Of a stretch of DNA of 64,000 nt, positions 1 through 64,000 are shown piece by piece. Within the stretch, counting starts at the first letter, position 1; each line of letters begins with the position of its first letter. Position numbers and translations under genes: made by a program. The notes beneath the pieces are model-generated. The model made no database searches, was not told where the DNA came from, and saw only the letters and a program-made list of their open reading frames with translations. Origin of the DNA: Branchiostoma lanceolatum (lineage: Eukaryota; Chordata; Leptocardii; Amphioxiformes; Branchiostomatidae); contig NC_089722.1 in the NCBI RefSeq assembly GCF_035083965.1, positions 22,127,142-22,191,141 of the forward strand. The letters run 5' to 3'.

Positions 1-360
1 TCATCACCCAGCGCATGCTAACTGCCATTTAGAGTTTCTGATGCATGATTCGGGCATTCTTCCTGTCCAACTAGTGTGTTTAGGAAAAGTCATTCAGTGG
101 CTTATAGAATTTTATAAGTTGATAATTGAAGTTTACAATTCATCATGTCTGTAAAATTCCAGCTGTTTCTGAAAGAAAGATAGAATTGATATGTTTTATT
201 CAAAACTAATCCCCACATTTTGATATCCAAAAGGAAAAGTCAGAATCCTTTATTCAAAATCACAACTCATGGCACCACATATATCTCATGTATATCATAA
301 GAGGATTATGAATTGGAGTTACTTATTTGGTTACTAATATTTCTCCACCTTTTCTTCCAG

Positions 361-429
361 GAGTATCTTCATTTGGAACGTTCATACTCAGATATGCAGA
401 AGAGATACCACAGAGGAGGTCTTAGATAA
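361..429 (+). CDS. Possible terminal coding exon of an upstream gene
   Basis: A pyrimidine-rich acceptor ending at 360 (ttttcttccag) is followed by a short open frame that reads EYLHLERSYSDMQKRY and then six more residues before TAA at 427-429. An AATAAA lies about 100 bases further on, at 526-531. This is the layout expected of the last exon of a gene starting left of the window. The peptide is charged and coiled-coil-like, but I do not recognise the family. A second frame through the same exon is also open for longer, so the phase is uncertain. It could also be chance. Confidence 0.3.
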   Translation, partial: EYLHLERSYSDMQKRYHRGGLR

Positions 430-466
430 CAAACATAGAAAACCAGGATTTTTTCTTAGTAATAAG

Positions 467-643
467 GCAGTTCACAGTTTAAACTGCACATGTGCATCAA
501 GATGCATTGTGGCCCCTGAGACATAAATAAAGCATGTCTTGATATGAATTAACCATGGTGCAGACAAGAACTGTTTACAAGGTCATTCACCTTTGACATA
601 CTACCCACAATACATCTCATGTGCAGTTTAAATCGTGAAGCAG
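467..643. repeat. Fold-back repeat carrying an AATAAA
   Basis: Two arms of about 40 bases, at 467-512 and 605-643, are imperfect inverse complements; both contain CAGTTTAAA and a TGCACATG-like core. The spacer holds AATAAA at 526-531, so the candidate polyadenylation signal for the exon at 361 would lie inside the element. It looks like a non-autonomous inverted-repeat element. Confidence 0.55.
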
Positions 644-1388
644 CTTATTATGAAGGTCTTTTTGTAGCAAAGTGTATTGTGATCGCAAAGGGATTTTGAT
701 ATTTGATAAATAATTACTTGTACACAAAAAATTCTATTTGCATTTTTCTAGTAAAGAATCTGATTCATAGATAATCATGTTGTTAACATTATTCAGTATC
801 AAAGAGTGGTTATGTATGTATATGATGCTCATGTATTTGGTTTGTATATTATCCTGTCGATTTTATTCAGTATTGCTGCTTCTCAAATGACTTTTGGATG
901 ATTTTTATATTATTTGATGATAAATCCAGGAGATTGAACGTGTGTTTTGGGTAATCTTATCAATTTTGGATGAAAACTCGACCTTATGTTATGAGGAATG
1001 AATGACAATAGCCAGTACCATCTGACTGTTCTACAGTACATGTATATGATGCACAAGTCGTAATGGTATGAATTTCTATGAAGACATACATTATTGAGTT
1101 AATAAGAGATTAATACTTCTACATTTTGTAAAAGGATATGCCAGAGAGAATGAACATTGTTTGTGGGGTAAAAGAATCTAAAAGAAACTGCATGCTATGG
1201 TGATGCCAGGGAAACACTATGATCTTAAATGTTTTCAAAAATTTTTAATGTCACAAATTCCCTACCTTATACATTTGACAAAAGCTACTTTGGGATAGAT
1301 TTCTAGGTCACCTGGATCGGATCAGTCCCAATCATATACTAGTAACTCTTTGAAAATTTGTAATGAAAACCTTGTCAAGTCTATGATG
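644..1388. other. AT-rich intergenic sequence
   Basis: I see no exon, RNA gene or clear repeat here. Confidence 0.5.
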
Positions 1389-1537
1389 TGAAAGTAGTAA
1401 TCTCCAAGCAGATCTACACAGTGCCAAAAATCGTATATGCTAGCCAGAGAATCTCCAGTCAACCAGAGAAGCTTCTCTGGCTAGCATATACGATTTTCGG
1501 CACCGTGTAGATCTGCTTGGAGATTATGAAAGTAGTA
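1389..1537. mobile_element. Foldback MITE with 11-bp direct repeats
   Basis: Near-perfect inverted arms of about 50 bases (1400-1450 and 1474-1526) begin with ATCTCCAAGCAGATCTACAC and enclose a 23-base loop. The whole is bracketed by a perfect direct repeat TGAAAGTAGTA at 1389-1399 and 1527-1537, read as a target-site duplication. A degenerate match to one arm tip lies at about 63290-63330. Confidence 0.85.
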
Positions 1538-2040
1538 GCAGATGAGCAATCAGTCTTACATTTGAGGGAGGTAATCCTGGCATGGAGAATATAGTACATG
1601 TACTTGTATTTTCTTCACAATGTGTGTATATAGTGGAAATACTACACAGGACAGTACGGAGGAGCACAGAGAGGTTGGGAATAGGTGAAGGGTAACCAGT
1701 ATGTTTGAAGAAATAACCTAGGAATGAATTGTACTATACTGAAATTCTATTTTTATTAAAGGACTCCAGAATCATTCAGAGTTGATATTTACTACTGTTG
1801 TTTCTGTTGGTTTAGATAATGTCTTTTTATGGGACATATTTTGTTGTTCATTCACCAACAAAGTGATTTTGACATGTCATGCTTTAGGGATTTGCATATC
1901 CAACATCATAGCTCAGTCATAATTTAAGGCTTTCTGTGCAAAAGTTATGATTCCTTTTAGCTGTGGTTGAGGAAGGGAAAGGAAGATACCAGAAGCAGGT
2001 GTTATAAAATGAGACAACTTCCCCGTTCACTGGAGATAGC
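1538..2040. other. Intergenic, nothing recognised
   Basis: AT-rich sequence with no supported gene or repeat. Confidence 0.45.
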
Positions 2041-2311
2041 AATTACCTTTTATTGGTCAATCAAGGTGTGTCCAGGCAAACAACAACCTTTCTCCAGAGA
2101 CAAGAAGTGTGTTGCTGGACGAAAGAATGACCTGTAGAACACTAAGTCTTGCCAAGGAGGTTTAAGACAGTCTACTAATTACCACTTGTTGGTCAGTCAA
2201 CGAGGTGTGTCCTGCAAAAACAAAAACCTTTCTCCAGAGACTCGAGCCATGTTGCTGGACGAAATAAATGACCTGTAGGACACTGAGTCTTGCCAAGGAG
2301 GTTTAAGACAG
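2041..2311. repeat. Tandem duplication, about 135-bp unit, two copies
   Basis: The segments 2041-2170 and 2177-2311 share the same order of blocks: AATTACC, TTGGTCA, CTTTCTCCAGAGAC, GTTGCTGGACGAAA, GACCTGTAG, and GCCAAGGAGGTTTAAGACAG at the end. They differ by scattered substitutions and small indels. The copies lie upstream of the first coiled-coil family gene. Confidence 0.8.
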
Positions 2312-2855
2312 TACATTTGTATTAAACTTCCTTGGTCTTGCTCAGTGAAAGGACATGATGGAACGATATGACTCAATACTGTGTGCTGGCAATTGAACTC
2401 CTTAACTGTTGCCTCTTGTAAAAGAATATATATGGCCTCCGTCGGTCAGTATTGGGAATGAATGGAAGCTGGTGATTGTAATGACCAAAGATTTATGGAG
2501 TGTCATTAGAATTACCCCCCCTGGTAATTCTAAACGTTACATAAGACCAAGGAGGTTATATAAGACATACATCTGTCAAAATGGGTACAAAAATACATAG
2601 TACAGTACCAGACACTTGGCTGCATTTTGTTCAAATCTCAACATTCAGTGCTAGTAAAGAAAGCAGATTGCAAATGGCGATGTAGAAAACTTGACTTGAC
2701 CACAAAATAGATGTCTATTCTTAGGTTCTTCCCTATTGTCCTTCGAATTATAATGAGAATGTGACAAAGACATCCCTTGAGACAAGCCATAATGGTTTAT
2801 TTTCGAGTGGAGGGAACCTGGAGAGACCAGTTTTCAGTTGCAGCAAGGCAGCAAG

Positions 2856-5800
2856 ATGATGCGAAAGGGAGAGTTTTTGCTCCTCGAAGGGAAGAAAGGC
2901 CATATCCTTCGCCGCAAAGCTCTCGTCAACAACCAACACCTTCAGTTCGAACTGGGCATGTTGGAGCAAGAGAAACGGAGGGCGGAGGTTCGACTCAGGT
3001 TTGTACAAGAATCGACTACAATAATACGTTAAACCAAGGAGGTTATATAGACTATATGACCTCCTTGGTTAAACTTTACATAAGGAGGTTTACCTGGTTG
3101 TACTTCTTTGGTCATTCTTACAAAAATTGTTTTCGGCATTAGCATAAAAGTTAATCCCTGTGTTGGTTGAAGTTACTATCAACAAATCCTTAACTTCTAA
3201 CCCAAAGACATTTGGACTCTGAAGACTTGCGCTATTCAGTCAAACGTTTGTGTAAAACCAAATTCCGTTGTGTTAGAAGTTAACTGAGATTTGTTCATGA
3301 TAGTTGATAAAGAAAGTTTACTGCAAATTCCTGCCCGTAGGCTAATTGCATGTACATGTAACACGGAGTGGACGTACAGACAATAATAACAATATGACTA
3401 CTCTAGTCCGAGTTAGCTATCGTACTTTAATAGTTGCGATGTTTGTCTCATATCGATAGGAATCCATACCGCAGAAGTTCTTTAACATTTTAACGTTGTG
3501 TCGGGGCCCAAATGTATACGCGTAAAAATAGTTTTCTGAGGAAATATACAGCTTCCTCAGGCAGATGAGCTACCGTAGAGTGCAATGATTTATCATTACG
3601 GTGAAGTAAGACAACAACGGCAGTAGATTTTATATTTTTTGATAGGGGTATATAATTGTGATGGTAGAAATGTTCAAACTGACATTGCTTTGACATAGCA
3701 TCTCGTCGAAACACTTGTCAGCAAATATCACACTTTTCTGTTCCGACAACCAAGGAATTGTGACAACAAAGTGTGTTGAGGTTGATTAAAGTTTATTTTT
3801 AGATATCTGGGTGCTGAGGACGTTTTTTCATTGTTAATGATTGTAATCAAGAGGACAAAAGGCAATTAGTCGGTGGACCGATAATTACTCCTTGTGACTC
3901 GTAACAATGGATGGCTAGGAAGTAATTGTGTTGTTGACATCGTTGTTGTGGTAACAGTAAGCAGTAGTGCATGTTCCTACACTTCCGCCTATCTCGACTG
4001 ACCGGCCAGGTGAGTTTTGTAGCCTCCTTCGCAGACCTTCTATGTGCGGCGGCCGCCTTCTAGGCGCGTGCGTGGCTACGATCTCTCCAGCATAAGAGCC
4101 CATGTTGAAGATAGTTAGATTAAAGCGCTCCAAACAAAATGAACGCCTACTGCACCCAGAAGGTCTGCGAAGAAGGCTAGTTTTGGTCGTGTTTGCCCAA
4201 GTGCATCTTGCTAAGTTGGCGTTTAATAGGGGGCGCGTCTATCCATACGTACCTTTCCCTTCGATTGCAAGTTCAACATGTCCTTTTTTACTCCGGGAAG
4301 GAGGATGACCTCCTTCTGGGAGTATTGGGAATGCATTTGTTTACGCGTTCGCAGCTATAACTCACGATCCCGTTGTCGCACTGGTGTGTAACTTGGCATA
4401 TCGTTTGCCTGGTTCGGCGTGGTGATGCACAATAGCTTTGTTACACCATAACTACTTTAAACGTCAATCCAATATCGTAATTGCACCCCTATAATTAATG
4501 CTATGTCCCACTGCCCTGCCATAGGGACCATGTTATAATCCGTTATGCATGACTGGAATACTTCAGGCAGATACGGGGTATAAATCTTCCTTACTTGCTG
4601 TGATCGTATAGTCACTGTTACATTGAAAAATAGACAACGTGCATCACCACACGCAACCTAGCAAACGATATACCAAGTTACATACCAATGCGGCGACGGG
4701 AATTGTGAGTTTTCGCTGCGAACATGTGCCGAGTGAGCTTCAGTCTGTGTATTAAGTATGCCGTGTCCCTCGCAACTCGCATACACTACAGTATGTGCGC
4801 ACGGGACGGACGATGCATTTTTACGCACAGTGTGAAAATGACAAATCTCTGGACCTTCAAACTTACCACACTTGTAGTTTATAATACGGAGGCTGTGACA
4901 ATGTAAAAAGTTTACGCAGGGGATGAAAGATTGTTGAGAAATATATCTCAGAAAAGTGCGCGCGCCAGTGTCACTTCCGGGTGGTTAGATCCGGTGACCT
5001 TTGACCTTCGTGAAATGTTACGATAATTATAGCCTTTTTTATTGCAAATAGCTAGATAGCTATAGATCAGGCCGGCCTGCAATAAATTGTGGAAAGAGGA
5101 TTTACTGCATATTTGTGATTTCTGATACATCTTAGTTGTAAGGCTGAATGGTTCGTTGATAATTGAAAAGGGGCCATCTAGATCTAACTTTGTGACTTTT
5201 CCCGGAATTTCTAGATCCCATCTGTGCCATGCTGTACAAACATACTTTTCAGCAGGTTGACCACTCCTGTATTGAAAGAAAAAGATAAACAAACGCTTTT
5301 TCTTTACTTGCTCTAAAACACTACTTGGACTGAGCAGAGATGCAATTTGTGTGGGTCAATACTTGTACATACTATAAATACTTCACGGAGAATTGTGTCC
5401 TACGGACTCTTGTTTTCAGATTCGAGCTAGGTACTAGGTATGTTGGATGTTTGCCATGAAATTGCACTGGTATGCTATTGGTCGAAAATTTGTACCGTTG
5501 TATCTTGTAGATTTTAGAATATTTCCCCTTCTGTTTCTACAGATCAAAGAAGGACCAGCTTTTGCGTCAGTTTCAAAACCTCCGAAAACGCAGCGACGAA
5601 ATCAGGAAAGATTTAGAGCACAGAGAGCATTCACCCAGAAAAACCTGCATTGGTCCGTCTGCACTGCCATCGTCAAGCACGACAACGTCTTCGGAAGAAA
5701 ACCCTGGCGGTTCTAAAGAAGATATATTCCGTGCCGGTGAAAAAACCGAAACCGCACGGAAAAGATGGTCAATTGCAACTTGTGCGGTGGGTTGTTCACA

Positions 5801-6425
5801 ACATATACAACGTCTGAGAGGCTTTCCAACATTCCCATCTCATTTCAAGCCACGTTTCAAAATCACGGAAAACGACAAACGTGTTTCTAGCAAGGATGAA
5901 ACCGTATCAAAGCGCCGTGAAAGCCTCGATCCCACAATGTTAGCTTCAGTGCTGGATGTAGACAGCTCTATTGTAAAGCTGGACGTACAGGTCTATGCCC
6001 GGGTGCAATGGTCGCCCACGGCTGTTAGAAAGACTTTGGCACTCATGGGCGATGAAGAGCACAACGGAGGGAAGACAGTGCCTTCCTGCGGCGTGACGCG
6101 GCAACGCAGAGCAAGTGTTGCTTGTCCCACCTGGACGAGCAGACCGAGCGGCACACGGCTTCCACCTTTAACGTCTAACAGGATGACTGACACGGCTGTC
6201 ATGAGGAATGGCGCAAGCGTACATGGACGAAGGCACTCTCTCCCTGAAATAACTGTTACTCATCCACCATTGACGGTCGAGTCACACGGTCATGTAGGCG
6301 GCATAGGGTCCTGTCTAGGCTTTGGCACAATGTCTAGGCCAAGAAAATCTTCAGTTACCTTCGCTGAAAGAAATATCATAAAAGAAGATGATGATGATGA
6401 TCTTCTCTTGTCTCCTGTCTCATGA
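2856..6425 (+). CDS. Coiled-coil-like protein with RRxS motifs, paralogue A (two exons)
   Basis: Exon 1 is 2856-2998 (donor cag|gtttgt) and exon 2 is 5543-6425 (acceptor ctacag|a). The junction splits one AGA codon 2+1, giving 341 residues. The start is the ATG pair at 2856; no in-frame ATG is clear upstream. Residues 1-80 are rich in Glu, Lys, Arg and Leu and coiled-coil-like, with a HLQFELGMLEQ block followed by a LLRQFQNLRKRSDEI block after the junction. The rest is basic and low in complexity, with KRRESLDP, RQRRASVA, GRRHSLPEI and PRKSSVTF, which match Arg-x-x-Ser sites of basophilic kinases and in part 14-3-3 ligands. No catalytic domain or membrane segment is visible. It is a tandem paralogue of the gene at 13309-16204: same intron position and phase, and a shared SLDP/VLDV-x2-S block. 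I do not recognise a vertebrate orthologue; the function is unknown. The first exon could extend further 5'. Confidence 0.68.
3028..3074. repeat. Short hairpin built on CCAAGGAGGTT
   Basis: Arms 3028-3049 and 3053-3074 are inverse complements at about 20 of 22 positions. The element lies in the intron 30 bases after the end of exon 1 of paralogue A. The same CCAAGGAGGT core occurs nearby at about 2152, 2293 and 2550. Confidence 0.7.
4020..4180. mobile_element. 161-bp inverted-repeat MITE in paralogue A intron
   Basis: The left tip TAGCCTCCTTCGCAGACCTT and the inverse complement of the right tip (CTAGCCTTCTTCGCAGACC) pair over about 28 bases. The interior has no coding capacity. Confidence 0.75.
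4347..4723. mobile_element. About 377-bp inverted-repeat MITE in paralogue A intron
   Basis: Arms of about 85 bases (4347-4431 and 4638-4723) share GTTCGCAGC, AACTCAC, GTAACTTGG, ATATCGTTTGC and GGTGATGCAC in inverted order. The interior is AT-rich and non-coding. Confidence 0.75.
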
Positions 6426-6429
6426 CCTC

Positions 6430-6580
6430 GGTTAAAAGCATGCAGGCTGATTTGATTCCTCATCAATATTGTACAGGAAAAGCAGTGAAAGATGAAATAC
6501 ACTTTATTTGCCATTGCCCTCATCATAGCACCGAAAGAGACCAACTATTTAACCTAGTCAGCAAACTTGTCCCCAGCTTT
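6430..6580 (+). pseudogene. LINE reverse-transcriptase C-terminal remnant, part 1
   Basis: An open stretch reads KDEIHFICHCPHHSTERDQL, then LVSKLVPSF. This matches the Cys/His-rich block typical of the extreme C-terminus of ORF2 in CR1/L2-type non-LTR retrotransposons. It is cut off by the inverted-repeat element starting at 6581. The probable continuation lies at 8254. There is no RT catalytic core in the window, so it is a 5'-truncated dead copy. Confidence 0.55.
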
Positions 6581-7682
6581 GTAACGTTGGGTAACATAAA
6601 TTCGCCATTTTTCCGATAATGGTTGACTGAAATCAATCTAGCAGAACAATAAACCATCCTTTTTTTCTATTATTCTGTCAGTATCATGTACTACATGTAT
6701 CTTTGCACTAATCATATATATGGTAGATTTTGTCTCTAGTCGTGCTGACACCATAATATTTCAACTTGAAACTACCGTCCGCCGAACGCACAATGACGGT
6801 GTTGTCGGACAGGTGTGAACATTATTTCGGGAGAGAAGATTCGTCTTGAATATCTTACCGCCAATTACATTTCATACAGCAGCTATTCGTTCCATCTTTG
6901 GCTTGAGGAGAGTGCTATGGATATAGACGTGTCCAAGTAAAAAAATACACGAAAAAACGGCCGTACCGCACACATCAGGCCTTCGGAAACAACCCGTGTG
7001 TTGAGTCGGTAGAACGTCACTCAAAGTCGACCCCCACCGTCATGGAAATTTGTACATTATTCATCGGGGCGTTAGCTGGATGCCGTAGAAATGGTAATAC
7101 TACTATGTCCATGTGTTTCTACTTGTGCTAAGAGCAAACTTTGAGGAAAACATCGTCATCAGTCCACCATCACACACAACATTTAGACAAAAAAGTGTTC
7201 CTCGCAAACGTTTGTCGTCTGCCGAATAGCAGGATTCTGGGTAACGAATATGGTGGCGGGAAAATTCACCGTAGTGCCGTAGCCATTGGTTGTAGCAACA
7301 AAGAGGCGTTTTGATGATTAATCACACTTAGAGTCCAGTTGTAGGTTAGCAAAAGAGATTCTAATAAGTTGTATTGTAAATAATTGTGTTGAGCAGGAAG
7401 CGGATGTGACATTTGTCTTATAAACCAACAAACAACTATGTAGTATAATTCTCCCACGAAGCCCTCAGACTGTGACAATAAGGGACGGAGAGTTTTTGAC
7501 GTAGCCAACTTCTAATGCATGGTTATCGAAGCTTTTCAGCCAGTGTTCTGAATACGTTAGTCTGTCAAGTTTGCATTTCTAGCGGTATTACTGATGTTGC
7601 ATCTAGCACATATCCCTAAATACCCCGTTTTCGAAAAATCGCGAATTTAAGTACCCCGCGAATTTATGTTACCCAACGTTAC
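6581..7682. mobile_element. 1.1-kb DNA element with perfect 24-bp terminal inverted repeats
   Basis: The 24 bases at 6581-6604 (beginning GTAACGTTGGGTAACATAAA) recur exactly, inverted, at 7659-7682. No transposase frame is seen, so it is non-autonomous. It interrupts a LINE remnant. An AATAAA at 6648-6653, the nearest one after the paralogue A stop, lies inside the element. Confidence 0.8.
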
Positions 7683-7698
7683 GTCGCACTGTCTTTCT

Positions 7699-8253
7699 GT
7701 TAAAGGCAACCTAAGCAATATTAGGGTGCTGAAATTCATATATTCAAAATCAATTTTTTTCTGATTTCTATCCATAGTAAGTTTAGATAACACTATCCCA
7801 TCGCATATCGACCATCATGGAGCAAAAATGTGATGTCGTTGTGTGGTGGGAACTCATTGAAAATCTGAGCACTTGGAGGCCAGCCATTATTTCAAATCTT
7901 CCGAACATGCACAATTCTGACCGATAAGTCCCGAACGCTTCCGAAGAAATTATCACGTGGTCATGGCTAAATGTGCTTGGGCATTGTGACGTCACGCGAC
8001 CGGAAGTTACCGAAAATTGTCGACAGAAAACGGTTACGGCTGTATTCTGGCCTGATTTTTTTGGGGAGCCAATAAATGAAATACTCCTTTTGTGGCTTGC
8101 TTCTGTGCTATTTGTAAACGCCGTAAGTATGAAATTAAGATGCAGATGTGCTAATATGGGGAAGCAAATATCAGTTTCAACCTCACCAAACAGGATTGTT
8201 TTCCCCAGAACAATTCAAGTTTTACCCCCAAAATCGCTTAGGGCACCTTTAAC
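7699..8253. mobile_element. 555-bp inverted-repeat element
   Basis: The left end GTTAAAGGCAACCTAAGC and the inverse complement of the right end (GTTAAAGGTGCCCTAAGC) match at 16 of 18 positions. It lies 16 bases after the previous element, and both sit inside the LINE remnant. Confidence 0.7.
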
Positions 8254-8492
8254 ACCAGCCAATGCATATATCTCCCAAAACGTCGGGAATTTCATATTCC
8301 ACTGTGCACAAAAAAGGAAATCAAACCCAATAGCAACTGTATAGTTTAGATGTAGCGCTAGTTGACGATTTTCATTTTACTTTGTGTTTATTTCATTACT
8401 GTGTAATTATCATTATCTCATTATCTCATTTCCTTGTATTCTTGCAACTAGCCCCCGGGCATGAATTTGCAATAAAGTTATTTTTATTATCA
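8254..8492 (+). pseudogene. LINE remnant, part 2, with 3' tail
   Basis: A short frame ends VGNFIFHCAQKRKSNPIATV and stops at 8342-8344, like the last residues of many LINE ORF2 proteins. It is followed by an untranslated tail ending GCATGAATTTGCAATAAAG and a T/A-rich end. A similar tail occurs at 21840-21900. Together with 6430-6580 this is read as one LINE 3' end split by two DNA elements. Confidence 0.5.
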
Positions 8493-8859
8493 ATAGATCT
8501 AGATAAGGCCATGCTGATCTGATTATATGGATAACATCCTCTGGGAACCCTAAGACTGATGCGACCGTGCGAATAAAACAAAAGTTTGTAAAAAAAAAAA
8601 AAGTGCCTTCAGTATGAAATCTAAGTGGTCAGGAAGGTTGAACAGATAACTAAACACACAGAGGTACGACGGTATTATAAAACTTACCAAGGTCAAAAAG
8701 GACACGAGGCATCTCTGACATCTGGTTATAGCTTCCGGACGTCTCTCTGAAAACCTCTGACATCTTGTCGTCACGAGAGCGAAGCATAGAATGACCAGGG
8801 AAACTTGACCTTGTTGTCAACTTCTTCTTCTTCTTCTTTGGCAGTCCAGTCTCGGAAGA

Positions 8860-8982
8860 CTATATGTGCGCCCCTGGAGTTCTCTTGTGACTTCTAATGT
8901 GGCTTGAGAGTCCAGCTCTGGATTTGCACACCCTGTTGCACACACTGCATGAGTGCTGTGTGGTTAGGGGTGCATTAGGTTG
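8860..8982 (-). pseudogene. LINE C-terminal C2H2 finger fragment
   Basis: On the minus strand an open frame contains CSVCNRVCKSRAGLSSHIRSH, a perfect CX2C-X12-HX3H zinc-finger spacing, then a stop. A lone C2H2 motif at the C-terminus of a truncated frame is common in several non-LTR retrotransposon ORF2 proteins of marine invertebrates. The frame closes upstream at 8983, so only the last 40 residues remain. It could alternatively be a gene-derived exon, but no splice sites support that. Confidence 0.45.
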
Positions 8983-9250
8983 TCAACAAAGCCACAAAAA
9001 TTGTGCTTCCCTTGTCACTACGGAAACAGCGTGGCAACCAATGAGAGACGAGATATTTTGTGTACATCGGCCAATCACAGGAGCACTTCTATCACACTTT
9101 GTTATTGGCCAATCAGAGGCGTGGGTACATGACAATTGGATCATGCCATCCAGGACAGGGGGGACTTTTTCCAATTTACAAAAAAGCAGAAACCAATCAA
9201 AAAAAAAAAAACGCAGAATTCACAAAAGGCACAGTACCACATATTCATAA
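8983..9250. other. Orphan cluster of CCAAT boxes
   Basis: CCAAT occurs at 9038, 9071 and 9109, two of them in identical GGCCAATCA contexts. No gene start is visible nearby. It could be a relic promoter of a mobile element. Confidence 0.35.
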
Positions 9251-9602
9251 TGTCACATTGATTAAACAGCATAGTATAAAGTCTTATTTTGATAAGAAAA
9301 GCGACGGAATATTATGCTGCTTTACTGTGGTTCAGATGTCTTGATCAAAGTGATAAATCTTCCCTTGGTGCTGAAAAACCTTCTATTGGCCTGGACCTAC
9401 AAACATTGACATTCCTTTGCTGTTGCTATTTTATTTTCATACCTTGAGGCGCTTATGAAAATCGCCGTGTTGCTGACCATTGACGTTTCCCGAGTTGTGT
9501 CCTACTTGCCAGGGACGACCATTGAGCGAGTGTGCTTGTTGTGATTGACGATTTCCCGGCCTGTCATCCACGGTCCATGGATGGTGGCCGATGTATAGAC
9601 TC

Positions 9603-10066
9603 TCCTCAATAATAATGAAAATCAGATAATGATTTGCATGATAATTATCTAATTATGTAAATCACCACTAAAGCTATCTACATACCAAAAATCATGACCA
9701 TCCATCAACCCCTTCTTGAGTTATTCTGTTTCAAAGTCTGAAGCAAAACCTGCTTCTTCACTTAAAAAAAGCCAATGGGGGCCAAAACCACTACATGCAC
9801 CACTTACTTTCTTGCTTTCCGAAGAACTTTCTACCATTCAAAAATCACGACCATGACATGTCCAGAACACGAGATATCGAACCCAGAAGTTCGGCAGCAG
9901 TACCGTAACAGGCCGCTAGGGGAACCAAAATCTTATTGTTTTTAGGTCTCATCAACACCTACCCAAATACCAAATATCAAGACAATCCATCAATGACTTC
10001 TCGAGTTATACTGCTAATGCACACACATACATACAGACATACATAACTACATACATACATAAAAAC
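9603..10066 (-). repeat. Octamer-rich dispersed repeat, reverse copy
   Basis: The inverse complement matches the repeats at 43156-44180 and 62937-64000. It shares the block about a cursor 'Gly-like' GGCTTGATGGATGGTCATGA, the CAGGTTTTGC block, GGCCCCCTAGCGGC-like text and TTTGCAT cores. It is a truncated copy. Confidence 0.7.
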
Positions 10067-11048
10067 GTACCCCGAACATAAACTTCTTGTATACAAAATG
10101 TGAATCTTGTAATTGAATGGCTTTTTGTATGTAGAAGCTAGAAGAGGTAAATCCTGTACCTCAGCCTAGTTTATGGTCATCAACATGTTGTGTATATCAA
10201 ATGTCTTGTCTGTCATTATTTTCCCAAGTCGCTAGGGACATGAGATTGTTTTATGGCCATCATTGTGTTCTACGTATGGGTACTGGACAATGACCAACAT
10301 TGACGCGTTGTGAAATGTGCAATATTCAAAGTTGTGCTATCATTAGCGATTTCAAACAATTCTAGTCCTTTTTCAAAGAAACCTGTCAACCACTCAGTTC
10401 AATGCCCATTTCCTGACATTTTGGCGATTAAAACGGTTAAAAATGTCCCACTCCATTGAATACAATCAAAACGATCCAACGTTATGGTGTTGTCTGCCAG
10501 CAGAAAAAAAGCTATTTTGGCCAAGCCTCCACCAAGCATTTCTATATACATTTGGAAGTACTGTATATCAAAGAATGTCTAGACGTTAGAAACTCCTCCA
10601 ATGATTGTAAAATCCCATTGTCATCCCATACTACTACACCATATTGTATACTAGTAAGAGAGACTGATTAGCCTAACAGAATGTTATCTATGTACCAGTG
10701 AATGCCATACTTTGTACCTTGTACAATTGTTGTGCAATTAAGTTATTATTATTATTAAGGGGTTGTAGATAGCAGCATTCGGCCAAAATAGGGTGGGTGT
10801 TAATTGGCCAGGAGGGTGAGCCTGCGGTAATGTTGAAACCCCCTAGCAAATGATACCTGATACCCTAAGGTGGCCGAATTCCCATGACAAATCTTTATCC
10901 CTATTCGGCTAAATTTCACAATTTTTCAGCCAACATTACATAGATAGTCTGGCCAAGTTCAAGAGGCTAAACCGTCCAAACCTCCCTGATCCGGCGGAGA
11001 CTACTAGCATTTCAGCCTAAGCCCCCGTTGCAGCTTTCTGTAACTGGC
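10067..11048. other. Intergenic; possible retroelement 3' tail
   Basis: Around 10720-10765 the sequence TTGTGCAATTAAGTTATT followed by an ATT microsatellite resembles the LINE-like tails at 8450 and 21850. The rest shows nothing I can support. Confidence 0.35.
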
Positions 11049-12871
11049 AATAGACCCCTTTCCAAATACCGCGGCCATTTTGAATCTAGCGCGGGCGCGC
11101 ATAATTCGAGCGCGGGAAAAGTAAACACCCGGTAACCCCACGGCCGCGGTATGAGCGTCCCCAATAGAAACCAGCGTTGAGTCATCTTCTGCGGCGAGAT
11201 GTTCTCTTCCTCGTTGAAATCTATCGATATATTTACATGGCACAAGTAGATAATAGTGTTGTGGACACTTGGACTCGATATCGGCTAGTAAAATTGTGAA
11301 TTTCTGCTCCTTTTCCACAGTTCCTGCCGGGCTGTTGAGCGCGCGCTACAGTGATAGACTGCTAATATGTTTACACCGCGTGATTGTAGTTTCCCTGATA
11401 ATGTTAGCTAAAGTCGAGAAAAAATCCCACAACACACACACTTTTCGGGCTGGGATCCTTGCAGCTACGTAGATAGAAATATACAGCATTTTACCAGTTG
11501 TGACCATAATTTAGACGATGCCAACTTCGCCTGGGAAAAAAAAATACGCGCGTTGGGAGCTCGAGTGTTCTGTCAAGCCTTTCTTTGCATCGCTTCGTCC
11601 GGAAATATTCTACATTTCCACTGGATGAAATCCCACAAAATCGTGAAAATGTAGGCTTAAGCTCAAGGTCCTTTTGGTTAGGAATTTAGCAGAATTTTGG
11701 CGGCTTCTTTTGTTTTGACGCGTTTTCTGAAATATCAAAACCTAAAGTACGTGAGTAAAGATGAAGTGTTTTCACTTTGCGCCGTAATATCTTAAAATAT
11801 CCGTCGGATAATATTACAGAAACATGAAAATATAGGATTGAGGGCTTTGCGAGTATAAATTGACGGAATTCGAACTTCGGTGGCTCCTTTGACTTTGACG
11901 ATATTTTAGTGCCAAGATTAGCGTGAGAAAGTTCGTGAGTGAAGCAGGGGACGTGTTTTCTTTGTAGCGTTTTATTACATCACATTTCGCGGAAATATCT
12001 TAGATTTCCGCAGTATGAAACCCCACAAAAAAGAAAAATATCGGCCTATGGTCCTTCAGTCCTCAAGCCAATATTATCTAACTTTCTTTGGTACGGTTCC
12101 ATCCGGCCAACAGATATCTTAAATATTGCCGCGCAAAATGATTTAAAGAAACGCCACATACAGTGGAAAACACACCTTCACTCACGTACTTAGAGTCCTC
12201 AAGACTAAATTCTTGGCATCCGAAAAGATCGTCAAAAAAGCCGCCGAAATTCTGCCAAATTTGAGAACATTGAGCTCAAGCCTATACTTTAACGTTTTTG
12301 TAGGATTTCATTTGGCGGAAATATAAAGTATTGCGGAGCGAAGTCGATGTTACGCTGCACAGAAAACACGACCCACCCCCAAACTCACGTAATTTCAAGA
12401 CGATGTTGTCATTGTCACGACAGCCAGGCTCAGTTATATTCATACCTAAACGTAGCTACAAGGATCTCGGCCCGAAAAGTGTATGTTTTGTGGGATTTTT
12501 TCTCGACTTAAGCTAACATTATCAGGGAAACTACAAGCATGCGGTGTAAACATATCAGCATTCTATCGCTGTAGCGCGCGCTCAACAGCCCGGCAGGAAC
12601 TGTGGAAAAGGAGCAGAAATTCACAATTTTACTAGCCGACATCGAGTCCAAGTGTCCACAACAATACTATCTACTTGTGCCATGCAAATATATCGATGGA
12701 TTTAAACGAGGAAGAGAACATTTCGCCGCAGAAGATGACTCAACGCTGGTTTCTATTGGGGACGCTCTTACCGCGGCCATGGGGTTACCGGGTGTTTACT
12801 TTTCCCGCGCTCGAACCACGCGCGCCCGCGCTGGATTCAAAATGGCCGCGGTATTTGGAAAGGGGTCTATT
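11049..12871. mobile_element. 1.8-kb fold-back element with compound arms
   Basis: Outer arms of at least 430 bases (11049-11480 and about 12440-12871) match closely in inverted order, beginning AATAGACCCCTTTCCAAATA. Weaker inverted similarity continues inward almost to the centre. The left interior contains about three degenerate tandem units of roughly 190-200 bases (starting near 11600, 11787 and 11990), sharing CGGAAATAT, ATGAAA..CCACAAAA and GTGAGT blocks. No transposase is present. Each arm has a mirrored open frame of about 100 codons without an ATG; the differences are mostly non-synonymous, so I do not call it a gene. Confidence 0.85.
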
Positions 12872-12898
12872 ATGATTTCTCCAGCAAAAGAAACATGG

Positions 12899-12996
12899 CT
12901 AGCCTGGATGCCAGACCCCCATTCTCTAAAATATCTATCGTGGTGTTGCGATACAATATCGATATCTTAGACATTGGGAGTCTGGCATCCATGCTA
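12899..12996. mobile_element. 98-bp MITE
   Basis: The ends TAGCCTGGATGCCAGAC and, inverted, TAGCATGGATGCCAGAC pair at 16 of 17 bases around an AT-rich core. It lies 28 bases after the fold-back element. Confidence 0.7.
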
Positions 12997-13308
12997 AAGC
13001 TGGGCCAGATATATATGTTGAAAATCGCGAATCAGCGCCGCCATTGAATAAACGCCGCCGGACAAATAGCCTGCAACGGAGGCTAATTTTTAGCCCGCCA
13101 AAGAAGGAAAAATATGCTAAAGATCAGGTGTTGTCCAATAAGACACTAATAACCCAAATTACTCAGTGAATTTACGAGATGAAAATGAAATTGTATTTTA
13201 TTGCGTGTCATTCCACAGATCAATAGAAACACCTCTTTGTTGTTAAAATCGGACTATAAGTACTCAAGTAGACCTGACAGGGTGAGAGCACAGACACTCG
13301 GGTTGAAG

Positions 13309-16204
13309 ATGTCTCGGGAAGCAGGCGAGGTCTGTCCGAGCCTTCAGGAGAGAGAAGCGCGTTTTTTTCGCCAGAAGACTCGGACTAGCACGCGGCATCT
13401 GCAGTGCCAGGTGGGCGAATTAGAGCAGCAGACACGAAGGGTCGACCACGAAATCAGGTAAAAACCATTCGTTACTGTTTCAGTGCATTGATAAACGTGC
13501 AAGCATGCACGCAAATCAGCAAACCACTGACCGATTGGGCATTGCTTAAACCCAGAAACATTGGGATCAGCTGGTGCTAGAAGCTACTATGCATGGTCCC
13601 CTCCCATCAAACACATGAGAATAGAGGGCCGAGGATAGGACAGTAGCTGGGTAAAGGTAAAAACTATAAGATAGACCTCTACAATACGCGGTTGTAATTA
13701 TCTCCATGAAAAAATGGAGATATTGATTTTGGCTTGTCTGTGTGTTCGTGTTTCCGGACTATTGTAATCAGCCTAAATCAAGAACCTCTGTATGGATTAC
13801 GATGATATTTGGTATGTGGAAAGGTGTTGCGGAGACAAAGTTCAAGGACGATTTTGGGCCCCTGGCCATGGTATGTGACCTTGGTACTGCAGCATTTTTT
13901 TATATCTTTTGACCTGTGCGTGCTATGGTCTTCATTTTTATTGTAGCAGATAGCTTGTGATGTAAGAAATAAGTGGTGTAGGTCTGGGTCTCCTAGTAGC
14001 TTGTTCTGATCTATTTTACACATGTAACAAAGTCATGCTTGATTTCAAAGATTCCAAAGTAATTTTCAAATGACAAAGAAACGACACAATCGACAATGAT
14101 TTACCATCCGTCCATCGTTTTCTCTACACTTTGGAGCACGCTTGTTATTGGTGAACATGGTAAGGTACTTAGATACAATAGTCTGTATGTATGCAGTGGA
14201 AGGACGACACCCATAGAATACGCGTACGAGGATAGGGGATGGTCTAGAAATCTGGAGGATACAAAGACGACGAGGAGCTGGACATAATGACGTTTGTAGA
14301 ATTTCGCAAACAGTTGTTTGGCGAGACTTTGTGGAAAATATTTTCATTGAAGGCTCTCGCCCAGTTTGACCTATAAACTACGGTAAAAAGATACTCGGAG
14401 GTTGCAAAAGAATGCATAACGTTTGCTTGGAGGGCCCTGAGTTGTACATGTAGCAGAATTGAATACTAGAATGTTCGTAGAAGTAGGAGTACACTTGGTC
14501 AGCGGCTTGTTAAAATGGAGTAGCCACTGGGCTTCTCCGCGTGAGTCAAATCCACGTGTGTGCACCGCTGCCACCAGTATGCAACTCAACTCAAACTTTA
14601 TTGTACAGAAATTGTTAGGGATACAATGTGTGAAAAATTACTAAATAGGTCTATACAGTAACTTGTCTAATATCTGCGCTATGATGTAGTCAAAGTTTGA
14701 TAAAAAGCATAAACATCTGTGTCTGAAATAATACAGCCTCTCTTGCGTAGAGCACTGGATGATGAAGTCCACGTCACGGTGGTCTGACGCACGAGGCAAT
14801 TTCCCGTACCTAGCTACTTTATCATCAATGACATACTATTAACACCTGTCGATATCCCCAAGAGCGCAATTTCATCTTTTGTCGTGACCGGTATTGTCTC
14901 TAGATACGCAATTATCGTGCATAATTTTCTTGTTTGTTCCTATTTGAAGCTCCGGTTTGGGTTGGAGTGACCTACGAGTGGGGAGACATGTGATGCGCAT
15001 TCGAGTTATCATAGCAGTTCACAGTCCTCTCTGACCCGACTGAATTTGTATCTTTGGAAAGTTATCTATTCTCTCTTTCTGCAGATCCGAGCAGTTCCTG
15101 CTTCTGTGCCATTTTCGGAACCTTCGAAAAAACATGGACAAAGCCATTAGCCTTTCAAGTAGACGAAAACTTGTCCGACGAAAAGCCCGCAGCAGCGCCT
15201 TACCACTAAAGCCCTCGTCAACGAAGTTAACCACTTCATCAGATGGCTGCTCAGAAGAAGGCGGTGACAAGAAAACTCAAGACAAAGAAAATGTCTCCAC
15301 GTGCCATGAAGCTGATGACTGTGACCAAGCCGATCCTGCAAAGAAAGACTTACAATCGGAGGGCAGACTCGGAAGAACCACCAAAATTACACAAAGAAGA
15401 TTCTCGGTTCCTGTCTGTACAGCAGAGTCGCTGCCTCAACTGCAGCACCAGAAAAAGGGTGCAAAGACCTGTAAACTCGTGCAAAGACGCAGACACAGTC
15501 TTCCCGCTATCCAACCTCGTGACAAGGAACGGCACGAACTTAGGGAAATCGCGGAAGAAGAGGAAGTAGAAACTATGACAACTCGCAGAAGGTTGTCGGT
15601 TCCCGTGGAGTCTTTACGGCAACTGCAGCGGCACAAAGACTATGTATTATCCAGCAAAGGTCTCCATAGGCGGAGGCACACTTTTCCTGCCATCCAACTT
15701 TCCCAGGATCGAGAAGAACTTCAAACAGTCGTAGAAGGTGATGAACCTGCCGTGGACAAGACAACTAGCCAGTTGCAGATAGTAGAAACGAGGAATGAAG
15801 CCATAAGAAAGGCGTCCACACTTCTCCGTCAGAGACTCTTCCCCACTATTGTGACACCCGTTCTCGATGTAAACAATTCTTCTGTACAACCGACAGAGCA
15901 GAAGATACAACTGCCGTCCAAGTTTGAACCAGAAAGTGCTTTCGACAGCAACCTGGAAAAGAAATCGCCTCCCAAGACAGGTTGGCAGCGCAGGGTAAGC
16001 GACGGGACGGCGGTGAAAACGAGCCACGCTGAACACTTCCACCGGAGACGTTCGTTCCCCGCACTATGTGTTGAGCACTGCACATCGCGTCTCCACCCAG
16101 AACCACGCACGGGACACATGACACCATGGCACAGCATTTTTACCAAGTCCAAGACGAGAATATATTCCATTTCGGTGGAGAGTGGATATGTTATAAAGGT
16201 ATAA
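13309..16204 (+). CDS. Coiled-coil-like protein with RRxS/RRRHSLP repeats, paralogue B (two exons)
   Basis: Exon 1 is 13309-13457 (donor atcag|gtaaaa) and exon 2 is 15085-16204 (acceptor ctgcag|a). The intron splits an AGA codon 2+1, exactly as in paralogue A, giving 422 residues. The start is ATG at 13309; the frame is open further 5'. The N-terminus (HLQCQVGELEQ, then LLLCHFRNLRK) aligns with paralogue A. The middle holds an internal duplication of about 50 residues: RRFSVPV..ESLPQLQ..RRRHSLPAIQ and RRRLSVPV..ESLRQLQ..RRRHTFPAIQ. Later come LFPTIV..VLDVNNSS, shared with A, and HRRRSFPAL. The motifs fit PKA/Akt-like sites and R-x-x-S-x-P 14-3-3 ligands; that is inference. No enzyme domain, signal peptide or helix in the membrane is seen. 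AATAAA at 16293 and 16301 follows. Family and function unknown. Confidence 0.72.
13683..14040 (+). repeat. Dispersed repeat fragment in paralogue B intron
   Basis: The sequence resembles the head of the element at 43156: a run of TCTGTGTGTTCGTG, GATATTTGGTATGTGG, ATTTTGGGCCCCTGG and GTAAGTGGTG-like blocks in the same order. It lacks the octamer-rich tail. Confidence 0.5.
14041..15084. other. Rest of paralogue B intron
   Basis: I see no additional exon with matching phase and no clear repeat boundary. The sequence ends in a good pyrimidine tract and gcag acceptor at 15081-15084. Confidence 0.5.
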
Positions 16205-16292
16205 TACAGACAAGCGCCCTAAGCTTACATCCTAAGCTTAAGCTAGTTGGGCAACCCTGGCATGTAAATACATTGTACGTGCATGCCAAACG

Positions 16293-16306
16293 AATAAACA
16301 AATAAA
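16293..16306 (+). promoter_or_regulatory. Polyadenylation signals of paralogue B
   Basis: Two overlapping-context AATAAA hexamers, at 16293 and 16301, lie about 90-100 bases after the stop codon. Confidence 0.6.
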
Positions 16307-17320
16307 CGAACACGCTTACATGTGCTGACTGTTGTGTACATGCGGTTGCTCGATAGTGGATGTGTGGTTGTGGAGTGTTTTTACCCTAGCTTTTCGTTTC
16401 AACACAAGGAGATCGCTACCATGCATGTTATATCAATTGAGGTCAGCTCAATCCTTATGTAACGTCGAATAGCACAATATACATGATGGCGGGCAATGGA
16501 CTCTCGGATTGATCACTTGGGATTATATTGATTGCGACAATAGGAGTTCCCGAGCTACTGGCGGGTAACATTTACATGTCTTCAAGTGTAGTCTAAATAC
16601 CGCTGCCTGTCTCCCACAACCTGTACTTATGTGCGTCCAATTACCTGGTACATTTTTATTAGAATGACACCTTTCTCACACAACCTTACTTCGGTTACGA
16701 ATATGTCATACATGACTTTGGTGGTGTACATGTGTTACGCCGAAGGGCGGTTATACCGGCTTTGTACAGATGCAGATATAGATAAGTATGTAAGATACAA
16801 TGGATAGCTAGTACATAAGTGATACTGACCAACAGATGTAGAAATATAAAGTACCTGTGATAGTTAACAACTAGGCTAAGGTGCCACATGCGCGTTGATT
16901 CCTAAAAGCTATGCAGCTTATGTAAATCAGCAATGTAGTTAATAGAATGATACAACACTTTTAAGTTATGTTGTTATACGAATGTCTATGTTAAATTGAT
17001 AGTTACCTCATATATTTCACGGGAATGGGAAAGTTCACATTATTTTTGCATAGAAAAGCCCATTCGCATTTTTGTAACATCAAGTAGAATCAATCGAAGC
17101 GAGAGCAAAGACGCTCCTTTGTCCGAGATAGGAGATCTTGAAGACCATCGTAGTTTCTCTGTAATACCTGCAGCTATTCAGAGATTAATCAAGTAGTCTT
17201 TAGAATTGTACAGCGGTCGGGGGCGTGAGTCATTCCGTACATACTTCGAAATCTGTAACTTCCCACGAGGGCGAAATAGATTCAACTACCATCGCAAAGA
17301 AGACAGATGTTTTAGTTGCC
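16307..17320. other. Intergenic, nothing recognised
   Basis: No gene, RNA or repeat that I can support between paralogue B and the GT tract. Confidence 0.45.

Positions 17321-17413
<93 letters not shown>
17321..17413. repeat. (GT)n microsatellite
   Basis: An almost uninterrupted GT dinucleotide run of about 90 bases. Confidence 0.98.
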
Positions 17414-17414
<1 letters not shown>

Positions 17415-17599
17415 CATCCGGTAACTCGAGAAGCTGTGGGTGGATCCATATGATATTTGTTTCAAAAGAGCTAACAAAAGAAATTCTATATACCTTTTTG
17501 CCCCCGCGAGGGGGGCAACACCAATTGCTACTCGTTCTGTCATCATTGACGGAAGTGACGTTAAACGTTTGGCGTGACCGGAAATGACAAAGGGGCGTC

Positions 17600-17669
17600 A
17601 CCTTGTCAGACAGGTTTCTACTGGCGTCTCTTAGTCGAGATTTAGAGTTCGTGTCTGCGGTCGAGGTAA
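17600..17669 (+). other. Possible 5' untranslated exon of the LRR-Ig gene
   Basis: A good donor (gaggtaaac|gtaagt, GT at 17670) is the nearest strong one upstream of the acceptor ending at 19270 that precedes the LRR-Ig start codon. No ATG-led frame is open across it. The 5' limit is a guess. Confidence 0.25.
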
Positions 17670-18055
17670 ACGTAAGTACCCACTTTTCCTTCTTTGTTGA
17701 GTTTTACAGTGCAGGGGAGATATCGTCTCATATTTCTGTAACTATACTGTAACTTGGCTGGGTCCTCCACGTGTCCGCGGATGTTCTATCAGTTTGAGGT
17801 ACCTAACACGACCCGGTTTAGAAATACTTACAAGAAGGCTAGCTATTATAGAACTTATTTACCTTTTAAGTCTCGAAAATCACCTCCAACAATGAGCAGT
17901 CATAAACTCCGAATATTTACATATAAAAGGCTATCATCTCAAACTGACGGGAAATCTAGAAATTTTTAGATCTTTCAATGGGATTCTACCTTTAATGGAA
18001 GCCGTCACAGATTGGTATTTTGTAGTACGTCTAGCATGACCACAAATCGCAGGTT

Positions 18056-18222
18056 TGTGTTTGTGTGTGCGTGCGTACCTTCGTATGTATATGTGTGTGT
18101 ATGTGTGGTACATTCGTATGTATGTATATGTATGTGTGTGTGAGTGTGTGTGTGTGTATGTGTGTGTGTGTGTGTGTATGCGTGTGTATGTGTGTGTATA
18201 TATGTGTGTGTATGTTTGCGTG
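18056..18222. repeat. Imperfect GT/GTAT microsatellite
   Basis: About 165 bases of GTGT interspersed with GTAT and GCGT, a degenerated dinucleotide tract 650 bases after the perfect one. Confidence 0.95.
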
Positions 18223-19270
18223 CTTTACTTTCGAGTAGAGTTACATAAAAGGACACACACAAATCAAAATTCAAACGCACCCTTTAAGACCAATATCATT
18301 TTCATTTCAACTGCGAAATGACTGTCTAAAAGACTAGAAAAGACAATTGCAAGAAAATGGCAAACAAGTGAGTCACTGTACGGCCCGTTGTGTGCAGTAT
18401 TTGCACATAATCTTGCCTTCCTGCCTCCACACAGGTAATTACCACGCTATGAATGTGCTGTTTGTATAAGAAATAGCCCCAGGTAAAATTAATCAACGTG
18501 CCACTGGCCCCTAGGTCAAACTGCTGAAAAGGAATACAGATTCTCCATTGGGGTGGAACATCCTTACTGAGCCAGCTTTTAAAGCCCACTAAATTACTCT
18601 CCAAGCAGAGGTTGTTGGGGAAAATTGTGATATTCTTATCATTATCGTAGAGCAAAAACGGGGCATATGGCAAGACGGTCACAATTAATATTTTACCCAG
18701 TAACCTCTGCCTCGAAAGCACACTAAATCACCTTTACAATATTATATATGCAATACCCTTACCGAAATCACCCTTTGGTTTCCTCCACAGACGAAAATGG
18801 AGTAGTCCGTAATTATTTTGTCACGGATAATATTTATATAGAGAGTAGATTCTTCTCACATTAGACATATGAGTAGCACTGAAAAATTTATAATCCTCAC
18901 GCGTTTTGACAAACCGACTATAGTTAAACCCATAAATTCCTACATTTTCACCATTATCAAGAAGCGAGAGGAAGCTTGAGACTAACTTGACGTTATATGC
19001 CTGACTACAACACTTTTGCCAACATGTATATTGTTTTTGGTGTGACCTGTACTAAGCTCGGTTGGGTAAAAATGCACAATAAAGGCATTTATCAATTCAA
19101 TATTGTCAGAGATTTTCTAAAGTCTGTTTTCCCTCAGGGTATATACTAGTATAGAGAAAGTAGGGCTATCCTAAAGACTAGTGATTCAATTGTATTTTCA
19201 CATGGACTGAGATGGGTGTTTAAGATATAACGAGCGTTGTAACGACGTCGACATTCTTTTTAAATTTCAG
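18223..19270. other. Sequence upstream of LRR-Ig start; possible retroelement tail
   Basis: At 19055-19110 the sequence GTTGGGTAAAAATGCACAAT then AAAGGC resembles the retroelement tails at 8470 and 21860. An acceptor (tttttaaatttcag) ends at 19270. No other feature is supported. Confidence 0.35.
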
Positions 19271-19275
19271 ACACC

Positions 19276-21285
19276 ATGGCCAGGCTATTCACCATCGTAA
19301 CGGTCATTCTCACGTTGTCCACCGTTGACCGCTCTACCTGGGCGTTCCACGCCTGCACAAGTGAGGGGGTCGGTCTGGGCTGTGCCTGCGACAGCTTCAA
19401 CACCGTCGACTGTTCCAACAGGGGAGTAAAAGACGTTCCAGACCAAGTCCCTCCCGATACCATCACCCTCCAGCTCAACAACAACAAAATACAGGGGCTT
19501 GTGGAGAACCAGTTCCCCGGTCTATCGTCTCTTTTGTCGCTGGACCTCAGTAACAACAGTATCTCGTACGTCGAAAAAGGCGCGTTTTCTGCACTGGGTA
19601 GTCTGACACAACTGCGACTAAGTAACAACAAGCTCTCGTCCGTACGAGCCGGTATGTTTGAAGGAATGCCGAGTCTAGACAGCCTGATTTTGAGTAGCAA
19701 CGCAGTACGGGATATAGAAAAGGGGTCGTTTGTTCGCCTTCCTAGGCTGACAACTCTGGATTTGTCAAACGGATTACTCGTTGATATAGAAGTGGGTTAT
19801 TTTACACCATTGGCAAACTTGCAGACACTCTACCTCTCGGGAAACCCTATACAACGCATACTGAACGGCAGTTTCCAAGGTCTGGCGCAGTTACAAGACT
19901 TGTACCTTATTGGTACCGAGCTTCTTGAGATATGGCCTGAGACGTTCTCTGGAGCAGCAAACATTCAGTCGCTCTACGTCAGAGACAGCAAGTTGAGAAG
20001 AATCGCTCCCGGCAGTTTTTTCACGCTGCCACGACTCAGCCACTTGGACTTTCGCAACAACGCCTTACAAGTCATCGAACCGGGAACATTCACCAACATG
20101 CCCAACATAATGTCTGTTGATCTTAGCTATAATCCTTTGTCGACGTTGAAGAGTTTTGCATTCAATCTGAAAGGACTCTCAACGCTTCGCGTGTGTAACC
20201 TTAGTAACGCGCGTCTGGAGAATGTGGAGGAAAATGCCCTTGGAGGAGAACCGCTCTGCGAAGACTTCTTTTGTGATCGTACACTACAGTTAGATCTGAG
20301 TAACAACAACTTGGAGACGCTTCCAAACTCGTTTTGTAATCTGTCTCAGACAATCATATTCACCGGCGAGGGGATTGTATATTCTCTAACTGGTAATCGT
20401 TTTAGTTGCGACTGTAGGCTTAGGAAGTTAGTCTCTTGTATTCCTCTTGCAACGTACATTCGGTGTGACGCGCCGCTTGTTTTAAAGCACAAGTTTCTCG
20501 ACAAGATTTCTGTCGGAAATCTCAACTGCACTCCGCCGCGGATAGCTACGTTCGTTCTTCAACAAGACGGCAGAAATGTGACGATGTTTTGCAACGCTAC
20601 AGGATTCCCTGAGCCGACCATCTCTTGGGAAACATCTGCGTCGCCAGAGGGCGCGAGAAACAAAGAAGACGCCGGGCGCCAAATGAAAGGGACGGGAACT
20701 TTGACCATCTCAGATGCGAGTAGTGAAGACGGTGGGACGTATGGATGTACAACCATCAACCCTGGGGGACGGGACTCACGCCTAGGGTATCTGGCTTTCT
20801 TCGAAGTCCCCAAGGAATCTCCTAAGACATCTTACTTGGGGATCTTACCGTCAAACCTCGCGTGGTGTTTGATTGGAGCAGGTATTGGTTCATTTTGCAC
20901 CCTCCTTGTCAGTATCGCCGTTTTCTGCATTTGCAGAAGACGTTGCTCTGAATCATCCCACGAAACTACAACAAACCCAGAGGGACATGAGATGTTGCGA
21001 GTTTGCAATGAGACGCAGCTAGAGGATGTTGATGACTATGGAAACGATGATGATGATGATAATGACTATGAAGTACCCCATGCCCACGCGAGCAAGTTGA
21101 CAACGCCGTTTAACGCCGGTGACCGGTTGTATCAGAGCCTTGGAAAGGAAACTAGACCTGTCAGTGGCGGTCCACCCCAGCGACGCCCCCCTCCCCCTCC
21201 TCCCCACAGGCACAACAGTCACTCTCATCCCTCTCATCAGGACTACACTCCCCTGGTCCGGGGAACGAGGTCGGTCAGGGTCTGA
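19276..21285 (+). CDS. LRR and Ig domain transmembrane receptor, single coding exon
   Basis: The 669-residue protein starts at ATG 19276 in a good context (acaccATGg), 6 bases after a splice acceptor, so the 5'UTR is probably spliced. Residues 1-24 form a signal peptide. An LRRNT cap follows (Cys at about 27, 36, 38, 46), then about 12 leucine-rich repeats (about 61-372, LxxLxLSNNxI pattern) and an LRRCT cap (NRFSCDCRLRKLVSC). One Ig-like C2/I domain covers about 418-515 (Cys-x-Ala-Thr-Gly..Trp, DGGTYGC). The membrane helix is about 528-552. The 117-residue tail has an Asp run, DNDYEVPH, a polyproline SH3-type stretch (PQRRPPPPPPHRHN) and DYTPLV. The order matches LRIG/AMIGO/LINGO-like cell-surface receptors for adhesion or recognition; the orthologue is not resolved. 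The stop lies inside a 33-bp minisatellite. Confidence 0.93.
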   Translation: MARLFTIVTVILTLSTVDRSTWAFHACTSEGVGLGCACDSFNTVDCSNRGVKDVPDQVPPDTITLQLNNNKIQGLVENQFPGLSSLLSLDLSNNSISYVEKGAFSALGSLTQLRLSNNKLSSVRAGMFEGMPSLDSLILSSNAVRDIEKGSFVRLPRLTTLDLSNGLLVDIEVGYFTPLANLQTLYLSGNPIQRILNGSFQGLAQLQDLYLIGTELLEIWPETFSGAANIQSLYVRDSKLRRIAPGSFFTLPRLSHLDFRNNALQVIEPGTFTNMPNIMSVDLSYNPLSTLKSFAFNLKGLSTLRVCNLSNARLENVEENALGGEPLCEDFFCDRTLQLDLSNNNLETLPNSFCNLSQTIIFTGEGIVYSLTGNRFSCDCRLRKLVSCIPLATYIRCDAPLVLKHKFLDKISVGNLNCTPPRIATFVLQQDGRNVTMFCNATGFPEPTISWETSASPEGARNKEDAGRQMKGTGTLTISDASSEDGGTYGCTTINPGGRDSRLGYLAFFEVPKESPKTSYLGILPSNLAWCLIGAGIGSFCTLLVSIAVFCICRRRCSESSHETTTNPEGHEMLRVCNETQLEDVDDYGNDDDDDNDYEVPHAHASKLTTPFNAGDRLYQSLGKETRPVSGGPPQRRPPPPPPHRHNSHSHPSHQDYTPLVRGTRSVRV

Positions 21286-21488
21286 ACCAACCGGAGAGCG
21301 AGCTCGGACAGGGTCTGAACCAACCGGAGAGCGAGCTCGGCCAGGGTCTGAACCAACCGGAGAGCGAGCTCGGACAGTATCTTGACCAACCGGAGAGCGA
21401 GCTCGGACAGGGTCTGAACCAACCGGAGAGCGAGCTCGGACAGTATCTTGACCAACCGGAGAGCGAGCTCGGACAGGGCCTGAACCGA
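21271..21488. repeat. 33-bp minisatellite spanning the LRR-Ig stop codon
   Basis: Six full units and one partial unit, from 21271, 21304, 21337, 21370, 21403, 21436 and 21469, share AACCGGAGAGCGAGCTCGG. Two internal variants occur: CAGGGTCTGAAC in units 1, 2, 3 and 5, and CAGTATCTTGAC in units 4 and 6. The receptor stop TGA (21283-21285) lies in unit 1. Because 33 is divisible by 3, one other frame stays open through the whole array, with an 11-residue period ending GLNQPESELGQ. Confidence 0.95.
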
Positions 21489-22202
21489 TAGAGGAACGCG
21501 CTTCTCGATCTGAGGTGGACTGACACAATATCAAAGCACCCATATCTGTGACATCATGACATCTTGGCTGCTTGCAAACGGTGTGAAGCATATGCAACAC
21601 AGAATCATTAGAATTGTTTTTTATTGCATAATCTTGTTGTTTTTCATGTATTTCGCTGAGCTGGCTATATAAGCTATTGCACTCTACTGAAATGAGGAAA
21701 AGGTACTTTTCAACATGTTAATGTTAGCAGAAATGGATATGTTGGAAAATAAAAGATGGTGAGATATTCTGACGTCAACCGAATCATAAAAGTCTTGTCA
21801 GTGTCATTATATGTACGTTACCACGAATTTTATATCTGTATGCCTGTACTTAGCCCGATAGGGCATGAATGTACAATAAAGGTTATTATCATTATCATTA
21901 GGGGACTACTTTAGGTCACACATAACGTGCACTGATATTTAAGTCGTGAAAACAAAGAGACAATGAATAACATGTGACAGACTCATTAGTGTATTTACCG
22001 CATACTTGTGTCAACATACACCAACATACGACTAAGATCCTGAGTTGCTGACTACTAGTACGTCGTCAATCGACCAAGATAATGATAATGATGTTTAGAA
22101 CACATTGTCTTGCAGTATCACTATCAATCAGTGAATTACTTTTTAAAACGTCTAGAACATGTCTTTTCCTGTCTGTCTCTACTAGACTGACTACGCTGGC
22201 TG
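21489..22202. other. LRR-Ig 3' untranslated region and a retroelement-like tail
   Basis: AATAAA at 21748-21753 is a plausible polyadenylation signal. At 21845-21900 the sequence AGGGCATGAATGTACAATAA, then AAGG and ATT/ATC repeats, resembles the LINE tail at 8460. Nothing else is supported. Confidence 0.45.
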
Positions 22203-22406
22203 ATGCTTGGGTCACATTTCCCAGCCGGGACCCGGCCGGGCTGTTTGCGGAAACGAAAAATTAAAATGTATATCAATAAATATGCACAAGCTATGCTCTT
22301 GAATAATTTTTGGTACGTTTTGTGTTTTTTGTTGTCTTTTATATCATACCTTTTGTTCCCAAACACTGCCCGGCCGGGCCCCGGATTGAAAATGTGACCC
22401 AAGCAT
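22203..22406. mobile_element. 204-bp GC-tipped MITE
   Basis: Arms of about 45 bases start ATGCTTGGGTCACATTT and carry CCCGGCCGGGC; they pair in inverted order around an AT-rich centre. Confidence 0.85.
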
Positions 22407-23572
22407 GATAGGGAGTATGATTTGCTAGGGGCTACGAAAGGGGTTGACCGGCCACGTTTCGGGATGTCACTTTACCGCGGACTGACTCTGCTGGCCAATT
22501 ATGCCCCTTTTTTGCCAAATTCTACGATCTGTACCCCGTAGGAAGGCCTGGTGGAGGCTTGTCTTTTCCGACCCTCACGGAATAAAAACCTAAATATGAG
22601 CAGTCCCATTCATGAATATGGACAGATTACACACGCCCAATGAGAGGTGAGTGAACTTCCCGAGGTTATAACCTCCTTAGTGAACCCGCTTTACATGAGC
22701 AGCATACATATGTTCATGAGCTTTAGATTAGTCTCAGCGGTATCCATATGACAAGGCTATATTACACAACCCAGCAGAATGAAAACAATGGCTGTCAACA
22801 TGCTGGGAGCTTAAGGTATGTCTGGTTGTTTTACCACCATTTCTTCTACATGGAGGAACACTGCGTATTTGTAACGTTACGTCTTTTTAGACTTGTCAAT
22901 TTCTCTTTTTACTTCCTCGCGCGACGCTATTGGGTGGCATACGCAGAGAAACACTTGCCTGTTGATTACATTCGCCAAGAAGGTTGTTTTTTCCATGCCG
23001 TTTTTGGCAACGCCTTTGGGGCGAGCCTAATGGTATAGTATTGTCGGGTTTGTGGGTGGATTGATTTTTCTGATATTGAGTATGTGTGACTGGGTGTCGA
23101 CAAGATGAAGAACAAGTTTATGGGTTCCTAGTTCATTTGTATCGTGTGTTTTTTTCAACGTGAAAATAGTTGGACAGAGTCGTTTGGAAAAGTAGCTAGC
23201 GTATTGCTGAATAATCCTTAAGCATGCATTTACCAAAACTATATTCCACTTGTATTTAGAGATAACAACTCACCAAATACTAGCTGAAGTATAAAGACAC
23301 TAACCTTTATTACAGTTGATATTCTCCCTTTCCCTTTATGTATTGTCATGTATGTTATTTTCGTCCCCATCTCTAATGTATAACAACGCTGTGTGCTGTG
23401 TTCTTGTTTTTTTGCTTGAAGTCAGCCACTGGACATATTGATAGCAATAAACATGTGTAGAACTTGTGTAGCTTACTTTGAAACTTATTTTCAGGATGTG
23501 CGATTCTAGGGTAAAGAGCGTATGAGATTTGTTTATAGTTATGGAATTGTTTTCCGCTGCTTAGAAGCAGAA
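22407..23572. other. Intergenic, upstream of the EGF-lectin receptor
   Basis: A short palindrome AGGTTATAACCT lies at 22663-22674. An acceptor-like sequence (tttccgctgcttag) ends at 23564, 8 bases before the receptor start codon, so a 5' untranslated exon probably lies in this region. I cannot place it. Confidence 0.4.
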
Positions 23573-26500
23573 ATGGAAGACGATGAAGAACACGTGTATG
23601 AGGATGTGGACGGTGTGAACACAAAGCGACCTCGGAGGCATCTGTACGAAAATGATGGTGTGAACGTCCCGAGGGACATAAAGCTACCTCCGGGGTACGC
23701 GTACGAAAATGCCGAGGATGTGAACGTCCCGAGGGACACAAATCGTCCTCCGAAGCACGCGTACGACAATCCCCACGATGTGAACGTGCCGAGGGACACA
23801 AAGCGACCCCCGAGGCACGAGTACGATGAGGTGGCCCGTGACCCGACTGGGTTACCTCGGTCTGTGCCTGAGGGATATCTACGTCACCTTCTCCACACGG
23901 CAGACGTGGTGTGGGCGGGGTTCACCGGCCCAGGGGAGCAGTACACCGACACGTCCTACACAGCAAACGATGCTAAACAACGCGAGGAGCAAGAGGAACG
24001 GCGCTTTGGCTACAAAGCTAGAGGTACGTCCAGTTACTACAGGGTTAATGACCCGCTTCCCTTTGGTGTATACGGTGTAATAACGCATGGCTGGTTCCTA
24101 TAACCACCAAAATAACCCACCGATTCGGCGAAGCGAGCGAGGTGATTTACAACATTGTAATAGGAACAGAATATGCCTTATGACACAGTATAGAACAAGG
24201 GAAGCAAGCCATTTAGCAAAATTATCATTTAGCGACTGTCGTATATCAAAGTGAAAAATGAGTGAAAAAAAGTCCCGTATAACATATAACTCTTTTAATC
24301 TTACACACATTGAAGCATTTGTTAAGTCGTTGGTGAAGTTGAAGGTACCAGGTCTACTTCTAGTACACTTGACCGCCATATTGGATTTAAGCGGAAAAAT
24401 CTATACGTGGTCAATATGGACTAACAATGATGGTGGTTATGGCAAAGTGGAGACTTCTCATTGGTCCACATCATTTGGCTATATGGTAATAGTATTTCAA
24501 ACATATCTTACCTGCTCTAGAGCTACATGTAAGCATTGCTATTATGTTGAAAAAGATATTACCTTTTGTTATATGTCTTATATGTACACACGCACGATAT
24601 TCAACGAACGTTCGGGAAATGCGTTATAGTAAATATGTCAAAATGGATTATACATAACGTCTACGTGCGAGCCCAACAAAGGGCGTCTGCAATGTATATG
24701 GTTTACGCAATACCTACCGACCAATGAATGCTGATAGCAAAGAACATACAATGGAGATAATGAATATTTATAATCGCACTTGTAAATACGTCTATTGCAA
24801 TTCTTTGTCAACACAGCAAAATGCGGTTGGTTGACTGAAACAGAAATGTCATTCTCTCAATAACAGTGGGTTCAAAGTACAAAGCATCTTTGAAAATCTT
24901 TATTGCATTCCTTTGTCGTTATATAACGTTAGAAGTCATTCCTCTAAATTTATACATGCGGTTTTTCCAAGTCTGATATTATTGCTTTGTTGGTAGTTTG
25001 ACATTTAAGAGAGAAGCTGATAAGCGAGATTATCTGGGGCCATTCAAACAAAATGAAAGTGTTGTTGGCTGTTCTTGTAATTCATTGTCGGTTGTCTAAG
25101 AAGAGAGATAGTACCACACGATTGGAACTTCTTAAGCAACGTGTAAATGCTGTATCTTAAGCCCCTGTCACACAATCGGGACCTTCTCACGTACGACTTT
25201 GCTCCCGACCACTCCCCAACCAAGGTCGGCCCTGTGTTGGGAGTAGCCTGGAATCCCTCCTATTCAAGCTCCAATTCGCTCCTCTGATCGCATCCAAGCA
25301 GAATAAGACTTTCCCGACTTTGATTTTTTTTTTTCAAATATATGATTGGCTGACGCAGACAATTTTCAATTCTAGCAGCCTTGACGACCAACTCCCAACC
25401 ACAAACGACCTTGCTCACGACTAACTCCCAACCATGGTCTGGAGAAGGTCGGGAGGCCTGATCGGCTATGTGTGACAGGAGCTTAACGTGTTTACCTTAT
25501 CTGTATACCTCAGAGCGAGCCAGCGAAGTGTGGGGTTGGTGGAATTCTAACAAATCTCATTGGATCGCGCTGGGCTGTGGGCTCCTGGTCCTAGCGTCAG
25601 TTGTCACCGGTGCAGTCCTGACCATTGGCCTCGTAGCTGGAAGCAAGGTGGGCCAATCATTGAACGTCAAAACCGAGGTATTGAAATCAGTTTGTTGTTT
25701 GTATATCTTGGTGTGCATCCGCAGCTATATGAAAGGTGGTGTAATAGGATACGTAAGAATGGTTCGGCGAGGGTGCAATGATGTTGTCTTTGAGAGCCAG
25801 GAAGTGATTATACGCGCAAGTGGAGCACGTTTTGGACTAGCCTGGCGAATCGCGCTCCTAGTGGCCAGTCGGTCCTGTAACCCTCATCCCCTTGGGTGGG
25901 GGTCAGTAACCTCCAGCCGAGAGCTTGTGTAAGTACAGGCTAGTTTTGGACGACTCGTTGCGCACGCACACAACAGTGTCAGGCCATACCCACGTATGCT
26001 TCGGTCCCAATTGGAAAAAGGGGCCCCGCAGGGTAGTTCACGGGCTGTTGTGTTGCACTTTCGACTGTGACCCCTACGTGGCCCCGTGGGGCCCCCTGTG
26101 GCTGCCGAGCTATTTTGGGGCAATGAAATAATGAAGTTAAATTATTTCAACCCAGCCTTAAAATCAGCGCGGGACCCGGTAACAAATAGACGCCGTGAGG
26201 TAATCGTGCGAGCACCGGGAGGAACCCCCCCCCCCTCCTCGTACACGGCAGTCCACCGGGACAAATTTGAGGCTTCGGGGCCCAGCTGGGACTACACCCC
26301 CGACGGGCACCGGCGCAATTCAGACCGTATACGTAGCATAAGAACTTGTCACGTCGATGTTCAGCCTATTGGATCAGGATCTTGTCATTTTATATATTAT
26401 GTTGTAGTGTAGTTGTGTTTAGGCTTGATGAAGTGTGGAAGGAGTTCATTCTGTAAAGAAAGTTTCAAGTCAAAATTAGTCTAGTAGGATTATGAATAAC

Positions 26501-29500
26501 ATTAGTATCAGGGTGGTTTGATAACAATGTAAAAGTCTGTTCACTCTTTTGTATGCGTACAAAGGCAGACATTATGCATCCTACCAGCAATCAAAACAGC
26601 GCGGAGACCGAAACAAGGACTACAACGCCAGGTCCTCCATGGTTGACGACATTCTACTCGTACATGGAAAACAGCTCCGACTTCGACAACTGGATTTCGC
26701 TATCTGCACCAACGGGACCGAGCTCCACTGTGAACACCGAGATCTTGCCAATAACCGTCACATCTTTGCCTACTACTGCTACGGGTGAGCAACGTACATA
26801 ATACAACCGCTGTATGACGTACACTTCATGTTTCTGTGTTTCTTCTTTTTTTTTAATTTCTAAAAGTACTCAATTTTGGTTGCTTGCTGTACTAGGCTGA
26901 ATGAAGAATTTGTTCTATGAAAAAATGTAGTATTTATTTCAACTCCACACAGAGCTAAACGAGTGCGCCAGTGAACCATGTCAGTATGGACAATGTGTGA
27001 CCAAAGATGGCGGATACAAATGTACCTGCTCACCTGGATGGACTGGACAGAACTGTCAGCAAGGTGAGTTCTTTATCTTTATATAGTGTGAATAATGAAG
27101 TACATGTAGCATGTTTTGTTTTTCTAGTTCAAGGAAGAAGCCTATCTTTTTTATTACTTTTCACATTGCTTTGTTTCTATATACATGCTTTATATATTTC
27201 TTACACATTTTGAGAATTAGTTTAAATCAAATACGTATTTTTCTTTCTTTATCACACAGACATAAATGAGTGTACTAGCAAACCATGTCAACATGGACGC
27301 TGTGTGAACAAAGATGGCGGATACAAATGTATCTGCTCACCTGGATGGACTGGACAGAACTGTCAGCAAGGTGAAGTCTATTGTAGTGGTCACATTGTTG
27401 TTAGAAACTATGATGGTTTCCTGTGTGGGATATCACTTTTGTTTTCAGCTGTTCTTTTGCCTGATATAACTCAACTTCTTTCACTGAATAGTTTACGAAG
27501 TCTTTCACAATTGAAACTTGGAGTAAATTAGTTAATATATTAATAACGTCTAAGGCGCATTCATAAAAAATCGTTGATCATATTTTTTTCAATTTCACAG
27601 ACATAAATGAGTGTGCCAGTGAACCATGTCAGTATGGACGCTGTTTGAACAAAGATGGCGGATACAAATGTGCCTGCTCACCTGGATGGACTGGACAGAA
27701 CTGTCAGCAAGGTGAGTTCTCTGTAATTAGGGAGATAATGAAGCATTGTGTTTTGTTTTTCTAGTAAAAGAAATAAAGCCTTCCCTATTTTCTTCCCTTT
27801 TCACATTCCTTTGTATCTACCCTCATTTTCTCATTTTTGAGAGAATTTCATTCAAATACGTGTTGTTTTTTCTCTATCACACAGGCATAGATGAGTGCAC
27901 TTACAAACCGTGTCAAAACGGACGCTGTGTTAACATAGATGGCGGCTGCAAATGTACCTGCTTTCCCGGATGGACTGGACAAAATTGTCAGCAAGGTGAG
28001 GTCTATGGTGTAGCCACAGCCAGAAAAGTGTTCCTTTTTCTAATTTTATGTGTATGACATTAATTTGTCTATTAGTAAGCTACATCATTTGATTCCATTG
28101 CCTTTATCATTTCTTCATTCATACAGACATCGATGAGTGTGCCGTGATACCATGCCAACATGGACGCTGTGTGAACAAAGATGGCGGATACAAATGTATC
28201 TGCTCACCTGGATGGACTGGACAGAACTGTCAGCAAGGTGAGGTGTTCTTGTGTAACGGTTGTTAAAGAGAGTAAAGTGTTCTGTTTCTTTAACTAAAAA
28301 GAATAATGTTATATATGAATATATCTAATCTAAATTAGTTTCATAACTAACTAGTTTCATTACCTACAGCGTATTGTTTCTTTCAATCACACAAACAGAC
28401 GTTAACGAGTGTGTTAGTCATCGGCCATGCCAACATGGACGCTGTGGGAACAAAGATGGCGGATACAAATGTACCTGTTACCACGGATGGACTGGACAGA
28501 ACTGTCAGCAAGGTGAATTCCTATGGTGTATGTTACATACACTGAGCGTACAATGTTTTGTACTCTCTTCCAATGTTGCTGGCTTTCTGTGGTACCTTTT
28601 CCAAATCTTCTGCGCAAATTGTCCTTTTCTAGAATTGAATTGGAACTTTGTAGGAATGCTTTTGTTTGGATAACATGGACAAAAAGTATCATATCTTTCC
28701 ACACAGACATAGATCAGAGTTTGGAGAATCGCTTTTGTCAGATGGGGTGGACCCAACATAACAACCGCTGCTACCAGCTGAGTGCAGAGTCGGTCGACTG
28801 GTCCACAGCGGACAGGCGGTGTAAAGAAGCAGGTGCAAATCTTGCTTCTGTTGAAAACGATGCGGAAAACAAGGTCATAAAAGAGATCATTTCTACGGGT
28901 AGGCATTGAACAACTCTATCCTCTCACTGATGATATAATTCTTTAAGATTGTATAACTTCAGATCAGTGTTGATTTTGTTTTAGGGGATTTGGTCCGATT
29001 TTTCATGTCGGTTGTGCCACCATTTCGTTTCATTTCGTTTCATTTCGTTTCGTTCCATTTCTCATTTTCTGTACACCGCACCTGTGTAGCGTTTTCAATT
29101 GCCTTTCTTGTTAAGATTGTAACATATAACGTGAATCTCTCGTGTGTGTTTTTTTTATTCAAGCTGCAAATGTAAAAGCGCCCCCTAGACTTCAATAATC
29201 CTAGTGCAGACCTAGGTAGCATTGCTAACGCTGCATGACTGACTGATAACTGATTACAACTTGACGTTTGCCTTTCGCTGCAGCCCGCGCATGGCTTCCA
29301 GTCGTCTGGCTTGGACTTAAGGACATTAAGAAATCGACTTGGACGGATGGATCGCAAGTTTCCTACACCAACTGGGCCCCACATGAGCCGGACAGCATCA
29401 GAACAAGGAGGCCGGCCTTTTGGTTCAGAGCCCTAGTTGGAGCCCTGAGAGGCCCAAAACATCCAGACAACTGTGTCGCAATCTACTATAAAGTGAGTGC

Positions 29501-30980
29501 TTCTGTCTGTCTTCTTCGTTTTTCTGATTGGCGAAGAATGCATTACAGTTTGCTTCGAATAGGCGTTATGCTGAGTGTTTTCCGGCATTATTCTTTCATC
29601 AGATGCCACTAACGTGTTTCAACTACCTCTAATATAAGTGAGAAGTACCAAAGCCCCTATATGACTTTGGAAAAAATTCATCTTACCAGAGTGCTTTGTA
29701 ATCATTATCCTTTCTCGTAATGTGGGAGAAACATGAGAGTATTTTTTCAAAGAAGACGACGTTGAATTGAGATATCTGTGATGGCAGTTAGTCTGGCTTC
29801 TATTTGATTCTGTAAGTTATCAATATTAGAGTAGGGTAGAATTTTCGATCAGGTAGGAAGTTTAGACCGCTATTCATCAAGATCCAGACCTGAAATGGTA
29901 GTCTTCCGAGAGAAACGAATTACAAAATCTATGGTAACGTTAAGCCTAGGTTACACATAGCCGAACATGGCTCCCGAACGCTAGCCGACTCAGGTCGGCG
30001 GTAGTTCGGGAGCATTCTGACCAGTTTTTGGGCCACGCCTATCTTTGGCGCCGAACATGCGCCGAAGATGCGCCGATCTTCTCCTAACCAGTACACGAAT
30101 TACTCCCGAATGGGCCCCGAATGCTTTCTAGCTTACTCCCAACCATCCCGACCTCTAGCCGCAGACTGCCGAATCTCTCCTGACTAAACCCCGACCGATT
30201 GCAGACCCTCTCACGAATTCAAATGGACATATTCAGCGACTTTCAAAAGAGGGGTCATTTTCGGTTTTAACTAAAATAATCCATTCTGTTATGTTGTTAA
30301 CATCACCGAGAGATCGAATTCGGATCATGGCTAGCTTTAATACTGCTTTTAGTGTTCTTCTTTGTTTTTGGTCGTGTGAAGGTCGGGGGTGATTCGCCCA
30401 CGTTCCGATAGTAGTCACTTGGTTGAGAATTAGTTAGCAGAGTTTTGTCTACGGCCTTGGGGTGAGTTATGGGTAGGTTGGAAACTGGTTGGGAGTAATT
30501 CAGTAGTGTTTCTGGCGTGGTTAAGGTTCTAATTTTACTACTGACTCAATCCCGAATACCAGCCGAGCACTAGCCGACCGCGCCGAACACCAGCCGAACA
30601 CCAGCCGACCCATTTCAGACCCTCCGTCCAGAGCCGAATGTTTTGAAATTTTCAAAACATTCGGCTGGCGCAGCCGAACACCAGCCGACTCAGCCGAACG
30701 CCAGCCGACTCGGCCGAACGCCAACCGAGTTAGCTCCCGAATCACTCCCGAATCACTCCAACCATGGTCGGGGGAGAGTCGGGAGGCCATGTTCGGCTAT
30801 GTGTAACCTAGGCTTTAACAAGAAAGTGACGGTAATATATTACTACTAACTTTTTTGGTGCATCTAATCTTTCAACAGGACGCCACACATCATGATTTCG
30901 GATTGAGGAAAAGAGGACAGTGGAAGGATGACTTTTGCAACCGGCATTACCTCTACCTTTGCAAGAGTTCCCAATGGTAA
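23573..30980 (+). CDS. Type II receptor: Tyr-repeat tail, TM, six EGF modules, C-type lectin domain
   Basis: Exons: 23573-24023, 25514-25677, 26565-26784, EGF exons 26953-27063, 27260-27370, 27601-27711, 27885-27995, 28127-28237, 28399-28512, and lectin exons 28707-28898, 29284-29492, 30879-30980. All phases agree (phase 1 around every EGF exon), giving 668 residues. There is no signal peptide. Residues 1-165 are cytoplasmic, with four 20-residue repeats led by YEDV, YEND, YENA and YDNP, then YDEV. The membrane helix is about 168-192 and a Ser/Thr/Pro stalk about 205-278. EGF modules follow the calcium-binding D-I-N/D-E-C pattern; module 4 has Gly for the first Asp and an extra Cys. The lectin domain has WLGL, WTDG, CVAIY and WKDDFC, but the EPN/QPD position reads EPD, and a basic insert of about 20 residues follows it. 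AATAAA is at 31088. It is probably a cell-surface glycan or ligand receptor. Confidence 0.85.
23597..23821 (+). repeat. Coding 20-residue tandem repeat with Y-x-N motifs
   Basis: Units start at 23597 (48 bases), 23645 (57), 23702 (60) and 23762 (60). Each begins with a Tyr codon followed by Glu/Asp-x, then [12 protein letters not shown] or a variant. YEND, YENA and YDNP have the pTyr-x-Asn form bound by GRB2-type SH2 domains. Confidence 0.85.
24024..25160. other. First intron of the EGF-lectin receptor, left part
   Basis: Begins with a good donor (gag|gtacgt). I see no further exon. Confidence 0.5.
25161..25482. mobile_element. 322-bp TTAA-flanked inverted-repeat element
   Basis: Flanked by TTAA at 25157-25160 and 25483-25486. 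The ends GCCCCTGTCACACA and, inverted, GCTCCTGTCACACA pair. The interior carries CTCCCGACC/GGTCGGGA blocks also seen in the element at 29944. TTAA target sites suggest piggyBac-type mobilisation; that is inference. It lies in the first intron of the receptor gene. Confidence 0.8.
25678..26564. other. Second intron of the EGF-lectin receptor
   Basis: GC-rich patches around 25850-26300 contain runs such as GGGGCCCC, but I can define no repeat ends and no exon. Confidence 0.4.
26953..27995 (+). repeat. Two-exon block duplication of EGF modules
   Basis: The block 26953-27370 (EGF1, intron, EGF2) matches 27601-27995 (EGF3, intron, EGF4). Exons 1 and 3 share SEPCQYG, exons 2 and 4 share Lys-Pro-Cys-Gln. 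The two introns between them align along their length (GTGAGTTCT, ATAATGAAG, TTTTGTTTTTCTAG, CAAATACGT, ATCACACAG). The introns outside the block do not align so well. Confidence 0.75.
29493..29943. other. Last receptor intron, left part
   Basis: Starts with a consensus donor (aaa|gtgagt). Nothing else is recognised before the TTAA element. Confidence 0.45.
29944..30814. mobile_element. 871-bp TTAA-flanked inverted-repeat element
   Basis: TTAA flanks at 29940-29943 and 30815-30818. The ends GCCTAGGTTACACATAGCCG and, inverted, AGCCTAGGTTACACATAGCC pair over about 30 bases. The interior is packed with AGCCGAACACCAGCCGAC-like tandem motifs near the right end. It is related to the 322-bp element at 25161 and lies in the last receptor intron. 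Confidence 0.85.
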
Positions 30981-31130
30981 TAATCCGATCCCAGTTGGAT
31001 ATTAAGAAACCCACGACCTTACACTGTAGAAAAAAAATGGAAGACGCCTGGTTGGATCAGTAGTAAATGCAATTCAATCAAGTCTTAAATAAATGTACAA
31101 AAGACAATTATACAACTGTCAACATCTAGT

Positions 31131-31403
31131 GCAGTGGCCGAGTGGGTAGAGTGTTCGCCTTGCATACGGTAGGTCGCGAGTTCGAACCCCGGTCGGGTCA
31201 TACCAAAGACTCTAAAAATGGTACATACTGCTTTCTCTGCTTAGCGCTCAGCATTTGGGAAAGAGTATGGCAGTTAAACACACACCACTACCAGTGGACT
31301 AGCCCCCTGCTGTAGTGACTTGCACAAAGTTGTGTATGGCTGTGGAACCGGAGATGGGCGCCGCCTGATGCACCCTCGGTGCGGGAAGGACTCTAACTTT
31401 TAA
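31131..31403 (+). mobile_element. tRNA-derived SINE with 11-bp target-site duplication
   Basis: The head is tRNA-like: box A TGGCCGAGTGG at about 31135 and box B GAGTTCGAACCCC at about 31178, with a CTTGCAT anticodon-like loop. A body of about 200 bases ends near TCTAACTTTTAA. Perfect direct repeats CAACATCTAGT flank it, at 31120-31130 and 31404-31414. It could be mistaken for a tRNA gene, but the acceptor stem does not close well and the target-site duplication covers a longer element. Confidence 0.85.
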
Positions 31404-31414
31404 CAACATCTAGT

Positions 31415-31993
31415 CTTGGCGATGCAACAGCCGTGATCTTTGAAGTAGGGGTCTTCCTTATTGCATCAATAGACCATATCATTGCCGAACACTTAAGAAA
31501 GGAAAATAGGAATTAAACTTGTAGTACAGTAGGGTCTTGTGCAGAATGCTTACCACTCTTTTTTGGTGCAGAAAGTATTGATGATGTCCATTCAAACTGG
31601 AAATTTAACAGCAATGTTATATTCTATGTTTTGTGTAATGGACAGTTTTTCAAGAGTGTGTAGTAATGAAGTTGATTGGCATTCATATTTGTTCCTTATT
31701 TTATATAAATGGACTTACTGTTAATCATATTTAAATTTGAAGTAGTAGCAGTGTTGATCCTATGATATCAACATTTAAGTGCCAGACAATTGTAAGTATT
31801 GAAATGACCGTTGCAAATAGGTTTTCTTGGGAATACGATGTATGAGTCAGGATTGTATATCACAATTGGAAATGTGCTTGGAGTATGTAAGTGGATGCAT
31901 TGTTGACTCTGAATGTTGAGTAATCGTCTAAAGATGCAAAGGGAAAGTGTCCACATATATCCTTAAGTTACCCATTACGTACAAGATGTGAAG
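31415..31993. other. Intergenic, nothing recognised
   Basis: AT-rich, with no supported feature. Confidence 0.45.
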
Positions 31994-34958
31994 TGTACAT
32001 GAATGTAGGTGGCGCTTCCACTGGCGGCCCTGGTGTGACATGGGCTCCTCACACGGCGCCCAATAATCGATCATTTTTATGTCAAATAAGGTTGTCAAAA
32101 GTCTTAAATGTCATTCTAAATGAAGATGAAGGTATATGGACCTGGTTGGGACAGTATTCACTGGCTGTAAGCCAATATTCCTGTTTGTTTTCACATTTTG
32201 GCAAGTCGGGACTGTATACCCTATGAGAGCCTTATCTGCAGTACCGCTCCGGGCCGCAGCCAGAAAAGTGTTAAAGACGACCGCCAAATTGCCAAATTTC
32301 TCTCTTTTCGAGAATGGGGAAATCACGAAAGGCTCGCAAAGGGGTTTGAATTTTTGAGTCTCACTTGGCTTTTTTCCAATAATGCGACCATTCAAAATGA
32401 AGAATGACAATATTTAAGACATTTTACAAACACAACCATGGCACATTAGGCCATGGATGACACATTTCCTATACATTTTACCATCAGTAGTGTCCTATAA
32501 ATTGTGATGTTCTGAAGGGGTTCCTCATCCAAATCTAATCAACATTTTGTGAAACAAAAAGACATTGGACAAGCGCAACGTTGTTTCTGCCTGCTGGTTT
32601 ATCAGAGGATCCAATTTTTATTTCAAAATACTGCGAAGTGTGTGGGTTATTTGCAGGTTATTGATATAACCTTGAGCACCAGGGGGCGCTCAGCGATGGG
32701 AGCTGGGCTTATAGAACAAGACTTGGTGTTGAATTTAATTGGGTACACCGTCTTCTTACACAAGATGTAACTCATGACGAAAGTACAATGATAGAGGTTG
32801 AATGAATGATTTGGAAAAAAAATCACGTGAGCTTTTCCAAAACAGGAGCGTAGACTCAACTCAAAAAGTTGCCATTATAGGAGAGCACTTATATGTTTGT
32901 AAATTGTATTGTTTCATATTTCAAGAGAGTGCAATGCCACTCATAATCATAATCTATCCATGTGAATTTTGCATTCTGCTTGTAGATTCTAGCTTTTATT
33001 AAATGACGTTTCGTGTATTTTATGTATGAGACTTTTGTATTTATTATGATATATTGGTGTATTTTTATGCAATCAATTGGCCGTTTTTTAAGGAAGTTTG
33101 AAAAGGTCATTTAGGCTGTGTAATAAACCACAAGTAAAACTACCTGAGTCCTACGTCATTACGAAGTCACAAGTCTGTGCATGTGTCATCCTGTTGTTTC
33201 TTCTGTTAAAACAGCTACATTCTAAGTAAGATACGTCATTAACGACAAAAAACGATACGTCATTAACTACTTTGAAAGCCTGATAGGACTTTAATGTGTG
33301 GCTTGGATGTTACTAGCTTCTTTAGGTGGGAGCTTAGTGTCTAAATATTTTCCGATAGAAAACTCTTGAGATTAACAACAACAACAACGACGACATGCAG
33401 GTGACTTAAGACATCACAAGTATTCTCCAACTCTCGGAGTAACTTTCTCAATTTTCCGTCCTTCACATTCCATATACCATCATTTCAATCTCATCGCTAC
33501 TCTAACCGTGCCAAGTCCTCCCCTCGGCCAGCAATAAGACGAAATGTAATAAGAAAATGGTAACTTGAAAGAGAAAACTGCCGGATGGAGTCTGCAATGG
33601 AGGCTACGAAATACGTATGAAATGAGTTTGCAAATGTTTACACTACCTCCAGAGGCCGTCTCTTTCACTTGTGGTTCGGACACCAAGAGCGAGGTGGATA
33701 AATAATGTTAATGAATACCGCGTAACACAACTTATTGTAATCAAGGATGGATATACCAACTTATATGTCTGAAAAGCATTTGGTTCGAAAGAACAGATAT
33801 ATGTTTGTAACGTTACATGTGGAGTATATTGTCGTAACAGACTTTTTCTTTGTATCAAAGTTTACGAACATCAAGAGAGATGTGAAAAATATTGAAACCC
33901 GGACCTATGATAGTAAGACTTTAGAGACATCGTGACTTTTAACTACTACATAAAACTCAGAACAAGCACCGTGGTTCCAACCTTCAGACACGAATAAAGC
34001 GTCTCGTGTTTTTACTTATCGTTTCAGTCATCGAAAATGTCAAACTATAGAAGTATTGAACGGTGCCAGTATTCATGATTCACTCTACGTTTCACTATGA
34101 AGATGCCATCACACTGGCGTTCTCAAAAGAAGTGCTTTTGAGCTAACATTGGTCAATTGCACTTTGTTTTGGGCCTGATAACTACAGAAACGTATGAAGA
34201 TGATTATACCGAGATGTTATGCATATCAGAGACGTTTTACATCAATAAAATCGTGCAAATTGAGCGGCTTCCCCTGGCGCTCGAGATTATATTGCACCAT
34301 ACGTAATCTACGCACCTTACAGTATTTCGAAAGGATATATTGATAAAAAAACACAGACATTCACCGTTGAATTTGTTTTTTTTTCACAATGAAATTGAAA
34401 TTTGGAGGTAGTACCTCTTCAGTACGTGACAACTTACAGAAAATGTAGACTCGATCACTACAATTGGTACAATGCGAAGGATAATGGGAAATTTATGGCC
34501 TAATATCCCATCATTCTGTTTGTGGAATGTCCTGAATATTGTTATCATTCATTTCAAATGGTCGTATTATTGAATGCAAAGTGGAATAAGCCTTTTAAAA
34601 AAATCAAACCCCTTTGCGAGCCTTCTGCCATATCCCCATTCCCGAAAAGAGCGAAATCTGGCAATTTGGCGGTCGTCTTTGCCACTTTTCAGGTCGCGGC
34701 CGGGAGCGGTACTGCAGATTGGGCTCTCATGGGGTATATTGTATCTAACTGTAAACGTGTGAAAATATATGAGACATTAGACTTAAAACTAGAGAACGCT
34801 TTCGCAAACTGCTATATGTGTCATAATGTACATTTAGAATGACCTTAAGACCTTTAAAATCATGAGTTGACGTAAAAAGGATCGATTATTGGATGTTTCG
34901 CCGGGAGCCCATGTAACCCCATGGCCGCCCGTTGAAGCGCCACCTACATTCTTGTACA
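31994..34958. mobile_element. About 3-kb fold-back transposon with arms over 700 bp
   Basis: The left arm from 31994 (TGTACATGAATGTAGGTGGC) and the right arm ending 34958 pair in inverted order. Similarity decays inward but is still visible at about 32700 and 34260. Conserved blocks include GGCGCTTC, CAATAATCGATC, CCGCCAAATTGCCAAATTT-like text and TCGCAAAGGGGTTTGA. The central 1.5 kb (about 32730-34230) has no transposase frame I can recognise. Confidence 0.85.
32672..32692 (+). promoter_or_regulatory. CTCF-like motif within the fold-back arm
   Basis: TTGAGCACCAGGGGGCGCTC closely resembles the bilaterian CTCF core CCACCAGGGGGCGC. The mirrored position in the other arm (about 34262-34285) carries a degraded version. 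Occupancy is not known. Confidence 0.4.
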
Positions 34959-36837
34959 TTTTACTTTCTGTAAGAAATGATTAGTCTACGCGGTCTTCAT
35001 CCTTTTTCCCTGAACGACTTTGGCCTTCGACTCAACTGTTCATTTGCGAATATGGGGTAATGGTTTTTCAAAGAAGCCCGACCTTCACTCAGAAAACAGT
35101 TACGATCTTTCACCCCAACATCTGCTTAGAGATTACTTAGGTTGCATTGTTTCAGAAGACATTTGCCCCCAAAATTTTGCTATGATGAATAACGGTATGC
35201 TTCCCTTCCCCTAGACCATTAGCCAGGAGAATAGTAAACGTCTCACGCCAACAATCACTTGCTGCTGCTTATAGATTCTTCAGCTTTATTAGAACGATTT
35301 TCCCTCAAAGTTGTTTGGCCCCGTAAGAACCCTGTTGGAGCCTAGACTGACGTCATGACACAAACAGGTGAACGACAGCACGGTATGTAGAGATATACAA
35401 GTACAACACTGGGCTCGCTTCATGCAAAACACTGTTCCGTTTCCCGTTCTTTGAACCACGACCCGAAGGAACTTTACCAATGATACAATCAAGTTCCTCC
35501 TCTATTCTTTCAAGTACGGTCATTATGTCCTTATAATTTTCAAAAGACCAGCGCACAAACAAGTTAATAAACCGGCAGCATGATCTGTTCCCTTAAGTTC
35601 AACAACAACACGGCCGCTCACCAAATGATAGTGCGCTCTTCCAAGAATCTTCGTCCATTTTCGGAGGTTGTATGCAAATGAAGGCGGAAACTCGTTCCAC
35701 TTGCTGGGCACACGGCATGTCACTTGCCTTGCAGTAGGGGAGAGTTGTTTCAGTGTCATCGCAGGCTTTCTGTTTGGCTCCCCGCCCAGTATTCTGTCCG
35801 AACGAGGAAACCGTCAGCCACAAGCCAGTCCGTGTAGATCAGAATTGTTCTACTTAAGTTATAGTACCTGCAGAGCTACAAGGCACTACGGACAGGTAAG
35901 CTGAGCTTGTATTGTAGACTTTCTTCTTCTATGTCAAAGTTCTACCTGTTTTGTCTTCTCCCTTGCAATGTCTTCAAGGCAAATACATGCGTGCAATTAG
36001 TGTCGTATAGAATCCCACTTGGTGCATCACAAGGTCCTGGGTTCGAGTCCCGGTCTAGCCGTGGGGGTTCTGAACTTCGAAATGCGACATGTGGGTCGGG
36101 GCTGCAGTTCTTTGTCGTACGCGTAGATCCCTTCTTTGTAAAATCTCCAACCTACGTCTCAAAAGTGTTATGCCCCATGGGTATGCTCGTCATGTAATAC
36201 TAGTAGAACTGGCCTGGCGTGTTATGCTGTTGACAGTGTACTATGCGCTTCAGCTTCAAGATACAAAGTCATCGCATACATAAGTTCATGGACGGGCCTT
36301 AAAGTCGATTGTTGTGAACCTCTGTTTTCAACCAATGATGTCCGTGGATCCCTGTCACTAAAATATGTCTTGGCAAAGAAATTAGCATCCTTCGTCTTAG
36401 TGAATTCCCTCCGAAGTACATCATATTGTTAGCAGAACAAGAAAACGCATTCTTTTTACTTAACGCAGAGGGTGTAATAGTTGCAGGATAGATTACGACT
36501 TTGGTTGCTTTTGTATTTGTGAGGAAACCGTTAACGCTTCCATGCGTATATATGAGATAAAAAAAAGCGATTGTCTTTATTTACCTTCCTCGTTCTTTGG
36601 TCCATACCCCGTGGCCATTTCAGTTCTCGGAATTTGGCTGTGCATGAAATGAGCATTCAACCGTTCCTGTGGTAAAGGTAGTCCCATAGCCTTTTCGAGC
36701 CCGTAGGCGCAGTGGGTCTATCGATAATAGAAATTACTCAATCCTCAGTATCCGTAATACTAGTTTACAATGTTATATCTTCAAAGTAAGTACGGTGTTA
36801 AAGAATGTTGTATTTCTTCTTTGTTTTCTTTAACCAG
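34959..36837. other. Intergenic; partial tRNA-like SINE head and decayed minus-strand frames
   Basis: At 36036-36053 CTGGGTTCGAGTCCCGG is an exact box B, followed by CTAGCC; no convincing box A precedes it, so this looks like a SINE fragment. On the minus strand, several short open frames overlap between 35353 and 35823; none has a recognisable domain or a consistent splice structure. Confidence 0.35.
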
Positions 36838-36838
36838 G

Positions 36839-37537
36839 ATGTCTGGTACCCAGAACACCACGCTTTGGACGTCAACTCCAACAGAGGCCCTGAACCAAAC
36901 GACGCAATTCGAAATGACGTCAACAGGGAACGACTTCACCACTGAGCACAACGTAACCATCACAGCGCCGACGACTATGTTACAGAATCAGACGACTTCC
37001 TATACCGTGTCTTCTGAGCGGCCTGTGAACGAGTCTACGTTTAGGTCCACCAAGGAGGTTAACCTCCTTGGGTCCACCGTGACGACACCAGCCATCATTT
37101 CCTCAGTAACAACAAAACCGGGAGCCGAACGGTCAAGTAGAAGCTACGAAAGCACCAGTACTCTACCAGGTACTCGTAACTGTACATGTGATAATAACGT
37201 TAGCATGCTTCTGGTAGGAACCGCCTTAGGTTCCGTGTTAGCCACTTGTGTCGTGTGTGCCATCATCTTTTTAGTTTGGAAAAAATTCTGCCACGAAAAG
37301 GGTACCGCATACCGGGACGGCATGGACAACGAGGAAGTACGCGTGGGAAAAAGGTCATCTACAGACGACAACGTCTCTTCCCGGGACCAGGACCAGTCTG
37401 AATCTCGTCCCCCAGCGCCTCTCCCGCGGTCCGAGCTACAGGACAGTCGGTACCTGACTTTGACCGATTTGAAGCCCGTGACTTCTGCATCTACCACTGA
37501 CATTGCCCTTCGGGAAACAGTTGGCAACATTCGCTAA
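36839..37537 (+). CDS. Mucin-like single-pass membrane protein
   Basis: Begins at ATG 36839, one base after a clear acceptor (tttctttaaccag, ending 36837), and reads 232 residues to TAA. Residues 1-120 are rich in Ser, Thr, Asn and Gln, with several N-glycosylation sequons (NTT, NQT, NVT, NES). A membrane helix follows at about 123-145 (GTALGSVLATCVVCAIIFLV), then a basic stop-transfer segment (WKKF). The tail of about 85 residues has a Pro stretch (RPPAPLPRSE) and SRYLTLTDL, a Tyr motif. No signal peptide is visible, so either an upstream exon supplies it or the protein inserts N-out without cleavage. A perfect 22-base palindrome lies inside the coding sequence at 37050-37071. The family is not recognised. 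Confidence 0.65.
   Translation: MSGTQNTTLWTSTPTEALNQTTQFEMTSTGNDFTTEHNVTITAPTTMLQNQTTSYTVSSERPVNESTFRSTKEVNLLGSTVTTPAIISSVTTKPGAERSSRSYESTSTLPGTRNCTCDNNVSMLLVGTALGSVLATCVVCAIIFLVWKKFCHEKGTAYRDGMDNEEVRVGKRSSTDDNVSSRDQDQSESRPPAPLPRSELQDSRYLTLTDLKPVTSASTTDIALRETVGNIR
37050..37071. repeat. Perfect 22-bp palindrome inside coding sequence
   Basis: CCAAGGAGGTT followed at once by its inverse complement, in frame as Lys-Glu-Val-Asn-Leu-Leu. The same 11-base core forms the hairpin at 3028-3074. Confidence 0.9.
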
Positions 37538-39891
37538 CATAAAGCTATTCCAGTCAGGAAGGTTGGTCTTGTTTTACACAAAAAGACCACAATATTTCAG
37601 CCAGGAACTTTTCTGATGGATTAGTGGTGCTGTCGCGTGCGGTACAAAAGCGACGTTTAGTTGTAATAATCAGTATTACAGCCACAGTTGACTTCCTCTC
37701 ACAGTACTGTCTACTTTTTGGCGTGACAAGTAAAGCTGCTGATATTCAGACATGCCAAAAAATGCTAAGCAACAAAACTCTGTTCACTGACATGTAGATT
37801 GAGCAGGTTTATGTAGTACATGTGTATATATATTCTGAGAATACGGAAATCTAGATTGAATGTTGAAACACAGGTAGTAACTGTTAACTACCCAATCCTA
37901 TGTTCAGTTAAGGCGGTTAAAAAGATATTTTTCCATACTGTAACAATGTACATTTTGTACATACTTTTCGAAAAGTGTAGCAGAATTTCTCATTACACGG
38001 AAGTTCCAACATGGAACAGATGGGAAGACAAATTTACAAATATAATCTAATATATTATATATATTATATAACATGAATGCAACTCAGAAAACTGCACATC
38101 ACACTGGGTAGCATTGCAACTTGTATTCATCTGATCAAAACATCATACCAAGACATCCTTATATACCATAAAACACATTTGTCTGGACTTATTATGAGAA
38201 ATCATTTGTTCTATCACAATGTCATGTTGAACATAGCTAATGGCCTATGGTAAATTGGCCCAACTTGAATAGACAAATTTGAACCACACAAACTGCTTTC
38301 ATCATGGGGAGGTATTTAGCTCACAAACTGTCTATGTCATCGCAAACGTCCAGAGATTGTAATCGAACACCTGCTTCTTCCATGTTTGCAGAATGTCATT
38401 CATATGCACGTGCAAAATGACGTAGATAGTGTGTGAGCAAGATACCCTCTATGACGAAAGCTGTTTGTGTGGTTTTGTCCACTGTTTCATCTATAGTTTG
38501 TGTGAATTTGTCTATTATTACAAGAAACACATCTTTAAAGGTACAGGACAGGTATATGGAGTAAGCCTCACATGGAGTCAAAGTTTCTTATGAAGGTAAA
38601 GATAAGCATTCAGGTGAAAGATAAACATTGTAGTGCTTAAAGAAGAGTTTTACATGAAAGAGATTCTGATCTATCCATAACCCTACAGTATTGCTAATGT
38701 TCCTTTCATTGCTAGAACAATGTATTGTGATCGGAATGTCTTGTTCAACAGCGGTTTTCCATACACCAGAAAACGATGTTAACTATGAACTATCTTAAGT
38801 ACAAAGTTACAAAGTAGCACCATTGAGTTCTGCTAAATTCCACTAAAACATCATACTAGTAGTAGGCCTTGAGTTGTCTTATACTACATTATGTATCATA
38901 TACTACATACTGTATCATATAGCCAAGTCAAACAGAGAAATTGTTGTAATACCCCAGTAACTAACTTCTTTCAATACAATTCATATCAGCAAAGACGTAA
39001 GCAGAGTCTTCTCTTTTGTTTATCTACCTAAGATCTTAATTCTCCCAGCAACACTTCTGTTCTACACTGCAAAATATATAGATTTTCAACATAAATATAC
39101 TTCCACACTCAACAATAAATAAAAGTGTTTCCATGAAGATGCAACAAATCTTCAAAACCATCATTTCACTTCTTGAAATAACAAATTTCATCAAAGAAAT
39201 GCAACACACTATAATTCCTGGGAAGACAGAACACACAGAAACCAAAGGAATGTAGCACGAGTTGGAATTATAATAAATCAAGTTGCTTTACACTCATAAC
39301 CTTTGGAACAACAGTTAAGTGACATTCCACACAACACCCCCCCCCCCCTTATGGCTTGTACCCGTGTTGTCAAGTACCCATAAAATAATGAAAGCACCAA
39401 ATATAATATAGACCAGATAGACCAGCTGAGATAGACTACACAAGTATCAATCTGACCATTGAACACAGTGGACTACAACACGCATAAACACAAAACCCTT
39501 GTATAGACAATGCAATCAAACCTACATGTACATGCTGGCAGCATGTAATATTGCTAGTCTGTGTAAAGCAAACTCTGCTGTCCAGGGCTGTAATGGCCCC
39601 TTCTCATGTTACCGGGGTGGGTGCAGAATTGGGCCGGCCACTAAAGCACAATTCAACAGGCTAGTAATATTGCTGGTAGAAAAAAAGAGTAGTCTTTGGA
39701 GTCACATATCTAAATCCATTGACAGTCTGTCTTTTAGGACACAACAATATAAAGTGGTACTGTTGTGACATTTCCTTGACAAGTTTGTAGGGAGTCAAAG
39801 TGAGCCAATGGAAATCCTATTTTTTTGAATCAGTGAAATTTGCAACTGTCACTGTGTGAGGCTCTTGAGAGTAGAAGGTGAATTTCAGTCA
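37538..39891. other. 3' sequence between convergent mucin-like and cytospin genes
   Basis: AT-rich. It should contain both 3' untranslated regions, but I cannot assign a convincing minus-strand polyadenylation hexamer for cytospin. A C10 run lies at 39340. Confidence 0.4.
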
Positions 39892-42800
39892 TTACACGTT
39901 CTCAAATTTGGCGTAGATGGACGTCACGTAGGCCATGATCGCCTGCCAGTCTGGCCGCTCCGTCTGTACCAACTCGTCCACACTCTAGATGGACACAAAA
40001 AAGGAAAACACTCTTTTAAAACACACATAATCTGAAAAAAATGTATAGTACTACAGCAAGTCACAGTTGAAACAGGTGTTTAATCATGTTTTAACCTTTA
40101 GCACACTGAAGTAGCCGTTTGGCACCCGATTCTCTATTCAATACAGGGTTAGACAGCAGGGGAAGGTTAAGTCGAGTTCTTAACATTCAGGGTTTTGTGT
40201 AACATTCAGCATTGGTGTAAAGGTGCTTGTAATGATTTCAAATATGGGGTGAATACAAAAACACTATATATCCATTTTTGTGGTGACTTCACAGTAGAGG
40301 GAGTTTTGCAGTGCTTTAAGTTCGCAGCTGAAACAAGTCTGTAGTACAGTTACTGTAGTTATACATAGGACATTCAATCTGAAAAGATGGAAGGATGCCT
40401 ACTACATAGGACATGCATGTTTGCAGTGTTATAAATTTGCAGTGGAGAAGTCACCGCAAAGAACACAAAACTAAAACCATTATGAACATTTCAAAATTTA
40501 CAATACTCACCAGGAAAGTGGGAATTCCAACACTCTCTGCCGCTTGGAAGGCAGTTGTGAAGTTTTTCCTCTGCACATAAATGAGACGATAACAAAATTA
40601 TGATGATGCACACTACCATTTTGAGGACAAATCCTACAACAAAGAAGCATTGTTATAGTAATTACCGGTACCAGTACATTTCAGTCTATATTTACCATTT
40701 CCATTAAATGCTTGAAGAAGTTACCTGCAAAAATTGGACGTACCTTGTTCTGGGCTGTTAGCTCAGAGAACGGCACTTTTTCTGGCAGGTAGGAGTGGAG
40801 AAGTGCGCAGAAGGAGAGACCATCGTTCCAACTGGTGCTGAAGTTTGTCACATCTATGCCCTGGAGGGGGAGGAAAGGGTACAAAGATCATTAAGTCCAT
40901 GTATTTTCAATTCCTGTCTAAAAGAGGTAGGCCTCCTATACATCCTCACATTGTTTCAATTCAAGGCTAATGGTCAAATAACAAATCAGCCAACTTTCTT
41001 GTGTATCATACACAAATGTACTAAGTCTCTGAATTTTATCCAGTTGTAGAGTTGGAATTGTCTTTATATATTGTCTACTGGTACCTGGACGTCTAACCTT
41101 CATAAATGTACTGTATGTCATTTACAAAAATTGTATTTTTTCTCATTTGAACATCTATATCATGTCACAGCTAAGAACAAAATCACAACAGTTTGAGATG
41201 TGTCATACCGTATATCCCTGTGTCTTCCTCTGACACCATTTCAACAGCGCGTTCCTCTTGGATCCTCCCCTCTCCCTCTTCACTAGAGCTGCCAGGGGGT
41301 CTCTGACACTGGTGGAGTCTCTTCTGTCATTGCTGTTAGAAAAAAACAGCATGTACATGAAATACAGAATACTGAACAGAATTTAGATAATTATCTGTGA
41401 TAGATAACATTCACTTTGCTCCATTGGTTTTTCAGAAATTCAGGACATTACAATTACAATTTTCATTATAAGTGTTCCAAACAATCAATTTTCCATCATG
41501 ATCATGACAGTGCAACTTTCCTTTGATGATTGAGAATGCTTCTCTTCTACTTTGCCTGCATAATATGTGGCCAGCAGAAACTAATGCCTTTTCACAGCTT
41601 TGTCATTTATTGCTCAAAGATCTGCACACTTAGCAGATTAGCAAGAAAGGATGATAAGCAAATGAATAAAAATTGTTATAAGAAAACATCTAACACAGGA
41701 ACTACAATGTGTAATTTAGGAACTATACATTGCAAAATGTAAGAACTACAATTTATTTATCATTTATTTCTGCTTTATCATACTAGGGTGGCTGGGCCCT
41801 ATGCATTGTACATACAAACAGTACAACATTATATACAAAATTACAAGGCAAAAATCAAACATTAAAATAGTCATTGTCCATGCCAGGTTGTATGTAAAAT
41901 GTAAAAACTTCATTCTACAATTAACCAAACAATGAGTCTACTAGTACTTACTTATTAGCCGGAGCGGCAGGAACAGGAACCGTCCTTGCTACTTCCTTCT
42001 TCTTCAGGATTCCCCTCGCCACGGGGCTCCGAGACTCCGGACCGACCGCGGGCTGCGAGCCTGCTGTCTGATCCTTACTGCTAGGTGGCGCTTCTGGGAC
42101 ATTTTGCAGAGCTTCTAATTCTGTATTGACAGAAACACAAGGGGTCAATTGAAATACAACCACCTTAGAAACAAAACTTACATTGCATTGATAGAAGGCT
42201 ATACATACGGAGTATACACCACAACCAAACAGTACACAGTGTCAAGAAGTTGTAGCGTCTTTACATTATATCCAGAGCTCTTTGTCTTAGTTCAGCTAGA
42301 CACTGTTGCTAGTACGTTCAGACTTAAGATGACTAAAATTTTAGCAGAATCCCTCAAACCTAAATACCACAGTCTCTAGTTATGTCTATCTCAAGAGATA
42401 CCATGAATATTTTTCTAACACAGATTTTTAAAACATATTTACATCTTTGTCCAATGAATGTACTTTGCATTAAAAACTGTAGACTGGACAGGGTTTTCTG
42501 AGAGCGCTATCAGACATATGGTGCTTCAGTGCACTGTAAGGTTATCAACAGTAGAAACAGAGCTCTTACAGTAGAAACAGATAAAACAGTATGTTTGCTT
42601 TTGGACAGACACATAACAAGTTAAAAGCTAGTATCTCGCAGATATCTTCACATGTCTGGCATAACCATCCCTACAATCATTTGTGGTACCTCCCTTCTTG
42701 TGGTTCCCTGAAGAATATTAAGATAACAGAGAAAATCCTACCAGGAATGCTGGGCACACTGCTCCTCCTGCCCCCCTCCCCACCAGGTGATGTGACCTTG

Positions 42801-45800
42801 CCTTGGGGGGAGTCAGTCTCGTCCTCTAACAGCCGAGGTAAGGACGGGTTGGGCTGGCTGTGTCGCCACTGCGGATTGGCTGTCGAGGCTGGGTTCTTCT
42901 CCCTGTAACAGTGAGTAACATTTTTCAAACAGTTAGAAGGCAGAGAAGTTGTCGAAAACTATTCTTAACGATGTTCATATGTTACTTTCAAAGAGGATGG
43001 CTTTAGAGGTGAAGTTGGCTGTCATGACTTGAAAGTAGGACCTCCTTAACATGTCAATGTTTTCAGAATGCAAAAGTCTCTCCTTTCGTATTTCAATCAC
43101 TTCTACACATGAGTACCTGGTTGCAAGACAAGGTCTGACATTATCCATTGCTATATTTACCTTCGCCGAGAAGGTTATGCAGAGGGTAGCGTTTGTCTGT
43201 CTGTTTGTTTGTCTGTTTGTAGTGGCACAGGATAACTCGAGAATGCCTTGATGGATTGTCTTGATATTTGGTATGTTGGTAGGTTTTGATGAGACCTAAA
43301 AACGATGAGATTTTGGGCCCCCTAGCGGCTTCTTACGGTACTGCAGCGGAACTTCCTGTTTTGATATCTCGTGTTCTGGACATGCTATGGAACTTATTTT
43401 TGAGTGGTAGATAGATCTTTGGACAGAGAGTAAGTGGTGTGGGTTTGGGCCCCCTAGCGGCTTTTTTGGAACTGCAGGAGCAGGTTTTGCGTCTGACTTT
43501 GAAAGGGAATAACTCAAGAAGGGCTTGATGGATGGTAATGATTTTTGGTAGGTAGATAGCTTGAGTGATGATGTACATGATTAGACACTTCTTATTCAAA
43601 TCAGTATCTAATTTGCATAATTAATGAGGAAAGTTTATACATCCGCCAAATTCCATGATAGGACTCTGAAACATGTGACATATGTAACTGAGGAAGAGAA
43701 AAATATTAATTGATATGAACTATGCAAATAAAGACCTCATTTGCATAATTAATGAGAAAATACTATAACATGATGGCCTTGATGGATGGTCATGATTTTT
43801 GGTATGTGGATAGCTTTTGTGATGCTTAGTATGATTGGACGATAATTATGCAAATCAGATTCTAATTTGCATAATTAATGAGGCAACTTTAAAAATCCGC
43901 TTTGTTCCATGATATGACAATTCAAATTGTAACTGAGGAAGAGAGGACTGTTGATAGATAGAAAATATGCAAATGTGGGCCTTATTTGCATACTTAATGA
44001 GTAACCTCTATTATTCCACACTGGCAAAAGACGGCAATTTCACACATTTAATCCTTTTTTGTGGCATCGGGACGTTATGTGAATGTGAACATCGTTGAAT
44101 CAAATTATGCTTATAAGGGCCTCATTTGCATAATTGATTATAAATTTGTTCAGCTCATACTTTGGACATGTTATATTTTAAGACAATGAACTGGTATGAT
44201 TTATGATTGATGAGAAACACTCCTAATACGTCAGTCATAAAGGTTAAAATCATTTGGCGAAGGTATGAGGTCGTGGAACTCTAGTTTGTCAATATAGCAG
44301 ATCATAGAAAACATGCTTTTAAGTATGCAGCCACACATACATGTACATGTACAGTATCTGTACATTTATTAACATTTACAACAAGGTAAATGTATTAGAA
44401 CCTTCCGAGCCCTCACAAACAATGACATTTACTTACTCCTCCTCCTCTTTAGGACTGGAAAGCATGTGTGAAGAGGAACATATGCGATAATATAACATGA
44501 CAGGTTAAGAGTGGGGCAAGAAAGAGAGGTGGAGATACACATCCCCAAGTTGAACCAATCACAAACTTGTCTATAGAAGCCAAAAAGTTAAGCTAGTTAA
44601 AATCCATCCTACACCTTTCGGTGTATAGCCCAGTGGCCATCTCCATTTCTAGACATGTAGCTCTTGGGCACCACAGTTGTGCAAGCACTAGATAGTCCAC
44701 TGGAACTGGTGTCTGTTCAACTACTATACTCAAAACTGTTGAGTGCTAAGCAGAGTGCAAAGTAGTATGCAAGATTTTGCATGCAAGATGTCAGTCTATA
44801 ACAAAATTACCTCTAGCACACTGAAGTAACCATTTGGCATCCAATTTCCTATTGGTTACAAAGTTAGGCAGCAGGGAGAAGGTTAATTCCCTTACCTGAG
44901 TGTCACACCGTGCAGGGTCAGAGGTGAGACTTGTGCGGGCGGTACGGTTGCCGTGGGCGATGGTGGACTCTGAGACGCCACGTTGAAAGACTTGACCAGG
45001 TTTTTAACGTTGATGGGGGAGGCATTGTCTGGTCTCTTCACACCTGCTCCCTGTCTGTAAAAGAAAAGCATTAAGAGTTTTACCTGGTGACTAGCACCGA
45101 GTATGAAATAAGTGTCATATTTTGAAGTTTTTGGACAGCTAACAATAAGTAATATGCTATAATTGTGACCCTGACACATGTCCATACTACCATTAAAACT
45201 TAAATGATAAAACTGCTCCCTGTCTGTGAAAGCAAAGTACAAAGAGTTAGACCTTTGACCTTGTGACTAGCATCAAGTATGAAAACCATTTTCATATTCT
45301 AAAGTTTTTGACAGCTAACAATAAGTAATCTGCTATCCTTGTGACCTTGACACATGTCCGTACTACACTCCTCCATAAAACTTTGATGATAAAACTGCTA
45401 CATTCTAACTAACAGAAAAAGGCAAAAGGTTACCTAAGAGCTGACAGGTCCTTCTCCACAGAGGCTAGATAGTCCTGCACCCTGCCCTGTATCTGTGGAT
45501 CCTTCTGTTTGGGTGTGGTCTCTCCACTGCTGCCGGGACTAGCTGTGATGGGTAAGAACAAGACAAAGAATCATCAGAATATAGAGGATGAGTCATTTCA
45601 TTAAAAATTTCTATTATCAAATTCAACATATTTGAATAATCTTATAGTTGGTCTTCTTCATGACCTCAGCATACCTATTTTCTATGTCATAACAACACCT
45701 CCAAGAAATATCTATAGTTTCTCGTATGTCTAGTTTGATTGTAGTTGATTATGAAAATACGGTTTTGATTAACATTATACATGTATGTGTCCATTGATCA

Positions 45801-48800
45801 CTTCCATGTCACTCTATGGTAAACACAGACAACAGACAGACCTAAAACCTAACCATAAATTAGTAGTCGCTTCCATTAACCCCGGACCTGTCATGTTCCC
45901 ACTCACTCCCTATACTGAGCATATTCAAATAACTACATGTACACACACACACAGAAGAACATAACAAACAGAAACACCTAAAACAAAGCCTCTGTACAGG
46001 AAGGTAATGACCCACCATGGACACTGTGTAGTCTCTGTTTCAGCTCGTTGTAGTCCTTCTTCAGCTGCAGCAGTTCCTCCTGAGCCTCCGTTCTCATGTC
46101 GTTAGCGATGACGACCGCGGTCTGCAGGTCGGCCTGGAACTGTCGCCACTCCTCCGCATCGGTCTCACGCTGTCGCTGAGCATTGGTCAACTCTTGCTCC
46201 AGATCACCCTGGAAAACCAATTATGTTAAGGACAAAACAGTTCACGAACACAGAATCTACATAAATATAGAATACTATACCATATAGAATACTATACCAT
46301 ACCACCCAAGTACCAGCCTGACTGCCGATTGGATCAATTTTCAACAGCGACGCACATGAACCCGGCGCAATGCATTGGAATTATTTGATAAAAGCCTGTG
46401 CAATATAGTAAAGCACGGACCAGTCAAGAACACATGTATGGAACTTTATCCTGGCCAAGGTATGACATAAATGTGACACGTGCCAACACATGGAAAGTCT
46501 GAAGCGGCCTGACTGTCATTGAAATCCCTCAAAAATAACTTACTTTTTGCTGCTTGAGGTTTTTGATGGCTCCTTGCAGTTCGGAGATGAGGATGGAATC
46601 TTGTCGCTTTTCGGAGACATGACTCTGCGCTGTCCGCTCAAGCTCTTCGGCCGACTCACGCAGACCAGAAATCTCATCATCCTGAGGAAGAAAATCACAA
46701 AATGATTATTTATCACATTCAAATTATGATTCTATCATCTCAAGAAACAAATTGAGTGACAAAAGGCTCAAATTCAGAGCCACAGTCAAATGCTGTATTG
46801 ACCCAGCTAATTATAACCAGGCTTTTATGAAAGAGATGGTGTAGGGAAATATTGTCATAATCCTTTGGAAAAAAAGAATGCTTGTAACTGTTAAACAGTA
46901 ATAAGCAAAAATATTGCAGGCTTAACTCTGATATGCAAATGAATGGAGTATATAGATAAACATAGGACTCTAAATTCAATGCCTAAGACACAAATTATCA
47001 CAAATGATAATTACAATTTTAAGTGTGATTTTTACCTTCATTCTAACTTCAGCTGTCATATGATCCAGCTGGAATTTCAGGTCTCTGATGTCATCATTAG
47101 CACATGTCCTGTCAGCCTCGAGTTTCTGCACCCTGTCCTCGAGTCGAGCCAGCTCTCTGCTCTTCTTCCCGAGCGACCGTTCCAGCTCCGCGCACCGCGA
47201 CTTCGCACGTTCCGCTTCCACCTGTGCATTTCCTATCGCGCTGTCTATCACGTCCTGGGATTCTGGAATGTCCGACGGTATCGTTGCGGCATCCGCGCTC
47301 GCCGTAGCTTGCCCGTCCTTCCCTCTTTCCGAGCTTGACGAGCTTGATCGTCGTACGCGTCTCATAGCCTCCCCAATGATTGGACTAGCGGGAGCGCTGA
47401 GATGAGACGTAGATGTGGACTTCTCCAGTTTGGGTTGCTTCTGGGCGAGAAGAGTCTTCAGCTCGTCCACCTCTGCTCGGCTCTGCTCAAGTCGCTCAGT
47501 CTGCTGGCGTAGGGACTCCATGATGACAGCGTTTTCTTTTTGAAGCTGTTCGTTCTCGGAGGAAATTTCCTCAACAGTCATCTGTTGTTCAGTCAGCTCC
47601 TATTAAAACAAGAAGTCAGTGAAACAGTCAGTGAAAGTTAATTCAACGCAACTTGTAAAATTGACTCTAATAGCTGTCTGTTTCTAAGTGTTGAAGAGAA
47701 GAAATATTTTGCCTGAAGATTAGATTCTCTGGAGTTGTGTTTTAACCCTCTCCCTGCTGCCTAACCACATAATAAATACAAAGTTGGTGCCAAATGGTTA
47801 CTTTAACAGACAGAAGGTTAACATACTGAGAAAACAGCAGCCGACTGTGAATGATGATGACTATGTCCATGGTTGTTCTTGAACTTGAATTCCAACTTCA
47901 ACATCACATAAGATACCTTTAAGTTGAGGTTTAGCTTTTCTCTTTTACTTTTTTGCCATCTCACTGATGGAATAGACTAAAGGGATGCTAGATACATGTA
48001 CAGAAAGAAAACACACACACACAAAAACTAGTTCTACCACCTTACTCTACTTACTTTTGCCCTTCACTTTTTGTCACTCTGGTGAGACATTCATATCTGC
48101 ATGTATATCATATCGAAAGAGCTGCAGAAACCAAAACAATCAAACAGACACACTGAAAATTATACCTCCGAACCCAGAAGTGACAAACAAACAAACAAAC
48201 AACATTTAACAGACAACAAACGGACCTGAATGGTAGCCTCCAGCTCCTCGCTGACGCTCTGTTGGTTCTCCTCCATGGCGATGATCCTCTCCTGTAGATC
48301 GACCATGGACACCTCGCTGCCGGTCGTGCAGTCCGGCATGCTCCCACTGCCCAGGAGGTCGCCCGAGTCCTGACTCAGGTTGTCGGGCGTGTCGCTCCTC
48401 CCTCCACTCAGGTTAGCCTCCACATCGCCCTGGAGTAGATCCTCCATGGAGCCTGGGGGGAGGGGGGCATGTTAGGTATGTATAACATTTAAAGTCAGGT
48501 GATTTACATTGATGATGGTTAGACACCCAGGTAATAAGATACGCCAAAAGACAGTTACTTAAGCAATTGAATATAACTTTGAAATAGTCAGCATCCATTA
48601 TCTTTCGTCAGTGACTAAAGGCAAGTCAGGCTTAAACGTCTGTTTCAAAATTATATCAAAATTGAGTTGCTTGTCTTTTGGCGAGTCAGGTAATTTGTTA
48701 TAACATGTACAGTCCAAACTGCCCAAGAAGACCACTCGGGGGACCGATAAAAATCTGGTCTATGTAGACAAGTGGTCACTATAGACAAGATTCTTAAATG

Positions 48801-51800
48801 CTTGTGCCAAAATCATCTAAGATACCATCGAAAAGTAGTCACATTGGCCAGGTGGTTCTTATGTAGAGGTGGTCACTTGCACAGGTCTGACTGTATATTG
48901 TATCTCAGAGTTTTAACTATTGTGCCTTTTATATATTGTACCTACACTATATATTAGGAGCAATATGCTCACCAGCATTTATTGGTTTGTGACCATAATC
49001 TTATTAAGACCTACCGTTATCCAATGGTATCAAAGTACTATTACCTTGTATACTTTTGACAAATCATAACAAGATATGTTTGAATAAATGCTGGAGGTTT
49101 TATCTTAGTAAAGTCAAGTCAATGCCTTAGTTCATGTAGGATTCCCTTTTTTCTTTTGTGTAATCGTATCATTGATTCTCAGTATTATTAGCTGCTAGGC
49201 TGGCAGTGCGTCACTTGATGGACAATGATGAACAGCACTGAGGTATGTATTGGCTCCACACTTGACTAAAGAGGGTGACAAAATTAAAGACTTTACGGTA
49301 TACAAACCTGGGGAGGAACTGGAAGCACTCAAAGGCCCCCCAGGCGCTGCAGGTGCACCCTCGACCACGCTCATCATGGAGGAGGCCTCGGCACCTGTGG
49401 CGCCTTGTTGCAACAACAACAACTCCTTTTCTGCATCAGTCTTCTGGTCCAGTGACAGACCCAGGGCACTGAGTCTTTCCCTCAGGAGACGATTCTGTGG
49501 GGATAAACAGACGCTTTTAAAACTGAAGATAAAGCCAGCATCCTTCCAGTCTTGTAAATATGATATTGGGAAATAACTGCCTTCAGATTTGATAAAAATA
49601 GGCGGAGAAAAGAAATCATACAGGAGCTACTCAAGGCGCAACTGGATATGACTTTGGAAACATAGCTTCCACTGACTGTTTCCAAAATCATATCCAGTTG
49701 CTTGAATAGCTCTACTAGTATCTTATTACCTGGATGTCCAACCTACATTGACATATCAATAGGAATCATCTTTTTGTGCGCAGACAATGTCCATTCAATC
49801 ATGATAGGCTTATCATCTACATGCATACTCAAATACTAAAACAAGCTCTCATGATTTAATTGTAAGAATAATCTATTAGAAATCTCCTACCTTCCTAAAA
49901 CTACCCTTGAAAGCAAAAATTTTGGAGTGACTTCACCAAAATACAGTACCACTCGTCACAATGACATGAAACCAGTTCATGAATTATGGACAGTGATATG
50001 GTTTTGCTCATTAGTGTAATCTGATATGCAGATGTCCAAGAGAATGTCCCGACCAAATGCAATTACCATCCATTACTGCTTATTTACATAAGGTCATTCA
50101 ATGGTGAATGCTGTGTAATACTAGGAAATGGGTTAATAATGAATTTTGCTTTCAAAATACAGAACAAGCACCAATAAATAATCTTGATCAGGAAATTTGG
50201 AATCAAAAAAGGGCTTAATATTTTGATAAACATATCTCCAATTATGTTTTCTTGTCATCTTTGCTTTTTGTACTGCAATCATAACTGTTAAATTTCTTTT
50301 ACTCTTTTCAAGGCTGAAAAATTGCTGAACGAGCTTTAATTAAATCAGAATGACTGAGATTAAATGATAAGATGAAGATATATTTGCTGAGGTTTTCAAA
50401 CAGGAATTCCAGTCCCACCTCGCCGCGGAGTCCCGTCAGTTCCTGGCTGATGGTCTGGTTCTGCTGTTGTAGCTGTTCGATCATCTTCACGAGGGTCTCG
50501 TGTACGCTGTTCCGCTCCTCGCCGCTCGTGGCGGGGCCCTGTTCCACCTGCCGTTCCAGCAGCAGCCGAACCTGTCGCAGCTCCTCCTTCAGCACGTCCA
50601 TATCGATCCGCGACGCGACCGGGCGGGTGGTAACCTCGTTATCCCTCCCCGAGGAAACACGTGTGGGAGCCACGGGCTGCACCCTCTTGTCGCTGGGACG
50701 CGACTTGGACGCTCCAGTCTTGTCTTTCGAAAGTCTTCTGGAGCTGCTGTCTGACTTGGTCCTCTCCTTGGGCAGTTTCTCCTTGGAAGCGTCTGTTTTT
50801 GCTGCGGTTTCCTTGGCTGCAACGCTCTTCTCCTTAGTGTTTTCTTTAGTTGTGACTGTCTTGTCCTTGCTGCCGCCATTTTCTCGGGCGGGAACATTTT
50901 TCTCGCGGCATCCGCCGTCCTTTGCTGAAGTGGAGGATGCATTTGAAGAGCTGCTGGTTTTCCTGGGAGCTACTGCAGTGGCAAGGCCTAGAAATGTACA
51001 GGAAAAAGCTGTTGTAAGTGGACTCTATTCCTTGTGACTGAAAATGGTGATACATGCAAATGTACTCCTTTACATGTAATTTCAGCTAAATAACATTTGA
51101 AGTACAAATTTTCACTTGAAACTGAACACATTTTCACCAGTCCCTGTCTGTAACTTACTTCTTGCAAATGGAGCACCATCCTTTGAATGAAGATCACCAC
51201 AAGCATCCATTGTCCTTTTCTCTTTCAAAATCAATATCTTACTCGATAACCTTATTCTAAACATTTATCCATAGTGTAGTAACAGTCAGGGTCCAAACCT
51301 CCAAGTTGATTCTGGTTCACAGACAATTATTCTTACAGAAAACTGCCACATGGACGATGAAGTATGTGGCAAAACTAGATGTCTAGTCCTTTTGAATGCA
51401 AACCTAAAGTGCATTGACCAGGAGTAGCAGCTGGTAGTTCAGACCGTACGTCATTCTAGTACATAAAAGGACAAAGTTTACATGAGGATTCTAAAGGATG
51501 ACTCTCGTATCTTTTTTTGTTACAGGTTAGACTAAAGCTAAATAGAAAGCTTACAGGTTTTACTGGGTATTCAGAACAGTTATTTTCTTTACGTCATGCC
51601 ATTTCAAGTGGTCTTTAACCAAGTGTTTTTCATACTAGAATCATATGCCCCCTTCATTCAGAAAATTTCCTTTTGAAGTAACTGTAGTTGGCTCAAGTTG
51701 AAGATTTGGCATTTTTGGGGGTCTTTTCTCATTCAACCACTCCAGTTGCAGGTGACATCATCTCATCTTGTTCTTTGTGCTTGAAAATCCATCAAAAGGT

Positions 51801-54614
51801 ATTGGACAAATAAAGCAAGTGAAAGCAGCTGCCTTTGACCATGAGATTGACATTGTTTAGGGCCATTCCATTTCACAATAGGGGAGGAGGGCATTTCGAT
51901 ATGAGGAGGAATTCTTAGAGTTAGAGATGGTAAAGTGCAGGAAGAAAGGGGAAGTTAGTAGACATAAACTGTGTTGTACATGAACAGTCAGTATAAAAAA
52001 TACACACAGGGAAATCGTCTGCCAGCTACGACACCCAAAACCCCCACCCACACCACCACTGACAGATATTTCAGGATTTCTGGTGGCTCATCATGCTGAG
52101 AGGGTTAAGGATCTGAGGTTAACTCAATGTAATGTGAAATACCTTTGGGCGATTGTACTTAGACTAAACAAGCTCTTACAGACGGCTGCCAAAAAAAAAA
52201 GTTCAAGAGGAAGGTCGAGTACCTCTTCCAGTGATTCTGCTACATGTTTTTCTGGCAAAGTGGTGCTGGTGAAAATATCAAATTTAACTAGCTTTAATGT
52301 CAAGTTTGACGTGAACTAGTGCAAATAGAGGTAGAATCTACACTCTAAAGTACAGTAGAATCCGCTTAACTGCACACCCCATTTGCCAGCGTATTTGGTG
52401 CAATTATCCGGCTAGTGCAATTATGCGAAATTGCCCAGCTGGACGGGTAGTACACAGTATCATACAGGAGGTGAATACTTTATAAACCTCGATGTGCTGT
52501 ATGAACTTGTTTGCACGCATTTAGATGTTAGAAAGCTTTCGTTATACAGGTTCAGTGCGGTAACACCGTAGATTCCACCTCTTGTTAGGGCCACGTTTAT
52601 GTATTAAAACAGTAAATTTCAAATTCTCAGGAAAGACGTCTCAGGACACAGTGAGTGAAATCAGTAAGCGCCAGCAGCAGTATGTGAATATAGCGCTGCC
52701 GCGAACCTAAAACCGCCGACAACACCCCATGTCATCCGCGAAATTAAATCCCCACGAACTTAAATACATTCACAGTAATAAGACAGTGTACAGATAGAGA
52801 CCAATCTTTATTGAGTACAGCATGCTGTCTGTCAAAACGCAATACCGCCTTTGGCAGGCGTGCGTCTCTTTATGCTGACGACACGCCCCGTGACCCGCCC
52901 AGGACCTCCCATACGATCGCTATCAACGTGATTGTCAATGGAGACCACCTTCCTTAAAGTTTGTAAGTGAAAACAATTTTAGACAAATCGGCGGTATTGT
53001 GCCTCTACATAGGCACTTATCGGCTCATTTGTACCGCGTTTGCCGATTTTAGCGCACCTTTTTAGTTAACTTGTCGAGGATTTTTGAAACATTTTGGTGC
53101 AATTATCCGGCATTGGTGACCATGCGCGGTGCAGATATGCGGAGTCACTAACAATGCAGTGAATGGGAACCGGTTTGGGATTTTGGGATTCGGTGCAGTT
53201 AAATGGAATGTGCGTTTATCCGAGGTGCAATTAAGTGGCTTCTACTGTACAGTGCTGTACTTTACTCACCTTCTTCAGGAGAGTCGTTATCTTCTAACAT
53301 GGTTGCACAAACAGAATTGTCCAGATGAAAATTATCATCAGTATTCAGTACATTTTTGTACAATCACAAAGCAAATGAAATATATCAGCAAATTAAAATT
53401 CAGAAAACCCACATTCAGGAAACAACATTAAATGCAATGATTTACTGCTTCCCACACAATTTGTAAGACTGATCTACTTTATTTAGAGCATGGCTACGTA
53501 TATTTGGTGGGTGGTTGAATTAAATGTAAATAATGAGTTAGGTACATTTTTTAATGTACATGTACCATCGTCACTGTGCTGTAAGTATGTATTGGCAAAA
53601 GTCTCAACTTCTAAAAGTTGTTTGATGATGCCTACAATAAGTACAGAGAATTCTGTATAATTTGTAATGAACTACCCCCATGCAGACCCCCAAAGTGTGA
53701 CAGACAAAAAAAAACATAAATGGCCTAAGGACAGGTATTCAAATGTCAGTACCAATTAGATACACCAAACTAAAACATGCAACCCATCAGGTTTCCAATA
53801 CATATCCAAATCCGCCTGACTTTTGACATAATTAATAACGTGACAGATCAAGGACATTATAATGTCCTTGGACAGATGGAGTCAGAGTAGTTTGGCTAGA
53901 AAGGTATAATTACATCATATGTACTGCCATGTGATTGGTTACATCATATGTACTGCCATGTGATTGGTTACATCATAAATACTGCCATATGATTGGTTAC
54001 ATAACATGTACAGCCAAGTGCCCAAACCTTCCTGCCAGATAATGAGGTTTAGGTTCTGCCAACAAAAGTGGGGGAAGGAAAGCTGGGACCAAAAGATAAA
54101 CCTTACAAACAACACTGGAGGAAACAGGATAATGTCACGATAAGATCTAAAAAAGTGATGGTAGCACTAGTAATATACTAATAATTCTTAGGCTACTGGT
54201 TTGAAGCTGGGAATACTTAATGTCCAAATACAGTATAAATTGGTGTCTCATATTCAACAATCTGAAATCATACAATTTGCATCTGCAAAATATGTGACTC
54301 TCACATGAAAAGCAACAACAAAGTAAGTAGACACAAAACTCACCCAGACTTGACTTTGGCCTGGCTGGGACCCTCCTGGAGGAAGCTGTTGGGTCGTCTG
54401 CCAGGTGCTCCTGACTGCGGCTGAGGTAGTGTCTGCTCCTGCTGATCACAGCTGCACTGCTGGTCACCTGGCCAGGTGTCGACGACGACCGCGCTGCTGA
54501 CGCCATCAAGTCAGACCTTCCCACGCCGCGAAAGCTGCCTACGCGACTACCCGCCAGGCTTGACGGAGGCCGAAAACCGGCGGACGTCCCAAAAGGCGGT
54601 CTGGATCTCTTCAT
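39892..54614 (-). CDS. SPECC1L: Cytospin (SPECC1L/SPECC1-type), coiled coils plus calponin-homology domain
   Basis: Seventeen minus-strand coding exons: 54344-54614, 53270-53293, 50419-50987, 49308-49494, 48226-48452, 47036-47599, 46544-46681, 46016-46208, 45434-45542, 44896-45054, 44437-44454, 42742-42902, 41952-42120, 41209-41332, 40744-40860, 40511-40570, 39892-39984. Every junction is GT-AG and phase-consistent; the total is 3183 bases, 1060 residues. Residues 1-240 are Ser/Lys/Arg-rich, coiled coils lie at about 255-310, 400-475 and 560-720, a Ser/Pro linker follows, and the CH domain is about 945-1055 ([44 protein letters not shown]). [18 protein letters not shown] is diagnostic of cytospins. 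These proteins link actin and microtubules in adhesion, cytokinesis and craniofacial development. Human SPECC1L has 1117 residues; this is slightly shorter, mainly in the central coil. Whether it is the single pre-duplication orthologue of SPECC1L and SPECC1 is inference. Confidence 0.95.
40091..40170. repeat. 80-bp MITE-like repeat, copy 1 of 3
   Basis: Begins TTAACCTTTAGCACACTGAA and ends CAGCAGGGGAAGGTTAA, so its tips are inverse complements over 8 bases. It matches 44808-44886 in the same orientation and 47742-47821 inverted. All three lie in cytospin introns. Confidence 0.7.
43156..44180 (+). repeat. About 1-kb dispersed repeat rich in POU octamer cores
   Basis: The head CTTCGCCGAGAAGGTTATGC and a GTCTGTTTGT run are followed by GGCTTGATGGATGG and GGCCCCCTAGCGGC blocks. 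The tail then repeats ATTTGCATAATTAATGAG at 43611, 43739, 43865, 43984 and 44124, spaced about 120-140 bases, with inverse ATGCAAAT cores between. It lies in a cytospin intron. Copies occur at 9603-10066 (inverted) and 62937-64000. Confidence 0.85.
44437..44454 (-). CDS. SPECC1L: Cytospin 18-bp microexon
   Basis: The acceptor (ctctt..gctttccag) and donor (gtaagt) bracket 18 bases with phase 2 on both sides, adding Ser-Pro-Lys-Glu-Glu-Glu and completing a split Arg/Ser codon. Skipping it leaves the frame intact, so it could be a cassette exon. Confidence 0.75.
44808..44886. repeat. 80-bp MITE-like repeat, copy 2 of 3
   Basis: Same blocks as at 40091: CTAGCACACTGAAGTAACC, ATTTGGCATCC, GGCAGCAGGG, AAGGTTAA. 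It lies next to cytospin exon 10. Confidence 0.7.
45044..45394. repeat. Intronic tandem duplication that copies a splice acceptor
   Basis: The segments 45044-45212 and 45213-45394 align along their length: CTGCTCCCTGTCTGT, GTGACTAGCA, CAAGTATGAAA, GACAGCTAACAATAAGTAAT, GACACATGTCC. On the minus strand the first 11 bases of cytospin exon 10 and its acceptor are thereby duplicated inside the intron. Use of the upstream copy would meet a stop after nine codons. Confidence 0.8.
47742..47821. repeat. 80-bp MITE-like repeat, copy 3 of 3 (inverted)
   Basis: Reads TTAACCCTCTCCCTGCTGCC at the left and AAGGTTAA at the right; it is the inverted relative of 40091 and 44808. Confidence 0.65.
48710..48893. 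mobile_element. 184-bp TA-flanked MITE
   Basis: Flanked by TA on both sides. The tips CAGTCCAAACTG and, inverted, CAGTCAGACCTG pair, followed by GACCACT / GACCACC. The TA duplication and CAGT tip suggest a Tc1/mariner-pogo relative. It lies in cytospin intron 4. Confidence 0.7.
49624..49712. repeat. Near-perfect 89-bp hairpin in a cytospin intron
   Basis: Arms 49624-49662 and 49677-49712 pair over about 36 bases (GAGCTA, TCAAG, CAACTGGATATGA, TTTGGAAACA) around a 14-base loop. Confidence 0.8.
50988..52352. other. Cytospin intron 2, right part
   Basis: Apart from the transposon at 52353 I see no exon or defined repeat. Confidence 0.4.
52353..53247. mobile_element. 895-bp pogo-like element with TA duplication
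   Basis: TA at 52351-52352 and 53248-53249. The left tip CAGTAGAATCCGCTTAACTG and the inverted right tip CAGTAGAAGCCACTTAATTG match at 17 of 20. The tip closely resembles the published pogo terminal repeat pattern (CAGTA..TTCGCTTA). No transposase is encoded. Additional GTGCAATTATCCGGC-type repeats lie near both ends. Its right end is 20 bases from the donor of a cytospin microexon. Confidence 0.85.
53270..53293 (-). CDS. SPECC1L: Cytospin 24-bp microexon
   Basis: The acceptor (gcaaccatgttag) and donor (gaag|gtgagt) bracket 24 bases, phase 1 on both sides, adding the acidic peptide EDNDSPEE. Exon 1 can join exon 3 directly in frame, so inclusion is optional. It is supported only by splice signals and phase. 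Confidence 0.55.
53911..54017. repeat. 29-bp tandem repeat with CCAAT cores
   Basis: About 3.5 units start at 53911, 53940, 53969 and 53998, each with TACATCATATGTACTGCCAT and GTGATTGGT, whose complement carries a CCAAT core. It lies in cytospin intron 1 after the initiator exon. Confidence 0.9.
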
Positions 54615-54635
54615 AGTGGTCTAGATGGGTGCCAC

Positions 54636-55338
54636 CTATGAAAATATAACAGAACAATAAAACATCAACAATAGGAACTTACATACTTTTATAAACAGAA
54701 AAACATACATAACATTAACAGAACAAAACAAACCTTACTGCCATGACAAAACACTTTTGTATGGCAGGCTACCCACAGTTTTTAGTTTTACTGGTAAGTT
54801 CCAATCTACATTTCAAAAACTGTGGCGGAGTCTTACTCCCTTCAGCTACCTGATATTCAGTGATAATTCTTTCTGTGTGTGACATTTTGCATTTAGCTAA
54901 TCTTCCAGAGGTTATCACAAGGTCAAACACTAAATGTACTCACAGTACCTTATGTTAAATTGTATATACTAGATATACATTACAATGACATACTAGTAGT
55001 AGTAGGTTAACTGTGTCAGCAAAGTTTCACCTTGATCTTTTTGGCCTATTGCTTATGTGTTCTGTCCTAAGCTAAAGACTCTTTCAAACTCTTACCATTG
55101 GTATGCAAGTCAAGGCTGTGGGTGACACAGGAATTTGGCTCTTGACCTTTTGGGCCAGAAGCCGGTCAACTAAATATTGGACCACCCATGCTACACCTGG
55201 AGTGGGGAATGAGATGAGAGAGGAGAGGCTGATGCCAAGATCGGATCAAACATGATCTCTGACTTCAGGACTGACAGGCCTGACCTAGACACTTCTGAGA
55301 ACAAGAACCTGTATGGTTTGGACTCAATCAGTAGAGAG
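54636..55338. other. Cytospin 5' intron, left part
   Basis: Nothing recognised between the initiator exon and the SINE. Confidence 0.4.
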
Positions 55339-55694
55339 GGGCTGTGTTGGCGTAGGGGTATTAAAGGGTGTTTGGCCCAGAAGCCAGAGGTCCTGGGCTC
55401 AAATCCCATGATATGCCCTTGACTGGCTTGAGAAAGGCACTTTATGCAAATTATTTTCCTCACTCCACCCAGGTGTAAAAATGGGTACCTGATTTCTGTT
55501 TGGGAGGTAAAAGGAGGTGGAAGGAGAGGGTTGGGCCTTTTTTTAGAGATGGGCCACTGCAGATGAAAGGTCCAGACAGCCAGACAGAGCCCAGTGGGGG
55601 GTTGAGGTTCAATGCTGTCAGGGGTTAAAGGCCAAGGGCAAGGACAGGCTTTATGCTCCAAGGAAAATGGGGCAAAGATGTGACTATGACTATA
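55339..55694 (+). mobile_element. tRNA-derived SINE, about 355 bp
   Basis: Box A TGGCGTAGGGGTA at about 55347 and box B TGGGCTCAAATCCC at about 55394 form a degenerate tRNA head. The body has GAGAAAGGCACTTTATGC, TTTCCTCACTCCACCCAGGT and ATGGGTACCTG. The tail ends GTGACTATGACTATATC. Head and body differ from the SINE at 31131. No clear target-site duplication was found. Confidence 0.75.
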
Positions 55695-56041
55695 TCAAAA
55701 TAACTTTATATTCATATGGTTGAATAGAGTAAGACTTTGAAATCAAATGACTAAAATATTTTCCTCACAAATATTTCATTCAATCATTATCTAGCAGTTC
55801 ATCTACTAGTAAAGAGGTTTAAAGAGAGACCTTGGCCTTTCCTGTCACAAGATGTTAAAGGCTGAAATGGCTTCCTGTTGTTGTTATGAATGATTGAATC
55901 TTAACCAAGGGCCTTTATCTTTCGAAGCTCTATAATGAATCATTATGTATATTTATGATATGGTGGTGCAGCATCAGACTTCAAAAGCCAACACTAGATT
56001 TGTATTGAAAATGTTGAAATTTTCGAAGTGACTTAATGTTC

Positions 56042-56139
56042 GTCTTTTGTGGTAATCTCTTCACCGCAACCTAAAACCTCCACGCAAATTGTCTTTTGTG
56101 GTAATCTCTTCACCGCAACCCAAAACCTCCACGCAAATT
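56042..56139. repeat. 49-bp tandem duplication
   Basis: 56042-56090 and 56091-56139 are identical except one base: GTCTTTTGTGGTAATCTCTT, CACCGCAACC, AAAACCTCCACGCAAATT. Confidence 0.95.
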
Positions 56140-56714
56140 TTTTTTCTGACTAACTTCTGCCTGCCTGCCCTCTTCACCTGTGAACTAAAACACTGCGAAA
56201 AATCAGAGTCTCACATTTTCTCCCAACTGCGAGATGATTTCCCTGCAAACCTAAAGGCACTTACACTTACAGTATGATAAAGATGATAAAGATGTGTGTA
56301 CATTTCACGGATAAGAATAAATTATGTATTGAATTGAATTGAATTATATTCTGATGTAGACCGTTACTTAACAAAAATCTATGAATCAATTATATTTTCA
56401 TCTATGAAATTTCATGAGTTCTGTTCACTTCTTTTTCCTGATCCACCACATCTTTCATTAAAATAACGCACTTCACAACACCAAAGATTCTACTCAACTC
56501 TAGTATACTCTAAAAAGTAGTAAACGCTGCTCAATTATGCAGCGTGAAATTGTAATTAAAATTCTGCCTAAATAAATATAACTTGGGGAGGGGGGCACGA
56601 TGTGATTTTGCTCATTCACGTGAAAACAATGACCAGTTTGGCGTGAACAAAAGCTTTCTAAGTTAGTCTACAGTGTGTAGCATCAGCGCTAGCGTAAGAG
56701 CGTGAGAGACTTAC

Positions 56715-56850
56715 CGGCTTTCTGTCTGCAGTCAGATTGCCCCGCCAAATTTCAGTGAACCACAAAAGGACAGGAAAGAGTAACCCGAGACGAAACGCAA
56801 GTGTTTTTGTTTGAACGGGGCAGAAGCCTACTTCCGGGATGACAGGCGCT
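56715..56850 (-). other. SPECC1L: Cytospin 5' untranslated exon
   Basis: On the minus strand a GC-richer stretch ends in a donor (aagccg|gtaagt, exon edge 56715) that would join the acceptor at 54636, 21 bases before the cytospin ATG. The upper edge is estimated from the change in base composition. Confidence 0.5.
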
Positions 56851-57284
56851 ATGTCCGGTTCTATCCACTTTATCAGAGGAACTTTGAAATATACAATTGT
56901 ACGTTAAGGGTCTAAAAGTCACCATTTAAATACATTTCCTATGAAGGTACGATTTATTATATTTTCTTAGTAAAAAAAATCATATCATTAATGGCATGGT
57001 GTACGGATAGCATTAATAAATTGACTTAAATGTTATCATTGAACACCTAGTTCGGGCGATACCAATACTAAAATCTATACCAATTAGAATTGACATTTCA
57101 GCCAATTTAGGTCCACATCAGCCAATCACGGAAAATATAACGGAAATGTTTTGGGTTTAAAATTATTGACCAATCAGCGCTCATGTTCTGAGCTTGCCCA
57201 GACCTGCCCTTTACGTCACAGGCTGACGAAAAAATCACTGGGGAAGGGTATTTTTTTCAGTGATCGTCCTAGAGACCGGTACAA
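56851..57284. promoter_or_regulatory. Bidirectional promoter between cytospin and PPM1D
   Basis: The two genes start head to head about 430 bases apart. CCAAT boxes occur at 57122 (GCCAATCACGG) and 57170 (ACCAATCAGCG). No TATA box is evident at an appropriate distance. Shared control of the two genes is inference. Confidence 0.6.
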
Positions 57285-60200
57285 ATGGCTCCAAGTTCGG
57301 CAGGAAAGGGTGTCCTTAGCCTTCGGGTTACGGCAGAAGCTAATCAAGGGGGCCGAAAGTATATGGAGGACTTGATCTGCATCAATTTTGAACGCGAGCA
57401 AGGCTACGAGATGGCTTTCTTCGCTGTGTTCGACGGACACGGAGGGAAAGATGCCGCCCAATTTGCCCGCGAAAATTTGTACGATTTCATCAAGAAACAA
57501 CCAGGATTTTTCTCCAGAGACAACGACAAGGTCTGCCGGGCGATCAGACAGGGGTTCCTGGAGACTCACAAGGCCATGTGGAAGAAGATCGGTAAGGAAA
57601 CTTCCACTGTTGGTCCCGATTTCGAAATTTTATATTGGGCGGGAAAAACCGACTACTCGGTCAGCCGGTTTACAAAGCAAAACAATATACTTGTCTGTAC
57701 TTTAGACTGAGGGGTCAACCCTTTTGTACCCTCGCCATAAATCATTTTGGTAATTTTCCTACAAGCCATCGACCAGATTATGAGAGTATTGCCACGAAAA
57801 TACCGCATAGAAAACCATGACTATTTGTGTTGTTCTTTGGAATCGCTCTGTGTAGTAAATTCTGCCCCCCTCCCCCATCTGGAGTGATGATAGCTCACAT
57901 ATGTGTGACCTTGGCCCCCAGTGTTTCTACGTGTACGATATCGATCTATAAACCGTTAGCTGTACCACGGCACACGTTAGGCTTTCCTAAAATATCCTCG
58001 CCCGACATCCACTTGCTGACGTGCGAGTTGATGTGAAGATTTATCGCTTGTTAATGGGTCACGACCGATTTGCGGCAAGGCTTGTGTGCCGCGCACCCCT
58101 CGGCCTTGTCCCATGGGATCGCCCACTGCTACTGGAATTTACTACAAGGGAAACAAATATTTAAAGTTTCATGTTCCAACTTGTTTTATTTATTTTAGTC
58201 CAATGTCGGATGATTTTACAGTTGTATTGTCCCCCAGCTGACACACTGCAGTGATCAATAATTTCATTGTGTTCAAAACCGTTTCTTTGTTGTTGATTAA
58301 TATTTCATAAGCACTTACCATAAGCTGAACATAGATTCAAACAAAGGAACTGCATACCATTATCTTTTCTAAAAATTGTTTTGTTGTGTCTGTGAAGTGT
58401 GCCATTTTTCTTATTAATATTATGTCATCATGTGACATGTTCATAATTTTGTACCTGTGAAAAGATAAAGAAGCATAGCAAGGTGTGTTTTTTCCCAGTT
58501 ATCCCAAAAAGCGTCTAAACAATTAAAAAAAGGTGATATTCCAGAAGTGCTGATCTTAAAATAGCCATTCCAAGATATGTCCATCTGTTAAAGCTGTCTG
58601 AAATGAAGAAAAAGAACAGCTGTTTTTCCCTCAATCACACAGTGCCCCCCCCCCCACCTCTGCATATACAAAGAAAGGCATGTCATGACAGATAGCTTTC
58701 AGTTTGTCATATCAATACGTGTGTAGAGGAAGTTGTCAAGGTTGTAATTTTAAAGGTTCCAAATAGGGGTGGGTACTGGTTCGCTGGACCTGATTCGGAC
58801 CAGTATAACATCCAAGAACCGAGTCCAAAAAACCTGAAAGCCAAAAACCTGAGTCCAGAAAAAACAGAACAAAGTACTAATATATTTTTCTGTTTTGTTT
58901 GATGAAAAGTGTTTGAGTCTCCCCTGTGACAAAAATGTATTTGAAGTAAGTGCAACATTCAAATACAGAGTATCAAAAACTGGTTTGTCTTGAAAGTCAG
59001 ACTGTCTTCTAACCAAGAAACTTTTAGTTATGCATGTCAGTCTTAATTCTCTATGCTTGATATTGGTTAAACCGTTTAATAAAACAAAACATTGGACCTG
59101 AACCTAAATCTCTGGTCCTAAACCTGGACTTGGAGTCAGACCTTATCAAGCCGAACCGGTATCCACCCCTAGTTCCAAACTTGCCATTGAAATGCCTAAT
59201 TACACCAATTCCCATACACCTTTGTTGCCCTAGTGTCCCTGATGAGAAATACCTTGCCCTTAATTTTGAGCTTAATTGGGAACAGTTTGAGTTTCACTGT
59301 AAACATCAGTAAATTAGTGCTTTTTCAGGCATGATGCTAACCTTTCATGGCTTGGTGATGTCACCTCGTCAGAGTAGTGATAGGGAAAAACAGTGTTATA
59401 CTGAAGGTGGTGACAGCCTATGGTACAGCTGTTCCTAGTGCGGACAGACTCAACACACTCTGGACCATGTCTAACTGCAGATTTAAACAGGGTCTTTCTG
59501 TCCTTGAGTTTGTCCCAGCAAAGATGCTCTTATATATATATAAAGGTGTCAACTTCTTGTCGTGACAGGATTCAGATTTAATGTACAATACCTGACCAGT
59601 ATCTTAACTGTTTCATTGCTAACTCGTGAATTTGTTATAGTATAATTTTTTGTATATTTTCTATGTAGGTTCTTGGCCCAAGACAGTGACTGGTCTGCCG
59701 AGTACCGCCGGTACCACAGCAGCAGTGGTCCTGATCAGGGGCTGTACCATGTTTGTGGCTCACGTGGGGGACTCAGGTATCATGATGGGACGACATGACC
59801 TGTACTACGACAGAGTCCGGGTGGGTACTTTAGCATTGATCTGTTTTCGCAGGTTCATGTTAGCGTTTTCGGTTTTATCTTTGTTTTAAGTTTGGGGTAG
59901 AAATAGAGCTGTGTACCTAAACATATTTTAGGTACAGGTACAGGTACATGGGTTTAGGTACAGGTCCGGACCTGAACCTGTACCTAAACTACTTATTCAG
60001 AAAATGCTAGATTTTCAATAAGGACAAAAGCATGTTTGAACTGGTAAAAACATAATATTTGATTGTGCTAGGTATTATTTTTATGAAAACACGGATGAAA
60101 ATTTGACTCCAGCCATGCAAATGTGTTTTCTGTGCTTTAGAGTGGCTTTAGGGCACTGCCACGGTAATTTCATATTAATTTTATCTGTCAAAAGGGCCAT

Positions 60201-62382
60201 CCCCTGAGTCAGGTCCAGTACCGATACAGCAGGGTCAGGTATTTTGGAACTGTACCTAATTGATTGTACCCGGTACTGTATCAGTACAGTGTACCGGTTC
60301 ACAGCTCTAGGTAGAAATGATACCTTAGTGAAGTACTGGTAGTAGCACAAGACACATATTCGCAGTGTCAACCGAGAAAATTAAACACCTGCAAATATGT
60401 CAAGATTTACATTATATCATATAATAATGATATAGTAACATTAGCAGTGTTATTTTTCATGACTGAATAATAAGAGATTAGTTAACAAGGCAATCAAGCT
60501 TTTTTTTGCCATCAGACTTGGATCAACTGTACTGGGATTTTTATAACAAATAGATAATTGACAAATAGGTCTGCATATTTGCCAAATTTAACTTCTGCAT
60601 CTGATTCTGAAGAAATATGAGAAGTTCAATTGTTGGGTCACCTGCTCTACTTGGTTTGATAAAAACATCAATGATCAAGACAACACTGGCACGTTCATGT
60701 GGACAGTTATCAGTTTAACGAAATACTCTTCTCTGGAAACTGACAGATCACAGTGTAAAAAGGTAGAAAACGAGAAAAGCATTTTCTTCCCACGGCCTTG
60801 TCCTTTCTCTCAAGGTTTAGCTGTAGTTGATCCTACGGTGGCCATTTTTCATCTCTTTGTCCACACGAATAGGACCAGGGTACAGACCATTTGTCAACTT
60901 GTTCCTATTGTTGACCAACTGGCCCCACAGTTTTCTCAGGGACATTGTTCTGTTGACGAACTGGAACAAAGGGCCGTGTTTTGACCTCTGCTGTGTAAAC
61001 AATAGGTGTTCTCTCACCAAGGTCGCAGAGGCAGAGCTCTTGTCTGTTTTTACGGAGTAGTCTTGAAATCTGTCTCATATTCACACTGTTGTGGCCATTG
61101 GATCTTTTAGAATTAGGTCTCCAAGAAACTTATGTTTGGCATTCTTGACTTGGTGCAGTGCCCACACCTGGCAGCTTGTATTCATTTGGGATGTGTACAA
61201 ACTAGGGGTGGGTACCGGTACCGTGTACCGGTACAAAACCGGTATTTGTTAATGGACCGGTCCAAAAAAAACGGTCTGTAAAAAATCAGTGGACCGGCCT
61301 ATGGACCGATTAGAAAATTCATAGTACCAGGCTACTTGCAGGCGGCAACATAACTGGTCTAAGAAAATACAAAACAGCAGATTTAACGAGTCATTTTCGA
61401 AGATGTTAGCTGTGAATCATATAGAAACACTTAAAGGATGAGTAAACAGACGGCGAGGAGAGTATAGTTATAATTTTGAGACAAAGTGCAAACCTAAGAA
61501 ATTATATCGTTCCAGACATGACGTTTGGAGACTTTTACGTGTGTCTCGCTCTGCAAAATATGATGTACTGCGACACTACTATAATCAGGTACAGGTACAG
61601 GTCCGGACCTGGACCTGACCCTCTGGACCTGGACCTGGACCGGACCTGAATTTTATGTACCGGTACCCACCCCTAGTACAAACTGTAAACAGATCAGACA
61701 GCCTTGTTGCACTCTGCCTAAGCTTGACAATATCAAGCTAAAACAAAGCGGGTAAATTTGCTTAAAATAGTGTTAAGAAACATTCATGTACTTTGATAGT
61801 TATATTCATTATTTTTTGTGAATTTAAAGATTGTGATGATTGTTTTTTTTAGAACTAATGGTACATGCCATAGTCTATGTTTTGATAGTGTTTTGAAATA
61901 TTGCTGTCAATCTGTACTTTCACCTTTTCCCTTCCTAACTGAATAAGCCAAGAGCAACATGCTAAACTGGTAGCATTTCTGTTTTTCTCAAGGCTGTACC
62001 GCTAACTCACGACCACAAACCAGAGTTGCCCAGCGAGCGAGAACGAATCGAGAGTCTTGGCGGTAAAGTCATGAACAAGTCTGGCGTCAACAGGGTGGTA
62101 TGGCACCGCCCGAAGCTCTCGCACACCGGGCCCATCCGCCGCAGCACGCAGATCGACTGTATCCCGTTCCTCGCCGTCGCACGCTCCCTCGGGGACCTCT
62201 GGAGCTACGACTACGGCTCGGGGAAGTACATGGTCTCGCCGGAGCCGGACATCAGTGTACACACGGTGGATCCGAGATGCGATCGGTTCATCGTGCTCGC
62301 AAGCGACGGCTTATGGAATATGATGTCAATGCAAGATGTCTGCAACTATGTGCAGGAGTGCGAGGCTCGGAAACACGAAGAA
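57285..62382 (+). CDS. PPM1D: PPM1D (Wip1) PP2C phosphatase, first three exons
   Basis: Exons 57285-57591, 59669-59820 and 61993-62382, with phases 1 and 0, give 283 residues; the gene continues past the window. ATG 57285 has a good context (acaaATGg). Metal-binding PP2C motifs are present: [26 protein letters not shown] and [11 protein letters not shown]. Wip1-specific blocks include [42 protein letters not shown] with the basic B-loop, [22 protein letters not shown] and [14 protein letters not shown]. The enzyme is a Mg/Mn-dependent Ser/Thr phosphatase that removes pSer/pThr-Gln marks of the DNA-damage response (ATM, p53, CHK and gamma-H2AX in vertebrates). The Pro-rich insert of about 40 residues before [11 protein letters not shown] in human PPM1D is missing here. 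The last metal-binding Asp lies beyond the window. Confidence 0.95.
57592..58763. other. PPM1D intron 1, left part
   Basis: Starts with donor g|gtaagg. No exon or defined repeat is seen; a C-run lies near 58645. Confidence 0.45.
58764..59171. mobile_element. 408-bp hAT-like MITE in PPM1D intron 1
   Basis: Perfect 8-bp direct repeats GTTCCAAA at 58756-58763 and 59172-59179. The tips TAGGGGTGGGTACTGGTT and, inverted, TAGGGGTGGATACCGGTT pair. The 8-bp duplication is characteristic of hAT transposons. Confidence 0.9.
59904..60309. mobile_element. 406-bp hAT-like MITE in PPM1D intron 2
   Basis: Perfect 8-bp direct repeats GGTAGAAA at 59896-59903 and 60310-60317. The tips TAGAGCTGTG pair in inverted order, followed by GTACCTAAAC / AACCGGTACACTG. 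The interior carries GGTACAGGTCCGGACC-type repeats shared with the element at 61203. Confidence 0.88.
60318..61194. other. PPM1D intron 2, between two MITEs
   Basis: No exon or repeat that I can define. Blocks such as AGACCATTTGTCAACTTGTT and ATTGTTGACCAACTGGCC hint at a degenerate palindrome around 60860-60960. Confidence 0.35.
61203..61675. mobile_element. 473-bp hAT-like MITE in PPM1D intron 2
   Basis: Perfect 8-bp direct repeats GTACAAAC at 61195-61202 and 61676-61683. The tips TAGGGGTGGGTACCGGTAC are identical and inverted over 19 bases. The interior is rich in GGACCTGGACC and TACCGGTAC motifs. Confidence 0.93.
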
Positions 62383-62477
62383 GTGAGTACTTAAGCATGA
62401 AAGCTCATATGTGTTGGTACATTCCATGATAAAGTTTGATACTTTACTTCAACTTAGTAATTGAATCACTCCTGAAG

Positions 62478-62637
62478 AAGGTCACGTAAGAGCGACTGAA
62501 AATTAGAGGTGAGCTACATTAGTTGTGTTTAAGTTAAGTATCAAACTTCATCAAAGTAAGGTCACGTAAGAGGGACTGAAAATTCGAGGTGAGCTACATT
62601 AGTTGTGTTTAAGTTAAGTATCAAACTTCATCAAAGT
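62478..62637. repeat. 80-bp tandem duplication in PPM1D intron 3
   Basis: 62478-62557 and 62558-62637 differ at about two positions: AAGGTCACGTAAGAG, GACTGAAAATT, GAGGTGAGCTACATTAGTTG, TTAAGTATCAAACTTCATC. The array begins about 95 bases after the exon 3 donor. Confidence 0.93.
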
Positions 62638-62936
62638 GAGTACATGTACTTTTGTATCCTATTGCAGTGCTTGAAATACTAGTAGTGTGTGCATGTGCAC
62701 CACCAAAACTTAGAGCTGTGCACCTGATTGTTGACTGTGGGTGCAACTAGATATTTTTGGACAAAAGAAACAAAATCTAAAAAATTGACATCTCTGAATG
62801 GCTTCCCTCCTGAGATAACAAACCAACACAAAAACAAATAGACCTACTTAGCAATCCTATTATTTCCTGCTTGTTGGTTAATATTAGCTATTGATTAAAA
62901 CCTATGTTTGTTGTTAAAGTTTGCAGTGCCTTATTA

Positions 62937-64000
62937 CCTTCGTCGACGAAATGGTTTCGTCGACAAGGTTATTCGATGGTGCTTGTCTGTGTGTCTGTTA
63001 GTGAACAGAATAAGTCGAGAACGCCTGGATGGTTTGTTGTCGTAGTTGGTGTGTCGGTGTGTATGTGGGAAATCTCAAGATGATTAGATTTTGGGCGAAG
63101 TGTTTTGCATAATTAACGAGAAAAGTGTAAAAATGTGTTACATTGTATGCTGAAGTATGTGTACGTGTGGGCTCTGTTTTTCCAAGGCGTCATGCATAGG
63201 GCAAGGAGGTCCTGAGGGGTCATGTTGAGGGCAGGAAACGTCAGTTACACAAATTGGCTGTGAGCCAGCTGTAGGCATAATGGTAAGGTAGTCTCCAAGC
63301 AGACCTATGGGTTGGCTATAGCAGGGGCAGGTTTTGCTTCAGACTGTGAAAGGGAATTACTCAAGAAGGGCTTGGTGGGTGGTCATAAATTTCTGTAAGT
63401 ACATAGCTTGAGTGCTGATGTACATGATTAGATACTTATTATGCAAATCAGTATCTAATTTGCATAATTAATGAGGAAAGTTTATACATCCATCAATTTC
63501 CATGATAGGACTCTTAAACATGTGACATATGTAACTGAGGAAGAGAGAAATATTAATAGATATCAGCTTTGCAAATGAGAACCTCATTGACATAATTAAT
63601 GAGAAAAACTATAACTCGAGATGGTCTTGATGGATGGTCATGATTTTTGGTATGTAGATAGCTTTCGTGATGCTTTGTATGATTGGATGATAATTATGCA
63701 AATCAAATTCTAACTCGCATAATTAATGAGGCAATTTTAAAAATCTGCTGTGTTCCATGATATGACTATTCAAATATGTGACATTTGTAACTAAGGAAGA
63801 GAGGAATGTTGATAGATAGGAAATATGCAAATGTGGGCCTAATTAGCATAATTAACGAGAAACTACTATAATTCCATACTAGTAAATGACGGCAATTTCA
63901 TAATTGTGGCATTAGGAAGTTGTGTGAATGTGAACACCATTGAATCAAATTATGCTAATAAGGAGGGAGCTTATTTGCATAATTGATGATAAATGTTAGC
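62937..64000 (+). repeat. Octamer-rich dispersed repeat, running off the window
   Basis: The head is a hairpin, 62937-62968 (CCTTCGTCGACGAAA paired with TTTCGTCGACAAGG), then a GTCTGTGTGTCTGTTAG run. From about 63325 to the end it follows the repeat at 43156 block by block, including TTTGCATAATTAATGAG units. It lies in PPM1D intron 3. Confidence 0.88.

Follow-up and report, generated by a model that had tools for sequence, protein, structure and literature searches.

A lancelet C-type lectin receptor gene with a tandem array of tyrosine motifs in its predicted cytoplasmic tail

We describe a Branchiostoma lanceolatum gene for a C-type lectin receptor whose first coding exon contains a coding tandem repeat, at positions 23597-23835 on the + strand, which carries five tyrosine motifs. 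The gene has a consistent exon model, and its product contains EGF domains and a C-type lectin domain. We propose that this product is a type II lectin receptor whose own tail serves as a multivalent docking site for phosphotyrosine-binding adaptors of both GRB2 and Nck type, a reading that in our judgement has about an even chance of being right. All positions refer to the window, that is, the whole 64,000-nucleotide stretch of DNA that was analysed, and papers are cited by PMC number.

Results

The array was recovered by two sequence comparisons. Tandem Repeats Finder returned 23619-23826 with a period of 60, 3.5 copies, 80% matches and a score of 248, and blastn of exon 1 against the window gave a self-match offset by one unit (151 bases, 80%, E 2e-34). 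The array is thus a true DNA repeat and not a chance run of tyrosines, and both its position and its motif list agree with an earlier note on this DNA. The tyrosines are Y9 (YEDV), Y25 (YEND), Y44 (YENA), Y64 (YDNP) and Y84 (YDEV), and a core [H/Y]-x-Y-[D/E]-[N/D/E], wider than the motif given in that note, is present at 5/5 of them. What had been described as four 20-residue repeats is indeed a repeat array, but the Tyr-to-Tyr intervals are 16, 19, 20 and 20 residues and the first unit is both shortened and diverged. The last tyrosine marks the 3' edge of the last copy, and the linker that follows Y84 has no match to the repeat. The parts of the array are as follows.

23597..23644, + strand: repeat unit 0, 16 aa, shortened and diverged, holding Y9 (unit alignment)
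23645..23701, + strand: repeat unit 1, 19 aa, with Y25 (YxN) and one PPGY (unit alignment, motif scan)
23702..23761, + strand: repeat unit 2, 20 aa, with Y44 (YxN) (unit alignment, motif scan)
23762..23821, + strand: repeat unit 3, 20 aa, with Y64 (YxN and YDxP) (unit alignment, motif scan)
23822..23833, + strand: fifth core, YDEV with Y84, at the 3' edge of the array, Nck-type YDxV (Tandem Repeats Finder, alignment, motif scan)

When the 150-residue tail was shuffled 20000 times, at least three YxN motifs arose in 268/20000 shuffles and at least five Y[DE][NDE] motifs in 2/20000, counts that say little about selection because the copies share one ancestral unit and are not independent.

The receptor gene was modelled by hand as 12 exons at 23573-30980 on the + strand, encoding 658 aa. 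All 11/11 introns are GT-AG and all phases match, the exon borders having been set by hand so that the reading stays continuous. The exons are listed here with the evidence for each.

23573..24023, + strand: exon 1, start codon and first 150 tail residues, with the tyrosine array (gene model, frame, codon score)
25514..25647, + strand: exon 2, membrane-proximal residues and the single predicted transmembrane segment (about residues 167-193) (gene model)
26565..26784, + strand: exon 3, Thr/Ser/Pro-rich stalk with one N-glycosylation sequon (gene model)
26953..27063, + strand: exon 4, EGF domain 1, phase 1-1 (gene model, Pfam)
27260..27370, + strand: exon 5, EGF domain 2 (gene model, Pfam)
27601..27711, + strand: exon 6, EGF domain 3 (gene model, Pfam)
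27885..27995, + strand: exon 7, EGF domain 4 (gene model, Pfam)
28127..28237, + strand: exon 8, EGF domain 5 (gene model, Pfam)
28399..28512, + strand: exon 9, EGF domain 6 (gene model, Pfam)
28707..28898, + strand: exon 10, first exon of the C-type lectin domain (gene model, Pfam, solved-structure search)
29284..29492, + strand: exon 11, second exon of the C-type lectin domain (gene model, Pfam, solved-structure search)
30879..30980, + strand: exon 12, last exon of the C-type lectin domain, with TAA (gene model, Pfam)

The frame chosen for exon 1 is the sole one of six that is free of stops over the whole exon, and its codon score, trained on the rest of the receptor gene and the LRR ORF, was +0.124 per codon compared to -0.03 to -0.19 in the other five. 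Over the array alone other frames are open too, including reverse-strand frames, as expected with a 60-base period. Exon 1 ends in the donor AG/GTACGT in phase 1, the phase required by exon 2, so that in the model it can be spliced in phase to the transmembrane exon, as the earlier note had supposed in joining it to the receptor exons. The acceptor of exon 3, ACAAAG, is weak. The coding sequence ends in TAA and an AATAAA lies at 31088.

In order, the product has an N-terminal tail, one hydrophobic segment, a Thr/Ser/Pro-rich stalk, six EGF domains and one C-type lectin domain. Pfam supported the assignment of the gene as an EGF/C-type-lectin receptor, with six EGF_CA (calcium-binding EGF) stretches at E 2.2e-35 and Lectin_C at E 1.9e-10 (41.9 bits versus a cut-off of 22.6). 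In a search of solved structures the lectin domain matched 183 distinct sequences at E <= 0.001. Among the best 60 of these 183 the top scores belonged to PLA2R, lymphocyte antigen 75 and mannose-receptor chains, the total scores of such multi-domain chains being inflated; the best single-domain solved chain among the matches listed was mannose receptor C type 2. The usual calcium-dependent sugar-binding motifs of C-type lectins are EPN/QPD and WND, and the domain here reads EPD and WKD at these positions.

Hydropathy analysis gave one strongly hydrophobic segment, whose best 19-residue window spans residues 174-192 and which was taken as 167-193. Within 25 residues on either side of it there are 6 Lys+Arg on the N-terminal side and 2 on the C-terminal side (2 versus 1 within 15 residues), and the 44 cysteines are divided into 1 in the segment, 43 C-terminal to it and 0 in the tail. 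The Lys/Arg bias and the cysteine distribution together led us to predict a cytosolic tail. The transmembrane segment and its orientation are accordingly predictions, by which the receptor would be a type II membrane protein with the array inside the cell; with its lectin domain and a single N-terminal transmembrane segment, computed to leave the N-terminus inside, it has these two features of a type II C-type lectin receptor. The predicted topology agrees with the cytoplasmic placement of the repeats proposed earlier. An AlphaFold2 prediction of exon 1 from the single sequence gave no confident fold, with no secondary structure over residues 1-99 and a mean pLDDT of 55.5, low pLDDT without relatives being a weak sign of disorder.

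Two start codons bear on how this model could be wrong. One, at 25468, is in frame just 5' of exon 2 (ORF 25462-25932) and could yield a tail-less form; it supplies a Met upstream of the exon 2 residues, as would be needed if transcripts began near exon 2 and exon 1 belonged to another transcript or a rare isoform. We consider this separation of exon 1 from the main receptor highly unlikely, given that exon 1 has a good phase-1 donor that suits exon 2 and a frame that is open and coding-like. The other ATG, at 23522, lies in frame 51 bases upstream of 23573 (ORF 23510-24103), and it is conceivable that it adds a signal-peptide stretch which would make a type I protein with the repeats outside the cell. 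Such a protein would have its lectin domain and six EGF domains in the cytosol, together with 43 cysteines, and the Lys/Arg bias supports an N-terminus inside; this arrangement seems to us barely credible compared to a type II receptor.

We scanned residues 1-166 with regular expressions for known tyrosine and proline motifs. Y.N occurred three times (Y25, Y44, Y64), YD.V once (Y84), YD.P once (Y64), YxxPhi at Y9 and Y84, and PPxY once, at residues 39-42. YxxL/I, YxxM, NPxY and PxxP had no match in these residues. The absence of YxxL/I from residues 1-166 excludes an ITAM (YxxI/L x6-12 YxxI/L). In a hemITAM a DEDG-type acidic run precedes YxxL; residues 1-166 have an acidic run, but no acidic-GYxxL match. 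Neither the ITIM pattern [SIVL]xYxx[ILV] nor the ITSM pattern TxYxx[VI] matched in residues 1-166 (0 matches); ITAM, ITIM and ITSM patterns were used as defined in Table 1 of PMC7226588.

The tyrosines of the array had been described as YxN-type. The premise that pY-x-N is a ligand form of the GRB2 SH2 domain is documented (PMC4263166, PMC3291652), and YEND, YENA and YDNP conform to it. YxN is found at 3/5 of the repeated tyrosines, in the central three units only; YEDV and YDEV are not YxN. YEDV resembles acidic Src-family or Nck-type sites. The nephrin-type Nck motif YDxV is found at Y84 (DEV) only, 1/5; YDEV occurs twice in the mouse nephrin tail (PMC3237483, Table 2), and phosphorylated YDXV is tied to Nck by a title in the reference list of the same paper. 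With YxN at three sites but at neither of the outer two, and with YDEV known from nephrin, we regard the array as one of mixed type.

Units 1-3 are 75-83% identical in nucleotides, pairwise, and their NG86 dN/dS pairs are 0.22/0.22, 0.17/0.28 and 0.27/0.40. They share 10/19 invariant columns, which include the linker residues VN, VPRD and PP; tyrosine is therefore not singled out, since these linkers are conserved as well as Tyr/Asn. In a neutral simulation of three copies, run from a hand-made ancestor with 8 down to 5 substitutions per copy, the share of runs in which all three copies kept the core was 7-20% for Y[DE][NDE] and 5-17% for Y[DE]N, so that retention of the tyrosine cores is not unusual under neutrality. 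Tandem Repeats Finder found seven arrays of period at least 29 in the window, and at 80% matches this one ranks last (the others have 85, 87, 88, 89, 97 and 97%). With its units diverged and least uniform among the seven, the array looks older, not hypervariable, and gives no sign of recent turnover. The suggestion that signal strength evolves by copy number thus found no support, the units being 75-83% identical in the least uniform of the arrays.

These observations leave two other accounts of the array to be weighed against a docking tail. It may be a neutral minisatellite: slippage or unequal exchange would have duplicated a 60-bp unit within a disordered tail, where it was kept since its length is divisible by three, and the tyrosines would be passengers of which no more than one or two matter, if any. 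Disordered tails can accommodate changes in length, the units have diverged without clear purifying selection, and the cores survived in the simulation at a rate that is not unusual. Moreover, a 33-bp array overlaps the end of the LRR-Ig gene next door, starting 27 bases ahead of its stop and extending past it, and because it runs beyond the stop such arrays can arise here without coding selection. What this account leaves aside is that Y-[DE]-[NDE] is retained at 5/5 cores, even in the first unit, diverged as it is, and at the last tyrosine, and that the spacing is near the roughly 20 residues reported for SH2 arrays; we see it as possible, though somewhat unlikely. C-type lectins also use tyrosine signals for uptake, YxxPhi being a sorting signal and PPxY a WW-domain signal, and the tail might be endocytic, with YEDV and YDEV as YxxPhi clathrin-adaptor signals and PPGY recruiting a Nedd4-type ubiquitin ligase, for uptake and not signalling. 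YxxPhi at Y9 and Y84 and the single PPxY at residues 39-42 would fit. The central three tyrosines, which lie on the best-preserved units, do not match YxxPhi, PPxY is found in one unit only, and the acidic-plus-Asn contexts probably suit SH2 ligands better, which makes a purely endocytic tail improbable.

Searches for relatives were also made. As expected for an animal gene, viral and prokaryotic searches with the tail were negative: 9 pattern matches in IMG/VR and 51 in a prokaryote genome collection, of which tblastn confirmed 0 in either. Against solved structures the tail had no relative at E <= 10. We saw no convincing duplicate of the tail, the transmembrane exon or the stalk, nor of an EGF or lectin domain, elsewhere in the window, where matches outside the gene had E >= 0.29. 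Rfam gave 0 matches at gathering score over the whole window. The window holds 86 stop-to-stop ORFs of at least 95 aa, ten of which were run singly through Pfam.

Discussion

We favour the docking tail, and infer that it is phosphorylated, binds adaptors, clusters and signals in the following way. The lectin head would be raised on the six EGF domains and the Thr/Ser-rich stalk, where a multivalent sugar ligand may cluster the receptor. Clustering would allow tyrosine kinases, probably of the Src or Syk family, to phosphorylate the five acidic-flanked tyrosines. GRB2-family adaptors could then dock through their SH2 domains on the three YxN sites, and Nck- or Crk-type adaptors on YDEV and possibly on YDNP and YEDV. 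Because the sites lie about 20 residues apart in an unstructured-looking chain, several adaptors would fit on one tail, and through their SH3 partners they might cross-link neighbouring receptors, in the manner described for LAT and nephrin. The output would likely be Ras/ERK signalling and local actin assembly or phagocytosis.

As a yardstick we drew up features of a LAT/nephrin-like scaffold from the cited papers: three or more SH2-type sites spaced by about 20 residues, a disordered tail, and clustering with adaptors that depends on valency. Of these, the tail possesses the spaced sites (16, 19, 20 and 20). A spacing of about 20 residues between SH2 sites is shared by LAT, nephrin and EGFR, the first two of which assemble into condensates (PMC9333988). 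LAT has three YXNX sites (PMC3291652). Whether nephrin clusters is governed by how many phosphotyrosines it carries: with three it does, with two a higher concentration is required, and with one it does not at the concentrations tried (PMC4238058). A bolder form of the proposal, speculative and on balance unlikely, is that a sugar receptor and a LAT/nephrin-like scaffold are united in one polypeptide of an invertebrate chordate, lectin clustering leading to an adaptor condensate through five mixed GRB2/Nck sites, with neither an ITAM partner chain nor a distinct scaffold protein taking part.

Several known proteins share parts of this design. CD72 has type II topology and is not known to have EGF domains; MRC1, the macrophage mannose receptor, is a type I protein with many lectin domains; and NKG2D is lectin-like. 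Layilin, a lectin with tail repeats, is left out of these comparisons. LAT, LAB and LAX are transmembrane adaptors not known to have a ligand-binding ectodomain, nephrin is an immunoglobulin-type adhesion receptor, and p130Cas is a cytosolic scaffold in whose substrate domain repeated tyrosine motifs form an SH2 docking array. Of the p130Cas motif, YDxP, the tail here has a would-be match in YDNP, but only 1/5 of its sites is YxxP. CD72, a member of the C-type lectin superfamily, resembles our receptor in that its cytoplasmic tyrosines bind SHP-1 and Grb2 (PMC5996280), but it has two ITIMs where the receptor here has five repeat-borne sites and no ITIM. We take YENV as a CD22 motif and do not assign it to CD72; PMC11239442 mentions CD72 and SHP-1, with Grb2 only in a CD22 reference. 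MRC1 is likewise a C-type lectin receptor with a tail YxNx recognised by Grb2, although the accessible part of the source describes one motif and no array (PMC5904212). The hemITAM C-type lectins CLEC-2 and Dectin-1 have an acidic stretch before the tail tyrosine, which is DEDG in Dectin-1 (PMC11624271) and MEDDEEHVY here; unlike theirs, the tail here has no YxxL after the tyrosine and no DEDG.

LAT, LAB and LAX have several YxN sites per tail and a variable Grb2 valence (PMC3291652), and Y171-Y191 of LAT are spaced by about 20 residues (PMC9333988); in the text available these sites are not described as tandem repeats (PMC3291652, PMC9333988). Nephrin offers YDEV sites, a spacing of about 20 residues and valency-dependent, Nck-driven clustering (PMC3237483, PMC9333988, PMC4238058), but its mouse tail has two YDEV where we find one exact YDEV and three YxN. 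The immune receptors or partner chains NKG2D/DAP10, TIGIT and DNAM-1 recruit Grb2 by pYxNx or ITT-like motifs (PMC7226588), with one motif each according to the portion available, and NKG2D uses a separate partner chain.

YxN in a C-type lectin receptor is thus not new, single Grb2 sites being in print for CD72 and the mannose receptor. The earlier remark that the arrangement was unfamiliar in a described C-type lectin applies to the repeated array: among the papers listed by searches of main texts on lectin tails, a literature from which subscription papers are mostly absent, there was no repeat-borne YxN array in a lectin tail. The literature search returned no paper combining 'C-type lectin', Branchiostoma, transmembrane and Grb2, and a word search found 'lectin' absent from the main text of PMC2575513 and PMC4284660.

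A published scheme divides C-type lectin receptors into ITAM-coupled, hemITAM and ITIM classes and a remainder that is unassigned (PMC11624271), and none of the three named classes has a place for a receptor whose spaced SH2 sites were built from repeats. If our reading is correct, a single polypeptide would connect glycan binding with the clustering of adaptors, and a short tandem repeat would have generated a signalling array with LAT/nephrin spacing. Should unit number differ from animal to animal, the effect of valency on signal could be read directly. The dispensable genes of the lancelet are enriched in C-type lectin domains (PMC12373286), so that the presence or absence of the whole receptor gene may vary. 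A lancelet Lck has been described, and an LRR receptor is phosphorylated Lck-dependently in Jurkat cells (PMC8211107).

A neighbouring receptor and a candidate alternative start

A second receptor with tyrosines in its tail is the immediate neighbour of the EGF/C-type-lectin receptor gene, directly upstream of it.

19276-21282, +, LRR and immunoglobulin transmembrane receptor (LRR-Ig), single open frame of 669 aa
21258-21486, 33-bp minisatellite, 6.9 copies, 88%

The acidic tail of the LRR-Ig receptor carries its own tyrosines (DDYGND, NDYEVP, RLYQSL, DYTPL), of which DDYGND was judged by eye to be of the YxN form, and it also contains a proline run. The minisatellite begins 27 bases upstream of the end of this ORF and continues beyond the stop; it is open in a different frame from the receptor, where it reads as PESELGQGLNQ repeats.

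Within the lectin receptor gene, an in-frame ATG lies at 25468 (+), shortly upstream of exon 2 and within an ORF at 25462-25932. As read from the sequence, this ATG could be the start of an isoform lacking the tyrosine array of exon 1.

Other open reading frames in the window

5511-6422 and 15044-16201, +, two long ORFs
46979-51024, -, ORFs of a Ser-rich coiled-coil-like protein
57273-57707 and 61966-62391 (span 57273-62391), +, two ORFs with Pfam matches to PP2C-type protein phosphatases
36839-37534, +, Thr/Ser-rich, mucin-like membrane protein ORF, 232 aa counted from the first Met

The two long ORFs had no Pfam match at E <= 0.01. By eye, their starts are alike (FQNLRKR and FRNLRKN) and both contain Arg/His/Ser 'RRHSLP' motifs; they are possibly related to each other. 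Of three pieces of the Ser-rich ORFs compared with Pfam, two gave only matches below the curated cut-offs and one gave no match. The PP2C-type ORFs presumably resemble PPM1D. The mucin-like ORF, also without a Pfam match at E <= 0.01, has in its tail SRYLTL, which by eye matches the ITIM pattern [SIVL]xYxx[ILV].
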